This document shows, piece after piece, positions 1 to 64,000 of a stretch of 64,000 bases of DNA. Source of the stretch: Daedaleopsis sinensis (lineage: Eukaryota; Basidiomycota; Agaricomycetes; Polyporales; Polyporaceae); the NCBI GenBank assembly GCA_033807695.1, contig CM066303.1:2976001-3040000 (forward strand), read 5' to 3'. Position numbers and translations under genes: made by a program. Under the pieces are notes generated by a model. It worked only from the letters and a program-made list of their open reading frames with translations, searched no databases and had not been told where the DNA came from. Every line of letters starts with the position of its first letter. Positions within the stretch are counted from its first letter, which is position 1.

Positions 1-1307
1 AGCGAAGGTAAGGCAAGCGGTGTGAAAATACCTCACTGCGATTCGGTAAGTACTTCAAGTTGCTAAGTACCTATGATTGGACTCAAATGATATTATCCTG
101 CGGTAAGTGACTCAAAGCACAATCAGTGCACGAGTACTACTTAAGCTTGAAGCTATAATGGTGTCCCTACTGCCGAGTAACGTGTTCATATAGTTGTTAA
201 GTACATAAACTGCAGTTGCTATTCGGCTGGATCCACTACTATCATGCCCCCGGATGCAACACAACGCCTGTTGGGTTTCATTCCCCCCTCCGTGAACCCC
301 AGAACATATTTAAAATCAGATTAGGAGGTCTGTTGTATATGCTGAAGAAAAAAACGAGCGATTGTGCGGCCATTTATCAGTGAGTCGTGCTGAGTGTGCA
401 CAAATGGTCACTCCCTTGCTCGAGGAGCTCTCCAAAAGCTCCCTAATTTCGCTGAGAGTGCCTATAAAACCTCTAGACATGCTCCCGTTTTTTCCGATGC
501 GCTCTGATGACTAGAGCAAGGTAGGAAGAGGATTTGCATGTCCAGGCGCCCGTGTGTCGTATCTAGGGTCAGACCACGTTTTCTTCGCTATATCACTCGG
601 TCCTTCTCCGAGTCGGATTGCCTTCAAATTTCGTACAGCAGCTCATACAGGCACTAAGAAGGTGTGTCCAACGTTTGAGAGGAAACAGAAACAAGGGAGG
701 GGAGATACTCAAGTACTCAAGGGTAGCCCCAGGCTTGCCCCAGGCTGTGTCGTATCTGGGGGCACAATATATGTATTTAACTTAAGCTGTATTCACACTG
801 GGCGCCGCTGGCCGAGGGCGGGCAATAGCCCGCCTGAGGCGCGGCGCACCATAACGGAGTCCGTGCAGAGTCACTCCTGACTCGAGTCCTAACAGAGTTG
901 CCCCATTACCGTGGCAAGGGCACGGGAAGCTGCTAGTTGAAGAATATATGAGGGGGACGTGAATGACCCGGGGGTAAGATAGGCCTGCTCGTCTACAGAG
1001 GGGCCGGCCTATTAGATGGGGGATGTGTGGACTATACGTGGGGAACAGCACACAAAGTCAGGAACTGCTGCCATCATCAATATGGCGAAACATCTGTTTC
1101 ATGGAAAGGGCCTGGACAGCAATGAGAAGCATAGATAAATGTCTGTACGGCTTTTAGACTAGAGGAAAATATCCCTTGGTGTATAATCTACTGTTTTACA
1201 CGGATGCATTGCACTGTGGAACTGCAAATCTAAGAAACCCTTTATGTTGTGGATTCGGTTTCGGCCGTCCAACTAGCATGCCATACTGCCATCGTCAATC
1301 TACAATG
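1..1307. other. gene-poor left end
   Basis: I see no convincing gene. Short open frames occur on both strands around 550-1050, but they lack recognisable domains, introns or biased codon use. The stretch is ordinary mixed sequence up to the palindrome that starts at 1308. Confidence 0.5.
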
Positions 1308-2368
1308 CTCAGAGTCTGTCTGGCCAAAAATCATTGTCATGGGCTCCAGGACCTATCTGTGTCTAGCGTACTACGCCGTCTGTTCCGCACTTAACGTATT
1401 AAAGCTGTTCTCATAATGTTAGGCCCTTTGGGCTCAAAACACACATGCAGTCGGTTAGCGGGATTGGGCTCCACGATCAGCAGCATGGCACGGCTTGGAC
1501 GGCGGTTTTCGCGCGACCTCGAGATGTCGGTGTCCGACGTCACACTGACATAGAAGCTGACAACTCCGCTTGATGGCCAGAGGGAATTTGTCTGCCCCAC
1601 CTCAGCCGACTGTGTGTGTATTGTGGACGAAAGGAGCCTAGCGTTATGAGAACAGCTGGAACGACATTCACTGGCACGCAAGCACAACAGGCGAAGGTAA
1701 ATGCTCCGACTCGCAGCCAGACATACACGCATTGAAAAGGGCAAGAACATGCCAGTGTTCTCCTTCAGCCAACTGGGTGTAGCTCTGAACCTGAAGATGT
1801 GAATAATTCATAGTGGTGTAGTGTTATTAGCCATTAGAAGGGCTCAAAAGTGGTTTTTACGTCCACCTAATATTTCAGAATGAGATTCTTCTACAACGAC
1901 ACTCAGCTGGCTACAGAAGAACACTGGCATCTTGCCCTTTTCAATGCGTGTATGTCTGGCTGCGAGTCGGAGCATTTACCTTCGCCTGTTGTGCTTGCGT
2001 GCCAGTGAATGTCGTTCCAGCTGTTCTCATAACGCTAGGCTCCTTTCGTCCACAATACACACACAGTCGGCTGAGGTGGGGCAGACAAATTCCCTCTGGC
2101 CATCAAGCGGAGTTGTCAGCTTCTATGTCAGTGTGACGCCGGACACCGACATCTTGAGGTCGCGCGAAAACCGCCGTCCAAGCCGTGCCATGCTGCTGAT
2201 CGTGGAGCCCAATCCCGCTAACCGACTGCATGTGTGTTTTGAGCCCAAAGGGCCTAACATTATGAGAACAGCTTTAATACGTTAAGTGCGGAACAGACGG
2301 CGTAGTACGCTAGACACAGATAGGTTCTGGAGCCCATGACAATGATTTTTGGCCAGACAGACTCTGAG
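1308..2368. repeat. long inverted repeat (palindrome) with nested repeats
   Basis: Two arms of roughly 450-470 bp are near-perfect reverse complements: about 1308-1782 and about 1905-2368, with a loop of about 120 bp. The outer junction is sharp at CTCAGAGTCTGTCTGGCC. The inner end fades through an indel near AGAACACTGGCAT. Each arm is itself built from diverged inverted copies of a segment that begins GCTGTTCTCATAA and contains CACACAGTCGG, so the structure is nested. The same open frame appears in both arms (minus on the left, plus on the right) with only two residue differences, as expected of a copied non-coding or relic sequence. It could be a foldback element or a recent inverted duplication. 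Confidence 0.9.
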
Positions 2369-5300
2369 TGCAGACAGCTCATAGAGGCGGTCATGGTGGG
2401 CAGAGGCGGCGGACAGCAGTATCAGTAGTCGCGAATACCAAAAATCAAGCAGCAGGTCCGAGTCGCTGGCAATGTGATGCATGTGATGACCCACGCGGGA
2501 ACTAGTAGTTTGAGCCGACGGCCTGGATACTCTGACCTGTCATCTGGATATTTAATTCGCAGTTGCATTCACATTCAAGTTTTTTGGACAGTGAGGAGGA
2601 GGAGGAGGAGGGGCTTCGGCGAGCGTGGTAAAGCGCCTGAGACACTAGTCCCCTCGACTAGCGACGGGCCATACTCACCGCTTGCCACGACTCTCACTTA
2701 GAGAAGCATCCACGAGTAGGCTCGTCCCCACCGTTCGGGTCAATGAATGCCACAAGCCGTGATATAGGGACGTGTTCTGGTTCGCACTCCGCCATCACGT
2801 CCCGACAGACTGGGTTCGAGTCTAAGTGAGCAGCTGTGTCCGATGGTCGTTCGGGTGGATAACACATAATTATTGTGAGTTAGATCTGAAGTATATATAC
2901 TGTATGTACAACGCGCATTCGAAAGCGGAAAGGAGCGGAGGTTGTTAGTAAAGGAACTTATGCATGCCCATGGTCGTAATGTCGCCGGATAGGTAGAACT
3001 ACTGACAATGACGGACCGCAGCTCCGACGACATCCCAGGTAGTATAGCGAGGCCCGTCTTTTCCGTTGACGTTCAACTTGTTGTAGCGGATGACGTTGCA
3101 TTGTGGGTCGGAGAAGAGGTACAGCAGCATGTTCCACGATGTTGCGTCGCTGGGCTTCCTGTACAACTGTATCATGGAGTGCGTGAGGCACTGCGAGTCT
3201 GAAGCGTGAACCGGCTTGAGGAAGCCGTAGAGGGGCGCAGAGCTAGGCCTGGCATCAAACGTTGGTGTCTGCATGCCGTGACACTACTAAAGGTCAGAGC
3301 TCCGATGGTGACGTGAGGGACGTCAGCCCGAAGAGGGCACGGATAGAATGGACGAAGGGGGGCGGCGAAGTCCAGTCGGCGCCGAGCGGCAGCGGGAGAC
3401 TGCAAGATGACTGTGCATGAACGGTGCTCTCCTTGCGATCCGCATTCCACGTGGGACGCTTCAGCTTGCCAGAAATGTTCGAGCGCAAGCATCTCGCTTA
3501 CATTGTGTTATTATGATCGGTCTTGGATGATGTCTTGCATGCGATGCGCTGCGTATACACTGTTGTCGGACCTGGTTATGAACGACGTTCAGTATCGGAA
3601 GGTTGCTTATTACCACCACTGATAGTGTTGCAAGAGTCCAAGACAGTTATCGGGATGTCTGTTGACGCGAATATGAAGACGACAAGTGCACCGAATGACG
3701 TAGCTCTCGCTATATAGATAGTTGCGATCGACTCAGAGACCGGCGTCGCGCTGCACGGTAAGTGGAAGAGGGAGTCGGACGCCAACGTGAGTGCCTTGTC
3801 GCTTCCTAGGCGCGATATAGGCGAATAAATGTTCGAGAAATTGAGGTTGCTGACAGGTTACCCTACACGTGAAGCAGGTGCATAGGTACAGAGCATATGT
3901 CGAGGGCTGTTATGGTGGTGTGACGGTCGGACCTGGAAAGAGGGAGAGAGGGGATAGAGCGCAGGACTCACACGCACCTTAGACGGACGGGGATGAGGAT
4001 GGGCCGTCGCGCTAGTGGGCAATGATGCTGCGAACGAGGTGCGCAGTCGGCGTCGAGTTGTCCGTTACGATGTCTACAAAGACATCAGCCAATTCAACAT
4101 AGACATGCTTGAGACGTTGAGACGCAGTTGTGTCGTAGAGTCAGACAAGAAGTCTGTTTTGATGCTGCTGGTACGAGGTGATTCTAATGAGCGATATGTA
4201 TCAGTAATAATGTGGACATGCCTTGTTCGGAGTTCCACTACAAGCATCATCGCGAGCGAAAGTATATCAGCATGATGATCCTATGGTGCTTGTGCGGGAT
4301 GCCACACGCGGTGATTCCAACGATGTCCTGGTCGTAGAAGTAATTTAAGGCTGTGCGATTGAACGACTCCAGCGACAGATGAGCGAGAGACAGTGATTGT
4401 CAGCGGTGGTAGGTAGACTCAGTGGTGAACGGAGGAGAGATAATGAGTTTGGGGAGGATAACGTAGAGGAGCAAGCAACGGAGGATCAGGCGTGCGTGAA
4501 TACGGAACAGAATAAACAACTGCAAATAAGACGATTGACGACTCTAGTACTAGTGCTAGAACCTGTTGGCAGGCACGCTGCGGATGCCAGTTGCCACGCA
4601 CGAGTGGGGCATGATCGTCGCATTTCATGCTGGTACTCGGTACTGGGGACTCGCTGGAGATAGTCTACTGTTAGTGTAAAGCTTCTGGACTGCAATCAGC
4701 AGTACACGGACCTGTTGATCCGCCACTGGTGGGCAAAGTTGATGTACTTGTAGTGGTTGAAACCTATGTATATCTGTCATCGCTGTTCGCGAACACTGGT
4801 TGCCTGTGCAAGTGAACGTGGCCTGCCGTCGAGTCCGGTTCTTAGCTGCAGAGTGATAAGCGACGGACGTGTGGAGGAAGGACTCAGTGCGAGCCTTACC
4901 CGGAGCGGTCGCGGAGGAATAGAACTACCGGTCGGAACTGTAGTGAGCGGCCACAGTTGGAAGGGCGGTTTCCTCCCTCATGTTAAGTTTACGGTGACGA
5001 TACATGATGAGGGATATAGTAATCAACTCGGCCGGCGGAGTATACGAACACGAAAGGAACTTCACGTTGGTACATTATTGATACGGTGCCTCAAGTACAG
5101 AAAGTACAGACTCGGTGACAACAGGCTTTGTTCGAGAGGTACAGGACACAAGTAGACAAGAAGGAGGGAAAGGAGTTCCGTGCTGACAGACCAAATAAAC
5201 TATTTGGGCTGATCAGGATTGACGGAGCAATGATGACGGATAGAGAACGTTCGGAAAGATTTCGACAACGCAGATCACCCACTACGGTCGGGATACCACA

Positions 5301-5422
5301 ATTCAAGGGAAAAACATCGTAAGTATACAGAGCTGCATGGAAAGGCATCGTGTCAGAGCGACGCGGAAAATACTCGTATGCAAGAATGAGCGCAGGACGC
5401 AGGTCGAACGGTGTCACTAGGT
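2369..5422. other. mostly unassigned sequence
   Basis: Apart from the weak minus-strand candidate at 2740-3785, I see no gene here. A short GAG/GGA-rich stretch lies near 2590-2612. A plus-strand open frame of 132 codons at 4757-5155 has no recognisable motif and I do not accept it as a gene. Confidence 0.4.
2740..3785 (-). CDS. possible multi-exon hypothetical gene
   Basis: Several minus-strand open segments could be spliced together: about 3785-3615 (hydrophobic run around TSFGALVVFIFASTDIP), 3488-3297, and 3274-2999. The last reads like real coding sequence, with little low complexity and mixed hydrophobic and polar residues. Plausible splice signals (GTAATA, GTAAGC donors and CAG acceptors) lie between them. 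I recognise no family and could not settle the phase of every join. It may be a diverged gene or chance open frames. Confidence 0.2.
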
Positions 5423-8400
5423 CTAAGCATCACAACCACAACACATCGCGTGAACGTCTTCGGCGAGAAGGGGCAGGTCGGTATACATCCCCGTTCCCCC
5501 AGCCGAAGGTGGGAGATCCCCCATCAGGACACTGGAAAGCGGAGCACGCGTCTGAGCAAGTAGCGGGAGATGCTCGGTGAGGTGCGACATGCCCAACATG
5601 TGATCTTCGACCGAGATCTGTCCATCACCGCTACCAGACAGACCAATGGATCCAGGTGGCCCAGGAAGGGAGTGGTCGTACGCATCATCTTGAATCGCGG
5701 ACGTGACCTGCGTGTCCGGGTTGCTGGGAAACTGGACGTCGACACGGGCCATCGGGGAATCCGCGGTAGCGTCAGTGTGACCAGTAGGCAACTGAGCGTG
5801 AGTGTCGAAGAGTTGCGGGGCATCGCCGGCCAACGCGGTACCCCTTTCGTCCGGTTGACTAGTAACGGCATCGACTGCAGGCGCGACAGATACGATGGCA
5901 GCCGATAAGCTCGATCCTTGTGACACAGCAACAGCGCCGGCACCAGGTACACCGAAAGGAAGCGCGAACGTTGGGGCCCTGGTCCGCAGGTAGTACATCC
6001 CGGTTTTTAAGCCACGCTCCCAGGCATGAATTTGCAAGTTCCGCTACAACAGCACGTCAGAGGGCACTGCAGCAGAGAAACGGGTGAGAATACGCACCAA
6101 CACGCTAGTGGTCGGGTGAGCAACGTGAAGTGTCATACTCTGACTTTGGTCGATATAAGGGCCGCGATCGGCCGCCATATCGACCACGTCGACGGGATCG
6201 ATCTCCCATGCCGTGCGGTACACCTCCTTCATGAAATGGGGGACGGTGCTGATGCCCGCAACGGACCCTAAAACACCACCGTATCAGTAATAGCTAAGGA
6301 GCACAGGAACGGAATAGTCACCATGATTCCTCACGATGGACGTGCGCAACTCCTCCGACCACAGTCCAGCGTTGACTAAATCGCGTACAAGCCAAGGACA
6401 CCACTGAACATAATCACCACTGAAGACTCGTCGATTCGTAACGTTGCTGAGTGGCAGAAGCGTCAAAGAGGGCGAGTAGCGTAGGGACGGCAAACAGCCG
6501 TACCTGGTGGGGACCTCGGTGCCCTCATAGTTTCCGAGAACGCATGCAGTAGATGCGGTAGGCATTTGGGCCGTGACCATCGCGTTCCTGAGCCCGAATT
6601 TCCCGATCCGCTCGCGAAGCACTTGCCAGTCGTAGAGGTTGGAGGGTGTGACGCCCCACATGACGTCCTGGGTCACACCCATGGATGCAGGAGAGCCGAT
6701 CCAGGTGGGGTGCGGTCCCCGTACGTAGGCGAGCTCGCAGCTGGCCTCCAAGGCCGCGTGGTAGACGGTCTCGAACACCAACTTGTTGAACCACCTGGCC
6801 TCGGGGGAGTGGAAGGGAAAGCGACGCGCGCGCAGACAGTCCACGAACCCCTGGGTCCCGATGCCTATCGAGCGCGATCGCATGGCGGACTGCCTCGTCA
6901 GTTGGTCGGGATATTCTCCCAAGTCGATGAAGGTGTCAGTGTTCTTCACAGCAAGCTTCACCGTGGCATGGAGTTCCTCGAAATTGAACGTGTTGTCTGT
7001 GTTGATGAATCGAGGAAGTGCCACGGATGCCAGAGTGCAAACGGCGGGTTCGCGCTCAGAACAAAACTGGACGATTTCGGTGCATAGATTAGAAGAGCGG
7101 ATCATCCCGAGGTGGCTCTGATTGTTCTTGTCTGGAGGAAGAACAGTCAGGAACGAATAACGGAACAACACCGGATGGAAACATAACAAACAATTCATGG
7201 CGTCTAGATACATGATGAAAGGCGTGCCTGTCTCCCGTTGGACATCACAGATTTGGCCGAACAAGATTGACGCATCGACGGTCTGTCGAGGGATATCGCT
7301 AAGTTCGTACGCCTCATACTTCTTCGTAAAGTCTTCCCCGTAAAGATCGAGGAGGTCGGGAACATCGGCGGGGTCAAAAAGGGACCAGTTCTGTCCAGTC
7401 TTCAGTCGGAGCATACTGGTAATATCTCGTGAGAAGAGTACGCGTATACTTGAACCTAGTACTTACAATACATCCGGGATGACGAGACCAAGAAAGACAT
7501 GCTTCATCCGCATCCCAGGGCGGGCGGTTCTGCAAGGGATGACTACCCTCACGTCGTAGTGCCAGATAGCCAGGTACGCGGTAGTCGCGCACGGGCGCCG
7601 CAAACCGCCTTCCGACAAGAAGGACGCGTGGCTCTCCAGCACACGTAAGAGAGCAAGAACGCCAGGTTGAGAGTGAGGGAATGACCTGAAATGCGGCGTA
7701 AGCATAGTACCAAAGGCGTAGACTTGCCACATACCTCCGTGCAGGGACGGCCGAGAGCGATATTCCTACGCTGCCCTCTGATTTCCACAGTGCATCAACG
7801 TCAGCGACTCCTCGAAGAATCAAGTCGATAGTCGCGGCATCGGGTTGAAAGATAAAACAAGACGAGTAGTGCGGCTTCAAGGTACCCGCGTTGTACAGAA
7901 CAGGGGTGGCATGCGTATATAAGCCCCGGGACAACACATCGTAAGTCTCCAGAACGCGAGCTAGATGAACGCCATGAATGGAGATGGCAACGCGCATGTA
8001 CATGAACTGAGGGCGCTCGGCCGGAATCCCGTCGTCATCTGCGAGATACCTGTGTATCATAGTCCCGATGCTCAAACTTGTGACAGTAAGTTAGGGACCG
8101 CCCTACGCGTAGCGGAAGAAGTGCTTACAAGGAGAGATCAAAGTCCCTGGCGTGTACAAGTGCGGCGTCTAGCTGGTCGCCGTGTGCAGCAACAGCCTGA
8201 ATGAGGTGAGGGTGCAGGTGGAGCGCGATTGCTAAACCGACGTCTATAAGTACGCGGGATGTGCAGCACGCGAAACGGAGTACGGACCATTCGCATTTAC
8301 CCAGTTCACAAAGGACCCATCGACCGTCTTGTGAATGAGGGTGACCACGATGCGCGCGGCGAGCCTGCTGTAATCCGGGTGCTTGCTGCTGTACGTAGCG

Positions 8401-8997
8401 ACGGTTCTAGCGGTATGCATCTGGTGATAACTGAGCGGAATGGCAATGTCACTGTCCAGCGCAGACCGACCTGTAGCTCCCTGGTCGTCATCTGCTGACC
8501 AATTCCGGCGACGACGGACTCCGTAACGCTAGAGTATCCGGAAGGTCAGGAGACGCTGTGACGTTTAGTAAGAAAGGTCATACACTGCGAGGTCCAGAAA
8601 CGTCATGTTCAGATCCCACGAGAGCTACGACACGACATGAGGAAGGACAAAATATGGCACAAGAAGCCGCGCAACGGGTACTTACTGTCTTGAGCGTGTG
8701 CAATAACTAGGAGAGTGACCGTGAGTAAGCAAATGAATGCGATTCCAGCAGACTTGCCGACCTTCAGAACTCGGAACGTTTGTAGCGTCCTTCGAAGAAT
8801 CAGATGTGAGATTCTCCTCTATGAAGGGGAACCCAACTCACCCATCTGCGAAGAATAGGTTCAACAAGACGTTACAATCAGTGCATAAACGTGAACTCAC
8901 CTGGCTTCACGACATAAGACTTAGGAAACACCTCGTCAAGTGCGCACGAGCTGCTGGTAGGAGAATCTGGGGGAACATCGATGGTAGTAGTTGACAT
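5423..8997 (-). CDS. ribonucleoside-diphosphate reductase large subunit (class Ia R1), multi-exon
   Basis: R1 reduces ribonucleotides to deoxyribonucleotides in the cytosol, together with R2. Exons that join in frame are 8471-8528, an exon ending at 8420, 8129-8243, 7735-8076, 7467-7685, 6322-7415, 6098-6267 and 5423-6043. The introns between the last six are 49-54 bp. An upstream exon near 8590-8630 encodes LSWDLNM, matching the end of the first ATP-cone helix. Conserved points are KHPDY of the ATP cone, RDFD, AERPQFMYMRV, the active-site cysteine in HYSSCF, SSNLCTEI (Asn/Cys/Glu radical site), CTLASVAL, SPAS and PMPTASTA. The C-terminal radical-transfer tyrosine pair is in KTGMYYLRT. The tail after it is unusually long (about 185 residues, low complexity) but ends in a Cys-rich MCCGCDA, as expected for the shuttle cysteines. 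The sequence diverges from standard fungal R1 around the dimer/loop region near 7500-7690. The exons encoding the first ~25 residues are unresolved; an ATG at 8997 followed by SYVVKP is a candidate start. One join near 8244-8290 needs a non-standard GTCCGT donor. Confidence 0.9.
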
Positions 8998-10069
8998 GGT
9001 AACGAGGAGAAGCGGATTCGTGAGGCGCGGTGCGTGGTGCGACCTGACCGTGTCGGATGGCACACAATTTATACGGTGTCGCGCAGCTTTGGCCAACTTC
9101 TCTACGACGTTTCTCCAGGCTGCGCATCGTGTGAGCCGAAAAGTGCGGGTCAATGTCAGAGCAATGTGCCCGCAATGAGAGAGAAGGCAGCGGAGAGGTA
9201 GTCGCAGCGCGTCCCGTTCACGATAACCGGGGGAAGGTAGGGAGCAGAGCCGCACAGCAAAGAACTAGTACACTGACCGATTCGGGACGGGGTAGTACGT
9301 GCAGCCTCAGCATATACGGATCTCTTAGCGATTCTACCAGTACTCTTCCCGAATTAGTTCACGAATTGGGTATAGGTACTAGACATTCGAGAAGGCCATA
9401 GCACTCGCTATATTGCACATATCACGAGATAATCTAGACAAGCCTCTTTCTTCGCGGTAGCGAAATCGCACGGAATGGCATTCTCAAGTTGGGATGCAGG
9501 TCGCTGAAAAGGCTTGAATGGCATTGTAGCAACAGGTCAGTGTGGGATTACAGTCTCGCAATGGTCCCTGTGGAACGCAATCTGCATGAAGTGACGTGTG
9601 CATGAATAAGTGCACTCATGACACGTGGGGATGCGTAGTCAGATCGTACGTCGTGATGGTAGAACAGGTGCTGTACAGGTCGGAGCGAGCAGTTAGACAA
9701 AGACCGCTGCATTTAGGGTGTAACGCACCGGATTGCGGGAGTGATTGATAAACTGTACAGACAGGTAATATGTCAGATCTGGTCGGAGCTAGTGTAAGCC
9801 CTGACAAACCAGAGCATGAGTATGATCAACTGCGGATGGAACTCATCGTGCTGTGTAGTGGGACGCGTCAGGACTACAATGAAATCGAGACTAGGCGACA
9901 GCTGATGCGGGTGTTCTCTGTCAGGTCGACTGACTCCGCGTTGGGCTCCCATAGCACGACGGCAACTCGGATGAACCAGGAACGTCCTTGATTGGTCTGA
10001 GCAGCGGACAACAGAATCGTGGTACTCGAGGACCTAAGTTACTGACAATTGTCTGTCATTGTCTGTCAG
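8998..10069. other. intergenic, nothing recognised
   Basis: No domain-bearing frame is visible. It holds the upstream region of R1 (minus) and probably the unresolved first exon and promoter of the plus-strand gene that follows. Confidence 0.4.
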
Positions 10070-11745
10070 ACTGAGTTGATATATAAATACGCTGAAGTTA
10101 CCGGTATTCTCCAGTACCTCGACTTCTCCCACCAGCTCATGTCTACCGTCGTCCAGGAAGCAGTGAAGGTGTGGAAACGACGTGGCTTGCGAAACGACGA
10201 TCTTCCGCTAGAGATCGCCTGCAAAACCATCGGAACGACGAAGCAAATGTTCGAAGCAAGACGCGTCAGTCGTGTCGAATGGGCTGTGAGTACATGTACC
10301 ACCGGCGTCGTATAGCAAACACTAAGCTTTCATTGATTAGATGTGCCGAGCTTCCACGAACATACCCGCTGTTTTCAGCTATGCGACTCTCTTTGCGAAC
10401 AGTGACCCCGAGGAGACAGGGAATCTCGTCTCCAACGAAAACGAAACGGAGTCGGTCACCGATCCGCAGAGGGCGTGAGTTGGTCGAAATGCTTTCAGAG
10501 GCCCAATCTTGACGTGATGACATTGCAGCTGTCACTACGCTAGCTGGCGATGCAACTACTCTTACGCCTTCGACACGAGCAACGACGTTGGCCTGTTCGA
10601 AGCACAGTCTGTAAGTCAGACGGCACTATATGAAGGGCCCATACTGACCGAAAATAGGCTATTGACAAGTACATGGAGGGCGTCGAAGGGTTCAACTCCG
10701 TAGATCCCAAGGAGAGGCGGTCATGGCAGTCGGGAGCTCCAGGAACCGCTACGCAGCGATTCTGGATGCGTACTCCTATGTTCCTCCGTGTCGATGAGAA
10801 CAAGCCGAAGCAAGCACCTGCTGCCCATCTACACCAGCTGGTGAAGGATGCCGACAGGCGGTCCAGGCTCTACCGTGCCAATCCTGCTCGTCCCAGTGTA
10901 CTTGCCCTTGAAGAGGGTGTTTTGAAGAAGATCGCGGACTGCAAGCCCGGCTACCTCGTGCGAGGGGACGCGGTGGCCATTTCGTTCACCATCTCCTACA
11001 TTGTTGGAAAGGCCGACTGGTACGCGACATTCGTTTTGATCGATGTCGTCCGAGTCGCTCGTGACACTCCGACCACCTTCGACGTCGGCGAGGCTCTCGA
11101 TGCTGTTGAGCTTGAGGACGTCGAAAGGAGTGCGCTTCGTGATGGTGACAAACTCGGCGGTCAGTGTCTATATTAATGCACAGAGCTTCAGTTGACATAC
11201 GTCATTGCAGAGGACAGTTCACCGGACGAGACAGATGCCCGATCGTCCGCAAGGGCTAAGCATTCAGGAAAGGGTAAACGTCGAGCGACTAGCAACGAGT
11301 TGGAGCCGATCACAATGCCCCCTGCCAAGGCCGTGAAAGAAGAAGTGTGGTTCCCTATTGGTGAGTCGTCGATCCGTCGCGACCATGCTACTCGTGCTCA
11401 CCATTGCGGTCGGCACCCGCAGCTGATCGCGAGAAGGGAAAGAATCCGTACGGTGACATGTCCGAGGGAGCGTCCTCCTCTTTCCGTAACGAGGTTATCG
11501 TGCTTGACGGCGAAGACACGGTCACGGCTGCAGGTTCCTCCCAGTCCTCGTCGATGTCCACGGTGTCCACGGTTTCGTCGGTAACCGACAGCTCGATCTC
11601 TAGCGTGGAAGAGAACCGCAAGGTTGAACATCCTGCACAGCGGGATGTCGCGGCGGTGGCGGTCGAACCGGGCGCGGGAACATTCGACGATGACAAGGTT
11701 GATACGGGAAGTCCGGTCCGCAAGAGAGCCCGAACGAAGAAGTAG
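10070..11745 (+). CDS. unrecognised nuclear-looking protein, seven exons
   Basis: The exon chain is clean and every phase closes: 10070-10284, 10341-10474, 10529-10610, 10658-11159, 11211-11360 and 11423-11745, plus an unresolved first exon before the acceptor at 10069. Introns are about 47-62 bp with GTGAGT, GTAAGT or GTCAGT donors. The central 160 residues look globular: YMEGVEGFNS, GTATQRFWMRTPMFLRVDE, then an alternating beta-like stretch around GDAVAISFTISYIVGKADWY. The C-terminal ~170 residues are disordered, rich in Ser, Thr, Glu and Asp, and end in KRARTKK, a likely nuclear localisation signal. I do not recognise the family. Unspliced, the frame breaks repeatedly, so the introns are real. 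A transcription regulator or chromatin protein is possible, but nothing seen proves it. Confidence 0.75.
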
Positions 11746-12508
11746 ATGGTTAGAGTGCGTTGTGTTCGACGCAGGAGCGATGGAAGCTCGAGTGGTTTGC
11801 TAGCGGTCCAAGAATATCTATGTCCGACGGCTATTGATAGGCGGGCGGTCGTTGTTGCATGGAGACGGAGCGGGAATCGCGGTGCGGGCGGATAAGTGGC
11901 TGACGTTGTGTGGTCGGGTGTGGAATTATGTATGATAGAATGCTCCTGGTGTATGTTCTGTTTCGACTATGGAGTGTGTTGCGTACCCTCTCTCACCAGT
12001 GATTTCACCCGTTTTCCAGGGGCCGTGTCACTGTGCTCCGCGATGCTGCTTAGACGAAGTGTGAGGTGCTCAAGTAAAATCGTAGAGCATGACTTACTCG
12101 GTAATGCCGCTCGCTTTAGTAGAGGATATGTGGTAGACGTGACATAGTAAATGAAACTGTATAAGAGGCCCAGTGCGGTTCTGGACGGAGCGCACTGTGC
12201 CACGTAAACTGTGAGTATAGTTCTTAAAGTTCAGAGTAGCAAGAGGCGTAGAGGAGATAGTGTTTGCATGGATATGGACTATTACCTACGCCGCGAGATG
12301 TGCCAAGCATATCTTTGGTTGAGCTGAACTACAGATTGTTCGACGAAGGGTGGGAGTTACATGATCGAAGGTACCGTGGGCCAGAAGACCACGGAGATGA
12401 AAGGATTTCACGATAGTGAATGGGGTGGCTCTGAAGTTCATGTTGGCTAAGATAGTTAATACTGGTAAGTAAGCTCACGCGTTGGTTGCGAGATCGTGAG
12501 GCAAAGGA
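11746..12508. other. intergenic, nothing recognised
   Basis: No supported gene, repeat or RNA was seen between the stop of the seven-exon gene and the left inverted repeat of the next element. Confidence 0.4.
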
Positions 12509-14302
12509 TCCAGTGAAAACGGCCGCGAGCCAGAGAGAGCGAGCGAGAGAGACAAACGAATTCTCACGATCCTACGAGAAGCTGCAAGATGATGCAGGTA
12601 TCTCGGAGCTAGAATCTTATTTCGCCATCACACAGTCCGAGATAGTCGTTACCTTGAGCGCTATTGAGCGAGCCTCTGGGATCCTAGGAGATGCACAACC
12701 CTCGCCTAGCTGTAGTCCATAGCTACAGTCTCTCCGTCTTGACTTGGATTGGACTCATAGACGTGTTGACTACTGTTTTCTCACGCTCGCCTCCTTTCGT
12801 CGCTTTGTACCCTGCCAGCTCACTGCACACCGCACCGGCGCTTTGCACTCAACACTCAGTCCCTTTACAACCGCCACTCCGTTCTACACACTCTCGACAC
12901 CCGTCCAACCGCCTCCGAGAAGCTATCCAGCATAATCAACAATGCCCTTGAGGTCTTTCACCGGGACATCATCCCAGCTCCACCGCCGCTGCACATCCGC
13001 TACATCTGCGGGCCGTATGGTGAGTTAATCTACTGGAATCTCCATAGGCAACGCCGCGCCTCGGGGTCTGTGAGGTCCGCAAACACCCTCCACTTTCGCT
13101 CTAACTGATGTCTGCTGCATCCACCATTCCGTTGCCTATGACTTTCGTAATGCTTGCTGTGATGTCTGCGACACCTGCCCCCATCATCCGACGACCGCGA
13201 CAACTGGCCCGGTCTATTTGAGAGTCCGCAACATGTGTCCTACTCCATACAACCTCTACAGCACTTACGCTGCACTGTCCGGCCCCTGTTTTGCTTGTGG
13301 TACTCCCTGTGGTAATCCCTTGTGAGTGCATCTATGATTCACTCTCTGACGCTCCGGGAAGACATTCACTTCTCGTGCTTGTGACACCAACAGGGATGCG
13401 CAAAACCGTCGGCCGGCGTACTATTACTATGTTACTATTGACCAAGTCACGATGCCGTCTAACACAGCTATATCCGGAACACGGAACGTAGCTGAGGGAG
13501 CAAGATGTGTACGGTTATGCTCGATTCACTATCGTGGGTCATAACTACTGGGTACTTATTCTTAAACACAGAACTCGCTCCAGGCTCCCGCCGACCGCGG
13601 AGAGAGAGAGGGCTAATGCCGCTCAAAAGTGCGTACACTGCGAGCCTCCGAGTCTCTTAGAAACTTACCTTTTTGGGAAGAGTCTTTCTCTGTGCCGTGT
13701 GCTGGCGCAGGAACCAGCACCGAGGTCTCTCTCCAACGAGTCCGACAAAGACTTCAGCATGGTGTACAGCTACAAGAATGACAAGCGACAGGTATGCTCA
13801 AACCCGCTGGATATGCGCTCGCATTTCTGATTCAACTTGCATGAGTAGGAAATATTGAAGGACTTGTCGTGTGCCTAAGAGCAGCGGACCCATCGCAAGA
13901 TGGTATGTACAATACCTCCCCTATCGCGATGGCGTGTCTAACATGTTGCCGTTACCGTCACTGCCTGCAGCCCCGTGTGAGTAGCATCCACTTATTGTAG
14001 TACTGACCATGCAGTATACCGTTCGCTGTTAGCACTAGTGCTTGTAGTAGTTATAGTGCAAATAGTATTCCGGGCTGTTTCGTGGCAAGCAATATGGAAC
14101 GAGCATGATAGAAATGAGCCTGAGTGAGATACCACGCGATGCGCACTAGCCGACCTCGCGGACAGTCTCATAGACTCTCGTAGGCTCGTCGTTTGTCTCA
14201 AAAACGCGAGCGAACGAGATGCTCTGGGATCCAAACCGAGCGCTTGCGACGAGTAAGCGAGCCTCTCTCTCGCTCTCTCTGGCTCGCTGCCGTTTTCACT
14301 GG
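12509..14302. mobile_element. degenerate DNA element with ~44-bp terminal inverted repeats
   Basis: The left end (12509-12552) reads CCAGTGAAAACGG followed by a GCGAGC/CAGAGAGAGCGAG stretch. The reverse complement of the right end (about 14259-14302) repeats it with few changes. Weaker similarity continues inward (ACAAACGA, then CCTACGAGA). A CAGTG start with an inverted partner 1.8 kb away resembles hAT-type or similar cut-and-paste elements. I see no matching 8-bp target duplication outside (AAAGGAT- versus ATATCGAT), and no transposase domain inside. It is probably an old non-autonomous copy. Confidence 0.5.
12823..13323 (+). CDS. possible Cys-rich exons inside the inverted-repeat element
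   Basis: Two open segments flank a GTGAGT-type intron at about 13020. The first contains NNALEVFHRDIIPAPPP. The second is cysteine-rich, with clusters such as CCDVCDTCPHH and CFACGTPC before a stop at about 13323. The pattern suggests a small zinc-binding protein or a relic of the element's own gene. No start is identified and I do not recognise the family. Confidence 0.25.
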
Positions 14303-15107
14303 ATATCGATGATGCTTACATGGGATGAATGGCTATGGGACTGAACGGCATGGTCGACAGAGTAGCGCCGAGGTGCTCGCTAGTCCACGACGTGCACAAT
14401 TAAGTTACATTTGATCTTACTATATTACTGCCCTAATGCCCATATGGGATGATGCTTGATGCCGTTCTGATGGTCCTGCACTGTGGCGTGAAGGAAGTAG
14501 TTTCGGGAGGCGCGCATCATCTGGATATCCGGTTTTGTTTTACGATTGATACTACGGGGCCGTATCGTAGCGATATAGAGCGCGAAGAAGGAGTTTCATT
14601 TCGTACTGCGTGACACAGAGCAAGGACATTGCTGTAAGTGTCGTGCGAGTAGCGAGAATCCCTGGAGATGCAGAATACTGAAAACGTCGGCTGGGATAGA
14701 ACGATATCCCCTAACTCATGGACTTCGAAAACTCAGTAACGTTCCAGTGTTACTGTAGTACCAGCGACAACCATTCACTTCTGTTGTCTCTGTCGACCTT
14801 CCGCGGTACGTACGACGTCTGAACGGTAGTGGTCGGAGAAGTGGCATCTGTACAGATCAACGTCAGTGATGCATATACAATCGCCCCGTACTGGAGAACC
14901 GTACGGCACGAACCGTGGTCTCGTGAGATGTACGGTGCAGAGCACCCATCAGATAGTCTTTCACGGACGCTACCCTGCTCGAGATTGTTGAGTGCATGTG
15001 TGATAGACTCTTGCTGGTCACCGAAGTCCAAGTAGTCGCATGTACCCTGTTCCGATAACAGATATGTCAACGGGGATAGAGTTCCGCTGTAGAGATCTCC
15101 AACGCAT
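14303..15107. other. intergenic, nothing recognised
   Basis: Open frames here (for example 14750-15070, minus) lack motifs and splice support. No repeat was noticed. Confidence 0.35.
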
Positions 15108-15939
15108 TCACAGTAGCAACCTGGCTGTCGTAATCATTTGATCAATATCGTAGCAACGCTCTGAGCCACAATTCAAGCAACTCACGAGAAACTCGCACAA
15201 CGAAACCTGACTGCTGCCTTCTTTCATTCCTGGGGGACCGTCAGGGACAATGCCGGAGCGGCAGTCCGGCAATACGGACGACGACGTCAGAGAGTATCCT
15301 CGAGTCGCAGTAACAAGCTCAGTGGACGGGCTTGGCAATTCAGCGAGTGGCATGGTACGGAAGAGGTCGCCATAGTTCGCAGAGGTGCTGATCGGGAGGG
15401 AAAGGGTATCTGCTTCCGTCGGGGACGATGTGGTCTGGATGCGCTGGGTAAATGGGTTCGTGCACGTGTCGAGCGAATATGGTTCAACTGGTCTTGGGAT
15501 CAGGTCGTCGGGCCAAATGTGTTGTGTCAGAGGTGTCAGTCCGAAAAGCCATGACTCTCCCTCGCTGCCGTATTCAGTACCATCTTCCACACAGCGATAC
15601 AGTTCATTCGCGGAATTCATGGCGCTGGAGCATGGTCCGCGGTCACATCGCAACCGAAGAGCATAGCAACGTCCACAGCGAAGACTTCCTTGACCGAAGC
15701 ACTGTAGACTACAGGTCATACCGAATCTTGGTGATGCAGAGTAAATGCGCATTACTCACTGGTAGCAACTCATTGTAGCACCGGTAGCAGGGGACCTCTC
15801 GACGGCGGAAATTTATACTGACATTCAAGTAGGGAACAGATGAGAAGGCGGGCAAGGAATCGTGTACGCGCTGTGTATCGGTTAGTGAGATCATCGCACA
15901 CACTGAGAACGCACTACTCACCGTATGTTCCGTTGACAT
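15108..15939 (-). CDS. small protein with a Zn2Cys6-spaced cysteine cluster
   Basis: The first exon starts MSTEHT at 15939 and is followed by a GTGAGT intron. A second exon ends ...CYNELLP. A 58-bp intron (15702-15759) then joins in phase 0 to CFGQGSLRCGRCYAL. After splicing the cysteines fall at C-x2-C-x6-C-x7-C-x2-C-x6-C, the spacing of fungal Zn2Cys6 DNA-binding domains; the last pair is followed by RLRCDRG, like the usual KLRCD. The remaining ~190 residues are Ser/Thr/Pro-rich with no fungal transcription-factor middle homology region. The cluster only appears after splicing, which supports the join. The usual basic residues between Cys2 and Cys3 are missing (YNELLP), so DNA binding is not certain. 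It could instead be a zinc-knuckle of another type. Confidence 0.55.
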
Positions 15940-16591
15940 TGTGTTAAGAGTCGTAGCTTGCGTTCAGGAGGGGCAGACGTTTGCGGACAACGGCTGGAAG
16001 GAGAATTTAGGGAATGGTCAGAAGATGCTGCGGTTCCGCAAGTCTGTCACAGTATAAACACGCACCATTACTAGTATGGGATGTAGACAGTGAGTTAGCA
16101 CCAATCGTCAAAGCGTACATCTATGCACCGGATATGCTTCACTGCGGAATCGAGCACGGCGACTAAGTGTGTGTTGCTAAGAATCAAGAGCCAAGCAGCG
16201 CGGAGCCTGCAAGACTTCAGAAAATCGCCGTCGTATCAGATCGAGGCTAATTATACCCGCACCCGAATAAGGAGTTAGTGGGCATAATAGCCCTTACGGA
16301 GATAAGTCCCAAATCAATCTGTGACACTGATCATGACTTCTTCGCAAACCACCCCGCATGATAAGGATCACGAACACATGATGGTAGGAATACCAATTCT
16401 GGTTAACGTTGTTCTACTTTCGTAGTGGTTAGTCCGCTGCAGTGCTCCGTAAGTGTACAATAATACCTGCGCTCCATTCGGACTAGTCGAGGGTGGAAAG
16501 TGCACTGGTTGTGTCATGCTGGGATACAGCGGGATCCGACTGAACGGAACAGCGGCGAACATCATTGTGCGCTACAAGCTACCATTCCAAT
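15940..16591. other. intergenic, nothing recognised
   Basis: No supported coding, RNA or repeat feature. It separates the Zn2Cys6-like gene from the first F-box/NTase-like gene; both are on the minus strand. Confidence 0.35.
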
Positions 16592-17475
16592 TCAACGGTT
16601 TGCGAAGGTCATATGAGGGAGATCGATGCTGACCTTCCGTTGTACGGGGGGATATACTCGGCGTGCTAGCCAACCTCGGCGCACAGTCGGGATCACCGGT
16701 AGAGTCGGTAAACCGAGGGACGTCCGTGTTTGGAAGTGGACGAGCAACACATTTCTATGTCCGAACAGCGGAGTGGGTAGCTTTGAGTAAGCAGCGTCCC
16801 TGCCGGGCAAGTCTTCCCGATAGAACTCGAACCCTCTCTCTACGTATTTTGCGAGAGCACGGTAATCGGAGGCTACGAGCTTGTGGGGCTTGACGATGCC
16901 TGAGCGTGAAAAGGTGCTATGGGGATACCCACAAACTCCCCCGTCTGGAGTCAGAAAATTCTGGACCAACGTGGACCAGAACCCACGCAACGGAGAAAGG
17001 GGGTTTAGGCTGGCGCTGCGGATGACATCCACCTCGCGACCTGTCGGTGTGGTAAAGCGTGAGACCTCTTTGACGAGCGGCAACCCCAGTTCGGCAGAAG
17101 GCGAAGAGGACGGACGATGAATAGGATGCTTCGTAAAGCCTAACACGTCCTGTGAAGTGATCTCCGATACGAATGCGTCGAACATGTGATCGGGGACATA
17201 TATATCCAGATCGCCGGGATTCCAGGACTGGAATGGGAGGAAATAGAAGAGCGCGACTGAACCGGATATCACCGCTCCATACTGCCGGAGAGCAGCGTCA
17301 AAAATATGCAGGTCGTGCACGAAAGGGCCGACACAGGCTTCGTATCGTCGGCGCAGCTGAACCGCGGCAGCCGTGAAGAACGTGCGACACGTGAGCCGCC
17401 AGGCGATGAGGCCTGTCACCTCCGTCCGCTCAATGACAGCCACAAGGATGTCGGTCGGAATGCTAGATCGATTGC
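16592..17475 (-). CDS. F-box-like protein with nucleotidyltransferase-like core (copy 1)
   Basis: The N-terminus of the main exon reads IPTDILVAVIERT, then WRLTCRTF, an F-box-like helix pair. It follows a typical intron end (CTGACAT branch, ATCTAG acceptor), so a short upstream exon is expected. About 60 residues on, GAVISGSVALFYF and then GDLDIYVP give the G-S ... D-x-D arrangement of the polymerase-beta-like nucleotidyltransferase fold. A conserved tail follows (FFGH-like and TLP-rich). Of the four family copies in this window this is the only one that keeps both acidic residues of D-x-D. F-box proteins normally recruit targets to SCF ubiquitin ligases; whether the NTase-like part is catalytic is unknown. 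The gene sits upstream of, and on the same strand as, no related gene except copy 2. Confidence 0.6.
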
Positions 17476-17566
17476 ATGTCAGTTTCCTTGTCAGACAGAT
17501 CGAATTCAGAAGCGTACAAGATAGGACCTTGGAGACACATCTGGGAGAGGACTGGTTAGGGATCAA

Positions 17567-18059
17567 CCGGAGTGGTCAAGTGGGCGGGTCACTGGATAGA
17601 ATGGGTGACTGTGCTCACAGATAAACATTACACACTCTGGTATTATCGGCTGAACTGTACCGCCATGGCGATTCCCCGGATGTCCTTGCAGCGATGCACG
17701 TAACTGACCGTAACTGCACTGCAGATGCGAACGAGATCTGTGAGATGTAGCGCAGTGCGAACTGCATTTAACCGTCAGCAGATCACGAAGTTGCTGATAC
17801 GCAGGAAGGAACCGAGCAGCGCTGACTTACTGAGGCGGGCAGGGACTGGATAACTCATAACTCATATCGTTTACTTGACATCCTATAGGGTGTCATAGTC
17901 ACGTATTACGGATCATGAGTCAGGATTGCGAACGTACATAGAAAACAGTCTGCACGTCGGCGACTTAGTATCATTCCACATATGCAACACTACAGTCTCT
18001 GTATGTCGATGTAATGGTACGGGTAAGTACCGTGTAGCTATCAAATCGGTTAGTGAGGA
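17567..18059. other. intergenic, nothing recognised
   Basis: No supported feature between two tandem F-box/NTase-like genes. Confidence 0.35.
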
Positions 18060-19409
18060 TCAGACCGCATTCGATAGACGTAGCACTTCCAGACATCTCG
18101 TTGAGGGAAGTGGCTCCTTCGAGACAGAAAGGAATATAGATGAATCGCAAGGTTCCCGCGTAGTGATGGATATGACTCCAGGGGGGAGGAGAGCGTCTGT
18201 GCGACTGCATTGATTGCTACACTGGTGGGAACTCCAGATGCGCCAGACAGGCATATGCGTGAATGGTGGGATGCAGCGCAGTTCCAGCCAGCTGCGACCG
18301 TGCCCAATGGGATCAATAAGTCCGACCGCGGAACCAAGATCCCCGAAAAACCGTCCTTGGTCTGGGCATGCGAAGACGTCCCTGGCGCAGGGTGACACCG
18401 CACTTGGAGCGAGAAAGGGAGGAGGACGAGGCAGGAGTTCCTTCGGCCACAATGGAGCAGGGGCTATGAATTCGAACCCAGCCAACATCAACGCACTCAA
18501 CGTCCGACGTTCGTAAGGACGCAGAGTGTGGACGCCAAGGTCGGAAAAGAATGCTCGCCCATTTCCGGTGAGACGTGGATACCCACTGCCATAGGAGAAT
18601 TCGGAAACGAAGTTCACCAGAGCGGTTGCCCATGAAAGGCTGATCGGGGTACACGCACTGCTCGTGGTGGACTCGTAAATGACGATCATTTGATAGTTGG
18701 ACGCTCTAAGCGCGGTTTGCCTCCTCACTCCTCTACGCCTGAGCGCAGGCTCCTCCAAGGACTGCATGGAGATGACGTCGAAGACCACATCGAACGTGGC
18801 ACAGTGGAGAATGAGATCGAGGAGAACAGTAAACCATCCACGAGGTGTGTAGATCTCCAAAACCTCCGGTTCGACGGAAAATTCAGGGTGGACGAATGAC
18901 AAGGCGACCTCGCCCCCGATAACGGCTTCGCATGTGTTCATCAACCTCAGCAATTCTCGCCCGCCAGGTAGAAACTTGGACAGAAGTCGTCTGATGCGCC
19001 GAGTGTGACGATCGACCGTGTGGTTATAAGCAGCATGGCATGTTAACCTCCATGCAGCGAGAGTCGGGAAATCCATGACATCGGCTACGAGCGAGGCAAG
19101 GTAAGTGTTGCGGCTGTGCGCGGAACGAAATGGACGGTAAGTTTGGAAACCGTAATGATCTACAGAACGGGGGGAATTCGGTCTGTACTCACACAAGCGG
19201 CGAAGCATATACTTGCACATGGCATGCCATAACCCGCCTAGGTCGTCTTGTAATGCGTTGAAATTCGGACTGCATAGTCTACCGTCAGAACACATAACAA
19301 ATGTAAGTGCAGCAACAAATGATATAGTTACCATCGGATGCTGCTGTAGAGAGATGGCTTGTAAGAGCGAGTACTGACGGGGACGCCGCCTGTCGTGCAC
19401 GAATAACAA
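18060..19409 (-). CDS. F-box-like/NTase-like family protein (copy 2), active site degenerate
   Basis: One long open frame carries the family order. An F-box-like segment around LVADVMDFPTLAAWRLTC comes first. Next is CEAVIGGEVALSF with VLEIYTP where copy 1 has DLDIYVP, so the first catalytic aspartate is replaced by Val and the second by Glu. The tail has CPDQGRFFGDLGS, then IDPIGHGRSW. That tail motif is shared with copies 3 and 4. The upstream ~90 residues of the open frame are probably partly intron, and the true start is unresolved. Most likely a non-catalytic family member; a pseudogene cannot be excluded, but the frame is intact over more than 350 codons. Confidence 0.55.
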   Translation of the reverse strand: MLFVHDRRRPRQYSLLQAISLQQHPMVTISFVAALTFVMCSDGRLCSPNFNALQDDLGGLWHAMCKYMLRRLCEYRPNSPRSVDHYGFQTYRPFRSAHSRNTYLASLVADVMDFPTLAAWRLTCHAAYNHTVDRHTRRIRRLLSKFLPGGRELLRLMNTCEAVIGGEVALSFVHPEFSVEPEVLEIYTPRGWFTVLLDLILHCATFDVVFDVISMQSLEEPALRRRGVRRQTALRASNYQMIVIYESTTSSACTPISLSWATALVNFVSEFSYGSGYPRLTGNGRAFFSDLGVHTLRPYERRTLSALMLAGFEFIAPAPLWPKELLPRPPPFLAPSAVSPCARDVFACPDQGRFFGDLGSAVGLIDPIGHGRSWLELRCIPPFTHMPVWRIWSSHQCSNQCSRTDALLPPGVISITTREPCDSSIFLSVSKEPLPSTRCLEVLRLSNAV

Positions 19410-19934
19410 CGACGCTGTTTTCTAGCTTTGCAATCCGCCGAACAGATCCGATTTGTCCGATTGGTCCGAGACGGACGGATAACCGGTGTTGCACAGAGTC
19501 ATCACAGTACCGAAATTCCACGCCGGCCAGGATCGACAGTCCTTGAGACGGGGTGTATGCATCGCAAAGTGAGCAGGCTGTCCTTGCACAGCTCAATCGA
19601 TGTCAGGGTTGTTCCCCATATGGCCATTTAGGCTAAAAGAAGCTTGAGACGCTCTGCATCGTAAACGATGACAGAGCGACGAACGCGTTCGCCGTAGTCA
19701 GCCGGTGGGCCTACCCCGGCAGCAGCCTTTCGGTAACAGAAAGCAAGTCAGCGGTGTCTCCGCAATATGGTAGCGGTGAATACTGTGCCTTGTTTTATAT
19801 GAATCCCATCCATTGCTGAGCGGCCGTTAAGGTTGTCGCCGCGCTGGAAAATCACTGGCATATATAAGTCAAGAACGATGTAGGTTGGTGGACAAGTGCA
19901 GAACAGTGTTCGACAACAAGACGACCAGAATTGG
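19410..19934. other. divergent intergenic region between copy 2 and the kinase gene
   Basis: The two flanking genes are transcribed away from each other, so this 0.5 kb should carry both promoters. No clear TATA or repeat was identified. Confidence 0.35.
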
Positions 19935-21240
19935 ATGGATCTAGATCAATGTAAGCTATAGACCATGATCGTTGACAGTTAGCGCTCACCTTGTCAACAG
20001 TCACCCGTGTTGGAATTGCAGGCTATGGTCGGAACGCGGTTGTCTACCAGGTGAAGGCCAGCCCGGGTGGGACGCTCTTGGCGTTGAAGGAGTTCAGCCG
20101 TCACGACGACGCTGTTTCGATGCAAAACGAGTCCACGATCTACAGCATCATTCAGTCATCAGTGCAAGAAGGGCAAAGGTAAGTAGGAGAGAATGGATAG
20201 TGTACACCGGAAGAGACTGACATCGATTGATGACCAGCAGAGCGACGAGAGCAGCCTTTCTGCATGTAATTCAAGAAGACAAGAACGCACCACACCCGTA
20301 CTTGCTGTTCCCCCTAGTTGGGCCAAGCTTGACAGAAATACTAGCGATTCCGGGTGTATGGCCATTTCGATCTGAAGATGTTTTGAGTATCATGGCGCAG
20401 ATCGGACATGCAGTGGAATGTAGGAGATCCCAATTGCATGGTTAAATATTGTCTAACATCAAATTAGTTCTTCACGAGTTAGCCATAATCCACACCGACC
20501 TGAAACCAGACAACATTGCATTCCGAAGCGGGGATACCTACGACGTAGAGGTTGGAAATGTAGAGCATACAGCTAAAAGGGTGTGTCACCAGTTTTCGTC
20601 ATCCTGTGAGGCTCCTCCTTAACAACGTACGAACAGTTGAAGAGCAGCGCGGTGTACCTAATCGACTTCAGTGACGCTGTTGCAACGAAAGGGTTCGGGT
20701 ACGAAATGGTCGGATCCGCGAGGTATAGGGCACCTGAGGTGACCATGGGTAAGCAAACGTGCCAGCTATTCAACTTTCTGAGCATACGATGCTTACTAGA
20801 CCACAGGTCTGCGGTGGACTGCTGCAGTCGACTGGTTCTCGGTTGGTTGTATAGCTGCCGAACTAAACATCGGCAGACCGCTCTTCCCTTTCACTACAAC
20901 TCCCGAAAGGCGCCTCGCCGCTCTGCAGAAAGTGTTAGGAAACTTCCCGTCTAGCATGATACGAAGGACTGGCCAGCGTTTCCAAGCATTCTTGCGACAA
21001 AATGCAGACGACTCGTATAGCGTCCACTTCCCCCGAATAACAGTCAGAGATGCCGTAGAACATCGGGCGATACTTGACCTGAAAGAGCTGAAGGTCAGTG
21101 CCTTCTGGACGGGCATTCTTTCCACATCGGTGACAATTGTTGCACAGTGCATAATCGGTGACGTCCAGATACGCGAAATATGCGAACGTTTCTTGACTAT
21201 AGATCCTATGCAACGCTCTACCTCTTACCCGGAGCTCTGA
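19935..21240 (+). CDS. CLK/LAMMER-like protein kinase, divergent
   Basis: Exons: 19935-19950, 20001-20178, ~20241-20419, 20468-20580, 20637-20748 and 20807-21240 (possibly one more intron near 21092-21145). All phases close. The start MDLDQ followed by FTRVGIAGYGRNAVVYQV gives the glycine loop, and LLALKEF the ATP lysine. IIHTDLKPDN is the catalytic loop; HTDLKP, rather than HRDLKP, is typical of CLK and SRPK kinases. DFSDA replaces DFG (CLKs have DFGSA). ARYRAPEV is the APE motif, and VDWFSVGCIAAEL with GRPLFPF matches the CLK helix F/G region. The LAMMER signature position reads RRLAALQKVLGNFP. CLK-type kinases phosphorylate SR splicing factors in the nucleus. The Gly-to-Ser change in DFG and the short N-terminus (about 15 residues) are odd; activity may be altered. 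Confidence 0.8.
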
Positions 21241-22230
21241 CGTGCATGGACGTCATATCTTCCACACCAGTTCGTACTCGTCTGGGCCAGTTCGTAGTAG
21301 TGGAGGAACATGTTCCCAGATCGATATGTAGGGTTTAAGTGCGCACTCACTGAAGAAATGAATGTAATACCGGAAATACTCACTGAATACGGTGCATGAA
21401 ACTGGCAGTACCGGAGTCTTCAGAACACAACCGAACTAATCGTCACAATTGAGAAAGACCTAGGATATAACGAACTTCATCATAGAGGCCATGATCGGGC
21501 GATCCCGGCCTGACCCGGCGGCAAACACGGGTATTCGCGGGCCACGAAGCGCCGCGATGCAGTGCATTGTCCCACTTCAAGTTTCTCTTCTTCTGAACTT
21601 GTACTTGCAGTACTACTCGTTCGTATTACCATCTCCACCGCATGCTATTTTAGCTCGGTGAGTCTGGCCATCGTGTGCCTTCACGGCGTATCCTTCTTGT
21701 TACTCGTATTCATCGACGCGCAGCGAAAGATTGCAACGGAAAGTAAGCAAAACACGTAGCTTCCGACACGCCAACACAGCCGTTGAGATGTGTTCATAGT
21801 AGTGTCGCTGCGCTGCTAGTACACGTTCAGTCCCTACCTACTAGAAGCTGGCAAACTTCATGAACCATGGTACGTCATTGTGCTGAGAATGACACGTACT
21901 GTACAGTGACGCATACGTTTTTCGATGCAGTGAAGTACAAATATAGGTCACAACTGAACTGGTACGACTCCTGGTATGTAGATGAAAATTGCTACTTGTG
22001 GACCGCCTCGCTTCATTGACCGTAACCGGTCTGATAGCCTTCACGAAGCCGTGTTCATATATCTGATGAAATATATAGGTCCCGCGCCTGAGTGGAAGAG
22101 AAGTCAACAGGCATTTGCAGTTAATTGCTGCTTCAAATGGCATGCACTCTGATTCACCGTTCCACGGACTAACCCTGTTAACGATACCCTACAGTAAATT
22201 CCTACGACGCACATCTCTCCCGTGATATGG
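21241..22230. other. intergenic, nothing recognised
   Basis: No domain-bearing frame. The open frames at 21562-21759 and 21841-22143 have no motif or splice support. Confidence 0.35.
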
Positions 22231-22683
22231 CTACTCTTCGCGCGTTTCTCCTCCAGAGCTGCTTTCTTCGTCTCCAGTCATCCGACGGGCGAACGCCTCC
22301 CTAAGCACTCGCGACAATTGGTCCTGGAGCTCCATTGAGAAAAAGGTCCATATCTCGCGGCGTTCGCCATCCCCCGCTGGGAACCCACTCTCCATCTGCA
22401 CGCGCACGGATGGATAAGGGTGTCCCCGACCGCGTTCCTCGAATTCTATAATGATTTGGAACACCATCTAAAGTGCAATCAGCTTCGCAAAGACGATGGT
22501 TCATTTGCATGGACTCACCGGAAACCCTCTATCCACGATTACCAAGAAGTGGTGCAAGGTCCCGACATAAATGTTTCCTTCGAATGGCTGACTTCCAGTT
22601 GGGCCGGCGACGCCATCTGCACCTGCCACGCCGCCCCTTTCCACAGCGGACGGGGTTGCATGACTGCGCGGGGATAGGTTCAA
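22231..22683 (-). CDS. small hypothetical two-exon gene
   Basis: Exon 1, on the minus strand from about 22683, encodes a Gly/Ala-rich start followed by GNIYVGTLHHFLVIVDRGF. A short intron of about 55 bp ends in a TTTAG acceptor near 22470. Exon 2 then reads MVFQIIIEFEERGRGHPYPS and continues to a Glu/Ser-rich C-terminus (ESSSGGETREE) and a stop at 22231. Predicted length is about 130 residues. No family is recognised. The alternating hydrophobic pattern and the acidic tail look protein-like, but support is limited. Confidence 0.35.
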
Positions 22684-22814
22684 CGACGTGCGAACCCTCT
22701 AGATAACGATACACACCTAGAATGGAAACCATTCGCTGAAGCAGGAATGTCGGACGATGACATGCTCAAAACGGGCACGACGGTAAAGACGATAAGTGCT
22801 TGCCATGCTACACT

Positions 22815-23835
22815 TTATATCTCACAGCCGACATATACTCCGAGCGAGAAACCGGCGTCCCTGGTTGGTAACACCCTTGAACTGTGCTACGAACGAAACA
22901 AGTTGGGTTAGCGGTGATGTCGTACTGACGTTTCAAGCATGATACAGCTGACGGAAGCACTACAGGTACTCTGGAAATACATCTGCGGCACAGTCGCAGC
23001 CGCAGACTTGACATATATCGGTAACAATCACGTAATCCAATACCTCCACACCGCTTTCCCCTCGTCTCGCAGCAGGAGATCCAAGATCTACTAGATATGC
23101 ACATCTTGCAGTCGGAGATCTACGACGGACGGGGAAACCCACTCAGTAAGCCAAGTTTCATTCTTAGTCCGTCCTCTCGCTTACGTGGTCTGCAGAGTAC
23201 CGCAGCCCGCTTCGTAAACCCCCGCTCCTCGTGGGGTGGTCTCCGGGCTAAATAGAATGCGCGCGATTCACAGTGGTCACTGCGCACCCGCTGACGTATC
23301 GCTAGAACAAGTTGTATCTATCATGGCTGACATATACCCTCAGGGAGAACACGACGTCCCTTAATGATAACGCCCCGGAACTGTTCTACGAACGAGCCAA
23401 GTTCGGTTAGTGGTGATGTCGTACTCAAATTTCGTGCGTGTTACAGCTGACGGGAACACTCCAGGTATACTCTGAAAATACATCTGCGGCGCAGTCGCAT
23501 CCGCAGACCCGTCATATATCGAAACAATCAAGTAAACAAGTAACCCCACACCGCTTTCCGCGGAAGTCGGACTTCTTATGACAGCCCACATACACATCTC
23601 GCGGTAGGAGATCCAAGATCTACCTGATATGCACAACCTCCAGTCGGAAATCCACGGAAAGCACCGCTCGGTAAGGCAAATTCCTGGTTATTCAGACCGA
23701 ATTGCTTATGTGATGTACAGATGACCGCAGTCCGCTTCGTCAATCACCCGCTCCTCGTGGGGTACTCTCCCGACTAAACAGTACGCGTTCGATTCACGGT
23801 GGCCCCGACGTAGTCGCTGACGTATCGTTCAAAGA
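22815..23835. repeat. diverged tandem duplication of ~0.5 kb at the R2 3' end
   Basis: Unit 1 (about 22820-23310) and unit 2 (about 23340-23835) share long blocks in the same order. Examples are the stretch around TACATCTGCGGC, GCGGTAGGAGATCCAAGATCTAC-like sequence, CCCGCTCCTCGTGGGGT, and GATTCAC followed by GCTGACGTATCG. Similarity is roughly three in four bases by eye. The right end of unit 2 overlaps the last exon of R2, so unit 1 carries a decayed copy of the R2 C-terminal codons and 3' flank. Confidence 0.7.
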
Positions 23836-24947
23836 AGTTGGCCTTCGAATCAATGGAGTATTGCTCCATGAAGGGGAACTTCACAGCACGTCAGCGCTGT
23901 ATAGTAACAACGACACAAACGACCAACCGGATTACCCTTCCCGAACAACACCGGGAAGCCCAGCCGATCGAGGAGGAAATCGCCGACATACTCGACATAC
24001 TCGTGCATGAGCAGGGCGTTCATCCCCACAAGTGGCTGCGGGAGGGCCGCTGTCGTTGACATCAGTATCTTTCTTAGCTCGTACGATCCGAAATGACACT
24101 TACAATTAAAGAAAACCTTCTCCAGCATGGCAGCCTCCCTCATCATGCCGCTGACGACATCGGCATCGACCGGCGATGCGAGGTGGCGGTAGAGAAGGCA
24201 GGCAAAATCAGTGTGCTGTCCTTCGTCCCGTGCGATAAGCTCATTCGCAAACGTGAGACCGGGCATCAAGTTCCGGTTGCGGAGCCAAAACATGGCCGCG
24301 AAGGACGACGAGAAGAACACCCCCTCGACAATCGCGAACGCGATTACACGCTGCGCCAAGGGAATGTCGGTCGCCATGGTCCAACGAAGACACCAGTCTG
24401 CCTTCCCCTTCACTGCAGGCATTCCTTCGACTGCATTGAAGAGCTTCTCCTGCCCAGCTTTGTCTTCGATGAGCTCCTGGATGAACATGCTGTACACCTC
24501 AGCATGGACATTCTCCCTAAAAAGCGGTCAGGATATACTTGCATTTACTCAGCGAGGTACCACTTACATCATGATCTGGAAGCCATAGAAACACTGGACC
24601 TCCGGGATATCAACTTCCCGCATGAATCGGACGGCAAGGTTCTCTGCCACGATGCCGTCGGAGGCGGCGAAGAATGCGAGAATGACCGAAAGGAACTCGC
24701 GCTCACGCGGGAGCAGGTTCCGACGCCAATGCTCCGCGTCCTGATCTAAGACAATCTCGTCCGCCGTCCAGAACGAGGACTGCGAGGCCTTGTACGCGTC
24801 CCATAACTGGACCATTCCTCAGCAGCTGACAATCATCGCAGATACGTCTGGACTGACCACGGGATGCTGGATGGGGAACAGCACGTATCGGGTCCTACGG
24901 ACCGTCTGGACATCGGTAGAAGGTGAGTGTGCGCTGTCACTAGACAT
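23774..24947 (-). CDS. ribonucleoside-diphosphate reductase small subunit (R2)
   Basis: R2 houses the diiron-tyrosyl radical that drives R1. Exons: 24858-24947, 24568-24806, 24104-24516, 23928-24049 and 23774-23878, with introns of 49-54 bp. They sum to 969 nt, exactly 322 codons plus stop. Conserved features are [33 protein letters not shown] (iron-ligand Asp), [10 protein letters not shown] (Glu and His ligands and the radical tyrosine), [11 protein letters not shown] (Glu) and [10 protein letters not shown] (Glu and His). [16 protein letters not shown] sequence marks the C-terminal region. All six iron ligands and the tyrosine are present. Oddity: after YVSDY the protein ends in [10 protein letters not shown] and lacks the acidic Phe-containing heptapeptide (F-x3-D-x-F type) that docks R2 to R1. 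The last exon overlaps a tandem duplication. The gene is on the same strand as R1, 15 kb downstream in window coordinates. Confidence 0.92.
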
Positions 24948-25003
24948 GATGGTGTGAGCTGAAATGAGTATGATGAAAGATACCTGAGAGCACTGTGGTA
25001 ACC

Positions 25004-25009
25004 TTTATA
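25004..25009 (-). promoter_or_regulatory. TATA box of the R2 gene
   Basis: On the minus strand TATAAA lies about 57-62 bp upstream of the R2 ATG at 24947. Pyrimidine-rich sequence (TCATCATACTCATTTCAG) lies between it and the start, as is common at fungal core promoters. Confidence 0.5.
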
Positions 25010-25352
25010 CACTGAGTCCACCCGAGATGGATTAGCGCGTCATCATCGGCTGCCGTACGCCGCAGCCCAAAGAGCCTTCTTGCCCGACGGCAACGGCTCT
25101 GTCAGCACACATCCCGGCTTTCCATGGATGCTAGAAATGCAGACGCAGCTTACGAGATCGGTGCGAAACACCACTGCCTCCTTCAGAAACCCGTGACTGT
25201 GCTTACATGGCGACTGCTTTAACCTGTAGAGGCAATGAATGTGATGCGCACAGCCGTCCACTTTTTTCCTTCTTCGTATCTTATAAGGTATGTGCCCGGT
25301 GACCGCATAAACATCCAAGCCGTCATTCCATTTTACGCGCTCCTCACACATC

Positions 25353-28300
25353 ATGCCGATAACACAGCGTGAAACCATCGTGCGATTCGCACATGATGTG
25401 GCTTTGCTCACAGAACAGTCAGTCGGTGAAGATAGCCATCCAGGTGAGAAACCCCGGAACATGTATGGTTCATTCACTAACGTATCTGACAGACCATGTG
25501 TCGACTGTTCACGCTACCTTCATCGAGTGCATGGACGACATCAGCGAAGAACCGGAAGGTACTGTGTTATTCTTACAGTTTGCGAATTCGTATGCTAATG
25601 CACGTCTGTTAGATGTCTGGAAGACACTCTCGGAAGTTCGCTACGATACCGACCATCCTGCATGTGGTAAGTCCTGTTCGTTCTGACAAATAGGGAGTTG
25701 TCTAACCTAACAGGATTTATCAAGGTCGTGTTGGTCCCCCTTGTGAAGGGCGAACAACGTTGCAGCTGTGCGATGACGAAGAGCTCGAGCTTGACTTCAC
25801 GCACCGCTTTGCCAACCTAATCACCCTATCCAACCCGGAACCGCTATGCCGAGTGCAACTCGATAGCGGTGATGTCCTTGTCAACTGCTCGCTGACGCGA
25901 ATCTTCTCATTATACAGCATGTGGGCTGCGGGTGATCTTCGAGAGATTGCGTACGCCCACGAAATAGCGGTCACAGCGCGTGATGGCTGGATCACTCTCA
26001 GGAAGAAGCTACAACATCACGTCTGTGGCAGGACGTGCGGTACAGTATTGTTTCGGTTTCGAGTGCTATGTGTGGTACGTCCTGTGCAGCAGGTGGCTCG
26101 GAAGCGGGAGATCTGGTCGAGCGGGGAAGATGGCTTCGAGCGCAGCTTTATGCAAGTCGCTGACGAGGCTCTGAAAAGGGAGATCATCGAGGAGTGGGAG
26201 AAGAAGATGAAGACAGCAAACTTCCGGCCTAAGGTGTGTGCGGTGTGTGCGCGCCGCACACCAGAGGAGAGTTGTCGGGATGTTCATCCTTCTCAATTTG
26301 ATCTGACGTTACTTTAGAATAGATCTTTGCCCGACCATGTCATCCCGCAAAGCTACAACACGGACCTTTACAAACTCGCCATACTTGATCCCCTTGGGAT
26401 GCATGACACTGGCACCATCGCGCCCCTCATCTTATGTCGGGTGTGCGAGCGAGAGCTTGTGGAGAAGAAGCGGATGCCGAAGCTTTGTCTCGCGAATTGG
26501 CTATATTATGGCCGTGAACGTCTGCCAGGCGACGTGAAGGTTGCTTTCGACAAGAGTACCCAGTTCGAGAAGCTGTTGGTCGCTCGCGCGAGAGCAAGTC
26601 GAATCTCTTACCGGTTTAGTCAGCTGCCTAGACCTGATCGACCGACAGGCCATCAAAACGGCTACGACGATCCTCAGACTGAGCAGCGGTTTTTGAAGGG
26701 TAACGTACTCATCATGCCCCAAGATTCAACCCATCTCAACACCGTTCTTCCCCCTCCTCCTTCTGTAGTCCGTGACACCGCGTGCGCCGTCTTCGTTGGG
26801 CGCACCCCTCCCACGAAGGCAACTATACGGAAATTGAGTCCCGTGCTTGTGCGTCCTTCGATTGTGAGTACGATTGTGCAGTTTCTTGTCGGCTTCAATG
26901 CATTCTACATGGCCGACACCGAATTCCACGGCTACAGTGCCAGAAACGCCGACGCTTTGTTAGCGGATGACGACAGGGCACGAGGGGAGGGTGTGCCCTG
27001 TGCTATTGACATTGGTTTCATAGAAGAACAGAGCGCGCCCGACGAGTCGGCGAATGACTACACCCCGAGAAATCAGGTAATCGAGGAGCCGCATAGAGAT
27101 GCTGAAATACTGATGGAAAGTGTAGGATACACTTGTGGAGATGACTCACCTGTGTCATACCGGGATATGAAGATGAAGGCTCTATATCACTGTCTACATG
27201 GTGGACGATTCATCAGGACCCAAGCGGGAGAAAGATTCGTACCAGATTTCGAGAACAATCGACTACTGACTTGGCTTTTTCCCCACCTCGATCCTTGGGG
27301 TATAGGCGGATTTCACCATCCTGATCGACAGGTCAAGGTGACATTGGAGGAACAACTCCGGTACCTCCTCGAGATCCATGACAGTCCGTTTGAACGTGAC
27401 GCCGACTTCGCGTTCGTGTACTACAACATTCTGCAGAAGAAGAAGATATGCGACTCTGTCAAGTTCAGAGTGAAGGTTACGCAGCAAGAAGAAATCGTCC
27501 GTCGACTCATGGCAGTTGACAAACAAGTTCTTGAAAGACTCATTGTACGTTTCACTGTGAATCCCTCATATGAGGTGCAGACCCAAGGCGAAAGGGACTT
27601 GTTGAATCTAGTCAACAGAGTCAGCACGGTGTTGAGAGATCTGCCCGGAACGACTGGATACCGCCTCGGACTGCGGAACGAGATCCGTTCTTTGGTACAT
27701 TTCCACGGAACCCCGGCGTTCTTTGTTACCTTGAATCCTTCCGATATACACCATCCACTGGTTCGCCTCTTGACAGGCGACGATATTGATCTCCAGCGTG
27801 TTGAGTCCGGCATCCGGCTCACCGAGTGGCAGCGAAAGCTTATGGTTGCCCGCAATCCAGGTTCGTGTGCACGGTTCTTCCATATAATGATAACTTCGTT
27901 CATTGACATGATTCTCCGCCACGGACGAGCGGAGCCTGGATTGTTCGGTCATAGCGTTGCATACTACGGGACAGTAGAGTGCCAAGTGCGGGGGACGCTA
28001 CATTGCCACATGCTAATCTGGATCAGAGGGCACCCATCTCCACAGCAGATGCGGGACATGATGGTCGACTCAGACAAGTACCGGGAGGACATGTGTCAGT
28101 GGTTGGAAGATGTCATTAAATGTGAATTTCTAGGCACTGCTGAAGTTGTATCACACCCCGATGCAGAGTCAATGCGTCGACCTCGACATCCCGAGGACGA
28201 CGATAACTGGCACACAGGTACTGTTACCGGTCCACTAACAAATGCATTTCCCCCAAGCGTCTTCCGAGCAAGATATCAACAATACGTCAATGAACTTGTC

Positions 28301-31300
28301 GAACATTACAACTGGCATGAGCACACCGAGACATGCTGGAAGTATTCGCACAGATGCGAATTGCCGGATGCGGATGGATGGTAGAACTCGTGCCATGACG
28401 ACCATCGACGACGAGACCGGATCCATACTACTTCGGAGACTACATGGTATGATTGCCAACTACAATGACCTCGTCGTATTTCTGATGAAATGTAACATGG
28501 ACATTAAGCACGTTGGTTCAGGGGAGGGCGCAAAGGCCCTCATATACTACGTCACAGACTATATCACAAAGTCCGCCATTCCTGCACACCTTGGATTGGC
28601 GGCTCTGCTATATGCCATCAAACGGACAAACACGAAGTACGAAAGTGTACAGGACTGGACTTCAAGGCATGACACAGGGGCACTGACTATTGCAGTCAAT
28701 AGCATGCTATGTCGAGTAGAGCTTTCACACCAGCAGGTAATGAGCTACCTCATCGGTGGTGGAGATCATTACACCAGCCACAGGTACCGTATTCTACACT
28801 TCGGATCCTTTGAGCGTCAGGTCGTTAGATATTTCGCTGACCGTCCTTTACCTCACGCCCCAGTAGGTTTGCCTGACCTGTTGACAACTGCAGATGTCGA
28901 GGTATTGGCTGCAAGCACTGACATCATCATGCAAGACTCGCAAAGCCATGTGCTGTCCTCGCAGCTGATGGAACACGAAGTGACTGAAGCCGATCGACAG
29001 TCCTCGGCCATAGAACGAACCACCATACTCGACATCACTGGTGGACAATCTTCTCGACAACCTGCAGTTCCCGATCATCCAGCTCCCCCGGTGGGATTGG
29101 AAGGTGACACCGCAGCTGCGGATGACTCGGAGTCGGAGTCGATCACGTTGAGTTTGGGCGATGGCTCCATATCAGCGGTCACCCAACAACAGGACTATAT
29201 CTGTCGACCTAGCATCGAACCATTCAACAGCATGGGCTTGTACGAATTCACAGGCCTCACGGAGAAAATCTCGCACAGCAGCGAAACCCTGAGACATCAA
29301 CGTCGTCAGCAGTCACAGGAGCAGCGTACATCCACACGTCGCCTAGGAGGCCGTCCAGAACAGTTACGAGGATTCTTCATGCACGACCACCCCCAACACG
29401 AGACACACCTGATCCGCAAACGAGTTGTGTGGGTGATTCCGGTGCTGCTTGGCGACCGCATACCTCGCAGTGACAGAGGCGACAACGAGCGGGACGATTG
29501 GGCAAGAACGATGCTCATCCTATTCCGTCCATGGCGTGTTCCGTCCGATCTGAAAACGCCCAGTGAGTCGTGGAATGATGCGTATACACGCCAACAGCAT
29601 CTTATATCTGCCGAACATCACAGCATAATTCGCAACATGAATGTCCTCAGCGAGTGCAAGGATGCTCGTGACAAGGACATGACAACACGTAGGACCTCGA
29701 GGAATCCTGTGCCAGAGTCCACAACACTGGACGGACAGCCAAGAACAGATATCGTCGCAGCCGCGTTCATGGATGATCCCGACGATCCGAACCTGCCACA
29801 CTTCGACCAGCAACTCCCGGACGAACCCGATGAAGGTGATGGAGACGATACCGAGGAGAGCATGCTCCAGCGCATAGATAGGTCTATTACTCTACCGGTC
29901 AGAGTCGCACTTGACAGGGTGTTCAGTTCACCGCAGAGCGAGCCGCTGTCCGCTGAACCTCCCTACTTTGGGATGGCCTCAGTCGTTACAGACGGAGACC
30001 GGCACACAGTTGAAGACGAGCATGCAATAATGAGCAAGTTGAAGAAGAAACGTCGCCCGGCTATCCAGGAAACATCCACAGCTCCACCACGGAAACGTAG
30101 ACGGTCGGAAGGTGAGCTGTTGCCTTTCACGGACATTACTCGCTTGGACCCCATTGGCAGCACCCACGGCCCTGGGCCTACCTCACAAGCGGATGAAACC
30201 CGCACCGACGTGGACATTATAAGAGAAGTCGCAAGCGAGTTCGGATTGCACACCAACGTGGAGCAGAAGCGTGCATTTGAAACAATTGCTCGACATGTCT
30301 GTTTCGGCAGGGAACAGCTCTTGATGTACGTAGGTGGGGTAGGGGGTACAGGTAAGTCTCATGTCGTCAACGTGGTTCTACATTTATTCGACTTGCTAGG
30401 GCGTCGCCGAGAGATTCTAGTCTCCGCCCCGACCGGCGCGGCAGCGCTGCTCATAGGTGGCTACACTATTCACTCACTGGTTCTTCTTCCCGGAGCGCTT
30501 CCAAAGGACATTAAACAGATGATAGACTTGTGGGAGCACATCGATTACCTTATCGTTGATGAAGTCTCCATGCTCGGTGCGTCAACTATGTGCGAGGTGT
30601 GCACTCGAATTCAGCGAGCGAAGGGCATGAATGGAACAGCGGCTGACCGACCGTTTGGTGGTGTGAATGTGATATTCATGGGTGACTTCGGACAATTGCG
30701 TCCCGTGAAGGCCAAGTCGCTTTTTAACCATAACTTGATAGCGAACCCGAGCTTACAGTCGGCCCTTCACCACAGCGGGGAAGGAGTGAGCAACCTCAAG
30801 GGCGTGTATGTATGGCGACTCGTCACGACCGTCGTTATCCTAAAGAAGAACCAGAGGCAGCAAGATGATCCCAAGTACGCAGATCTCCTAGCACGTGTTC
30901 GAGTCGGCGCAAGCCGTGTTGCATATATCAACGGGGAGGCTGACGACCACGCTGCCCTCCACGAACGGCTTCTGACTCGTACAATGCTCTCAGACTCACA
31001 CATACGTGCGACCTTCGAGAATTCACCTGTGATCGTAGGTGTGAAAACGATCCGCGATCCAATTAATGAGCTGCTTCTGACCAGACACGCCGCTCATATT
31101 GGCGCAGAGCCTGCTGATTATTACGCCATGGACTATATCAAAGGAACAAGAGTGGAAGGCCCTCTCCGCAAGAAGCTTCGAAAACTGGGGACTGACTGTA
31201 CCGACGACACCCCTGGGAAGCTACGACTATTTCCAGGTATGAGAGTCATGGTACAAGAAAATCTAGCATTCGCTAACCAGGTAGTCAACGGTGCTATAGG

Positions 31301-31790
31301 AGTTGTCAAGGACATCAGGTACGAGCTCGAAGGAGAGGAGCGCATACCCCTCGTCGTCTATGTCCACATACCTGGTTCAGGAAGGATCTCCGATGCTGCG
31401 GAACAAGACGTCATTCCGATATTTCTGGTGACGACAAAAATTGAATGGGTCGTCAAGAAGGCTACGGCTCATGCCCCCAAGGAAGTTATCAAGTTCTCTC
31501 GCGTACAACTTCCTATCATTGCTGCGTATAGCTTCACAGACTACAAATCACAGGGTCGCTCGCTCACCACTGCCATAGTAGATCTAGCGAGCGCAAAGTC
31601 ACTGCAAGGTATATATGTAATGCTTTCACGGGTACGAAGCTTCGCAGGACTGGCCATCTTACGACCATTCAACCGTCCCAAGTTATACACCGATCTCCAA
31701 GGTGAGATTCGGGTAGAGCTCAACAGGTTGTCTAACTTAGACAGGGAACATAAGAATTGCTATGACTCGGATCCCGACCGTATCCTCTAG
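25353..31790 (+). pseudogene. Helitron Rep-helicase, nearly full length with two lesions
   Basis: Helitrons move by rolling-circle replication using a fused HUH endonuclease and Pif1-type helicase. N-terminal exons are 25353-25425, 25493-25558 and 25613-25666, then the main exon from 25725; phases close and introns are 54-67 bp. Domains in order: a SAP-like helix pair (LREIAYAHEI), a CAVC ... LCRVC zinc region, LCLANWLYYG, Helitron_like_N (PAFFVTLNPSDIHHPLV), HUH motif GTLHCHMLIWI, and the two-tyrosine Rep motif YYVTDYITKS. The helicase follows: Walker A GGVGGTGKSH, YLIVDEVSM, GDFGQLRPV and the C-terminal SQGRSLTTAIVDL-type motif VI region. Lesion 1: an in-frame TAG at 26315-26317, where the family usually has Arg in an LLRN-x2-LP context. 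Lesion 2: a frame change between about 28345 and 28384, just after TCWKYSH. Otherwise the ~2,000-codon frame is open, so inactivation looks recent, or the lesions are assembly errors. I did not find the 5' TC or 3' hairpin-CTRR termini. Confidence 0.9.
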
Positions 31791-32450
31791 GATCCACGCG
31801 TCCTGCTTCTCTTAATCAGCCCAGCTACGCGTACTCCCGCGAGTCGCTGAGTGATCTTCAACCGCATTTACCCCCGCACGACAGTCTCCGCCATTCTGCA
31901 ACAACCTTCTAGTCTCGGCACAGCTCATCCGAGAAACACGGACAGCATCACGGTACAAATATACCGGGTTCCGAAGAGACCGCACCAATCCTCTTCGCGG
32001 CATAGTACAGCGAATACTGCGGAGATTTCTAATGTCCTGAGTCACCATGATCGGACATGCATCGGGTCGACGCAGGGCTGTGGAGAACCACTCATCCGAA
32101 GTCTGATTACCCTGTTACAATATGCCCGAGGTCTATCGCACTACGGTGAGAATGGAAACGGAGCGTGGCGCGACTACTGCACTTAAATGTGCTCATGTAC
32201 AGGGTACGGTCTTGCGAGAGCTCTTCGGAATTCTCCTCATGCAGATATATTTCTGAACCGAATCGTCCTCTAAGGATGTCCACGGTGCAGCGACAGGTAC
32301 GTCGTATCGAGCCGCCGTGCATTCATCGCGCTCACCTACCTACCTCCCAGGGACCCCAACACAGGAGCAGTTGCGCAATGTCTCAGATAGTCACACCATG
32401 GGCCCATCCCGGTCCGGTATATACCGGTAAGTTGTTTCTACTCTCGATTC
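31791..32450. other. Helitron 3' flank and upstream region of F-box/NTase copy 3
   Basis: No gene identified. A likely upstream exon of copy 3 may lie near 32378-32424 (ending in ACCG before GTAAGT), but its phase does not match the next exon by my reading. The Helitron right end should lie here; no confident hairpin plus CTRR was seen. Confidence 0.35.
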
Positions 32451-32483
32451 TTGAAGATAGCTGATGTCCGATCGCGTCTATGC

Positions 32484-33554
32484 AGACTTCACCCAGAACT
32501 GCATGGTTTAATCGCCGACACCACCGACATCGAGACTCTTGTGAACTGGCGCTCGGTGTGCCGTGCGACGTACACGAACGCGTGCGCATCCATGCGGCGG
32601 TACCTGAGACGTGCACTGTTACATTGGTTCCCATTCCCTGCTTGCTTCCTCGAGCTCCTTACATCCCACCGCGCCGTCATATCAGGAATCCTGGCACTTC
32701 GGTTTCTTCTCAGGGAGGACCAGCTCCGAAGCGATGTTCTAGAGATACACGCGCCAACCGATACATACAACTCCCTCGTCGATCGCATACGCTGCTGTCC
32801 CACCAACGGGCCAACAATAGCCTCGGTTCGATCTGTGACGACGGAACGCGGTTACTCACTGGATCGGGAGCTATCGGCGATCACCACCATCTCCCTCGCA
32901 GGCAGGAGGTCAATTGTCGTGTACCGGTCGATCACCATCACCTCCCTCTCTGGTGTAGTCCGTTCCCCATCTACCGCTCTGATGAATTTCTTGACCGAGC
33001 ACTCCTTCGGTTGCGGGTACCCAACACTCACCCTCCACCACCGTTCCATCTTCTGCGACCTTCAAATGATGCATATGTCCGCGCTGGACTTCCATATCAT
33101 GGACATCCTGCTCCTACACGGCTTCCACTTCGCAGTCAGCCCCACCGCATGGCCAGACCGTAGGACGTCCACGCGGAACCCATCATACGACCACACCCAC
33201 CAGTGCCTGAGGGCCCAGTACATCTGTCCAATGCAAGGGCGATTCTTCGGGGACAAAGCTTCGATAGTCGCTCTTGTGGATCCGTTAGACCCCTCGTTGC
33301 GCAATGTACGGAGACAAGGCGCACCGCCTTTCGGAGCAATGATTGCATGGAGACTCCGAACTACCTTTGATTGCGAAGATCGTTGCGACACCGTAGACCC
33401 CGTCTTGCATGATTCTCTGACTACCCATCCTGTGATGATATTCCCTTCTCCATTCAGTGGCCCATGCCGTCGGTTGCTTCCCTCTACTTATGGTCCGAGC
33501 TTCCTACCGTCCACTTACATGCCTACCGGACGTGCACGATCCGCCACAGTGTAG
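32484..33554 (+). CDS. F-box-like/NTase-like family protein (copy 3)
   Basis: The main exon begins after a CTATGCAG acceptor. RLHPELHGLIADTTDIETL and then WRSVCRATY is the F-box-like segment. HRAVISGILALRFLL and SDVLEIHAP fill the G-x ... D-x-D position; the aspartates are displaced or replaced. SFGCGYPTLTLHHRS follows, and the tail has CPMQGRFFGDKAS with VALVDPLDPS. The middle block SFGCGYP is also present in copy 4 (AFGCAYP) and, more weakly, in copy 2 (SYGSGYP). The frame is intact for about 360 codons. The first exon is unresolved, and no in-frame ATG lies near the start of this exon. Most likely a non-catalytic member. Confidence 0.6.
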   Translation, partial: RLHPELHGLIADTTDIETLVNWRSVCRATYTNACASMRRYLRRALLHWFPFPACFLELLTSHRAVISGILALRFLLREDQLRSDVLEIHAPTDTYNSLVDRIRCCPTNGPTIASVRSVTTERGYSLDRELSAITTISLAGRRSIVVYRSITITSLSGVVRSPSTALMNFLTEHSFGCGYPTLTLHHRSIFCDLQMMHMSALDFHIMDILLLHGFHFAVSPTAWPDRRTSTRNPSYDHTHQCLRAQYICPMQGRFFGDKASIVALVDPLDPSLRNVRRQGAPPFGAMIAWRLRTTFDCEDRCDTVDPVLHDSLTTHPVMIFPSPFSGPCRRLLPSTYGPSFLPSTYMPTGRARSATV

Positions 33555-33967
33555 CTGCTGTATCCTGTTTTTACTATACGTCTTGCGTCAGTTTTACCGG
33601 CCCATATATATTCACTATACGATCGCTGCTGCAACCGTATTCAGCCATGGGCCGATGAAGGATAACTCTGACTGTTAGTACAAGAAGTAGCATCGAGACC
33701 GGCCCGGGATCGGAAAGGACACACTATGTAGTCAGACTCAAAGGCTGTCGTGAAATTTCCAGCGGAGACTGAAGTTCTTGGGATGAGCTGACACGTGGTT
33801 GCTGTGCCTTAACTTCGACAGCGTCAAACGTGAGACCTCCAAACCTCTACGACGAAACCGGCGACCGCACACGGAGCACTTGCGGGTCTGACAACAGCTA
33901 GTACGCAGAGAACACTAATGCAGTATATTAGTGAAACCAGTAGCGGGCTGCCGGTCGCATAACACTA

Positions 33968-34378
33968 TTGGCACGAATGCTACTAGATAAGCTGTCCATG
34001 TACGTCCATCAGGCGCACCTGCTGCAGCTGAATTTACCCTCCTCCTCCTCAGGCACTACACCACTTTCACGCTGCAGTGTGGCGTTGCATGAGATATGCA
34101 ACTATCTCGGATTGGAAGCTGTACATCAAAACCTAATCTCCAGACAAGACCACGCCAACCATGTGCTCAACGGAAAGCATGCGGACCGGTTTTGCACACA
34201 CACCGATCCTTGCTACGACCACGCCCACAGCACATACACTATGCCCACTCCTGCACGTCCAGGTACAGACTGCCCTAGCAGATGCACATTTTCGATAGGT
34301 CCTACTAATCACGATTCCGTTACAGTCCTACTGGCTCATCACAGCTACAGTGCCGCATCGATCCCGCTACAACTCTGA
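33968..34378 (+). CDS. hypothetical short open frame
   Basis: A 136-codon frame with scattered Cys and His (for example CTHTDPCYDHAH) but no recognised family. It lies between two convergent-to-divergent F-box/NTase-like genes. It could be an exon of an unrecognised gene or chance. Confidence 0.15.
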   Translation: MARMLLDKLSMYVHQAHLLQLNLPSSSSGTTPLSRCSVALHEICNYLGLEAVHQNLISRQDHANHVLNGKHADRFCTHTDPCYDHAHSTYTMPTPARPGTDCPSRCTFSIGPTNHDSVTVLLAHHSYSAASIPLQL

Positions 34379-34410
34379 GTCGTGAATAACGATAACGACG
34401 ATCTACAAGA

Positions 34411-34510
34411 ACGTATGTGATTCGCACTACCTTCGCGGGTAATGCTCTACCGATCAGTATGTGATTCGAACTACCTTCCTTGGCAATGATTCCTGAGCAA
34501 TGATCTACTA
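34411..34510. repeat. short imperfect direct repeat
   Basis: GTATGTGATTCGNACTACCTTC occurs at about 34413 and again at about 34459, each followed by a related GGNAATG segment. Two to three imperfect copies of a ~45-bp unit; no gene. Confidence 0.55.
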
Positions 34511-34664
34511 ATCAGACGGTACCCCGACAGTAGCAACGCGCCGATATTGACCGTCATCTAGCCGAAACGTCGAATGTCAAGGGTGGTTTCCCAACGAAGA
34601 TGTACCCACATCCACATCCACAACCAGAACACCTTCGACCAGCCCATGACGATGTTTTTCAGTG

Positions 34665-35840
34665 CTACGCGATAAGGTACAAGTACAGTGGTGGATACTT
34701 CCAATGCTCTACATACTCGATCCTGTTCTGACCCGGTACTGCAGGTATAGATACAATGCCGTCTCGCACAAGACGTTTGCGAGGATCTATCGACCGACAC
34801 TTCCACGTCGGCGCACTACAACGATAACCGCTTTCGAGCTTCCACCCTACAATTGTCCCATACAGTATAGCGAACTGATCCAGAAGCATGGCAGGATCGC
34901 CACACAGAGGGTCAAAGAAATCCACCAGACAAAGTCGATCCCCGAAGAATCGGAACTGATTGGGGCAAAGGTTCTCGTCCGCATAGCACCGTCTCTCCGG
35001 TCTCAACGACCAGTGCCTCTCCCACGCCGCCGCTGCTCCCCAAGAAGGACGAAGTCTGTTCCGCAAAGATGCCGGCTTATCCCCACGCTCCTCGAATAGC
35101 ATGTCTCCCACCGTCCGTCCATCAACTCCACCGACAGACACCCCCCGACCGTGGCCACCCGTTCCGAGTGAAGACCCAAGGCGACGAGAGAACCTTCCGG
35201 GCGCCCACGAGATTTGGATCCCCTGGTCCGAGAGGCTGTTCATGATGAGAAAGTCGAACGGGAGAGGGTCGTGCAAAGCGACATCGGCCAGTAATGCACG
35301 TCGGCGCAACGTCATATGAGGGTAAGCACATCCGAACGCGTAGGGCGAGACATAGTTGAAGAGCGCGGTACAGGGTGATCGACAGATCGGGGAGAGTGCT
35401 GTCCAGGAGCTCGATTGATGAACGACGACTGATCGACCCCGGGGAAGTCGGAAGCGAATACAGGACAAGGTCCTGCGAGTATCCCACTCGCGTGTGTTAC
35501 CGAACGCGGTAACTGTCTCCAGGGGACCATCTAGGATGTCTTCGACTAAGTTGACGAAGTCCCCGTATAGATCCTTCGGAACGTACACGTCCAACATGTC
35601 GAAATGGAACGATGGGTCACGGATAAAGAATGCAAGCGCGAACATTCCTCCTAGCAAAGCACGGTAGAGCGACATGATTTCAGTGAATCGGCCTGAATCC
35701 TGGACGAAGAAGCGAAGTCTTCTGCGTAAGGTCGATTGCAAGTACTTGACGACTTGCTTATACGCTGGTTTACAAGTTCCGCGCCACGAGATACAGTCCT
35801 GTATCGTGAAGCTCTCGAACAACAACTCGGCGACGTCCAA
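34665..35840 (-). CDS. F-box-like/NTase-like family protein (copy 4)
   Basis: The main exon follows a CCTTTAG acceptor and starts with LDVAELLFESFTIQDC and ISWRGTCKPAY (F-box-like). Then come LYRALLGGMFALAFF and FDMLDVYVP at the nucleotidyltransferase-like core, with one aspartate kept. YAFGCAYPHMTLRRRALL follows. An insertion rich in Gly and Arg, absent from the other copies, lies around residues 230-285. The tail has CPNQFRFFGDRLC with VDFFDPLCGD. The frame is intact over 390 codons. Orientation is opposite to copy 3, so the pair is convergent. The first exon is unresolved. Confidence 0.6.
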   Translation of the reverse strand: MDVAELLFESFTIQDCISWRGTCKPAYKQVVKYLQSTLRRRLRFFVQDSGRFTEIMSLYRALLGGMFALAFFIRDPSFHFDMLDVYVPKDLYGDFVNLVEDILDGPLETVTAFGNTREWDTRRTLSCIRFRLPRGRSVVVHQSSSWTALSPICRSPCTALFNYVSPYAFGCAYPHMTLRRRALLADVALHDPLPFDFLIMNSLSDQGIQISWAPGRFSRRLGSSLGTGGHGRGVSVGGVDGRTVGDMLFEERGDKPASLRNRLRPSWGAAAAWERHWSLRPERRCYADENLCPNQFRFFGDRLCLVDFFDPLCGDPAMLLDQFAILYGTIVGWKLESGYRCSAPTWKCRSIDPRKRLVRDGIVSIPAVPGQNRIEYVEHWKYPPLYLYLIA

Positions 35841-35943
35841 GGGAATCCTAAAGGCCTATCAGCACCTAAATTTGTCTGTGTCGCTGCTCCCCTACCTTTC
35901 GAGAATGCTCATACCTCCTTGACAGACACGTCTATTCAACAAA

Positions 35944-36576
35944 GTGGGCTACAGAACACAGTCAACCGGAATCCTCGTTAGATGCAACACCAACAATTAC
36001 ACAAACACTATTGACTCACCAGCACTCCGAACCGGGCCGAACCCCACAGCTTCAACGTCTTTACCAGGGAAAACCCCGTTATATAGGCAGCACGCAACGA
36101 TGGTACCGGCACCACTGCGTCCACATACGATGATGTACGCTCTCCAGCGAAGGGACGACTTCGGCACCCAAAAATTTCCGATGTTCTCGGAAACCTCCAG
36201 CACAGGCCCATACGAATCCCTGACTCGACCGGATGCGCAGCGTGCACACCGGCGGTACGAACCATTCGGATCCTTATGGATACTCTCGCTGACATCCCCA
36301 TACGCATACCTTCCCCCTGTCTCTTTTGAAACATCATCTGCAACCACGTCATCAAGATGCTGTCCGCAGTGCCTGACTGATATCCTTCTCGACCACGAGC
36401 TCCAGCTCCCCCATCAATTACGTTTGTCTTTTGCTGCGATCCAACCACAGATTACTAGTCAACGACCATCCAATCGCACTTACTACGACTCCGTCATGAC
36501 TCTCACGCGCCATTACGCTTTCAGCAACGAATTCCACATCGCGTCAGGCACACTCCGCTCACATATACTATGCTAA
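35944..36576 (+). CDS. hypothetical open frame, weak
   Basis: A 210-codon frame with no recognised motif, Ser/Thr/Pro-rich, starting beside the 5' end of copy 4 on the other strand. Codon use and composition are not distinctive. It may be chance. Confidence 0.15.
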   Translation: MGYRTQSTGILVRCNTNNYTNTIDSPALRTGPNPTASTSLPGKTPLYRQHATMVPAPLRPHTMMYALQRRDDFGTQKFPMFSETSSTGPYESLTRPDAQRAHRRYEPFGSLWILSLTSPYAYLPPVSFETSSATTSSRCCPQCLTDILLDHELQLPHQLRLSFAAIQPQITSQRPSNRTYYDSVMTLTRHYAFSNEFHIASGTLRSHILC

Positions 36577-37149
36577 TTACATACTGATCCAGTGCCCTCA
36601 GTAAACATAGTATAGTATGGTGCACAGTAAAGTGTCACTAACGGCCACTCAGGTAGGCCAGTAAAGTTGAGTAAATACGTTTTATGGGTACATTGGTGGC
36701 TCAATTAAGTGTAATCCTGGTGCTCATGGGTGTTGTGTAATTAAGTGTGGTGCAACATTTACCTACTATATATTGCTGCACAGTAAATGTTATTCCTCCA
36801 ATTGTGGCATGTGGATGAGTGTTCCTGTTGGTCCTCTAGCAGTATGTCTGGCCTGTGAATGGCAGGTTCTTGTGCCATCTGCAGGCATGTCTATGGCAGC
36901 TTGGACCAGGGTTATATGATTTGTACACTGCAGTCTTGCCACTTGATAAAGGGGTGTCTGTGGAGACAGGGACTGATCTATAGGTGGTTTGCCCCATCAG
37001 GGCAGCTCAGCAGCAGCTTAGACAACAGGAATGCTGCTTACACATATAGCTGTTGCCACCTCATAAAGGGCTGTCTGTACAGCGAGGTGCAATGCTACAG
37101 GTGGCTTTCCACTGGATACTCGGCATTTCACCGGCAATCAAGCCTATGG
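36577..37149. other. AT-rich spacer with weak internal repeats
   Basis: Composition shifts to low GC with many CAGTAAA words. A degenerate ~110-bp direct repeat is visible: GCCACTTGATAAAGG at about 36938 and GCCACCTCATAAAGG at about 37053, each followed by GGTGTCTGT/GCTGTCTGT. No gene. Confidence 0.5.
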
Positions 37150-39185
37150 CTGGCTCGATTGCTGTGGAGTCATTCTACATCCAACAGCTACTAGTCCCCA
37201 GGTTTTCCTGTAAAACGTGCACTCGAAATAATTTTGGGTGGATCAATTAATCTACTCCAGTGGGAATGTCCGCCGCTCAATTGGCCCATTCCGATGTCGA
37301 GATCGGCAGTTGATTACTCTACTCTGCTACGTATCTTGGTAACCACGCTATGGGTGGGCGGCTCGATCGGCGTGAGTGATTGTATACAGGCTGGCTGTTA
37401 TTCCCCAGGTTTTCCTGTAAAACATTCACTCAGAATATTTTCGGGCCGATGAATTGATATACTCCGGTGGGAATGTCCGCCGCTCAATTGACTCATTCCG
37501 ATGTCGAGATCAGCACTTGATTACTCTACTTCACTACCTATCTTGCTAACCACGCTATGGGTGGGCGGCTCGATTGGCGTGAGTGATTGTATACAGGCTG
37601 GCTGTTATTCCCCAGGTTTTCCTGTAAAACATTCACTCAGAATATTTTCGGGCCGATGAATTGATCTACTCCAGTGGGAATGTCCGCCGCTCAATTGACT
37701 CATTCCGATGTCGAGATCGGCAGTTGATTACTCTACTCTGCTACGTATCTTGGTAACCACGCTATGGGTGGGCGGCTCGATCGGCGTGAGTGATTGTATA
37801 CAGGCTGGCTGTTATTCCCCAGGTTTTCCTGTAAAACATTCACTCAGAATATTTTCGGGCCGATGAATTGATCTACTCCAGTGGGAATGTCCGCCGCTCA
37901 ATTGACTCATTCCGATGTCGAGATCAGCACTTGATTACTCTACTTCACTACCTATCTTGCTAACCACGCTATGGGTGGGCGGCTCGATCGGCGTGGGAGA
38001 CTGTATACCTGCTGGCTGTGATTCCCCAGGTTTTCCTGTAAAACGTGCACTCGAAATAATTTTGGGTGGATCAATTAATCTACTCCAGTGGGAATGTCCG
38101 CCGCTCAATTGACTCATTCCGATGTCGAGATCAGCACTTGATTACTCTACTTCACTACCTATCTTGCTAACCACGCTATGGGTGGGCGGCTCGATCGGCG
38201 TGGGAGACTGTATACCTGCTGGCTGTGATTCCCCAGGTTTTCCTGTAAAACGTGCACTCGAAATAATTTTGGGTGGATCAATTAATCTACTCCAGTGGGA
38301 ATGTCCGCCGCTCAATTGACTCATTCCGATGTCGAGATCAGCACTTGATTACTCTACTTCACTACCTATCTTGCTAACCACGCTATGGGTGGGCGGCTCG
38401 ATCGGCGTGAGTGATTGTATACAGGCTGGCTGATCTACTTCACTACCTATCTTGCTAACCACGCTATGGGTGGGCGGCTCGATTGGCGTGAGTGATTGTA
38501 TACAGGCTGGCTGTTATTCCCCAGGTTTTCCTGTAAAACATTCACTCAGAATATTTTCGGGCCGATGAATTGATCTACTCCAGTGGGAATGTCCGCCGCT
38601 CAATTGACTCATTCCGATGTCGAGATCAGCACTTGATTACTCTACTTCACTACGTATCTTGGTAACCACGCTATGGGTGGGCGGCTCGATCGGCGTGAGT
38701 GATTGTATACAGGCTGGCTGTTATTCCCCAGGTTTTCCTGTAAAACATTCACTCAGAATATTTTCGGGCCGATGAATTGATCTACTCCAGTGGGAATGTC
38801 CGCCGCTCAATTGACTCATTCCGATGTCGAGATCAGCACTTGATTACTCTACTTCACTACCTATCTTGCTAACCACGCTATGGGTGGGCGGCTCGATCGG
38901 CGTGGGAGACTGTATACCTGCTGGCTGTTATTCCCCAGGTTTTCCTGTAAAACATACACTCGAAATAATTTTGGGTGGATCGATTAATCTACTCCAGTGG
39001 GAATGTCCGCAGCTCAATTGACTCATTCTGATGTCGAGATCAGCAGTTGATTAATCTACTCTGCTACGTATCTTGGTAACCACGCTATGGGTAGGCGGCT
39101 CGTTCAGTGTGGGTGATTGTCCACACACTGGCTACTATTTCCCAGGTTTTGTTGTGAAACACACTGAAAGGACACTCAATGCATC
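37150..39185. repeat. 207-bp tandem satellite array, about 10 units
   Basis: The anchor CCAGGTTTTCCTGTAAAAC recurs at 37198, 37405, 37612, 37819, 38026, 38233, 38521, 38728 and 38935, with a diverged unit at 39142. The spacing is exactly 207 bp except for one 288-bp step, which is explained by an extra 81-bp partial copy near 38432-38512. Two unit types exist. One has CATTCACTCAGAATATTTTCGGG after the anchor and the other CGTGCACTCGAAATAATTTTGGG. A second set of variants (GATCGGCAGTTG versus GATCAGCACTTG) alternates in the first four units, giving a 414-bp higher-order period. Because 207 is a multiple of three, the same ~65-codon open frame recurs; I regard it as non-coding. Confidence 0.95.
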
Positions 39186-39390
39186 CACTGACATGGGCAT
39201 ACCGTTTGCTTGATTGACCTACATTGATGGCGATATCAGGAGTTGATTACTGTAGTTTACTGAGAATGTAGGTCACTTGATTGAACGACTTCGGGTTCGA
39301 TTTCATCACCTGTTTATGAGCAAGGTATCAGGAACAATGATGTATTGCATTGTCCTCCGGAATAAGCCCTGCCGGCGAAATCAATATTGT

Positions 39391-39481
39391 CGGGCCCGTC
39401 CGAGCGGGCCCGGAACTAGCGGATGCCATCGGGCCCGCCGGTAAATGTTGGCGGGCCCGCCATTACATGTCAACGGGCCCG
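39391..39481. promoter_or_regulatory. cluster of five CGGGCCCG palindromes at the left edge of the island
   Basis: Exact copies start at 39391, 39405, 39430, 39452 and 39474, spaced 14-25 bp, in non-coding DNA. This is the densest group in the window and lies just after the satellite array. Clustered short repeats near an end resemble the subterminal transposase-binding repeats of plant Ac and Spm elements (established for those); a binding role here is inference. Confidence 0.5.
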
Positions 39482-39819
39482 ATGGCGCGCGCGATACTCA
39501 GACCCGCTCAATCATCTACTCGAAACGTTACAGGACAATTCCTGCGGACTTCAAGATCGTGCGCCGAGTCGTACATGATTTCAGACAATATAACAGACAC
39601 CTTCACCGAGGTCCGGCGATAGACTCTCCACCGCTCCCACCGCGTCCCTGGGCCAGCGCATTGGCCATCTGTTCGGCATGTTCTTCTTCTCTGGCAGCGT
39701 GCTCAGAGACCTGTCGCTGTTGATTGGAAGAAATGTGCCCAATAGACCGGCCGACCATCGCCATACGCGAAACATCTGTTACATGGATGGAAAGCGGGCG
39801 AACCTTTAGGTAGAGTCGG

Positions 39820-40497
39820 TCAGCGTATCAGCGCGGTGGGAGCAATGGCCGAAGTGCGCACCACCTCTGTAGTCGGATATGCCCACCAGCTGGGCGGGTT
39901 GAAATCTTTGGTAGCGTTGTCGGGCCACAGCCACCAGCATTCCCCTCTGAGCGAATTTTCAGAGTAATCGTCCTCGCCATCGCGGCAGTCATCAATCTCG
40001 CGATGATCAAGCTGGTCGATGTCCACCATGACTGCTAGGCCCTTCCAGTTGCACTTGACAAGCATGTATTCCACCGAAGCAGGGACAACTTCATATTGCC
40101 CAATGCCAATGGCTGCCGCCGCAGCGAGACCTATGCCGTCCACGGCTGTCCACTGAAACTCGCTTAAGTATTCAATAGCCCCGAATATGTCAGTGACACT
40201 CACTATTTCGCGGCCTAGCCCGTGATTCCACCGCTGACGTGTCAGCGGGGTTGGGTTCGCGGGGTACGATCGAATCGCTTGAGCCATTCGCCACCCCGTG
40301 ATTTTGAGCTCGAGGTCCATGGCATTGAGGACACGGTGACGCGGTGTACGGATCTCTGACATAGCGGGATGCAGAGACGGCGCGGTTGTGGTCTGTGGTG
40401 GAGGTTGGAGACAGAGCGGGGCAAAGAGACGCCGGTATGTCGGTTCGATTGTCCCACGCGATCGAGACGGGCACGAAACAAACGGCGGGCCCGTCAT
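39820..40497 (-). CDS. hypothetical protein in the KDZ island
   Basis: An uninterrupted frame of up to 225 codons; a better start may be the internal ATG at MSEIRTPRH, giving about 180 residues. It contains a globular-looking stretch (DIFGAIEYLSEFQWTAVDG, then VEYMLVKCNWKGLAVMVDI) and an acidic segment ending near a Trp-rich CWWLWPDN. No family is recognised. One CGGGCCCG copy lies at its upstream end (40486). It lies immediately downstream of the transposase on the same strand. Confidence 0.45.
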   Translation of the reverse strand: MTGPPFVSCPSRSRGTIEPTYRRLFAPLCLQPPPQTTTAPSLHPAMSEIRTPRHRVLNAMDLELKITGWRMAQAIRSYPANPTPLTRQRWNHGLGREIVSVTDIFGAIEYLSEFQWTAVDGIGLAAAAAIGIGQYEVVPASVEYMLVKCNWKGLAVMVDIDQLDHREIDDCRDGEDDYSENSLRGECWWLWPDNATKDFNPPSWWAYPTTEVVRTSAIAPTALIR

Positions 40498-40580
40498 GGG
40501 CGGCGGGCCCGACGTAATTAAGCGGTCCCGTCGGAGGGCCCGACTTCCAGCTTTGCGAGGCGTTATGATACTAAGACATT

Positions 40581-43500
40581 TTAAAACCTGATATCACTAG
40601 GAGCCTGTCGTGTAGCCTTGGCCGAGGCATAAATGCCTGCCGCATGGGTGTGAAGACCATCCCACATGGCCGCTTGGCGCGAGGCAAACGCGCGATGCCC
40701 AGGCCGTTCCTCTCCCTCCGTGCGCTGTTTCCACTGATCTCTCCACTGGGCCAGAGCGTTAAGGGAGCGAGCCATCTCCAGTGATACCAGGATGATCTCT
40801 TCCTCCCAACGAGTCTTGCGGGCGTGAGCCCGCAGCCAAACAACGCGGTACACTGTCCGAAGCTTCAGTCCCACGGTCGACTTCACGAAGAAATCTGTTG
40901 ACTCACTCTCATTCATCCAGACGCTACTCTCGGAATCTCCACCAACGTCCAAGCCCCAAAACCACGGCAAATGCTGGTTACGCACGCCGCGCATGCCTTG
41001 CTCTACCAGGGCGGTGTTGACCTTGAGATCCGACTTCTGCAGGACACGGTACTTCGTCAGCATTGCGGCCAGGCCCTCGCGATCTTCGGGCGCGTGGACG
41101 GAGTATAACACCTCGCTTGCTGCTCTGGCGCAGGTGTATATCCTGGCGTGGCCCAACACGCCGGCATCGGCCACGTGAACTTCGTCAAAGCTACGCAGCC
41201 TCTGACGATACGACGTGGCTTTCCGAACACCGTGACGGTATAGGAAAGACTTGTAACCAACGCCGACGCGTATGCTGTGGAGTGCATCGTTCATCTGACC
41301 GACCCGCAACTGTCTTTCGAGATCCACCAGGCCCCCCAGGCCGTGCTCTCGACAGAATAGGATCCCCAGGTTAGACGGCAGTGGGACACGAAGCCGCTCT
41401 GGAAGCGCAGCCCCCTCCGTGATGTCCATATCGTGAGCGGAGCCAGACGCTTCCGCCCCACTGGCAGCGGGCGCGCTTGACGTGTCTGGGGCGGGCCCGC
41501 CGCCCGCCTCCTCGGATTCAATCGAATCCCATTCGTCCCCTAACCCGGTCATGTCCGGGTCAAGCGACAACGCGGCGGCAATCGTGCGACGAGGAATGAA
41601 TGATGCAGCTTGCCGATTGAACTTCTGGATCTCCTTCAGAAGGGCGGCCCGCATGCGTTCAAGTGCCAGTTTGTCTGCGACAGAACTAGCCGGGCGAATT
41701 CCGCGCGCTTTGGCTGCGACACTCAGCCTTCAGATACATGCCGTTAGTCTCCAGATAATGGAGAAGAATATAAATTACCTTGACTCTTCTATTTTGATCC
41801 CTAGACCTAGCCACGCCGCCGCACCCTTGAGCTCCCCCCCGCGCGCATTTTCTCTCCGGGTCAGTTGGAGCTCGATTTCGGCCTTGGTCGGTACTGCCGA
41901 GGGTCAGACAAAGTACAACATAATACATGACGGTTGTACTCACTTTTCTGGGTCTGCATTTCGTAAACGTCCATAGCAGTGTAGTCAGTGGCGCGCTGCC
42001 GTGCTGCATCCTCGGAGATCTTAGTCCAGCGCCTGATTTCGGCGGGCTCGACATTGGTCCCCGCATCCGCCAAGGCTTGACGGGCGGGCCCGACATTGTC
42101 ACAAGCCGCCCGCCACTTCCGAGCCAGCGCTGGGGCTACACCGCTCTGTAAACACGTCTAGAAGGTTTATAGAAGCGGCTAGCCTACCTAGCTTGATCAG
42201 CTTCATCCAATTCGAGTCTTCCATGATGTCGTCGATGGTCTCTTGCCGATGTGCGGACGACATCCCGCGCGTGCTTCCCGAGATTTCATTCGTGTTGATC
42301 CAGAGTGACTCAAGAACATCGCCGTCTTGGACTCCTGCTCCGGGAATGAAGTTAGGTGAGAATCGGGGATAACACTCCTTCACATGGCCGTGGACGTGGA
42401 ACTGATCGATTCCACCGCTGATCTGCATTTGGGGGGGTTTACCGGCCAGCCCTGGGCTTCTCTGGAAGCGTTCGGCAAGGTGCACGTTGTAGTGGCACCA
42501 GACATCGTACAGCACTAGAAGGAGCAGGAGGGCATTGAGAAACACGGTGACCTGGCAAAGGCAATAGTCCATGTTCCGCTGCCTGTCAAACATAACCGGT
42601 CAGTACTACTGCAGCCTCACACCATATAATACGTCTGACTGACCCTTCTCCGCCTTGAAAGTCGACGGTTGCGTGCGGCACAAAGAATCCGTGGCGGGCG
42701 CATGCGGCGGCCCCGATGCCCGTCGCTTCGAGCGGGCCGCGTGCGGACCCGCCACCTAAGATGGCGCGATGGTCATTACAGACCAGTTTCTACACATCGT
42801 ACATCAGTAGTGCGACATCCGATGCGTTTACAAATACTTACCTGCCTGAGCTGTACCGCACTCTTGAGATGCATCTTGTACGGGGCATCTGTTACCATGA
42901 AACCGTGCCCGTCCGCGAAGCGGACATCGTCTTCTGGATTCTTCATGTGCTGGTGTTGTGCACTAAAATTGCCGTCGAGGATAACCGTGGCCATGTGCTT
43001 CCATCTATACGGTATGAATGTCAATATTGATGGATAATAAAAGTGGAGACCTACTTGTCGGGATCATCTTCCCAGCCATGAGGCATATTCAAGCCCGGCC
43101 TGGGGCAGGCAGGACAGGATGTCACGAGTCCCCCTGGGCCGACCTCCTCTCCCGGAGTGTAGCCCACGCCATTCTGCTTCCTTCGCTTGAGGTTACGCCA
43201 TTGACGCGACACACGCAGCAGGTCACGATATCGGTCCTGCGGGTGCGGATTCAAGTTGAGCTCCACGCGGGCAATACCAGATGCGCCCACTTACAGGTAT
43301 TCGATGAGGAAACGTGTCGTCAGAGACACGGCGAAGCTTGTTATAGTAGTTCATGGCGGCGGTATGGCATTCCTTGTGTGTGAGGAGAAAGTCGTCCAGC
43401 ACCCGTGTGGTGAACACTGTTCGCGGGCTTCGTGCGGTTGCGGGGTAAAATCCCATGCGGAGAAGCTGAATATCATGGCTTTCGGCCCCTGGACAGGCGC

Positions 43501-45455
43501 AAAAGACGAAGGGGAGCTCGTGCACGCCGGATATGTCCACTACAACCATCATCCGGGACCCCATGGCATCCACCCTCGACCCGGAGGTCTTCTTGGGGCG
43601 GAAAGACGGTTTGGCGCGCATCACGCCTTCGCCGAACAGGGGAAGAGCCGACGAGTCATCGTCGGCCACGACGTACGGGCAGTCCAGATATGCATCGTCG
43701 TCGTTTGGGTCGTCTTCAACTATGTCCTCCGTGTCGTCTCCGTCAGCGGCGGGCATCGAGAAGGGCGCCGACGGTAAAGACGCTCCCCGCGCCAAGGATT
43801 GCGACGAGTCCACGGGCGGGCGCGACTCGCTCCGCCCCGCCGGGCCCGCTCCTTCTTCTTCGATCGGGCTGTTTCTCCTAGAGTCCTGACGCTCTCCCTC
43901 CAACTCTTCCCGCCAGTCATCGAGGGCTTCCTCAGCTGGTCTCTTCTGCACCCGACTGACGTCTGCATGCGACGGAAGCCGTCCGTGATCACTCCCAGCG
44001 GAGCTCTGCGAAGACCCGGCGCTCCCAGAGGTTGCGCCTTGGGCTGAGCGAGGATGAGCAGGTTGACATAGAGTTGAGGAGCGAATCGCTTACGTGCACG
44101 TCGTCTCATCCCTTTCAACGCGTGATAAGTCCTCTTGAATTGGTCGACACCTGATACGCTGGACCCTGACGGGCTGCTTGGGGGCGGGGACGAAGGCGGC
44201 GCGGTCGCGCTTCTTTCCGAGCTGGCTTTGCGAGAAAAGAGATGCGGTGGTCGCGGCGTTGCTAAGGACCGGGATCAGCACCTCGGACTTTGCACAAATA
44301 ATTGTACACATACCAGAACCGCTAGCCAGAAATGGGGAGGAAGGGGGGGATGAGACGGAACTGCGCGGTCGAGGGAATTGGGACGGGCCCGCCTGCGGGC
44401 CCGCTTCGACGGGCCCGGCCCTCCCAGAGCTCGAGCTATGTGCTGAGCAAGGATGAGCAGGTTGACGTAGAGTTGAAGAGCGAATCCCTTACCTGCACGT
44501 TGTGTCATCCCTTTCACCGCAGGTGGAGTATTCTCAAATTTGTCATCGCCTGATATGCTGGACTCTGTTGGGCTGCTTGGGGGCGGGGACGAAGGCGGCG
44601 CGGTCGCGCTTCTTTCCGAGCTGGCTTCGCGAGAAAAGCGATGCGGTGGTCGCGGTGTCGCTGAAGATTGGGATCAGCACGTCGGACGTCGCACAAATGA
44701 TACCACTCGCACCGAAACGGCTAGGCGGAGATGGGGAGGAAGGGGGGGATGAGACAAAACTGCGCGGTCGAGGGAATTGAGACGGGTCTGCGCGCGCGCC
44801 CGCCTCTGCGGGCCCGGCTCTCTTGAAGCAGGTTTCCCCGCCGTGCCCGAGATGCACTTGAACATCGACCGTCCGAAGCCAGGCGGCAGTGTAGTGAATT
44901 CCATTCCAGACCTCTATGCGATGCAGAGGAGTATACCGGTGAGCTTCGGCTATGCACGCCCGACAGAAGGACCGGCGGCCTAGGCATTCAAGGCAGCGCC
45001 ACAGGGCAGGTCCTCCGCAAACACACATGGCGACATCACCACCCCCCTCCTGCTCATAAAGCACGCCGAGATATGTATCTCTGTGCTCAGCCTTCCAAAG
45101 CCGTTGGTAGTCATTGGGAGTCTGTGCAGCAGAGATCAGCCGAACGACGCAGCGGGGAAGAGGCGGGCCCGCCCGCGACAATGAAATCGTACAATCTTAC
45201 CTTGCGGGGTTTCTCAAGCGGCAGCGAGTCCGCATTGAAAGCATATCCATCTTGCACGTCTCCAAAGACCACCATTGGCATCCCACCAGGCGTCCGGACT
45301 TGAGTAGGCGGGCGGGGTGAGGCGGCCGGGCGATCATTGGCGACAGTCGTCCTGGCCTTGACGTACACCCACTTCTGGCCGCGGCCGCTCTTTCTTGGGG
45401 CAATTTCTTTCTCTGGGTGCGGGTCATAACGCTCCGTGCGCAGACGACGTCTCAT
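40581..45455 (-). CDS. KDZ-family transposase with cysteine-cluster (CxC) region
   Basis: KDZ transposases are DDE/RNase H-fold enzymes of large cut-and-paste elements. Exon 1 starts MRRRLRTERYDPHPEK at 45455; an intron at 45122-45200 joins LEKPRK to TPNDYQRLW. The CxC region reads CVCGGPALWRCLECLGRRSF and then PLHRIEVWNG ... LGHGGETC. The KDZ core follows: VVVDISGVHELPFVFCACPG, QLLRMGFYPATARSP, LDDFLLTHKEC, and after an intron DRYRDLLRVSRQWRNLKRRK with TSCPACPRPG. VILDGNF gives the first Asp. CNDHRAIL and GIGAAACARHGFFVPHA follow, then YDVWCHY (second Asp), HVHGHVKECYPRFSPNFIPG and GDVLESLW (Glu). The C-terminal helical region (LGILFCREHGLGGLVDLERQ) ends at 40581. All three catalytic acids are present and no lesion was seen. 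A 0.4-kb tandem duplication (44016-44815) repeats one exon plus intron. Several introns carry the CGGGCCCG palindrome. Confidence 0.88.
44016..44815. repeat. tandem duplication of ~398 bp within the transposase gene
   Basis: Unit 1 (about 44016-44413) and unit 2 (about 44414-44812) match closely: GGGCTGCTTGGGGGCGGGG, then TTTCCGAGCTGGCTT, then GGAGGAAGGGGGG and ACTGCGCGGTCGAGGGAATT, in the same order and spacing. Each unit holds an exon encoding ATTASLF-S-QLGKKRDRAAFVP-type sequence, a splice donor and flanking intron, so the protein may contain the exon twice or alternatively. Palindrome copies sit at the unit junctions. Confidence 0.85.
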
Positions 45456-45491
45456 GGATGTTCAGTGAGGAGTATGCGAGAGTACAGGTTC

Positions 45492-46814
45492 TCAGATAGA
45501 AGGGAATGAATGTGGGTATGTGTTGGTGCTCATCCATGGGACACTAGCTATGTTGTGATTAGCATGGGCGGCCTCGCTCATGAACCATGAATAACAAATC
45601 CGGTCCCCTGGGACCTTGGCCACGCCGTGGTGAACCAAACGACCTCCAATCAACACCACAGTACCTGGTAGATACGCCACCTGCATCCCCAGATTGCGAA
45701 GAACAATGGTAGCCTTATCGTACTGTCCCAATGTAACCAGCAGATCAAACCACGTTGCATCTCCCGTGGTATCACGATGAAACGGTGTCTCGCGGTTGCT
45801 GATGATTTGCACATGATCGAACACTGCAGGCCAACTGGCGAGGCTTCGCGCGACATGCGGATCTTGAGCCATCTCCTCGAGGCACTGTCGGCCCGCTTGG
45901 TGTTGTCGCGGATGGGCGATTCGGAGCACAGCGCTCAGCAGGGCCCCCGAATCTCGCATTGCATTGCACCAATGTTGCGCCTCCGGCGATCGCAACGTGA
46001 CGCTAGGTTTTGGTGGAAATTCGGAACTCTGATGTGCAGTCTGAGACACAAAGATTGTCAGAAGGACATGAAGGAGCACGACGTACCTTGTGACCAACTG
46101 CATACCCAGCGGGAGAGGCCAGCCAGCTCCCAGCCGGCCAGTCGTGCCCTGTGCTATAGAAGCTGGGTGCCTCCCGCCACCGTAGGGCGGGATCTTCGAC
46201 TGCGGGAGAAATCGACATACGAGACTTGAGATATGCTGTACATCGGAGAATGTCGTCCTGTCGAAACTTGTTATCAGCGGAGAAATGTCTCACAGAGTGC
46301 GGTGTTATGTACCTGCCGACTTTTCCTTAACAAAAGAGGCAGGGCCCAGGTGAGGATGTGCCCAGAAGAGTCGATGACAATCGCCGGGCGGGTGAGAAGG
46401 GGGGGCGTGTTCTGGATAACATTCTCGACTCCGCAAAAAGGCTCGAATATTTCGAGCAGCTCCCGCTCTTTCAAGGGATTGAGTCCGTGTTGCCGTTTCG
46501 TCATGGAAGCTCGAAGGTCCTCTGCGTCCCAGCTCTGCGGCACTAGCATAGCAAATCAGCATCACAAGCCGGCTGCAAACAAATAGTCCCTTGCCTCGAA
46601 ACGTCCAGGCGGCCGCGAGGATTTTCGCAGCGCGCACGAGGTCTTTTTGTAGATCGCGCGAGATCAGGCGGGCCCGCGCCGAGCGGGCGCGCCATTCCCG
46701 CGCGATAGGATGACGACCGTCGGCAGCACTGAGAGCCTCTTGAAAAAGCTCGTCGAGTGCATCGGCTACCAGGTCCTGAAAGGCGAGGGCGTTCTTCAAG
46801 GGCATGGATGACAT
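45492..46814 (-). CDS. TET/JBP-family 2-oxoglutarate/Fe(II) dioxygenase
   Basis: TET/JBP enzymes oxidise methylated bases (5-methylcytosine in TETs, thymine in JBPs) in nuclear DNA. The gene is spliced from at least four exons starting MSSMPLKNALAF. The N-terminal part has RPAIVIDSSGHILTWALP, matching the conserved segment before the core. The core has GALLSAVLRIAHP, IISNRETPFHRDTTG (HxD iron ligands), FDLLVTLGQYD, YLPGTVVLIGGRLVHHGV (distal His) and GDRICYSWFM (2-oxoglutarate Arg). All ligands are present. The gene lies 37 bp downstream-to-upstream from the transposase start on the same strand. It probably shares a divergent promoter region with the HMG-like gene. No zinc (CXXC) domain is visible. 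Substrate cannot be read from sequence; mushroom homologues act on 5-methylcytosine. Confidence 0.85.
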
Positions 46815-47389
46815 TGAAGGTCAGGGCAGGGTATGTGCTGGCATGCACGAGGCACGTGGCAGGGCAAAAATTGTTCGGCGCTACAGTGGTGATCGGGAAT
46901 CGGACACGTTGATCGTCTGTCGTTAGCAGCTCCCATCGCCCAACCCGCCAGCTGATCGCCTCGTTGGGCTATCCGCAGGCTATCCCTAATCCCGCGCTCC
47001 TAGATAACGCCTCCCGGAAACAAATGCGCATCTTGATCGAGAATAGCGCGTCCGCTGAGAGAGACCTCCCACGGCATCCCACTGGTGCAATCGATTGTGG
47101 GAGAAGACCAATGGGTACGTGCATGAGGACTGAATGCATCTGCGTCACGGGTAGAATGACGACAGGATGTACGTTCTCCGTCATTCGGGCAAGGATGCGG
47201 GCCCGCCCGGTGTCCGGGCGGGCTCGCTGGCTGGTGATCGAGTCCCCGCGGGCCCAGCATATTTAAGCAGGCTATACGAGCGACTTTAAGTCCTCATCCC
47301 TGGCATAGACTGCACGGGCTCTCTCTCTGGTTAAACTGCGAATTATCCTTCCATCCTGACCGCTATCGCCTCTCATACTATTGCCCTCC
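46815..47389. promoter_or_regulatory. divergent intergenic region between TET/JBP and HMG-like genes
   Basis: 575 bp between two starts on opposite strands. It contains one exact CGGGCCCG (47198) and a near copy (CGGGCCCA, 47250). Just before the plus-strand gene it has CATATTTAAGCAGG, a possible TATA-like element about 130 bp upstream of the ATG at 47390. Confidence 0.4.
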
Positions 47390-50300
47390 ATGCCCGCTCC
47401 TCCCGACACCACGTTCGCGAAGCACGAGATCGAACAGCTCGTGAAGGCGAAAGACGACTGGCCCACCAAGTCACGCCTCGAAAAGGATGGTGTCAAAGAG
47501 GCCTTAGTCACGGCCTTCCTCGAAGGTCGTCAGCATGACGTGGACGACTTCTATGCCCGCGGGTTTCTCAAAGTGGTGAGTAGCTACAGATGTAGCCGCT
47601 GTCCTGTTACTGACGTGATTGCTTGTTCGACAGAGAATCACTACCTGGTTTTCGAACAACACCCCCGCGTCCGAGACCCGCCTGCCGCGATCGATTAAGT
47701 CGTCGTGGACCGGACGCGAAGTCTTCTGGGAGATTGAGGAGGAGGCGATCGATGAGGGCGTGGAAGCCATGCTGGCTGCCAACAAGCGCATGGTGTACAT
47801 CGCTGCGCTCAACAAGGTGCGGGCGGAGATGTGGAAGGAGCTTTCAGAGGAGCAGCAGGACACGTACACGGACTGGGCGGAGCAGTGGACGCAGGAGGGT
47901 CCCAAGGAGGAGTATCGCGTCCAGTAAATTTGCTGTTGTATATGCCGCGCGCCCGCAATTGATATCGCATCATTAGAATCGCTGCCAAACGCATGCCCGG
48001 ATGGGCCCGAGCGGCCTCCGCACTATACTGGAAGCAGGGGGGTGTTTTCAGTCTCCAGCTTCTGTATTGGCTGGATGACAACGGCAAGATCAACTTTTCG
48101 CGGTGAGTCGCGAACACAAGCGGGCCCGCCGCCCGATCGCGGGCCCGCCTGCTTATCCGTGCGGAGCAGATGACTGATGTCCGACATAGATTCGACACCA
48201 GCGAGCTCTTTGGAAAAGAATTTCCCAAGTTTGTGGAGCGGTTCCCGGATTGGAAGAGCAACACCGTCGACGACCTCGGCAAATTTGCTGAAGACTGGCT
48301 GCGGCCTAAGGAGGAGGGGGACGAGGCGGGCCCGCGCGCTGATGCACCTCCCCCGCCCGAGAAAGCGCCGGTTGAACTAGAGTTCTACGAGGACGGCTTT
48401 CCTATCCTCCCCGACGAGAAACCCGACTTGGAGGCGAAGCATAGACTCTCCCGCCGCAAAGAAATGCTCCGTGTCTACCTGAACGCTAATTATGGTGAGC
48501 AGGACTCCTTGCTCATGAATGACTAGTACGAGCTGACGCGCGGTCAGCTCTTGCCTGCGGCATCCCCGGGAGGCCGGTGCCTTGGGGGACCGTGATGGAC
48601 GACCGAGGACATTTCTTTGCCCCGGGGACGTTGCCCGCCGACATTACCATCAAGCAACCAAAGCACATGGTCGGCGCGGACATCCACGCCCTTTGGAAGC
48701 ACATCCATGACATACAGGACCTCGGAGACGACACTCGATTCCGTTTTACCGGCGTCGCCGAGGGCAAGACTCTGATTCCCGCACGCTACAAGCCCGTGGA
48801 ACAGGCTCCGTCGGGTCAGGCCGCAGGCAGCAAGAAGGGCCGGAAGGCGGGTCCCAAGCTTCGTGCTCCCCCCGGATTTCGCAAGGGCGCCCGCCGGGGC
48901 GCAGACGGCGCCGACGAGGCCCAGCCCGCTCCTTCCAAAGACAAGGGCAAAGGTCGCGCTCGCGGTCGCTCTGACCATCGAAGTGGGAAGGGGAAGAGTC
49001 GTGCCAAATCGGAGTCGACAAGTGCGCAATCGACTTCCGGTGGAGGGTCCTCAGAGGAGGAGATCGATATGAACTTGGGCTCGGATGCCGACAGTAGCAC
49101 CGACGAGCGCAACGAGGCGGGCCCGTCGCAAGCGGTCGCGCCCAGGGCGGGCCCGCGGCCTCGTCCTCTCATAACCGGAGGCGCCATCCCGCCTTCCGCT
49201 GCCTTCGTTGTCGCAGCTGGATTCAAGCCGCCCAGCTGGGTTGGGCGCGACGATCGCATTGTGCCGTACCTCTGGGCTCTTAGTGGCGAAAACGAGTATA
49301 GAGATCTTATTGCATCGTGGGTCCACATGGTGAGTGTACTGTACATGGGATGACAAGTGGCGATGCTGACTCCAGATGCTCAAATAGCTGCGACGCCGTC
49401 TTAACTTCGGGCCTGACGCACCGGCGGCCTGGGTGTCCTGGACGTCGAATCAAGTCTGGCTTCCGGACGTTATTCACCTCAAGAGGGCCCACTGGGAGAA
49501 GATGCTGGACTGGATCACTCGCTCGGCCCCGATTGAGACTTCTACCGCGGAGGAAATTCAGATATGGCTCTTGGTGACGGGAATGGTCTTGCGCGACATC
49601 AGCATCGTGAACAGCATCAACCCTGACGAGCCCGAGGAGCCCGTCATTCACGACGGTCCTGAGTACTTTCGCAACAGCACCGCGAGCTTCTCCGACATGA
49701 CGAAAATTATCCTCCCCACCTGTGCATCCGCATATCATGCCCTGGCCGAGGCGGCCGCGAACCACGGCGCGCCCGCAAGTGTCGCCGCCGCGGCCCCGCC
49801 CATTACCCGATCACGGGCTGTCGCCCACGTCGCCCCCGCCTCCACTTCCCAGGAACATGCAAGGGCTCTCCCTGAGGTGGCGGAACTCGCTAAGAGCTCG
49901 GGCGGCGCGAACAACCCAACGTCAACGTCGAAGAACATCGTGAAAGCCAAGCGGGGAGGCCCCCCGGGCTTGCGAGTGCTGACGGCGGGACGCTCGGAGA
50001 GAGGCGATTCCAGTGAGAAGGACGTCGGGATGAAGGGAGGCGACGCGACTGGGAGCGAGGGCGCATCGACGACCCCCTCAGGCAAATCCATTCCATATGT
50101 TCTCATCACTTCCCACCCGCCGGGCAGAGTATCCTCTGCCAGAGGATCATCCAACTCGGCTCGAGCCCCCGAAGAACAGGGGACCGCGTCGGGTAGCGGA
50201 CAGGAGGCCGCCGGCATCGCGTCGGGTAGCGGTCAAGACCCCGCCGGCGGGGCCGGCAGGAGCGGGCAAGACGAAGCGGGCGGGCCCGCCGCCGGGCCCG

Positions 50301-50440
50301 CCAGGCAGACCCGCAGCGCAGTCAACCTCGCCGTGCCGGAACCGGTGGACACAACGGTCGCCCTTCCGGAAGAGCCCCCAGCTGCCCCCCGCCGATCTAC
50401 CAGGGCTAAGAAGACAACTGACCGAGTTATCGGAGGGTAG
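47390..50440 (+). CDS. HMG-like, Lys/Arg/Ser-rich accessory protein of the KDZ island
   Basis: The start is MPAPPDTTFAKHEIEQLVKA. Introns with GTGAGT donors separate a helical HMG-like domain (MVYIAALNKVRAEMWKEL, then EEQQDTYTDWAEQW, then EGPKEEY), which resembles the HMG-box third helix and its Trp/Tyr pattern. A short WARAASALYWKQGGVFSLQL block follows. The middle region includes WGTVMDDRGHFFAPGT, and then a basic linker (GRKAGPKLRAPPGFRKGARR, KDKGKGRARGRS). A second globular block has WVGRDDRIVPYLWALSGENE and WEKMLDWITRSAP. The C-terminal ~250 residues are disordered and contain KAKRGGPPGLRV, near-repeats of SGSGQ, and end RRSTRAKK. No enzymatic motif is present. A DNA-bending or chromatin role is inferred from the HMG-like part. 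It is convergent with the next gene, with 159 bp between their stops. Confidence 0.65.
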
Positions 50441-50599
50441 ACTGACTGCACTGCGCCCCAAATCGTTCATGTGCTCACTGTTTGTTCGCGAGGCGCCTCG
50501 CGTTTGTAATATATTTGTATGCTTGAATGACTCTGAGATCACAGACAGGAACGCTGCTCAGGATGTATTGCAAACAAAAAGAGGGTGCAGCTAACATTA

Positions 50600-53511
50600 T
50601 TAATCTGTGTCCATTGGCACAGCTACCTGCGATGCCTGTTCGCCCGTGCCCTCCTCACCATCCCCAGATAGCTCTCCTTCCTCGACATCTTCGACCTCGC
50701 CATTAGTAGAGTACACCTCCTCGTCTTGGACTGGCGATTGCACCAGGTCAGAGGCATCCGACTGGACTACGGCGTTCTCTTCTGTAGTAGTCGGCTCTTC
50801 GCCCACCGGGGTAGCGGCGAGGGTGTCGCGAGACTCACTAGGGGCGGGCTGTATGTTGTCTTCGAAGGCGGCTCCAGTGGGCGACGACATGCTGCCTGTC
50901 GAGCCGGTGTCGGGGACATCATGACCTTGGTGCTGAGAGGCCGCTGCAGGCTGGTCATTGGTGTCGGACCCGGTGGGATCAGGCGCGATGACCGCGAGCG
51001 GGGCCGCCGGCGCAGTGTCGGGCACGACATGAGTGGCGGGCCCGCCGGGTACCGGGCACTGCTCGCGCAGGCCCTCTTCCCCGGGCGGCCTCAACATGCT
51101 CGTTGGGCGGGTCGGGGAAGGCCCAGCCGAGCTGACACGAACCCCCGGAGGGCCCCCTCGTTTCGCCTTGATGACGTTACGACTGGGGGACACTTGAACG
51201 CTAGCCTGCGTAGGAGCGGGAACGGACACAGGGGCGGACTCCGTCGGTACAGCCGGAGGCGGGAGCGCTGGATTGGGAGCTTGGAGTGAAGCGAGAGACG
51301 CGCTCACTAAGGCTGATGCTGGGGCAGCAGTCTCGACTACCTGCGCCTTCAGAGCCTCAATCATGCGCCCCTGGTCCTGCACGACAGTCTGCAAATCCCG
51401 GACCTCGGCGCGGAGCTCGTTGATGAGATGCTCACATGTGGCGTGGACGATGCCGATGAGCTTGGCATTCGCGGACTCCAACACTGCGTCGGCGACCATC
51501 GAAGTAGCTCTTTTCATGGAGATGTTGTCGACCGCCCTGTCTTCAAAGTCCACGGACGAGGCTGATAAAACATTAGCCCATTGCCAAGCTCCAGGAATGG
51601 TGGCGACTTACTCTGCTGATCGTGGGCGGCTGCGCCGTCCCGCCGTTCAGCCAATATACCTTGAACTGTTGGAATAGTATGCCAAGGTCCTGCATAGTCA
51701 GTATGATTCAACGAAATGGCGGAGGGGTCACTTACTATTCTCAGGCGGGACAGTGACGGCCTGGCGGGCGCGCGTGCCAGCGGCGGGCCCGACGGCGGGC
51801 CCGGCGGCGGGCGGGGCGGGCATCTCGACGAAACCGACTTCCTCCATCTCGGCGTCCACATCGGAAAGCGTGGAAGGGGCGGCCCTCGACAAGCTGCGCG
51901 TGCTGCGAGAGGACACCGCGTCTCTTTTCGCGCGACTGCTCCGCTTGGGCTGAGGCTTGACAAGCAGAGGCGGGGCCGCGCTAGGGCGGGGCCGCTTGTG
52001 CTCCGATGCAGCGGGTTCGTTCTCCTCGTCGACCTCGTCCTGCTCAAGATGAGCGAGGCGGCGTTTGCTCCTGCGGGGGGTCGTAGGGGCACTGTTGCTG
52101 GCCTGTGCCTTCGCCTTGCCCTTGCGTGACTTGATGACGGGCATGTTCTCCTCCGACAGCTCATCTTGTTCGTCCCCCTCCTCCTCGTCCTCATTGTCGC
52201 CGTCCTCCTCGTGCTCATCCTCGATGTCGTCGTCCTCATCGTCCTGGGCCTCGTCCTCCTCGTCCCCATCATCCTCCTCAACTAACTCGTCTTCGTCGAG
52301 CACCACCTCTTCGCGTTTGGTTCTCCTTCGCTTGCGGGGCCCAGCACTGTCGTCTTCTTCTCTGATGGGGGCGGGGGTTACGGCCTTCGAAACCACAGCG
52401 ACGGCTTTGGAGAACCATTTGGGGGGGTGGAGTTCGTCCTTGTCAACCTGCGAGAATTTGGCAGGGATGCGTTGGCCTGGATGCGCCTGGTCGACGTTCG
52501 CTGTGGTCATCCAATCCCAGAGGATCCACTTGCTCTGTTCACGCGACCAATCACCTTGCGGACGAAGGGTGCACTTCTTCTGGCGACCCGAGCAATTGAG
52601 GCAGGAAACACCGTGCACAAAGTTGACTAGGCAGACGTTGTGACTTTTGCTGCAAAGCTCGCATTTGACGGGCTGCCGCAACGTTAGCACAGGAAGTAGA
52701 CCATCGCGGATGTACTCACCATAGCAAGCCACTCGTCGGGCACCTGCTTGACACGACCGTTGAAATCCCTTGTGCCCACTGGAGTCACTGCTTGGGCTGT
52801 TGTGCGTAACTTCGGTTTGGAGCCCCGTTTAGGGCGCGCAGTGGAGGACGCGGGTGATGTGGGCTCCTTTTTAATCGAGGGAGCGGGAGTTTGAGCCGCC
52901 GTGTTGGCACCCCGGGCGGACGCGCTGGATCGACGGGACGGGACCGGCTGCGAAGTCGGGCCCGTCCGTTTTGCGGGCGGGGGCGGCTTGCGACGCTGCT
53001 CCTTCGAGAGGGATTGAGACTGGGCGCTGTGGAGTGGGGGGGAGCTGGAATCTTGGGGAATGAGGGAGGAGATGCGTACTGGAGCGGTCGAGGGGGCTGT
53101 TTCTTGTCGTTGACGTGAATGAGCCTCAACCAGATGCGACTGAGACTCACCGTGGACCGTCCACCATCCTCCTTCTACCGGCCGAAATATATGTTGATCG
53201 TCGCTCCAGAAATTTGCCTCGTAGTCGGGAAATTGGGCGGATGCGGGGTCGAGGCGCGAGATATCAAGCCCTTCGCCGGTGCCAGCGACGCGATTATGCT
53301 CCCGGAGCCAGGCAACGACGAAGGGGGGGACATACGCCGCGTGTGTGACGCGCTCGGCGAGGCACGCCATCTCGTCCAGGTCGCGCATGAAGCGATCGAG
53401 CCAAGCGGGATAGTCGGCCCTGTCGTATGGCGGACGCGCCAACCAGGCGGTCTGGCAGCGAGCGGCGAGCGCGATCAGGCTAATTTGAGCGGCCTCGGAG
53501 TTGACTTCCAT
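50600..53511 (-). CDS. Zn2Cys6-cluster, acidic and coiled-coil accessory protein of the KDZ island
   Basis: The start MEVNSEAAQISLIALAARC is at 53511. A helical, Trp-containing N-terminal domain (ARPPYDRADYPAWLDRFMRD) is followed by a long Ser/Pro/Arg-rich linker. After an intron near 52720 comes a cysteine cluster with spacing C-x2-C-x6-C-x9-C-x2-C-x6-C (CELC ... CLNC ... KKC), exactly the fungal Zn2Cys6 pattern. Then a basic PRKRRRTKREE, a long Asp/Glu run (~70 residues), an RSKRR region, short introns around 51550-51735, a coiled-coil-like segment (LINELRAEVRDLQTVVQDQG) and a Pro/Ala-rich tail. The tail contains KAKRGGPPGVRV and ends in GEGELSGDGEEGT-like acidic sequence. The coiled coil suggests dimerisation, as in classical Zn2Cys6 regulators. 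No middle homology region was noticed. Confidence 0.65.
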
Positions 53512-53822
53512 GGCGGTGTGGCGTAAGCGGTGCGGAGTAGAAAAGCGAGAAGTAAGTGCGAGGTTAAGACAGCTGAGAGAAGTGCGAAGGCAGTAAAAAG
53601 CGGCGGCTCGGTGGTAGAGAGCAAGAAGCAAGCGTGGAATACGGACCGGTGTTTGAGCGTGGGAAACGGACATCTGTGGCGGCTTCAACTTCGACGCGCT
53701 TGAAAGACACTGCAGTGTTCTTCCTCACAGAGAAACAGTAAGTGCTCGGGGCTTCCAGACGAGTTCCCAGATGTACGTGACTGGCTAATCCGACCTTATC
53801 ACCGCAGGGAGCCGTGGGCAAA
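53512..53822. promoter_or_regulatory. divergent intergenic region of the two right-hand accessory genes
   Basis: About 310 bp between starts on opposite strands, so it should carry both promoters. No exact CGGGCCCG copy is present here, unlike the other divergent region. Confidence 0.35.
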
Positions 53823-55536
53823 ATGGGACCCAGCAAGAGCAAAAACAGCAGACGTAGAAAGGTATATAATCACATATTTGAACGCAATGTTGGTCTGAAA
53901 TACATCCTACAGTTCTCAGAGCTAGACTCGGAATGCGACAGTACACCGGAGCCTCTGCATGAGGAAGCCGCTTCGACCGGACCTGCAGGCGGACCCGCCT
54001 TCGATTCCGATCAGAAGAAGGGGGATCTCGACGACGCTAGGTCCGGAGAAGGCCGTCGAACACGAGCACGCACTCGGGCGGACGCTGAGAGCTCCAAGAA
54101 ATCTACCGACGTGAGTTTATATCTCGGTTTGGCCCGAGTATAGAGTTTACTCGTTATGGCGGGGAGGAGGAGGAGAGCTAATGCGTTTCTGGGACCAGAT
54201 ACTGCCACCTCGCAAGCCCATCGGTCGCGCCTTGCCTGATGAGCCCCCGGTGCGCATCAAATCTGCGTACGCGACTTCAAATCGAATTGGAGTGCGTTCA
54301 ACTGGCCTCGGGGATCCTCAGCGCCCTTCCGAGGGCCGCCAGCCTACCCGTGTCGGACCCGCCGTAGGCGGGCCCGCGCCGTCCGACTCTCCCGCTGGCG
54401 AGCCCCGGCGCCTTCCTACCGGCGTTGGGATTACCGCCCGTATCGGTCGTTACGACAGCAGCGCCACTGTTCACGACCCAAGACGGGTGCATATGTTTTC
54501 AGCCTCAGGCGGACGTCTCCATGATCCCCCCCTCAGGGTTACTGAGGCCCATCCCGACGGGGGTCGGCCTGTTCGTGTCGGTCCCGCTGCTGATGCACCC
54601 GTCCGTGTCGAGCTCCCCACTCAAATGGCAGCGGGCGCAGGCGGCACCCTTCCCACCCGGGTCCAGCCCCTCCGTATCACCCCGGAGCGGGTCGCCGCAT
54701 TGCAGGCGGGTCGGCCTGTTCGTGTCGGGCCCGCTGCTGATGCACCCGTCCGTGTCGAGCTCCCCACTCAAATGGCAGCGGGCGCAGGCGGCACCCTTCC
54801 CACCCGGGTCCAGCCCCTCCGTATCACCCCGGAGCGGGTCGCCGCATTGCAGGCGGGTCGGCCTGTTCGTGCCGGGCCCGTTGCTGATGCACCCGTCCGC
54901 GTCGAGCTCCCCGCCCGGCTGGCAGCGAGCGGAGACGGAACCCTTCCCACAGTGGTCCAGCCCCTTCGTATTACTCCCGAACACGTCGCCGAATTCTTGC
55001 CTCCGCTATCCCGCGCCCCAATCGAAGAAGCTCCGTTGGGACTTCCCGACTTTACGTCTGCGCCCCCGCCCGGCGGGCCCGCCTTGCACAGGCCCTCCCC
55101 ACCGCACCAGGCGGGTAACAACCCCACGCCCGCCCTTCTACCCACCCGCGTCGAGCCGCTTCGGTTAGCCTCCACTGATCACAGTGTTCCGACAGGAGCG
55201 ACTTCAAGTAAGCCTGTCCGGGTTACCCTCGCGGAGATGGAGCGGACCCGCAGGACAACCTCCGGTGAGGAGCGGGCCCGTCTGCAGCCCGCCGGATCCG
55301 TCGTCTCTGGCGCAGAGACAATACGACAAGACGCGATATTTGCCGTGGAAAGGCGAGTGTTTCTCGGACAGGACCAGAGGGCTTGGGAGCAAGCTGCGGT
55401 GTATGCGAGAGAGCTTGAATCCGCTCTGGGTGTTTTCGATGGGCTGTCATGGGTGGACTACAACGAGGCTCTGTTGAATACTGCTGATGGACTTCCTGAT
55501 ACGTACAAACTGTTCTCTCCAGAAGCCGATAAATAA
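53823..55536 (+). CDS. Pro/Val/Arg-rich protein with 49-residue repeats
   Basis: A basic start, MGPSKSKNSRRRK, is followed by a possible intron (GTATAT at 53862), a short acidic/basic exon and an intron ending near 54180. The main exon begins about MRFWDQILPPRKPIG. It contains three tandem 49-residue units built on GRPVRVGPAADAPVRVELP and LPTRVQPLRITPERVAALQ. The C-terminal ~100 residues are not repetitive (QDAIFAVERRVFLGQDQRAW, then LGVFDGLSWVDYNEALLNTA) and look globular. No known domain. Upstream repeats of the same RV-GP theme suggest that the unit expanded from the island's GC-rich palindromic sequence; several CGGGCCCG copies are in-frame GP codons. Function unknown. Confidence 0.6.
54562..55005. 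repeat. 147-bp in-frame tandem repeat, three units
   Basis: Units start near 54562, 54709 and 54856. CGGCCTGTTCGTG occurs at 147-bp spacing. Units 1 and 2 are almost identical, differing mainly where unit 1 has TCGGTCCCG and unit 2 has TCGGGCCCG; unit 3 is more diverged. Near-identity of units 1 and 2 implies a recent duplication. Confidence 0.92.
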
Positions 55537-55605
55537 GATCTATAGATGACCCTTACTTCTATAATCAGCTGCAGATTTCGTTAGTGACCTACAATGATTA
55601 CTTTG

Positions 55606-56065
55606 TACCTCCAAAACAGTACCTCCAAAACAGTAGGCCTTTTGAAGTGTCATACAGACCTAGAGCTCACTAGGCAGTCAGTGTCACTCATTCATTACAG
55701 CTTCATAGTAAACACAAGTGTATGGGGGTACAGTAAATATTATCATGAATGTGAACATCTGTGCCATAATCCGCCGCAGATTTCGTCAGTGACCTACAAT
55801 GATTACTCCGTAGACATTATCAGCCAGCTACAATGATTATGTTGTACCTCCAAAACAGTAGGCCTTTTGAAGTGTCATACAGACCTAGAGCTCACTAGGC
55901 AGTCAGTGTCACTCATTCATTACAGCTTCATAGTACAGACGAGTGTATGGAGGTACAGTAAATATCATCATGAATGTGAACGTCTGTGCCATAATCCGCC
56001 GCAGATTTCGTCAGTGACCTACAATGATTACTTCGTAGATATTGTCAGCTAGCTACAATGATTAA
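55606..56065. repeat. two direct copies of a ~225-bp unit
   Basis: ACCTCCAAAACAGTAGGCC occurs at about 55621 and 55846. The following ~200 bp match closely (AAGTGTCATACAGACCTAG, CATTCATTACAGCTTCATAG, CGCCGCAGATTTCGTCAGTG). It lies just outside the KDZ island and is AT-rich, unlike the island. Confidence 0.9.
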
Positions 56066-57013
56066 TCAGTTCTTCTAAAATGCTTCACTGCTGGCTCACA
56101 GTCATAAAGTCATATAATGATGGCATGAGCGATATTATAGCATTTAGAAGTACATTGATGATATGTGTATTGTGATCCCAACATGTGTGCTTAATTATGT
56201 CAGTCAAGTGCCCACGCACCTTAATCAATTAGCCCTGCCAGCTAGGAAGATGGGACAGGCAATTAACCCACATCTGTGGGTATACTGCACAAGTTACTAA
56301 ACTTTACTGGAGTACTATAGTGGGAGTTAGTGAGTCTTTACTGTGTAGTTAAGTATACCAGTTCTACTGAGCTTTGTGACTGATCATGCACAACAGCCCC
56401 CATCGCCGGCTAGAGATCTAACACTGCATCTGATCACGACAGGATACCTCTCGCCTAATCATCCTTCAAGACTTTCGACGTAACCCTGTTGCCCTACGTC
56501 CAACCTTTATATCTGGTTAAAAACTTTAGCTGTCGTTCATACCATGAATATCATCCTCTCTACAGATCGTAACGTAAATAGGTGTGCTGACTATGAAGGT
56601 GTCCATGTATCTCACGGTCCAGTTGGGACACATAAGTCAGTTCCTACTTCATGCGAACTCCTTCAAAGGGCAAGCACCCATCAAACTTGTCCGTATTAGC
56701 CACTCGCACAATGCGATGACGGCGAAGGTGTCAAATTTGTGCAACACGACGTGCAGTGCTATCCAACGGTATCGATGAACCGCGCACCGCTGTCACATCT
56801 GTACCCCCCCGTTATCACTCTCCACACCATAAACTAATAAGCACCACTTACCTCAATATGTTTACCAAGAACAAGCAGACTCCTACACCATGCCGGCGTA
56901 AATCTCCCGTTCTGCTCGTCATATCCACCGGCCAGCTAATGACTCATCATATCTTTAGCACAACGTCCGTGTCCAAGAAATCTGTGACTCACCTATTCTT
57001 CAACCACCAAGTA
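56066..57013. other. AT-rich intergenic DNA
   Basis: No convincing gene. The plus-strand frame that crosses 56756-57346 is mostly antisense to the acidic-tail gene below. Confidence 0.4.
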
Positions 57014-58072
57014 TTACCCCCTAATCGTGCGCGAATCGTCGTCACTCCCATACGAATCCTCCGGTTCGCCGACAAACCCGTACCTCCAGTGAGGATGCAC
57101 GTTATCCGCTGTGCCCATCTCATCCTGCTGCTGCTGCTGCTCCTCCTCCTCCTCCTCCTCCTCCTCCTGCTCCAGCTCGTCCTCCAGCTCGTCGTCCTCC
57201 TCCTCATCCGCATCCTCCATGTCCGTACACGCGAACTTCCGTGCCCGGCCGGTTTCGTCAACAATGCGAACCTCCACAGGAGATCTCGGGAGAGCACCGA
57301 GGCGACACCAAGAATTGCCCGTCCAGTTCGATTGGACTGTCCGTGACACTGCAGTCATGTAGGGTGAGTTTTTGACGGACGATGTCACAGACGGTATCGA
57401 GGATAAACGAGGAACAGTATTCAGTGCCATATCTGCTCCAGATGACGTGGTCGCCGACACCGAAGGCTGATTTGTATCCAAGACTTGGAGGAACTGGTCC
57501 ATCGTCATCGTCTGAACCATCCTTGATCGGGGAAGCAAGTTGAAGAGGCCAAGGAGGGTACGGACTATCCGCGCCTTCTCGCACAGATGTACAGAGAGCG
57601 ACTGCTCGTCATAGTACACGGCAACGAGCACGCTGTCTAGCACATGGCCAGCCTCATTTCCGTCTGCTGCCTTCATTCGCGACGTGTTCGCGACCACCAG
57701 TTCCACCATGTGCGACTCGTACCCACGAATCCCCACCACCTCGCCTTCGGCTACGCATGGTCCGAGTCTCCATCGACGAATGGTGGTCCATATGTCGCTT
57801 TTGTCGGCATCGCTTGGAGGCTGGCATTCAACCTGTATAACGCGTACCGCGGAACCAATTTTCACCGGGACGATAGGTTCCACCACAAGATCGCAGATCG
57901 CAAGTTGTTCCATCTTTCGAAGGCCATTCCAGACTAGAGGGGGGTTCCCGAATCTACAGTGCAGAATGGTGTATAGGTCGATCACAGTATCCACGGGGCC
58001 CGCTCGTATACGTTCTGAGTCGCCAGGATTGGATAGATGGGTAGATGCCAGCGACGGTGAGTAGCGGTCCAT
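57014..58072 (-). CDS. unrecognised protein with acidic/Gln C-terminal tail
   Basis: A single uninterrupted frame. The likely start is MDRYSPSLASTHLSNPGDSE at 58072, giving about 352 residues; upstream in-frame residues may be intron or UTR. The body contains VDTVIDLYTILHCRFGNPPL, WNGLRKMEQLAICDLVVEPI and YYDEQSLSVHLCEKARIVRT, which look globular. The tail is a run of Glu and Asp followed by five Gln, from simple GAG/CAG-type repeats, and then GTADNVHPHWRYGF. No intron is needed, unlike most genes here. I recognise no family. Confidence 0.55.
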   Translation of the reverse strand: MDRYSPSLASTHLSNPGDSERIRAGPVDTVIDLYTILHCRFGNPPLVWNGLRKMEQLAICDLVVEPIVPVKIGSAVRVIQVECQPPSDADKSDIWTTIRRWRLGPCVAEGEVVGIRGYESHMVELVVANTSRMKAADGNEAGHVLDSVLVAVYYDEQSLSVHLCEKARIVRTLLGLFNLLPRSRMVQTMTMDQFLQVLDTNQPSVSATTSSGADMALNTVPRLSSIPSVTSSVKNSPYMTAVSRTVQSNWTGNSWCRLGALPRSPVEVRIVDETGRARKFACTDMEDADEEEDDELEDELEQEEEEEEEEEQQQQQDEMGTADNVHPHWRYGFVGEPEDSYGSDDDSRTIRG

Positions 58073-58329
58073 GGGAGAGAGTTGCCGTCTCCCTAAGAAG
58101 CCCTGTGAATTCAAAATATTAGTAGTTCGGGTGGCAGTCACAAACTTTATCATTCAGCCTGTGCCATCAATAGTTGCCTTACTCTACAAGTCGCTCTCAA
58201 ACGGACCTGACACCGATACAACAGTGGCAAATAAGAATATGAGACTTCGCAGAAAATGCTGCATGGTGGCAGAGGTGGCTCGGTCAGTTTACACGGCGTG
58301 ACAAGTTCAAGTTGTCTGCCACATGCTCG
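58073..58329. other. intergenic
   Basis: Upstream region of the acidic-tail gene. Nothing else seen. Confidence 0.3.
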
Positions 58330-58810
58330 GTGGGTCACACCGGTTCAAGTCGATTCGGATATACACGGATTTGAACTGGACGAATCGAACCTGAAATGAA
58401 ACTTGCACTTGCAAGGGTCGACCTTAACCTCCGACTCAACTTACAAATAAATATCAGAATGGAGTTTGGCTCCCGAACAGCACCAACAAGTATGACGGGA
58501 TCCCGCGGACAAAAACATTCGACTTCAGACTCGGATTTGGGGCATTTATTTGGGTTGAGCGTGGAAGTATTGAGGTTGAACGCGAGTAAGTTTATATTGA
58601 AGTGGAATGCTTTGGTTCGACTGGACAAAATTCAAGTTCAACTTCGGAATTAACTTTCAGTCGACGTGTGTTCATGTTCAAGTTCAAGGTCAAGTTCAAG
58701 TTGAACTTGATGTGGAGCAGCCCGACGGCGTCTGTTGAAGCGGACCGAGAGACCGACTCCGACTCGGAGGTGACCGACTCCTCTCGAGTCTCGAGTCTCC
58801 TGAGTCCTGC
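58330..58810 (+). repeat. GTTCAA-rich repeat family, copy A
   Basis: It begins near CACCGGTTCAAGTCGATTCG. It contains TCCCGCGGACAAAAACATTC, GGTTGAACGCGAGTAAG, TTCGACTGGACAAAATTC, a (GTTCAA)n-like run at about 58665-58710, and ends in CGGACCGAGAGACCGACTCC. The same blocks recur in copies B and C. Confidence 0.85.
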
Positions 58811-59689
58811 CAGCTCGCCCACTGGTAATATGTGTACATATGGTTGTCTTGTCCCTGAGGATGCATATTTACACCATCATAAAGTAGGTTATTGACACAC
58901 TTGCACTATTGGGTATATATGTAGTACTTAGTAGCTTCTCCTCGACGAGTCCGAGATCCGAGGCTCAGGCGCCAACAGTACTACTTGAATGTCACCCTGA
59001 GCAGCATACTAGCTACATACACTACAAGTCTGACTGTACTAGAGTGTCATGTTAAGTAAGTAAGTTCACTGCGAATGAACTGGGCATAAATGATAGCCTC
59101 GACTGAAGTCCTGGCCCGGCAGATCGCCCGGGCGGATTCTGGGAGGTTGGCGTCGGTGGCAGCTCAAAGACAATGTGGATGTACTGCAGATGTACTTACT
59201 ATACATATAATCAACAGAGCAAGTGTGGGCGACATATTAGCGAAGCGCAGAGGGTACTAGTGATATTGGTAGTAGCTTACTACACTGGTAGAAGGCTCAG
59301 TGACTAACAACTTGCCAAAACACAGTATTGTCACAAAGGATCTAGTACTAGTGGTTCTCCGAGTAATTCAACCGCATCACGGAGGTCTGTCGCTGTCGGA
59401 CCTCTTCAGGACTTACAATATCTCATGTAGCTGTCTTTCCGAACATACCCCAGAAAGTAGAATAGTGGAGCATGGCTTATCAGCGCAGCGGCAGGCTCCT
59501 ACTGGTACTAGTACTAAGTAACTTAAGTTAGTACCTGCCGCAGGCTGCCAAATATTGTGCTAAGGAGCAGAACTGAGTGTATAACCCTTCATCAGTGCGC
59601 AAGAGCCCTACCTTAGAGAACTGTGGATATGTTTCCTCAGAAACATGGCCAGCCTTGGGCGAGCTCAACAAGAAACTTGAAGGAGCCTT
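58811..59689. other. intergenic between repeat copies
   Basis: No supported gene. AT-rich with many short TACT/AGTA words (for example ACTAGTACTA near 59511). Confidence 0.4.
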
Positions 59690-60115
59690 CAGTCGCCTGA
59701 GGTTGCCTCCAAGGAGTTGGTCTCTCGGTCCGCTTCAACAGACACCGCCGGGCTGCTCCGCATGAAGTTCAACTTAAACTTGAACTTGAACCTGAACTTG
59801 AACACACAGCGACTGAAAGTTAATTCCGAAGTTGAACTTGAATTTTGTCCAGTCGAACCAAAGCATTCCACTTCAATATAAACTTACTCACATTCAACCT
59901 CAATACTTCCACGCTCAACCCACATAAAAGCCACCAATTTGAAGTCGAATGATTTTGTCCGCGAGATCCCGTCATAGACAAGCGAACAGATCCCTACAGT
60001 CCACCGATTTGCTCCTATAGGACTTGAGATATCCCAGTGCAAATTTCACTCAAAGTTCGATTCGTCCAGTTCAAATCTGTGCACATACATATCGACTTGA
60101 ACCGGGCTGACCGAA
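59690..60115 (-). repeat. GTTCAA-rich repeat family, copy B (inverted)
   Basis: It is the reverse complement of copy A in the same block order, starting GGTCTCTCGGTCCGCTTCAA and ending CGACTTGAACCGGGCTGACC. It includes its own TTGAAC run at 59769-59805. Copies B and C abut head to head at about 60115. Confidence 0.85.
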
Positions 60116-60385
60116 ATGACGGAATCCCGTGGACAAAATCATTCAACTTCAAATTGGTGGCTTTTATGTGATTTGAATGTAGAGACATTCAGGTTGAACG
60201 TGAGTAAGATCATATTCAAGTAAGAAATCTTAGTTCGAGTCGTCAAACGTCAAATTCAACTTCCGATACAGTTTTGGTCAATACAAGTTCAAGTTCAAGT
60301 TCAAGATCAAAGTTCAACTTGGTGCGGATCATCCCGAGGGTGTCTGCTCAAGCGGACCAAGAGACCAACTCCGAGATGACCGGCT
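60116..60385 (+). repeat. GTTCAA-rich repeat family, copy C (partial)
   Basis: It starts at the block GACGGAATCCCGTGGACAAA and lacks the first ~160 bp of copy A. It then follows the same order, including a (GTTCAA)n run at about 60280-60310 and GCGGACCAAGAGACCAACTC. Confidence 0.85.
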
Positions 60386-61025
60386 TGTCTCCTGGTGAGT
60401 GTAGATATGCTTGTCCCCAAGGACACACAAATTATAGCACACTATGGTAGGTCTCCCTCTGTGCCGAAGTCCATCTAACTGGTGGAAAGCATCGTAAACC
60501 AGGTCCCAGGGGATTTTTGACTTCAATAAGAGCCTTGCCAGCCTGCAAGTACCACTGTTGTCTGCCTTGAGATATGAAAATACAGGGCCAGACATATAGG
60601 GCACATACCAACACAAAGTGAATGACACGGTCTTCCTGCCCTGTAACTATCACTCATCAGTTATAGTATTCTAGTACGTAGTTATTATTCGAGTAGTATC
60701 TGGATGTACAAGACAACACAAAGTAGACTACACGGCAAGGTCTGACCCTATACGTACGGACTGACACAGTACATGTCGTGGCATTTCAAACATAGTCCAC
60801 AACTGCCATCCACTCGACAAAGTGACACAGACATATATAACACCGTTACGCATGCTGCAATCGATACCTCTATTGCCTTGTGCTGCTCGTCAACACATTA
60901 CATATTAATCTCGAGATTGCTGGCTTGAATGCACCATAACACTACCTGGCCTATAGAAAATGTTGTACAGCACAGGTGGAGAGGGGACTGATAAATTCCA
61001 TGGACACATACCGGAACATACGCGC
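60386..61025. other. intergenic, nothing recognised
   Basis: No domain-bearing frame; the minus-strand frame at 60329-60628 overlaps repeat copy C and is not accepted. Confidence 0.35.
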
Positions 61026-61145
61026 CGGTCACCGGATCCTTACTCACATCCGTTTCGATCGGATCCTTACTCACATCCGTTTTGATCGGATCCTTACTCA
61101 GATCTGTTTCAATCAGATACTTACTCAGATCCATCTAAATCGGAT
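61026..61145. repeat. 27-bp minisatellite, about four units
   Basis: CGGATCCTTACTCACATC and then CGTTTCGAT repeats with small changes from about 61034 to 61145. On the minus strand it would encode DLSKDPIET-type 9-residue units, but the frame has no other support. Confidence 0.85.
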
Positions 61146-62162
61146 CCTATGTAGCGGATTCTTTTTATCATACCGATGATGAGCACCAGAACTGTGTCAG
61201 TTGCAAAGAACACACACGAAAGCCTACGATTAGCGCCATTCAGAAGGACACCTGTGGCGGAACTCAACAGACATCACAAAATAAGGCTAGCAACATCGAA
61301 GGACCAACAACGAAAACCAAGTGTTTCCATGACAAGTCACTTGTGACAGGTAGCTCAATTGAAAAACAGCGACCAGCAACAACAATTGTGACAATAGGGT
61401 TAGCCCCAATCTACCGCCAGCCAGTCAATTAACACCACAACCTAGAGCACTCCAATGAACCCGAGCGATCAGTTGAAGACCATCGGTGGAGAGATGGACT
61501 ATCAGAGTCAGGAGCACAGTCTTCCAAGTCTGAGGACAGCGAGCACCTATATGTCTGCACACAATCACGTGGTAGAGCATCAAAAGGCTAGACACACTCC
61601 TGATCACAGATACAAAGTGTTCGACAACATATTTCGCTCAGCACAATCCAGAACTTAACCACCAGAGTACATAGCGCAGATAGAGGAGAGGAGGATTGCG
61701 GACCGAGTGTGGAAGTGGAAGGTTGTCCTGTGATTGGCTGAGGATGCTTATAGTTGTAGTTCATTTTGACAATTCTCGTACATTATATGAGGAGTAATGA
61801 TGTGATGGAGCACCACAGCGCAGTAGCTTACGAGACAGAGTCCGAGCCCGAGATACAGTTCCCCGATGATCTACCCAGACCCATATGCCTTCGAAGGCGA
61901 TGCTGTAACTTCTAATACAGTATCAATGCATGGAAGTAATGATCTGATCTATAAGCCTTTCCGATTATATCGATGCTGACTATGCGTTTTATGACAAACC
62001 ACATCTACTGCTTACGGTAGCATTAAATGACTCACCATATGCTGTGTCGACTATAGCACGTGTGAGTGCTACGACACACATAAATATCTGTTGCACATTT
62101 TTGTGAATGCAATATATCATTGTTTTGCTACTCCTCACCTCAAGGAGCACACTCTACACACC
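61146..62162. other. AT-rich intergenic DNA
   Basis: No supported gene, repeat or RNA seen. Confidence 0.35.
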
Positions 62163-63527
62163 ATGGAGCCTGAAGCCATTGCCACTACTACGCAACAAGC
62201 ACTCATCGCATACAGCTCCATCCGGACACGTCTTGGACTTCCCTCTGATGTCTCTGCTACGCGCTCGGATGTCACAACCAACAATTCCATTGCTATCGAC
62301 ACTCATCACGTATGTATCATATGCATAGTATTGCTTAACATTGCATGCATTGACATGTGTAACATTGTATACTGATAACCACAAAGCATGGGAACAACCC
62401 TACTACCAGTTACAATCCTCATATTACCGATGTATGTATATTATTATAGTGAATTATGGAAATATCTGAACTTCACCATCCCAGATGTCAATATGTCAAG
62501 CTATAACCGATATTCACTTGAATAGTCATTATCACAATAAATATCTCGTGAGTGTTGCTCTGTTTGCACCAACTACATTCAACAGCGAATTCACAGTGAC
62601 ATCTGCTAAATGGTTTTCTTTGTGTTGTCTACAAGCGGAACATTTCCAGCTAACAGTTTGAATTTTTCCAGAGAGCGTTTTCTCTTATTATGCCAAGCTT
62701 CGTATCACAGGTATGTAATGTTTAAACTGTTCCTACTCTTCTCTAACATGCCTTCCACAGTATCATCCCCCGTCGCGCCGGGTTAAGCCTCGACAAAACA
62801 ATGTGTTCTACCCATGCCGAGCTTGTTCACACTACTATTCCGTACAGTACGGCAATGTTATATATGAAAACCCAGAAACCAGGCAAATTCCTGAGTGCAG
62901 GTAAGACATATTCACAGATACACAGCTATTAACATTCTGAACAGAATGCTCATAGGTCCTGTATAATTCGGAATACACCTTGTCAGCCAGATATTTCTAT
63001 GAATATTGCTTTGCGCTTTCAGCTATGTACTCGATGTGAACACTGTTGTCGTCGAGGAGAAAAATGCCATGTGTGGAGCACTACAGACACACTCTCATGC
63101 CAGTGAGCAACATCTAACTTGTTGTGCTTACAATGCCGTTTCTCATACACATCTACAAACAGTGCATGTGTGCGAACCCGGCCTTGCATCCAGATCCACC
63201 TATATCATTGTCCATTGCACCCAGCGTTGCACAACATCATTGCCAGGGGATCTGTGTTCGCATCAGGTACATATCCTGATATGGTCACCCCATACAAGTA
63301 AGTTTACATCTTTATATTACTGCCAGCCAACATATAAACTCTTTAACACCAGCAGTCTATTTCAGACTGACAGTGAACGTGACATAAAGCTCCCTACATG
63401 CTGTGTACAATGCACACATCGTGACCAACAGTGTGTTGTACAAGTTTCTTTCACGGATGGCAAACTTAATCCGTATGATATCTCTATATGCCTGTTAGTG
63501 CCATGGTTTTTATTGTTAGCTAACTAA
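62163..63527 (+). CDS. possible multi-exon Cys-rich hypothetical gene
   Basis: A first exon, MEPEAIATTTQQALIAYSSI, runs to a GTATGT donor at about 62310. Later segments are bounded by plausible splice sites (acceptor TTTTTCCAG about 62671, donor GTATGT about 62712, acceptor CTTCCACAG about 62760, donor GTAAGA about 62901). One encodes FYPCRACSHYY and IPEC, a possible zinc-binding pair. A final Cys/His-rich frame runs to 63527. Joins were not all checked for phase, and no family is recognised. Confidence 0.3.
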
Positions 63528-64000
63528 TGCTGACATATACGTGCGGCATAGTGCATGCGCCGAACGAAATCTTCCCTGCAGACTGTTTATTCCTTTATAA
63601 ATGATGCACACTCTACAACTATATGTTCGTACTTCAACTTTGTCATTTACCCAGAGAAATTGTAGCCATGTCTCATCGCCCGCACAGCACCCACGTTACA
63701 ACCGACCACCTCCTCTGCCTGTCCCCAATGCACCTGCCCACCTACCATTAGTAATGCTTTTGTCTTTGTGTTTCATGCACTACTACCTCCCCATGCAACT
63801 AATAATTGTCGCAACCTACTTGTTATCCAATTTACTACAATAACCCAACAAACGTCTACCTCAGGCTCTGATTAGCTATCAGTGCATGTTAGCAGTGCCA
63901 GGATGCTTCTTCCGTCCAAATCTCTATATACATAATGTCATATGTAGACGCTAAATCTGTGTCAGTCGTGTCGTAACGCGGGCCTCCGGGAATACAACAA
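63528..64000. other. right edge of window
   Basis: No complete gene. A short frame at 63601-63843 could be an exon of a gene that continues past the window, but there is no motif. Confidence 0.3.

Follow-up and report, generated by a model that had tools for sequence, protein, structure and literature searches.

In maize, the Spm/En transposon encodes TnpA, a DNA-binding protein that has 12-bp subterminal sites and a role in demethylation. In Arabidopsis, one VANDAL transposon family is dense in short words and a related family uses another word; VANC, a protein encoded by the transposon, accompanies the word, and word turnover proceeds partly via tandem repeats. VANC binding and hypomethylation were established by experiment (PMC5735166 and PMC10398659, in the parts of these papers on which we draw). 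In Agaricomycotina, TET-bearing Kyakuja (KDZ) transposons have been described with KDZ, Tet_JBP, a 7-bp target duplication and CA..TG termini; the part of this account used here mentions no dispersed word, and the terms 'zinc' and 'subterminal' are absent from its main text (PMC12730594). According to section 4.2 of the same paper, several transposon classes in related fungi bear oxidised methylcytosine, and its authors speculate that Kyakuja TETs act without target specificity. Among the literature matches listed, we found no paper on a dispersed word in KDZ-TET elements.

We analysed a 64,000-nt stretch of contig CM066303.1 of Daedaleopsis sinensis (the window). The recount gave 33 exact copies of CGGGCCCG, the first at 39391 and the last at 55273-55280, as the preliminary description had claimed, and all 19 positions quoted in it were correct. 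No copy was found outside 39391-55280 in the rest of the window. The description had also put the chance expectation at about one copy or fewer; 100 dinucleotide shuffles of the window gave a mean of 1.15 and a maximum of 5, and order-1, order-2 and order-3 Markov models of 39001-55500 gave 0.88, 0.99 and 2.6. Under all three models CGGGCCCG was the 8-mer with the greatest over-representation in 39001-55500. The claim that the word is absent elsewhere held within the window but not genome-wide, as the 51.6-Mb genome contained 2,115 copies (1 per 24 kb); the reversed control word had 1,643.

The island of words proved to be the body of element A, a Kyakuja-type (KDZ) transposon of 19.8 kb that carries TET (Table 1), consistent with the reported coincidence with a KDZ/TET gene block. 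Its word density is ~41-fold that of the genome. Element A shares with the described Kyakuja transposons KDZ, Tet_JBP, the 7-bp target duplication and the CA..TG termini, and its copy on C11 is flanked by another 7-bp duplication, AGTGGTC. The matches to KDZ (PF18758, E 5e-27), CxC2 (PF18803, E 5e-23) and Tet_JBP (PF12851, E 9e-15, above cut-off) identified its domains, and a search of a large protein database with the TET protein gave 11 matches. A scan anchored at 56390, not at the exact end 56378, detected no word of at least 8 nt common to both ends as a terminal inverted repeat. Another apparent 7-bp duplication, CAACAGC at 37182/56391, was rejected as the target site because its left copy falls inside the element.

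Table 1. Features of element A and its borders (positions in the window)
Feature	Position	Strand	Basis or remark
Dispersed CGGGCCCG copies, n=33	39391..55280	.	Exact word count
Element A (19,789 bp, CA..TG termini), Kyakuja-type (KDZ) transposon with TET	36590..56378	.	Ends placed by comparison with the inverted copy in contig C11; domain matches to KDZ and Tet_JBP
Left 7-bp target-site duplication ACTGATC	36583..36589	.	Sequence
Right 7-bp target-site duplication ACTGATC	56379..56385	.	Sequence
Left subterminal tandem array, ~207-bp repeats, without word	37190..39165	.	Approximate borders
Conserved ORF, no assigned function	39820..40593	-	Also at wordless KDZ-TET loci
Probable KDZ transposase gene, several exons	40584..44089	-	Exon structure inferred
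KDZ domain ORF	42099-42599	-	Within probable KDZ transposase gene
CxC2 domain ORF	43223-44089	-	Within probable KDZ transposase gene
TET/JBP dioxygenase exon	45492..46289	-	Catalytic residues HRD...HH...R present
Probable gene of several ORFs	47619..50440	+	First ORF weakly HMG-box-like (below cut-off)
Cysteine-cluster gene, two overlapping ORFs	51728..53724	-	Candidate reader of word
Six-cysteine cluster CX2CX6CX9CX2CX6C	52571..52663	-	
Repetitive ORF, no assigned function	54115..55536	+	Conserved in element B; five word copies inside

Genome-wide, 36 of the 49 close pairs of CGGGCCCG lay at four KDZ-TET loci (A 11, the C11 copy of A 11, the sister element B 13 and C2 1), and the reversed control pattern formed 24 close pairs in all. 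Of the remaining pairs, 7 were scattered and 6 lay in a tandem array on C2 that repeats every ~9.3 kb; an rDNA label for this array is unproven, because two 3-kb pieces of it gave no Rfam match to ribosomal RNA. The anticipated concentration at KDZ-TET loci was thus seen in the close pairs, but most other KDZ-TET loci lacked the word. Within the 3.4 kb surrounding the TET exon, 18 of the 22 Tet_JBP loci had at most one CGGGCCCG, so the word is not family-wide, contrary to what had been proposed. Four of these 18 loci carried another word, AARYCCGG. It was first found in 3.4-kb TET fragments and then checked on a further, previously unused 8 kb of the C5 element, where AAGTCCGG occurred 16 times (0.31 expected). 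Because 8 of these copies form one 18-bp tandem array, copies within 100 bp were merged, which gave 6 separate sites. Of the 55 close pairs that AARYCCGG formed on the same strand, 45 fell at these four loci, and the reversed control gave 14. The C2, C3:3.18M, C7 and C8 elements were represented by partial sequences.

A best-8-mer test was also applied to single 3.4-kb stretches, with copies <30 bp apart merged. The best 8-mers of control stretches reached log10 p of -3.1 to -6.7, and CGGGCCCG in A and B was often not above them (L015 -6.4, L017 -4.9); L013 (-5.8) likewise lay within the control range. The case for this word rests on whole elements. L011, L014 and L018 stood out (-8.6 each), as did two L054 stretches (-13.4 and -7.4), although the L054 values still include part of the 18-bp tandem array, since merging covered only copies <30 bp apart. 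Values beyond the control range were also obtained for stretches 37401 (207-bp tandem repeats, -18.2), 54401 (225-bp tandem repeats, -8.1) and 57801 (apparent inverted repeat, -9.3), for the left terminus of B (-22.8, tandem repeats) and for one stretch at the C8 locus (word TATTACAA, -10.6). GAGCTC, a candidate word of the C8 element, was raised in fragments and had 21 copies in 18 kb. No word is claimed for the TET lineages L019, L023, L025, L028 and L031, whose best 8-mers (-4.1 to -6.6) were within controls.

We then compared the co-occurrence of words with part of the element's genes, namely the cysteine-cluster gene, KDZ, the HMG-like gene and ORF 39820-40593. The cysteine-cluster protein of A matched 8 places in the 51.6 Mb, and the C5 protein as query returned the same 8 places plus one hit at E 0.08. 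These places were the 8 loci with a word array (four CGGGCCCG, four AARYCCGG), whereas the gene was found at 0 of the other 14 Tet_JBP loci, which never had more than one copy of either word. None of the other genes tracked the words: KDZ adjoined all 22 Tet_JBP loci (at one only as a fragment), the HMG-like gene occurred at 19 genome places, with word-bearing loci among them as well as 11 of the 14 wordless ones, and ORF 39820-40593 had 31 genome matches, wordless loci included. The eight word-bearing loci cluster by TET and KDZ similarity (a similarity grouping, not a tree), and the 8-to-14 contrast therefore does not amount to 22 independent tests; word and cysteine-cluster gene may have been gained together once. 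Since the cysteine-cluster gene, and not KDZ or TET, tracks the words, a recognition site is better supported than a substrate of TET chemistry. The recognition-site reading offered earlier accordingly survives in that the word belongs to the KDZ/TET element and is not coding-driven, and fails in its family-wide part.

The six cysteines were invariant across 7 aligned copies of the protein, and the eighth copy was 100% identical to A. Gal4-type Zn2Cys6 regulators have the spacing CX2CX6CX5-12CX2CX6-8C, and their half-site is the CGG triplet. The spacing in element A fits this pattern, and the CGGGCCCG palindrome reads CGG-N2-CCG, a pair that occurred 51 times in A and 59 times in B, versus means of 12 and 11 at spacings 15-199. 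The likeness to Gal4-type regulators is read from the cysteine spacing only; the system here differs from them in its N2 spacing, in its putative binding, and in that the protein matched no Pfam family and the profile of its cluster domain matched no relevant solved structure in the PDB. A large protein database gave no homologue at E 1e-3, and the AlphaFold model was weak (mean pLDDT 73.6, cluster part mostly 53-68).

Elements A and B are 68% identical. The A sites were exact at the aligned B position in 13 of 31 cases, versus 75 of 442 for other GC-only 8-mers. In well-aligned stretches, 8 of 9 word sites were kept from A to B versus 22 of 137 comparable 8-mers (Fisher p 1e-5), and 8 of 14 from B to A versus 23 of 109 (p 0.007). 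L011 and L018 had only 3 word positions in common, of 13 and 12, and 2 of these agreed letter for letter, so density was retained as positions changed. These results show that words are kept better than comparable 8-mers between A and B and otherwise turn over.

We put at about even chances the reading that the words are putative binding sites of the element's own cysteine-cluster protein, a self-address that probably directs TET or another form of anti-silencing. The transposon-encoded protein would bind CGGGCCCG and, with the element body filled with sites, would coat the members of its own family but hardly any other part of the genome. Its most likely use would be anti-silencing: the bound protein may mark the element for the adjoining TET dioxygenase and/or activate element transcription, and host cytosine methylation would be removed or oxidised along the element, not genome-wide. 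Sister lineages would have switched word and cluster sequence together. The confinement of the cysteine-cluster gene to word-bearing elements suggests a self-recognition code that could steer the element's own DNA-demethylating enzyme. We hold only tentatively, and somewhat against our own expectation, the extended form of this proposal, a sequence-addressed demethylation in which each cysteine-cluster protein would read its own word in coding and non-coding DNA and target TET to its own family, word and reader co-evolving into separate codes in one genome. The data on several transposon classes and the non-specific view of TET in section 4.2 of PMC12730594 count against targeting of TET. CpG depletion was absent from most of A and B and mild in the AARYCCGG elements, which is not the pattern that uniform protection would give.

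The same co-occurrence data would also fit a role unconnected with TET or methylation, in which the words are sites of a transcription activator or chromatin organiser, again the cysteine-cluster protein. TET and KDZ are present at 14 loci without arrays, so TET does not need words. However, 24 of the 33 copies in A lie within ORFs conserved with the sister element and the words are spread over the whole body, a distribution uncommon for promoter sites and more in keeping with marking of the element as a whole; TET is moreover present at all 8 word-bearing loci. We regard this alternative as rather unlikely.

Short repeated transposase sites are common among DNA transposons, and the words might be transposase-binding or transposition-complex sites comparable to such subterminal repeats. 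This is improbable, as the first 2.8 kb and last 1.1 kb of A contain no CGGGCCCG, its ends carry tandem repeats of their own (207 bp left, 225 bp right), and KDZ adjoins every Tet_JBP locus whereas word arrays occur at 8 of 22. Maize TnpA likewise is a transposon-encoded DNA-binding protein with repeated sites and a role in demethylation, as the candidate proposed here would be, but its sites are subterminal whereas the termini of A are wordless.

A still smaller chance is left to a mutational by-product of GC-biased drift, of preferred codons or amino acids, or of local tandem duplication. Some copies do lie in short tandem arrays, in A (44384-44417, 51784-51803), in B (C3:4771770, C3:4783012) and at C5:924520-924653; Gly-Pro is encoded by 21 of the 24 in-ORF copies, and the reversed control word also forms close pairs. 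Nevertheless, 22 separate sites remained in A after merging copies <100 bp apart, CGGGCCCG is ~13- to 38-fold over the order-1 to order-3 expectation in 39001-55500, conserved copies often have diverged flanks, and sister elements use a different word, mostly at non-homologous positions. A coding or amino-acid cause was rejected, since the in-ORF copies use all three codon phases (13/8/3) and 9 of the 33 lie outside the ORFs, in line with the earlier statement that codon use cannot explain the word. Least probable of all is that a host silencing factor targets the words, these being tolerated or still awaiting removal: their close pairs are indeed concentrated in these transposons relative to the remaining genome, but selection should remove such sites, which are instead conserved and regained, and their link with a gene of the element indicates that the reader belongs to the element.

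The reading as binding sites of the cysteine-cluster protein would make this a system that works like VANDAL/VANC with unrelated proteins. As far as the VANDAL accounts cited above go, both have family-specific dense words and a protein, encoded by the transposon, that accompanies them, and in both turnover runs partly via tandem repeats. They differ in the transposase (Mutator-like there, KDZ here), in the candidate reader, here a six-cysteine cluster with no Pfam family match, in the TET enzyme within the same element, and in location, since VANC21 sites lie in non-coding repeats whereas most words here lie in conserved ORFs and the terminal tandem repeats are wordless. For the presence of TET in fungal transposons, one current suggestion is non-targeted action (PMC12730594, section 4.2); with a code of words tied to a single gene of the element, TET targeting becomes directly testable. 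If the proposal is true, plants and fungi would each have evolved self-addressed anti-silencing on their own, from unrelated parts, the fungal counterpart of VANC would use an active demethylase, and epigenome editing could draw on these transposons for natural pairings of a DNA-binding domain with its word.

All 33 copies of the 8-bp palindrome CGGGCCCG in the window lie within 39391-55280, and the count and all 19 positions quoted in the preliminary description were correct. Shuffles gave a mean of 1.15 copies and a maximum of 5. Markov models predicted 0.88, 0.99 and 2.6 copies (order-1, order-2 and order-3, respectively) for 39001-55500 (GC 0.60), where CGGGCCCG was the most over-represented 8-mer. 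The description of the word as absent elsewhere held for the rest of the window but not for the genome (51.6 Mb, 24 contigs), because the latter contains 2,115 copies, against 1,643 of the reversed control word, although the density in the transposon carrying the array (element A) is ~41 times that of the genome. Merging copies within 100 bp left 22 sites in element A. The spaced pattern CGG-N2-CCG occurred 51 times in element A and 59 times in its sister on contig C3 (element B), compared with averages of 12 and 11 for spacings of 15-199, and N2 was GC in 33 and 34 of these occurrences, respectively.

Pfam identified a KDZ transposase domain, a CxC2 cluster and a Tet_JBP dioxygenase domain on the island. 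We took the borders of element A from comparison with an inverted copy on contig C11 that shares 99.6% identity with it across 3.4 kb surrounding the TET exon; ACTGATC flanks element A and AGTGGTC flanks the C11 copy. A report on TET-bearing Kyakuja transposons describes 7-bp duplications and CA..TG termini (PMC12730594), and element A resembles them in both respects. The window corresponds to C4:2976001-3040000 of the genome, which, going by the type of element, probably belongs to an agaricomycete fungus. CGGGCCCG is found throughout the body of element A, with none in the first 2.8 kb, which includes 207-bp tandem repeats, or in the last 1.1 kb. Sites in elements other than A and its C11 copy were placed by distance from the KDZ, TET and cysteine-cluster genes. 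Separately, a dispersed repeat containing CCGGGCTT..GGGCCGGGTACCCGGGCTT was observed in the genome at C3:4369861, C7:2907752, C7:4343575 and C11:1248594.

Element A, its cysteine-cluster ORF and other features of the window
Feature	Position	Strand	Length	Description
Element A	36590-56378		19,789 bp	starts CA, ends TG
Cysteine-cluster ORF	51728-52828	minus		carries CX2CX6CX9CX2CX6C
Ribonucleotide reductase large-subunit pieces and small-subunit ORF upstream of Helitron	6284-8090; 23850-24527; 26318-31790	-; -; +		Helitron_like_N, PIF1
Two arms resembling an inverted repeat	58306-60294			11 AACTTGAA/TTCAAGTT copies

Twenty-four of the 33 copies, occupying all three phases (13, 8 and 3), fall in ORFs that are conserved between elements A and B, and 9 fall outside them, which bears out the earlier statement that codon use is not the explanation. 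Element B carries 34 CGGGCCCG copies (C3:4769710 to 4784896). The A-B alignment (67.7% identity) spans 31 of the 33 A sites, and 13 of these 31 had an exact CGGGCCCG at the aligned B position, compared with 75 of 442 other GC-only 8-mers. Where identity reached 65% and gaps were few, B retained 8 of the 9 A sites versus 22 of 137 (p 1e-5), and conversely A retained 8 of the 14 B sites versus 23 of 109 (p 0.007). The remaining sites were gained or lost, part of them through short tandem duplication. Judged by these sequence comparisons, the array is neither a coding by-product nor drift.

The genome contains 22 Tet_JBP places. Within 3.4 kb around the TET exon, four elements carried 7, 7, 5 and 3 copies of CGGGCCCG (expected 0.11-0.14); of the other 18 loci, the C5 locus had one and 17 had zero. 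Most close clusters of the word coincide with four KDZ-TET loci, as had been expected of a family-wide word, but 18 of 22 loci have at most one copy in 3.4 kb. Close pairs of CGGGCCCG (gap 0-30) numbered 49 genome-wide, versus 24 for the reversed pattern, and were located in element A (11), the C11 copy (11), element B (13), an element on contig C2 (1) and a C2 tandem array (6), with 7 scattered. The tandem array (C2:410723-462807) has a period of ~9.3 kb, suggestive of rDNA, and one close pair per unit; Rfam found no ribosomal RNA in two 3-kb pieces of it. The C2 element had 10 CGGGCCCG copies in 9.4 kb, one of its three pieces having been chosen because it bore a pair, and CCCGACCC was similarly enriched; possibly its word is in transition. 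CCCGACCC in this element (L013, L040 and L061) makes direct CGG-N2-CGG repeats.

A second word, AARYCCGG, was first noticed in 3.4-kb TET fragments, where it occurred 13, 13, 12 and 8 times at C7, C8, C3:3.18M and C5 (expected ~0.4) and 0 or 1 times at the 14 remaining TET loci. We then checked it in 8 kb of previously unused sequence from the C5 element, which contained 16 copies of AAGTCCGG versus 0.31 expected, 8 of them within one 18-bp tandem array (6 sites after merging within 100 bp); one copy each was present in element A, in element B and in 44.5 kb of the window flanks. Same-strand close pairs of AARYCCGG numbered 55 genome-wide versus 14 for the reversed control, with 45 at the four loci (C3 15, C5 13, C8 9, C7 8), and opposite-strand pairs numbered 3. 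Among stretches around the TET exon, L011 (13 positions) and L018 (12) had 3 positions in common, two letter for letter, and L014 had none in common with either. Because so few positions are common, the density does not appear to be simply inherited, in a three-way alignment that is only 53-62% identical and may miss some homologous sites. At C7:3505574-3509520, AARYCCGG pairs adjoin a KDZ gene 64-68% identical to that of element A and a match to ORF 39820-40593; genome searches gave no Tet_JBP or cysteine-cluster match there, and this is perhaps a TET-less relative retaining the word.

Co-occurrence was compared for the cysteine-cluster ORF, KDZ, an HMG-like gene and ORF 39820-40593. The cluster ORF of element A had eight matches in the genome (A, the C11 copy, B, C2, C7, C8, C3:3.19M and C5), and the C5 version recovered the same eight plus one at E 0.08. 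These eight places are the eight word-bearing loci, and genome searches with both queries found no cluster gene at the other 14 TET loci. KDZ adjoins all 22 TET loci, once as a fragment; the HMG-like gene occurs at 19 places, and 11 of the 14 wordless loci are among them; matches to ORF 39820-40593 also include wordless loci. In 8 kb of C5, neither ORF 50603-51607 nor ORF 54115-55533 was matched. By lineage, six have words and the cluster gene and four lack them; the six group together by TET and KDZ similarity, so a single co-gain is possible. Six cysteines were invariant in seven aligned cluster copies, a set that omits the C11 copy because it is 100% identical to that of A, and other residues differed between the CGGGCCCG and AARYCCGG groups. 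Sequence searches did not assign the cluster to the Gal4-type family, and the AlphaFold model was weak in this region.

Most simply, the cysteine-cluster protein would be the reader of the word. The recognition site of the preliminary description is upheld in changed form, not as one family-wide word but as words that differ between lineages and go together with one gene of the element. Because the array runs through coding and non-coding DNA, it would mark the whole element and not a promoter. The TET enzyme in the same element makes sequence-addressed removal or oxidation of 5mC the most economical candidate purpose. The VANDAL/VANC system is a precedent for sequence-addressed anti-silencing: VANC21 binds YAGTATTAY, VANC6 targets contain other motifs, and hypomethylation is confined to each VANC's set of targets (PMC5735166, PMC10398659). 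Here, we infer binding, TET recruitment and demethylation. On this genomic pattern, we give about an even chance to a self-addressed anti-silencing mechanism in these transposons.
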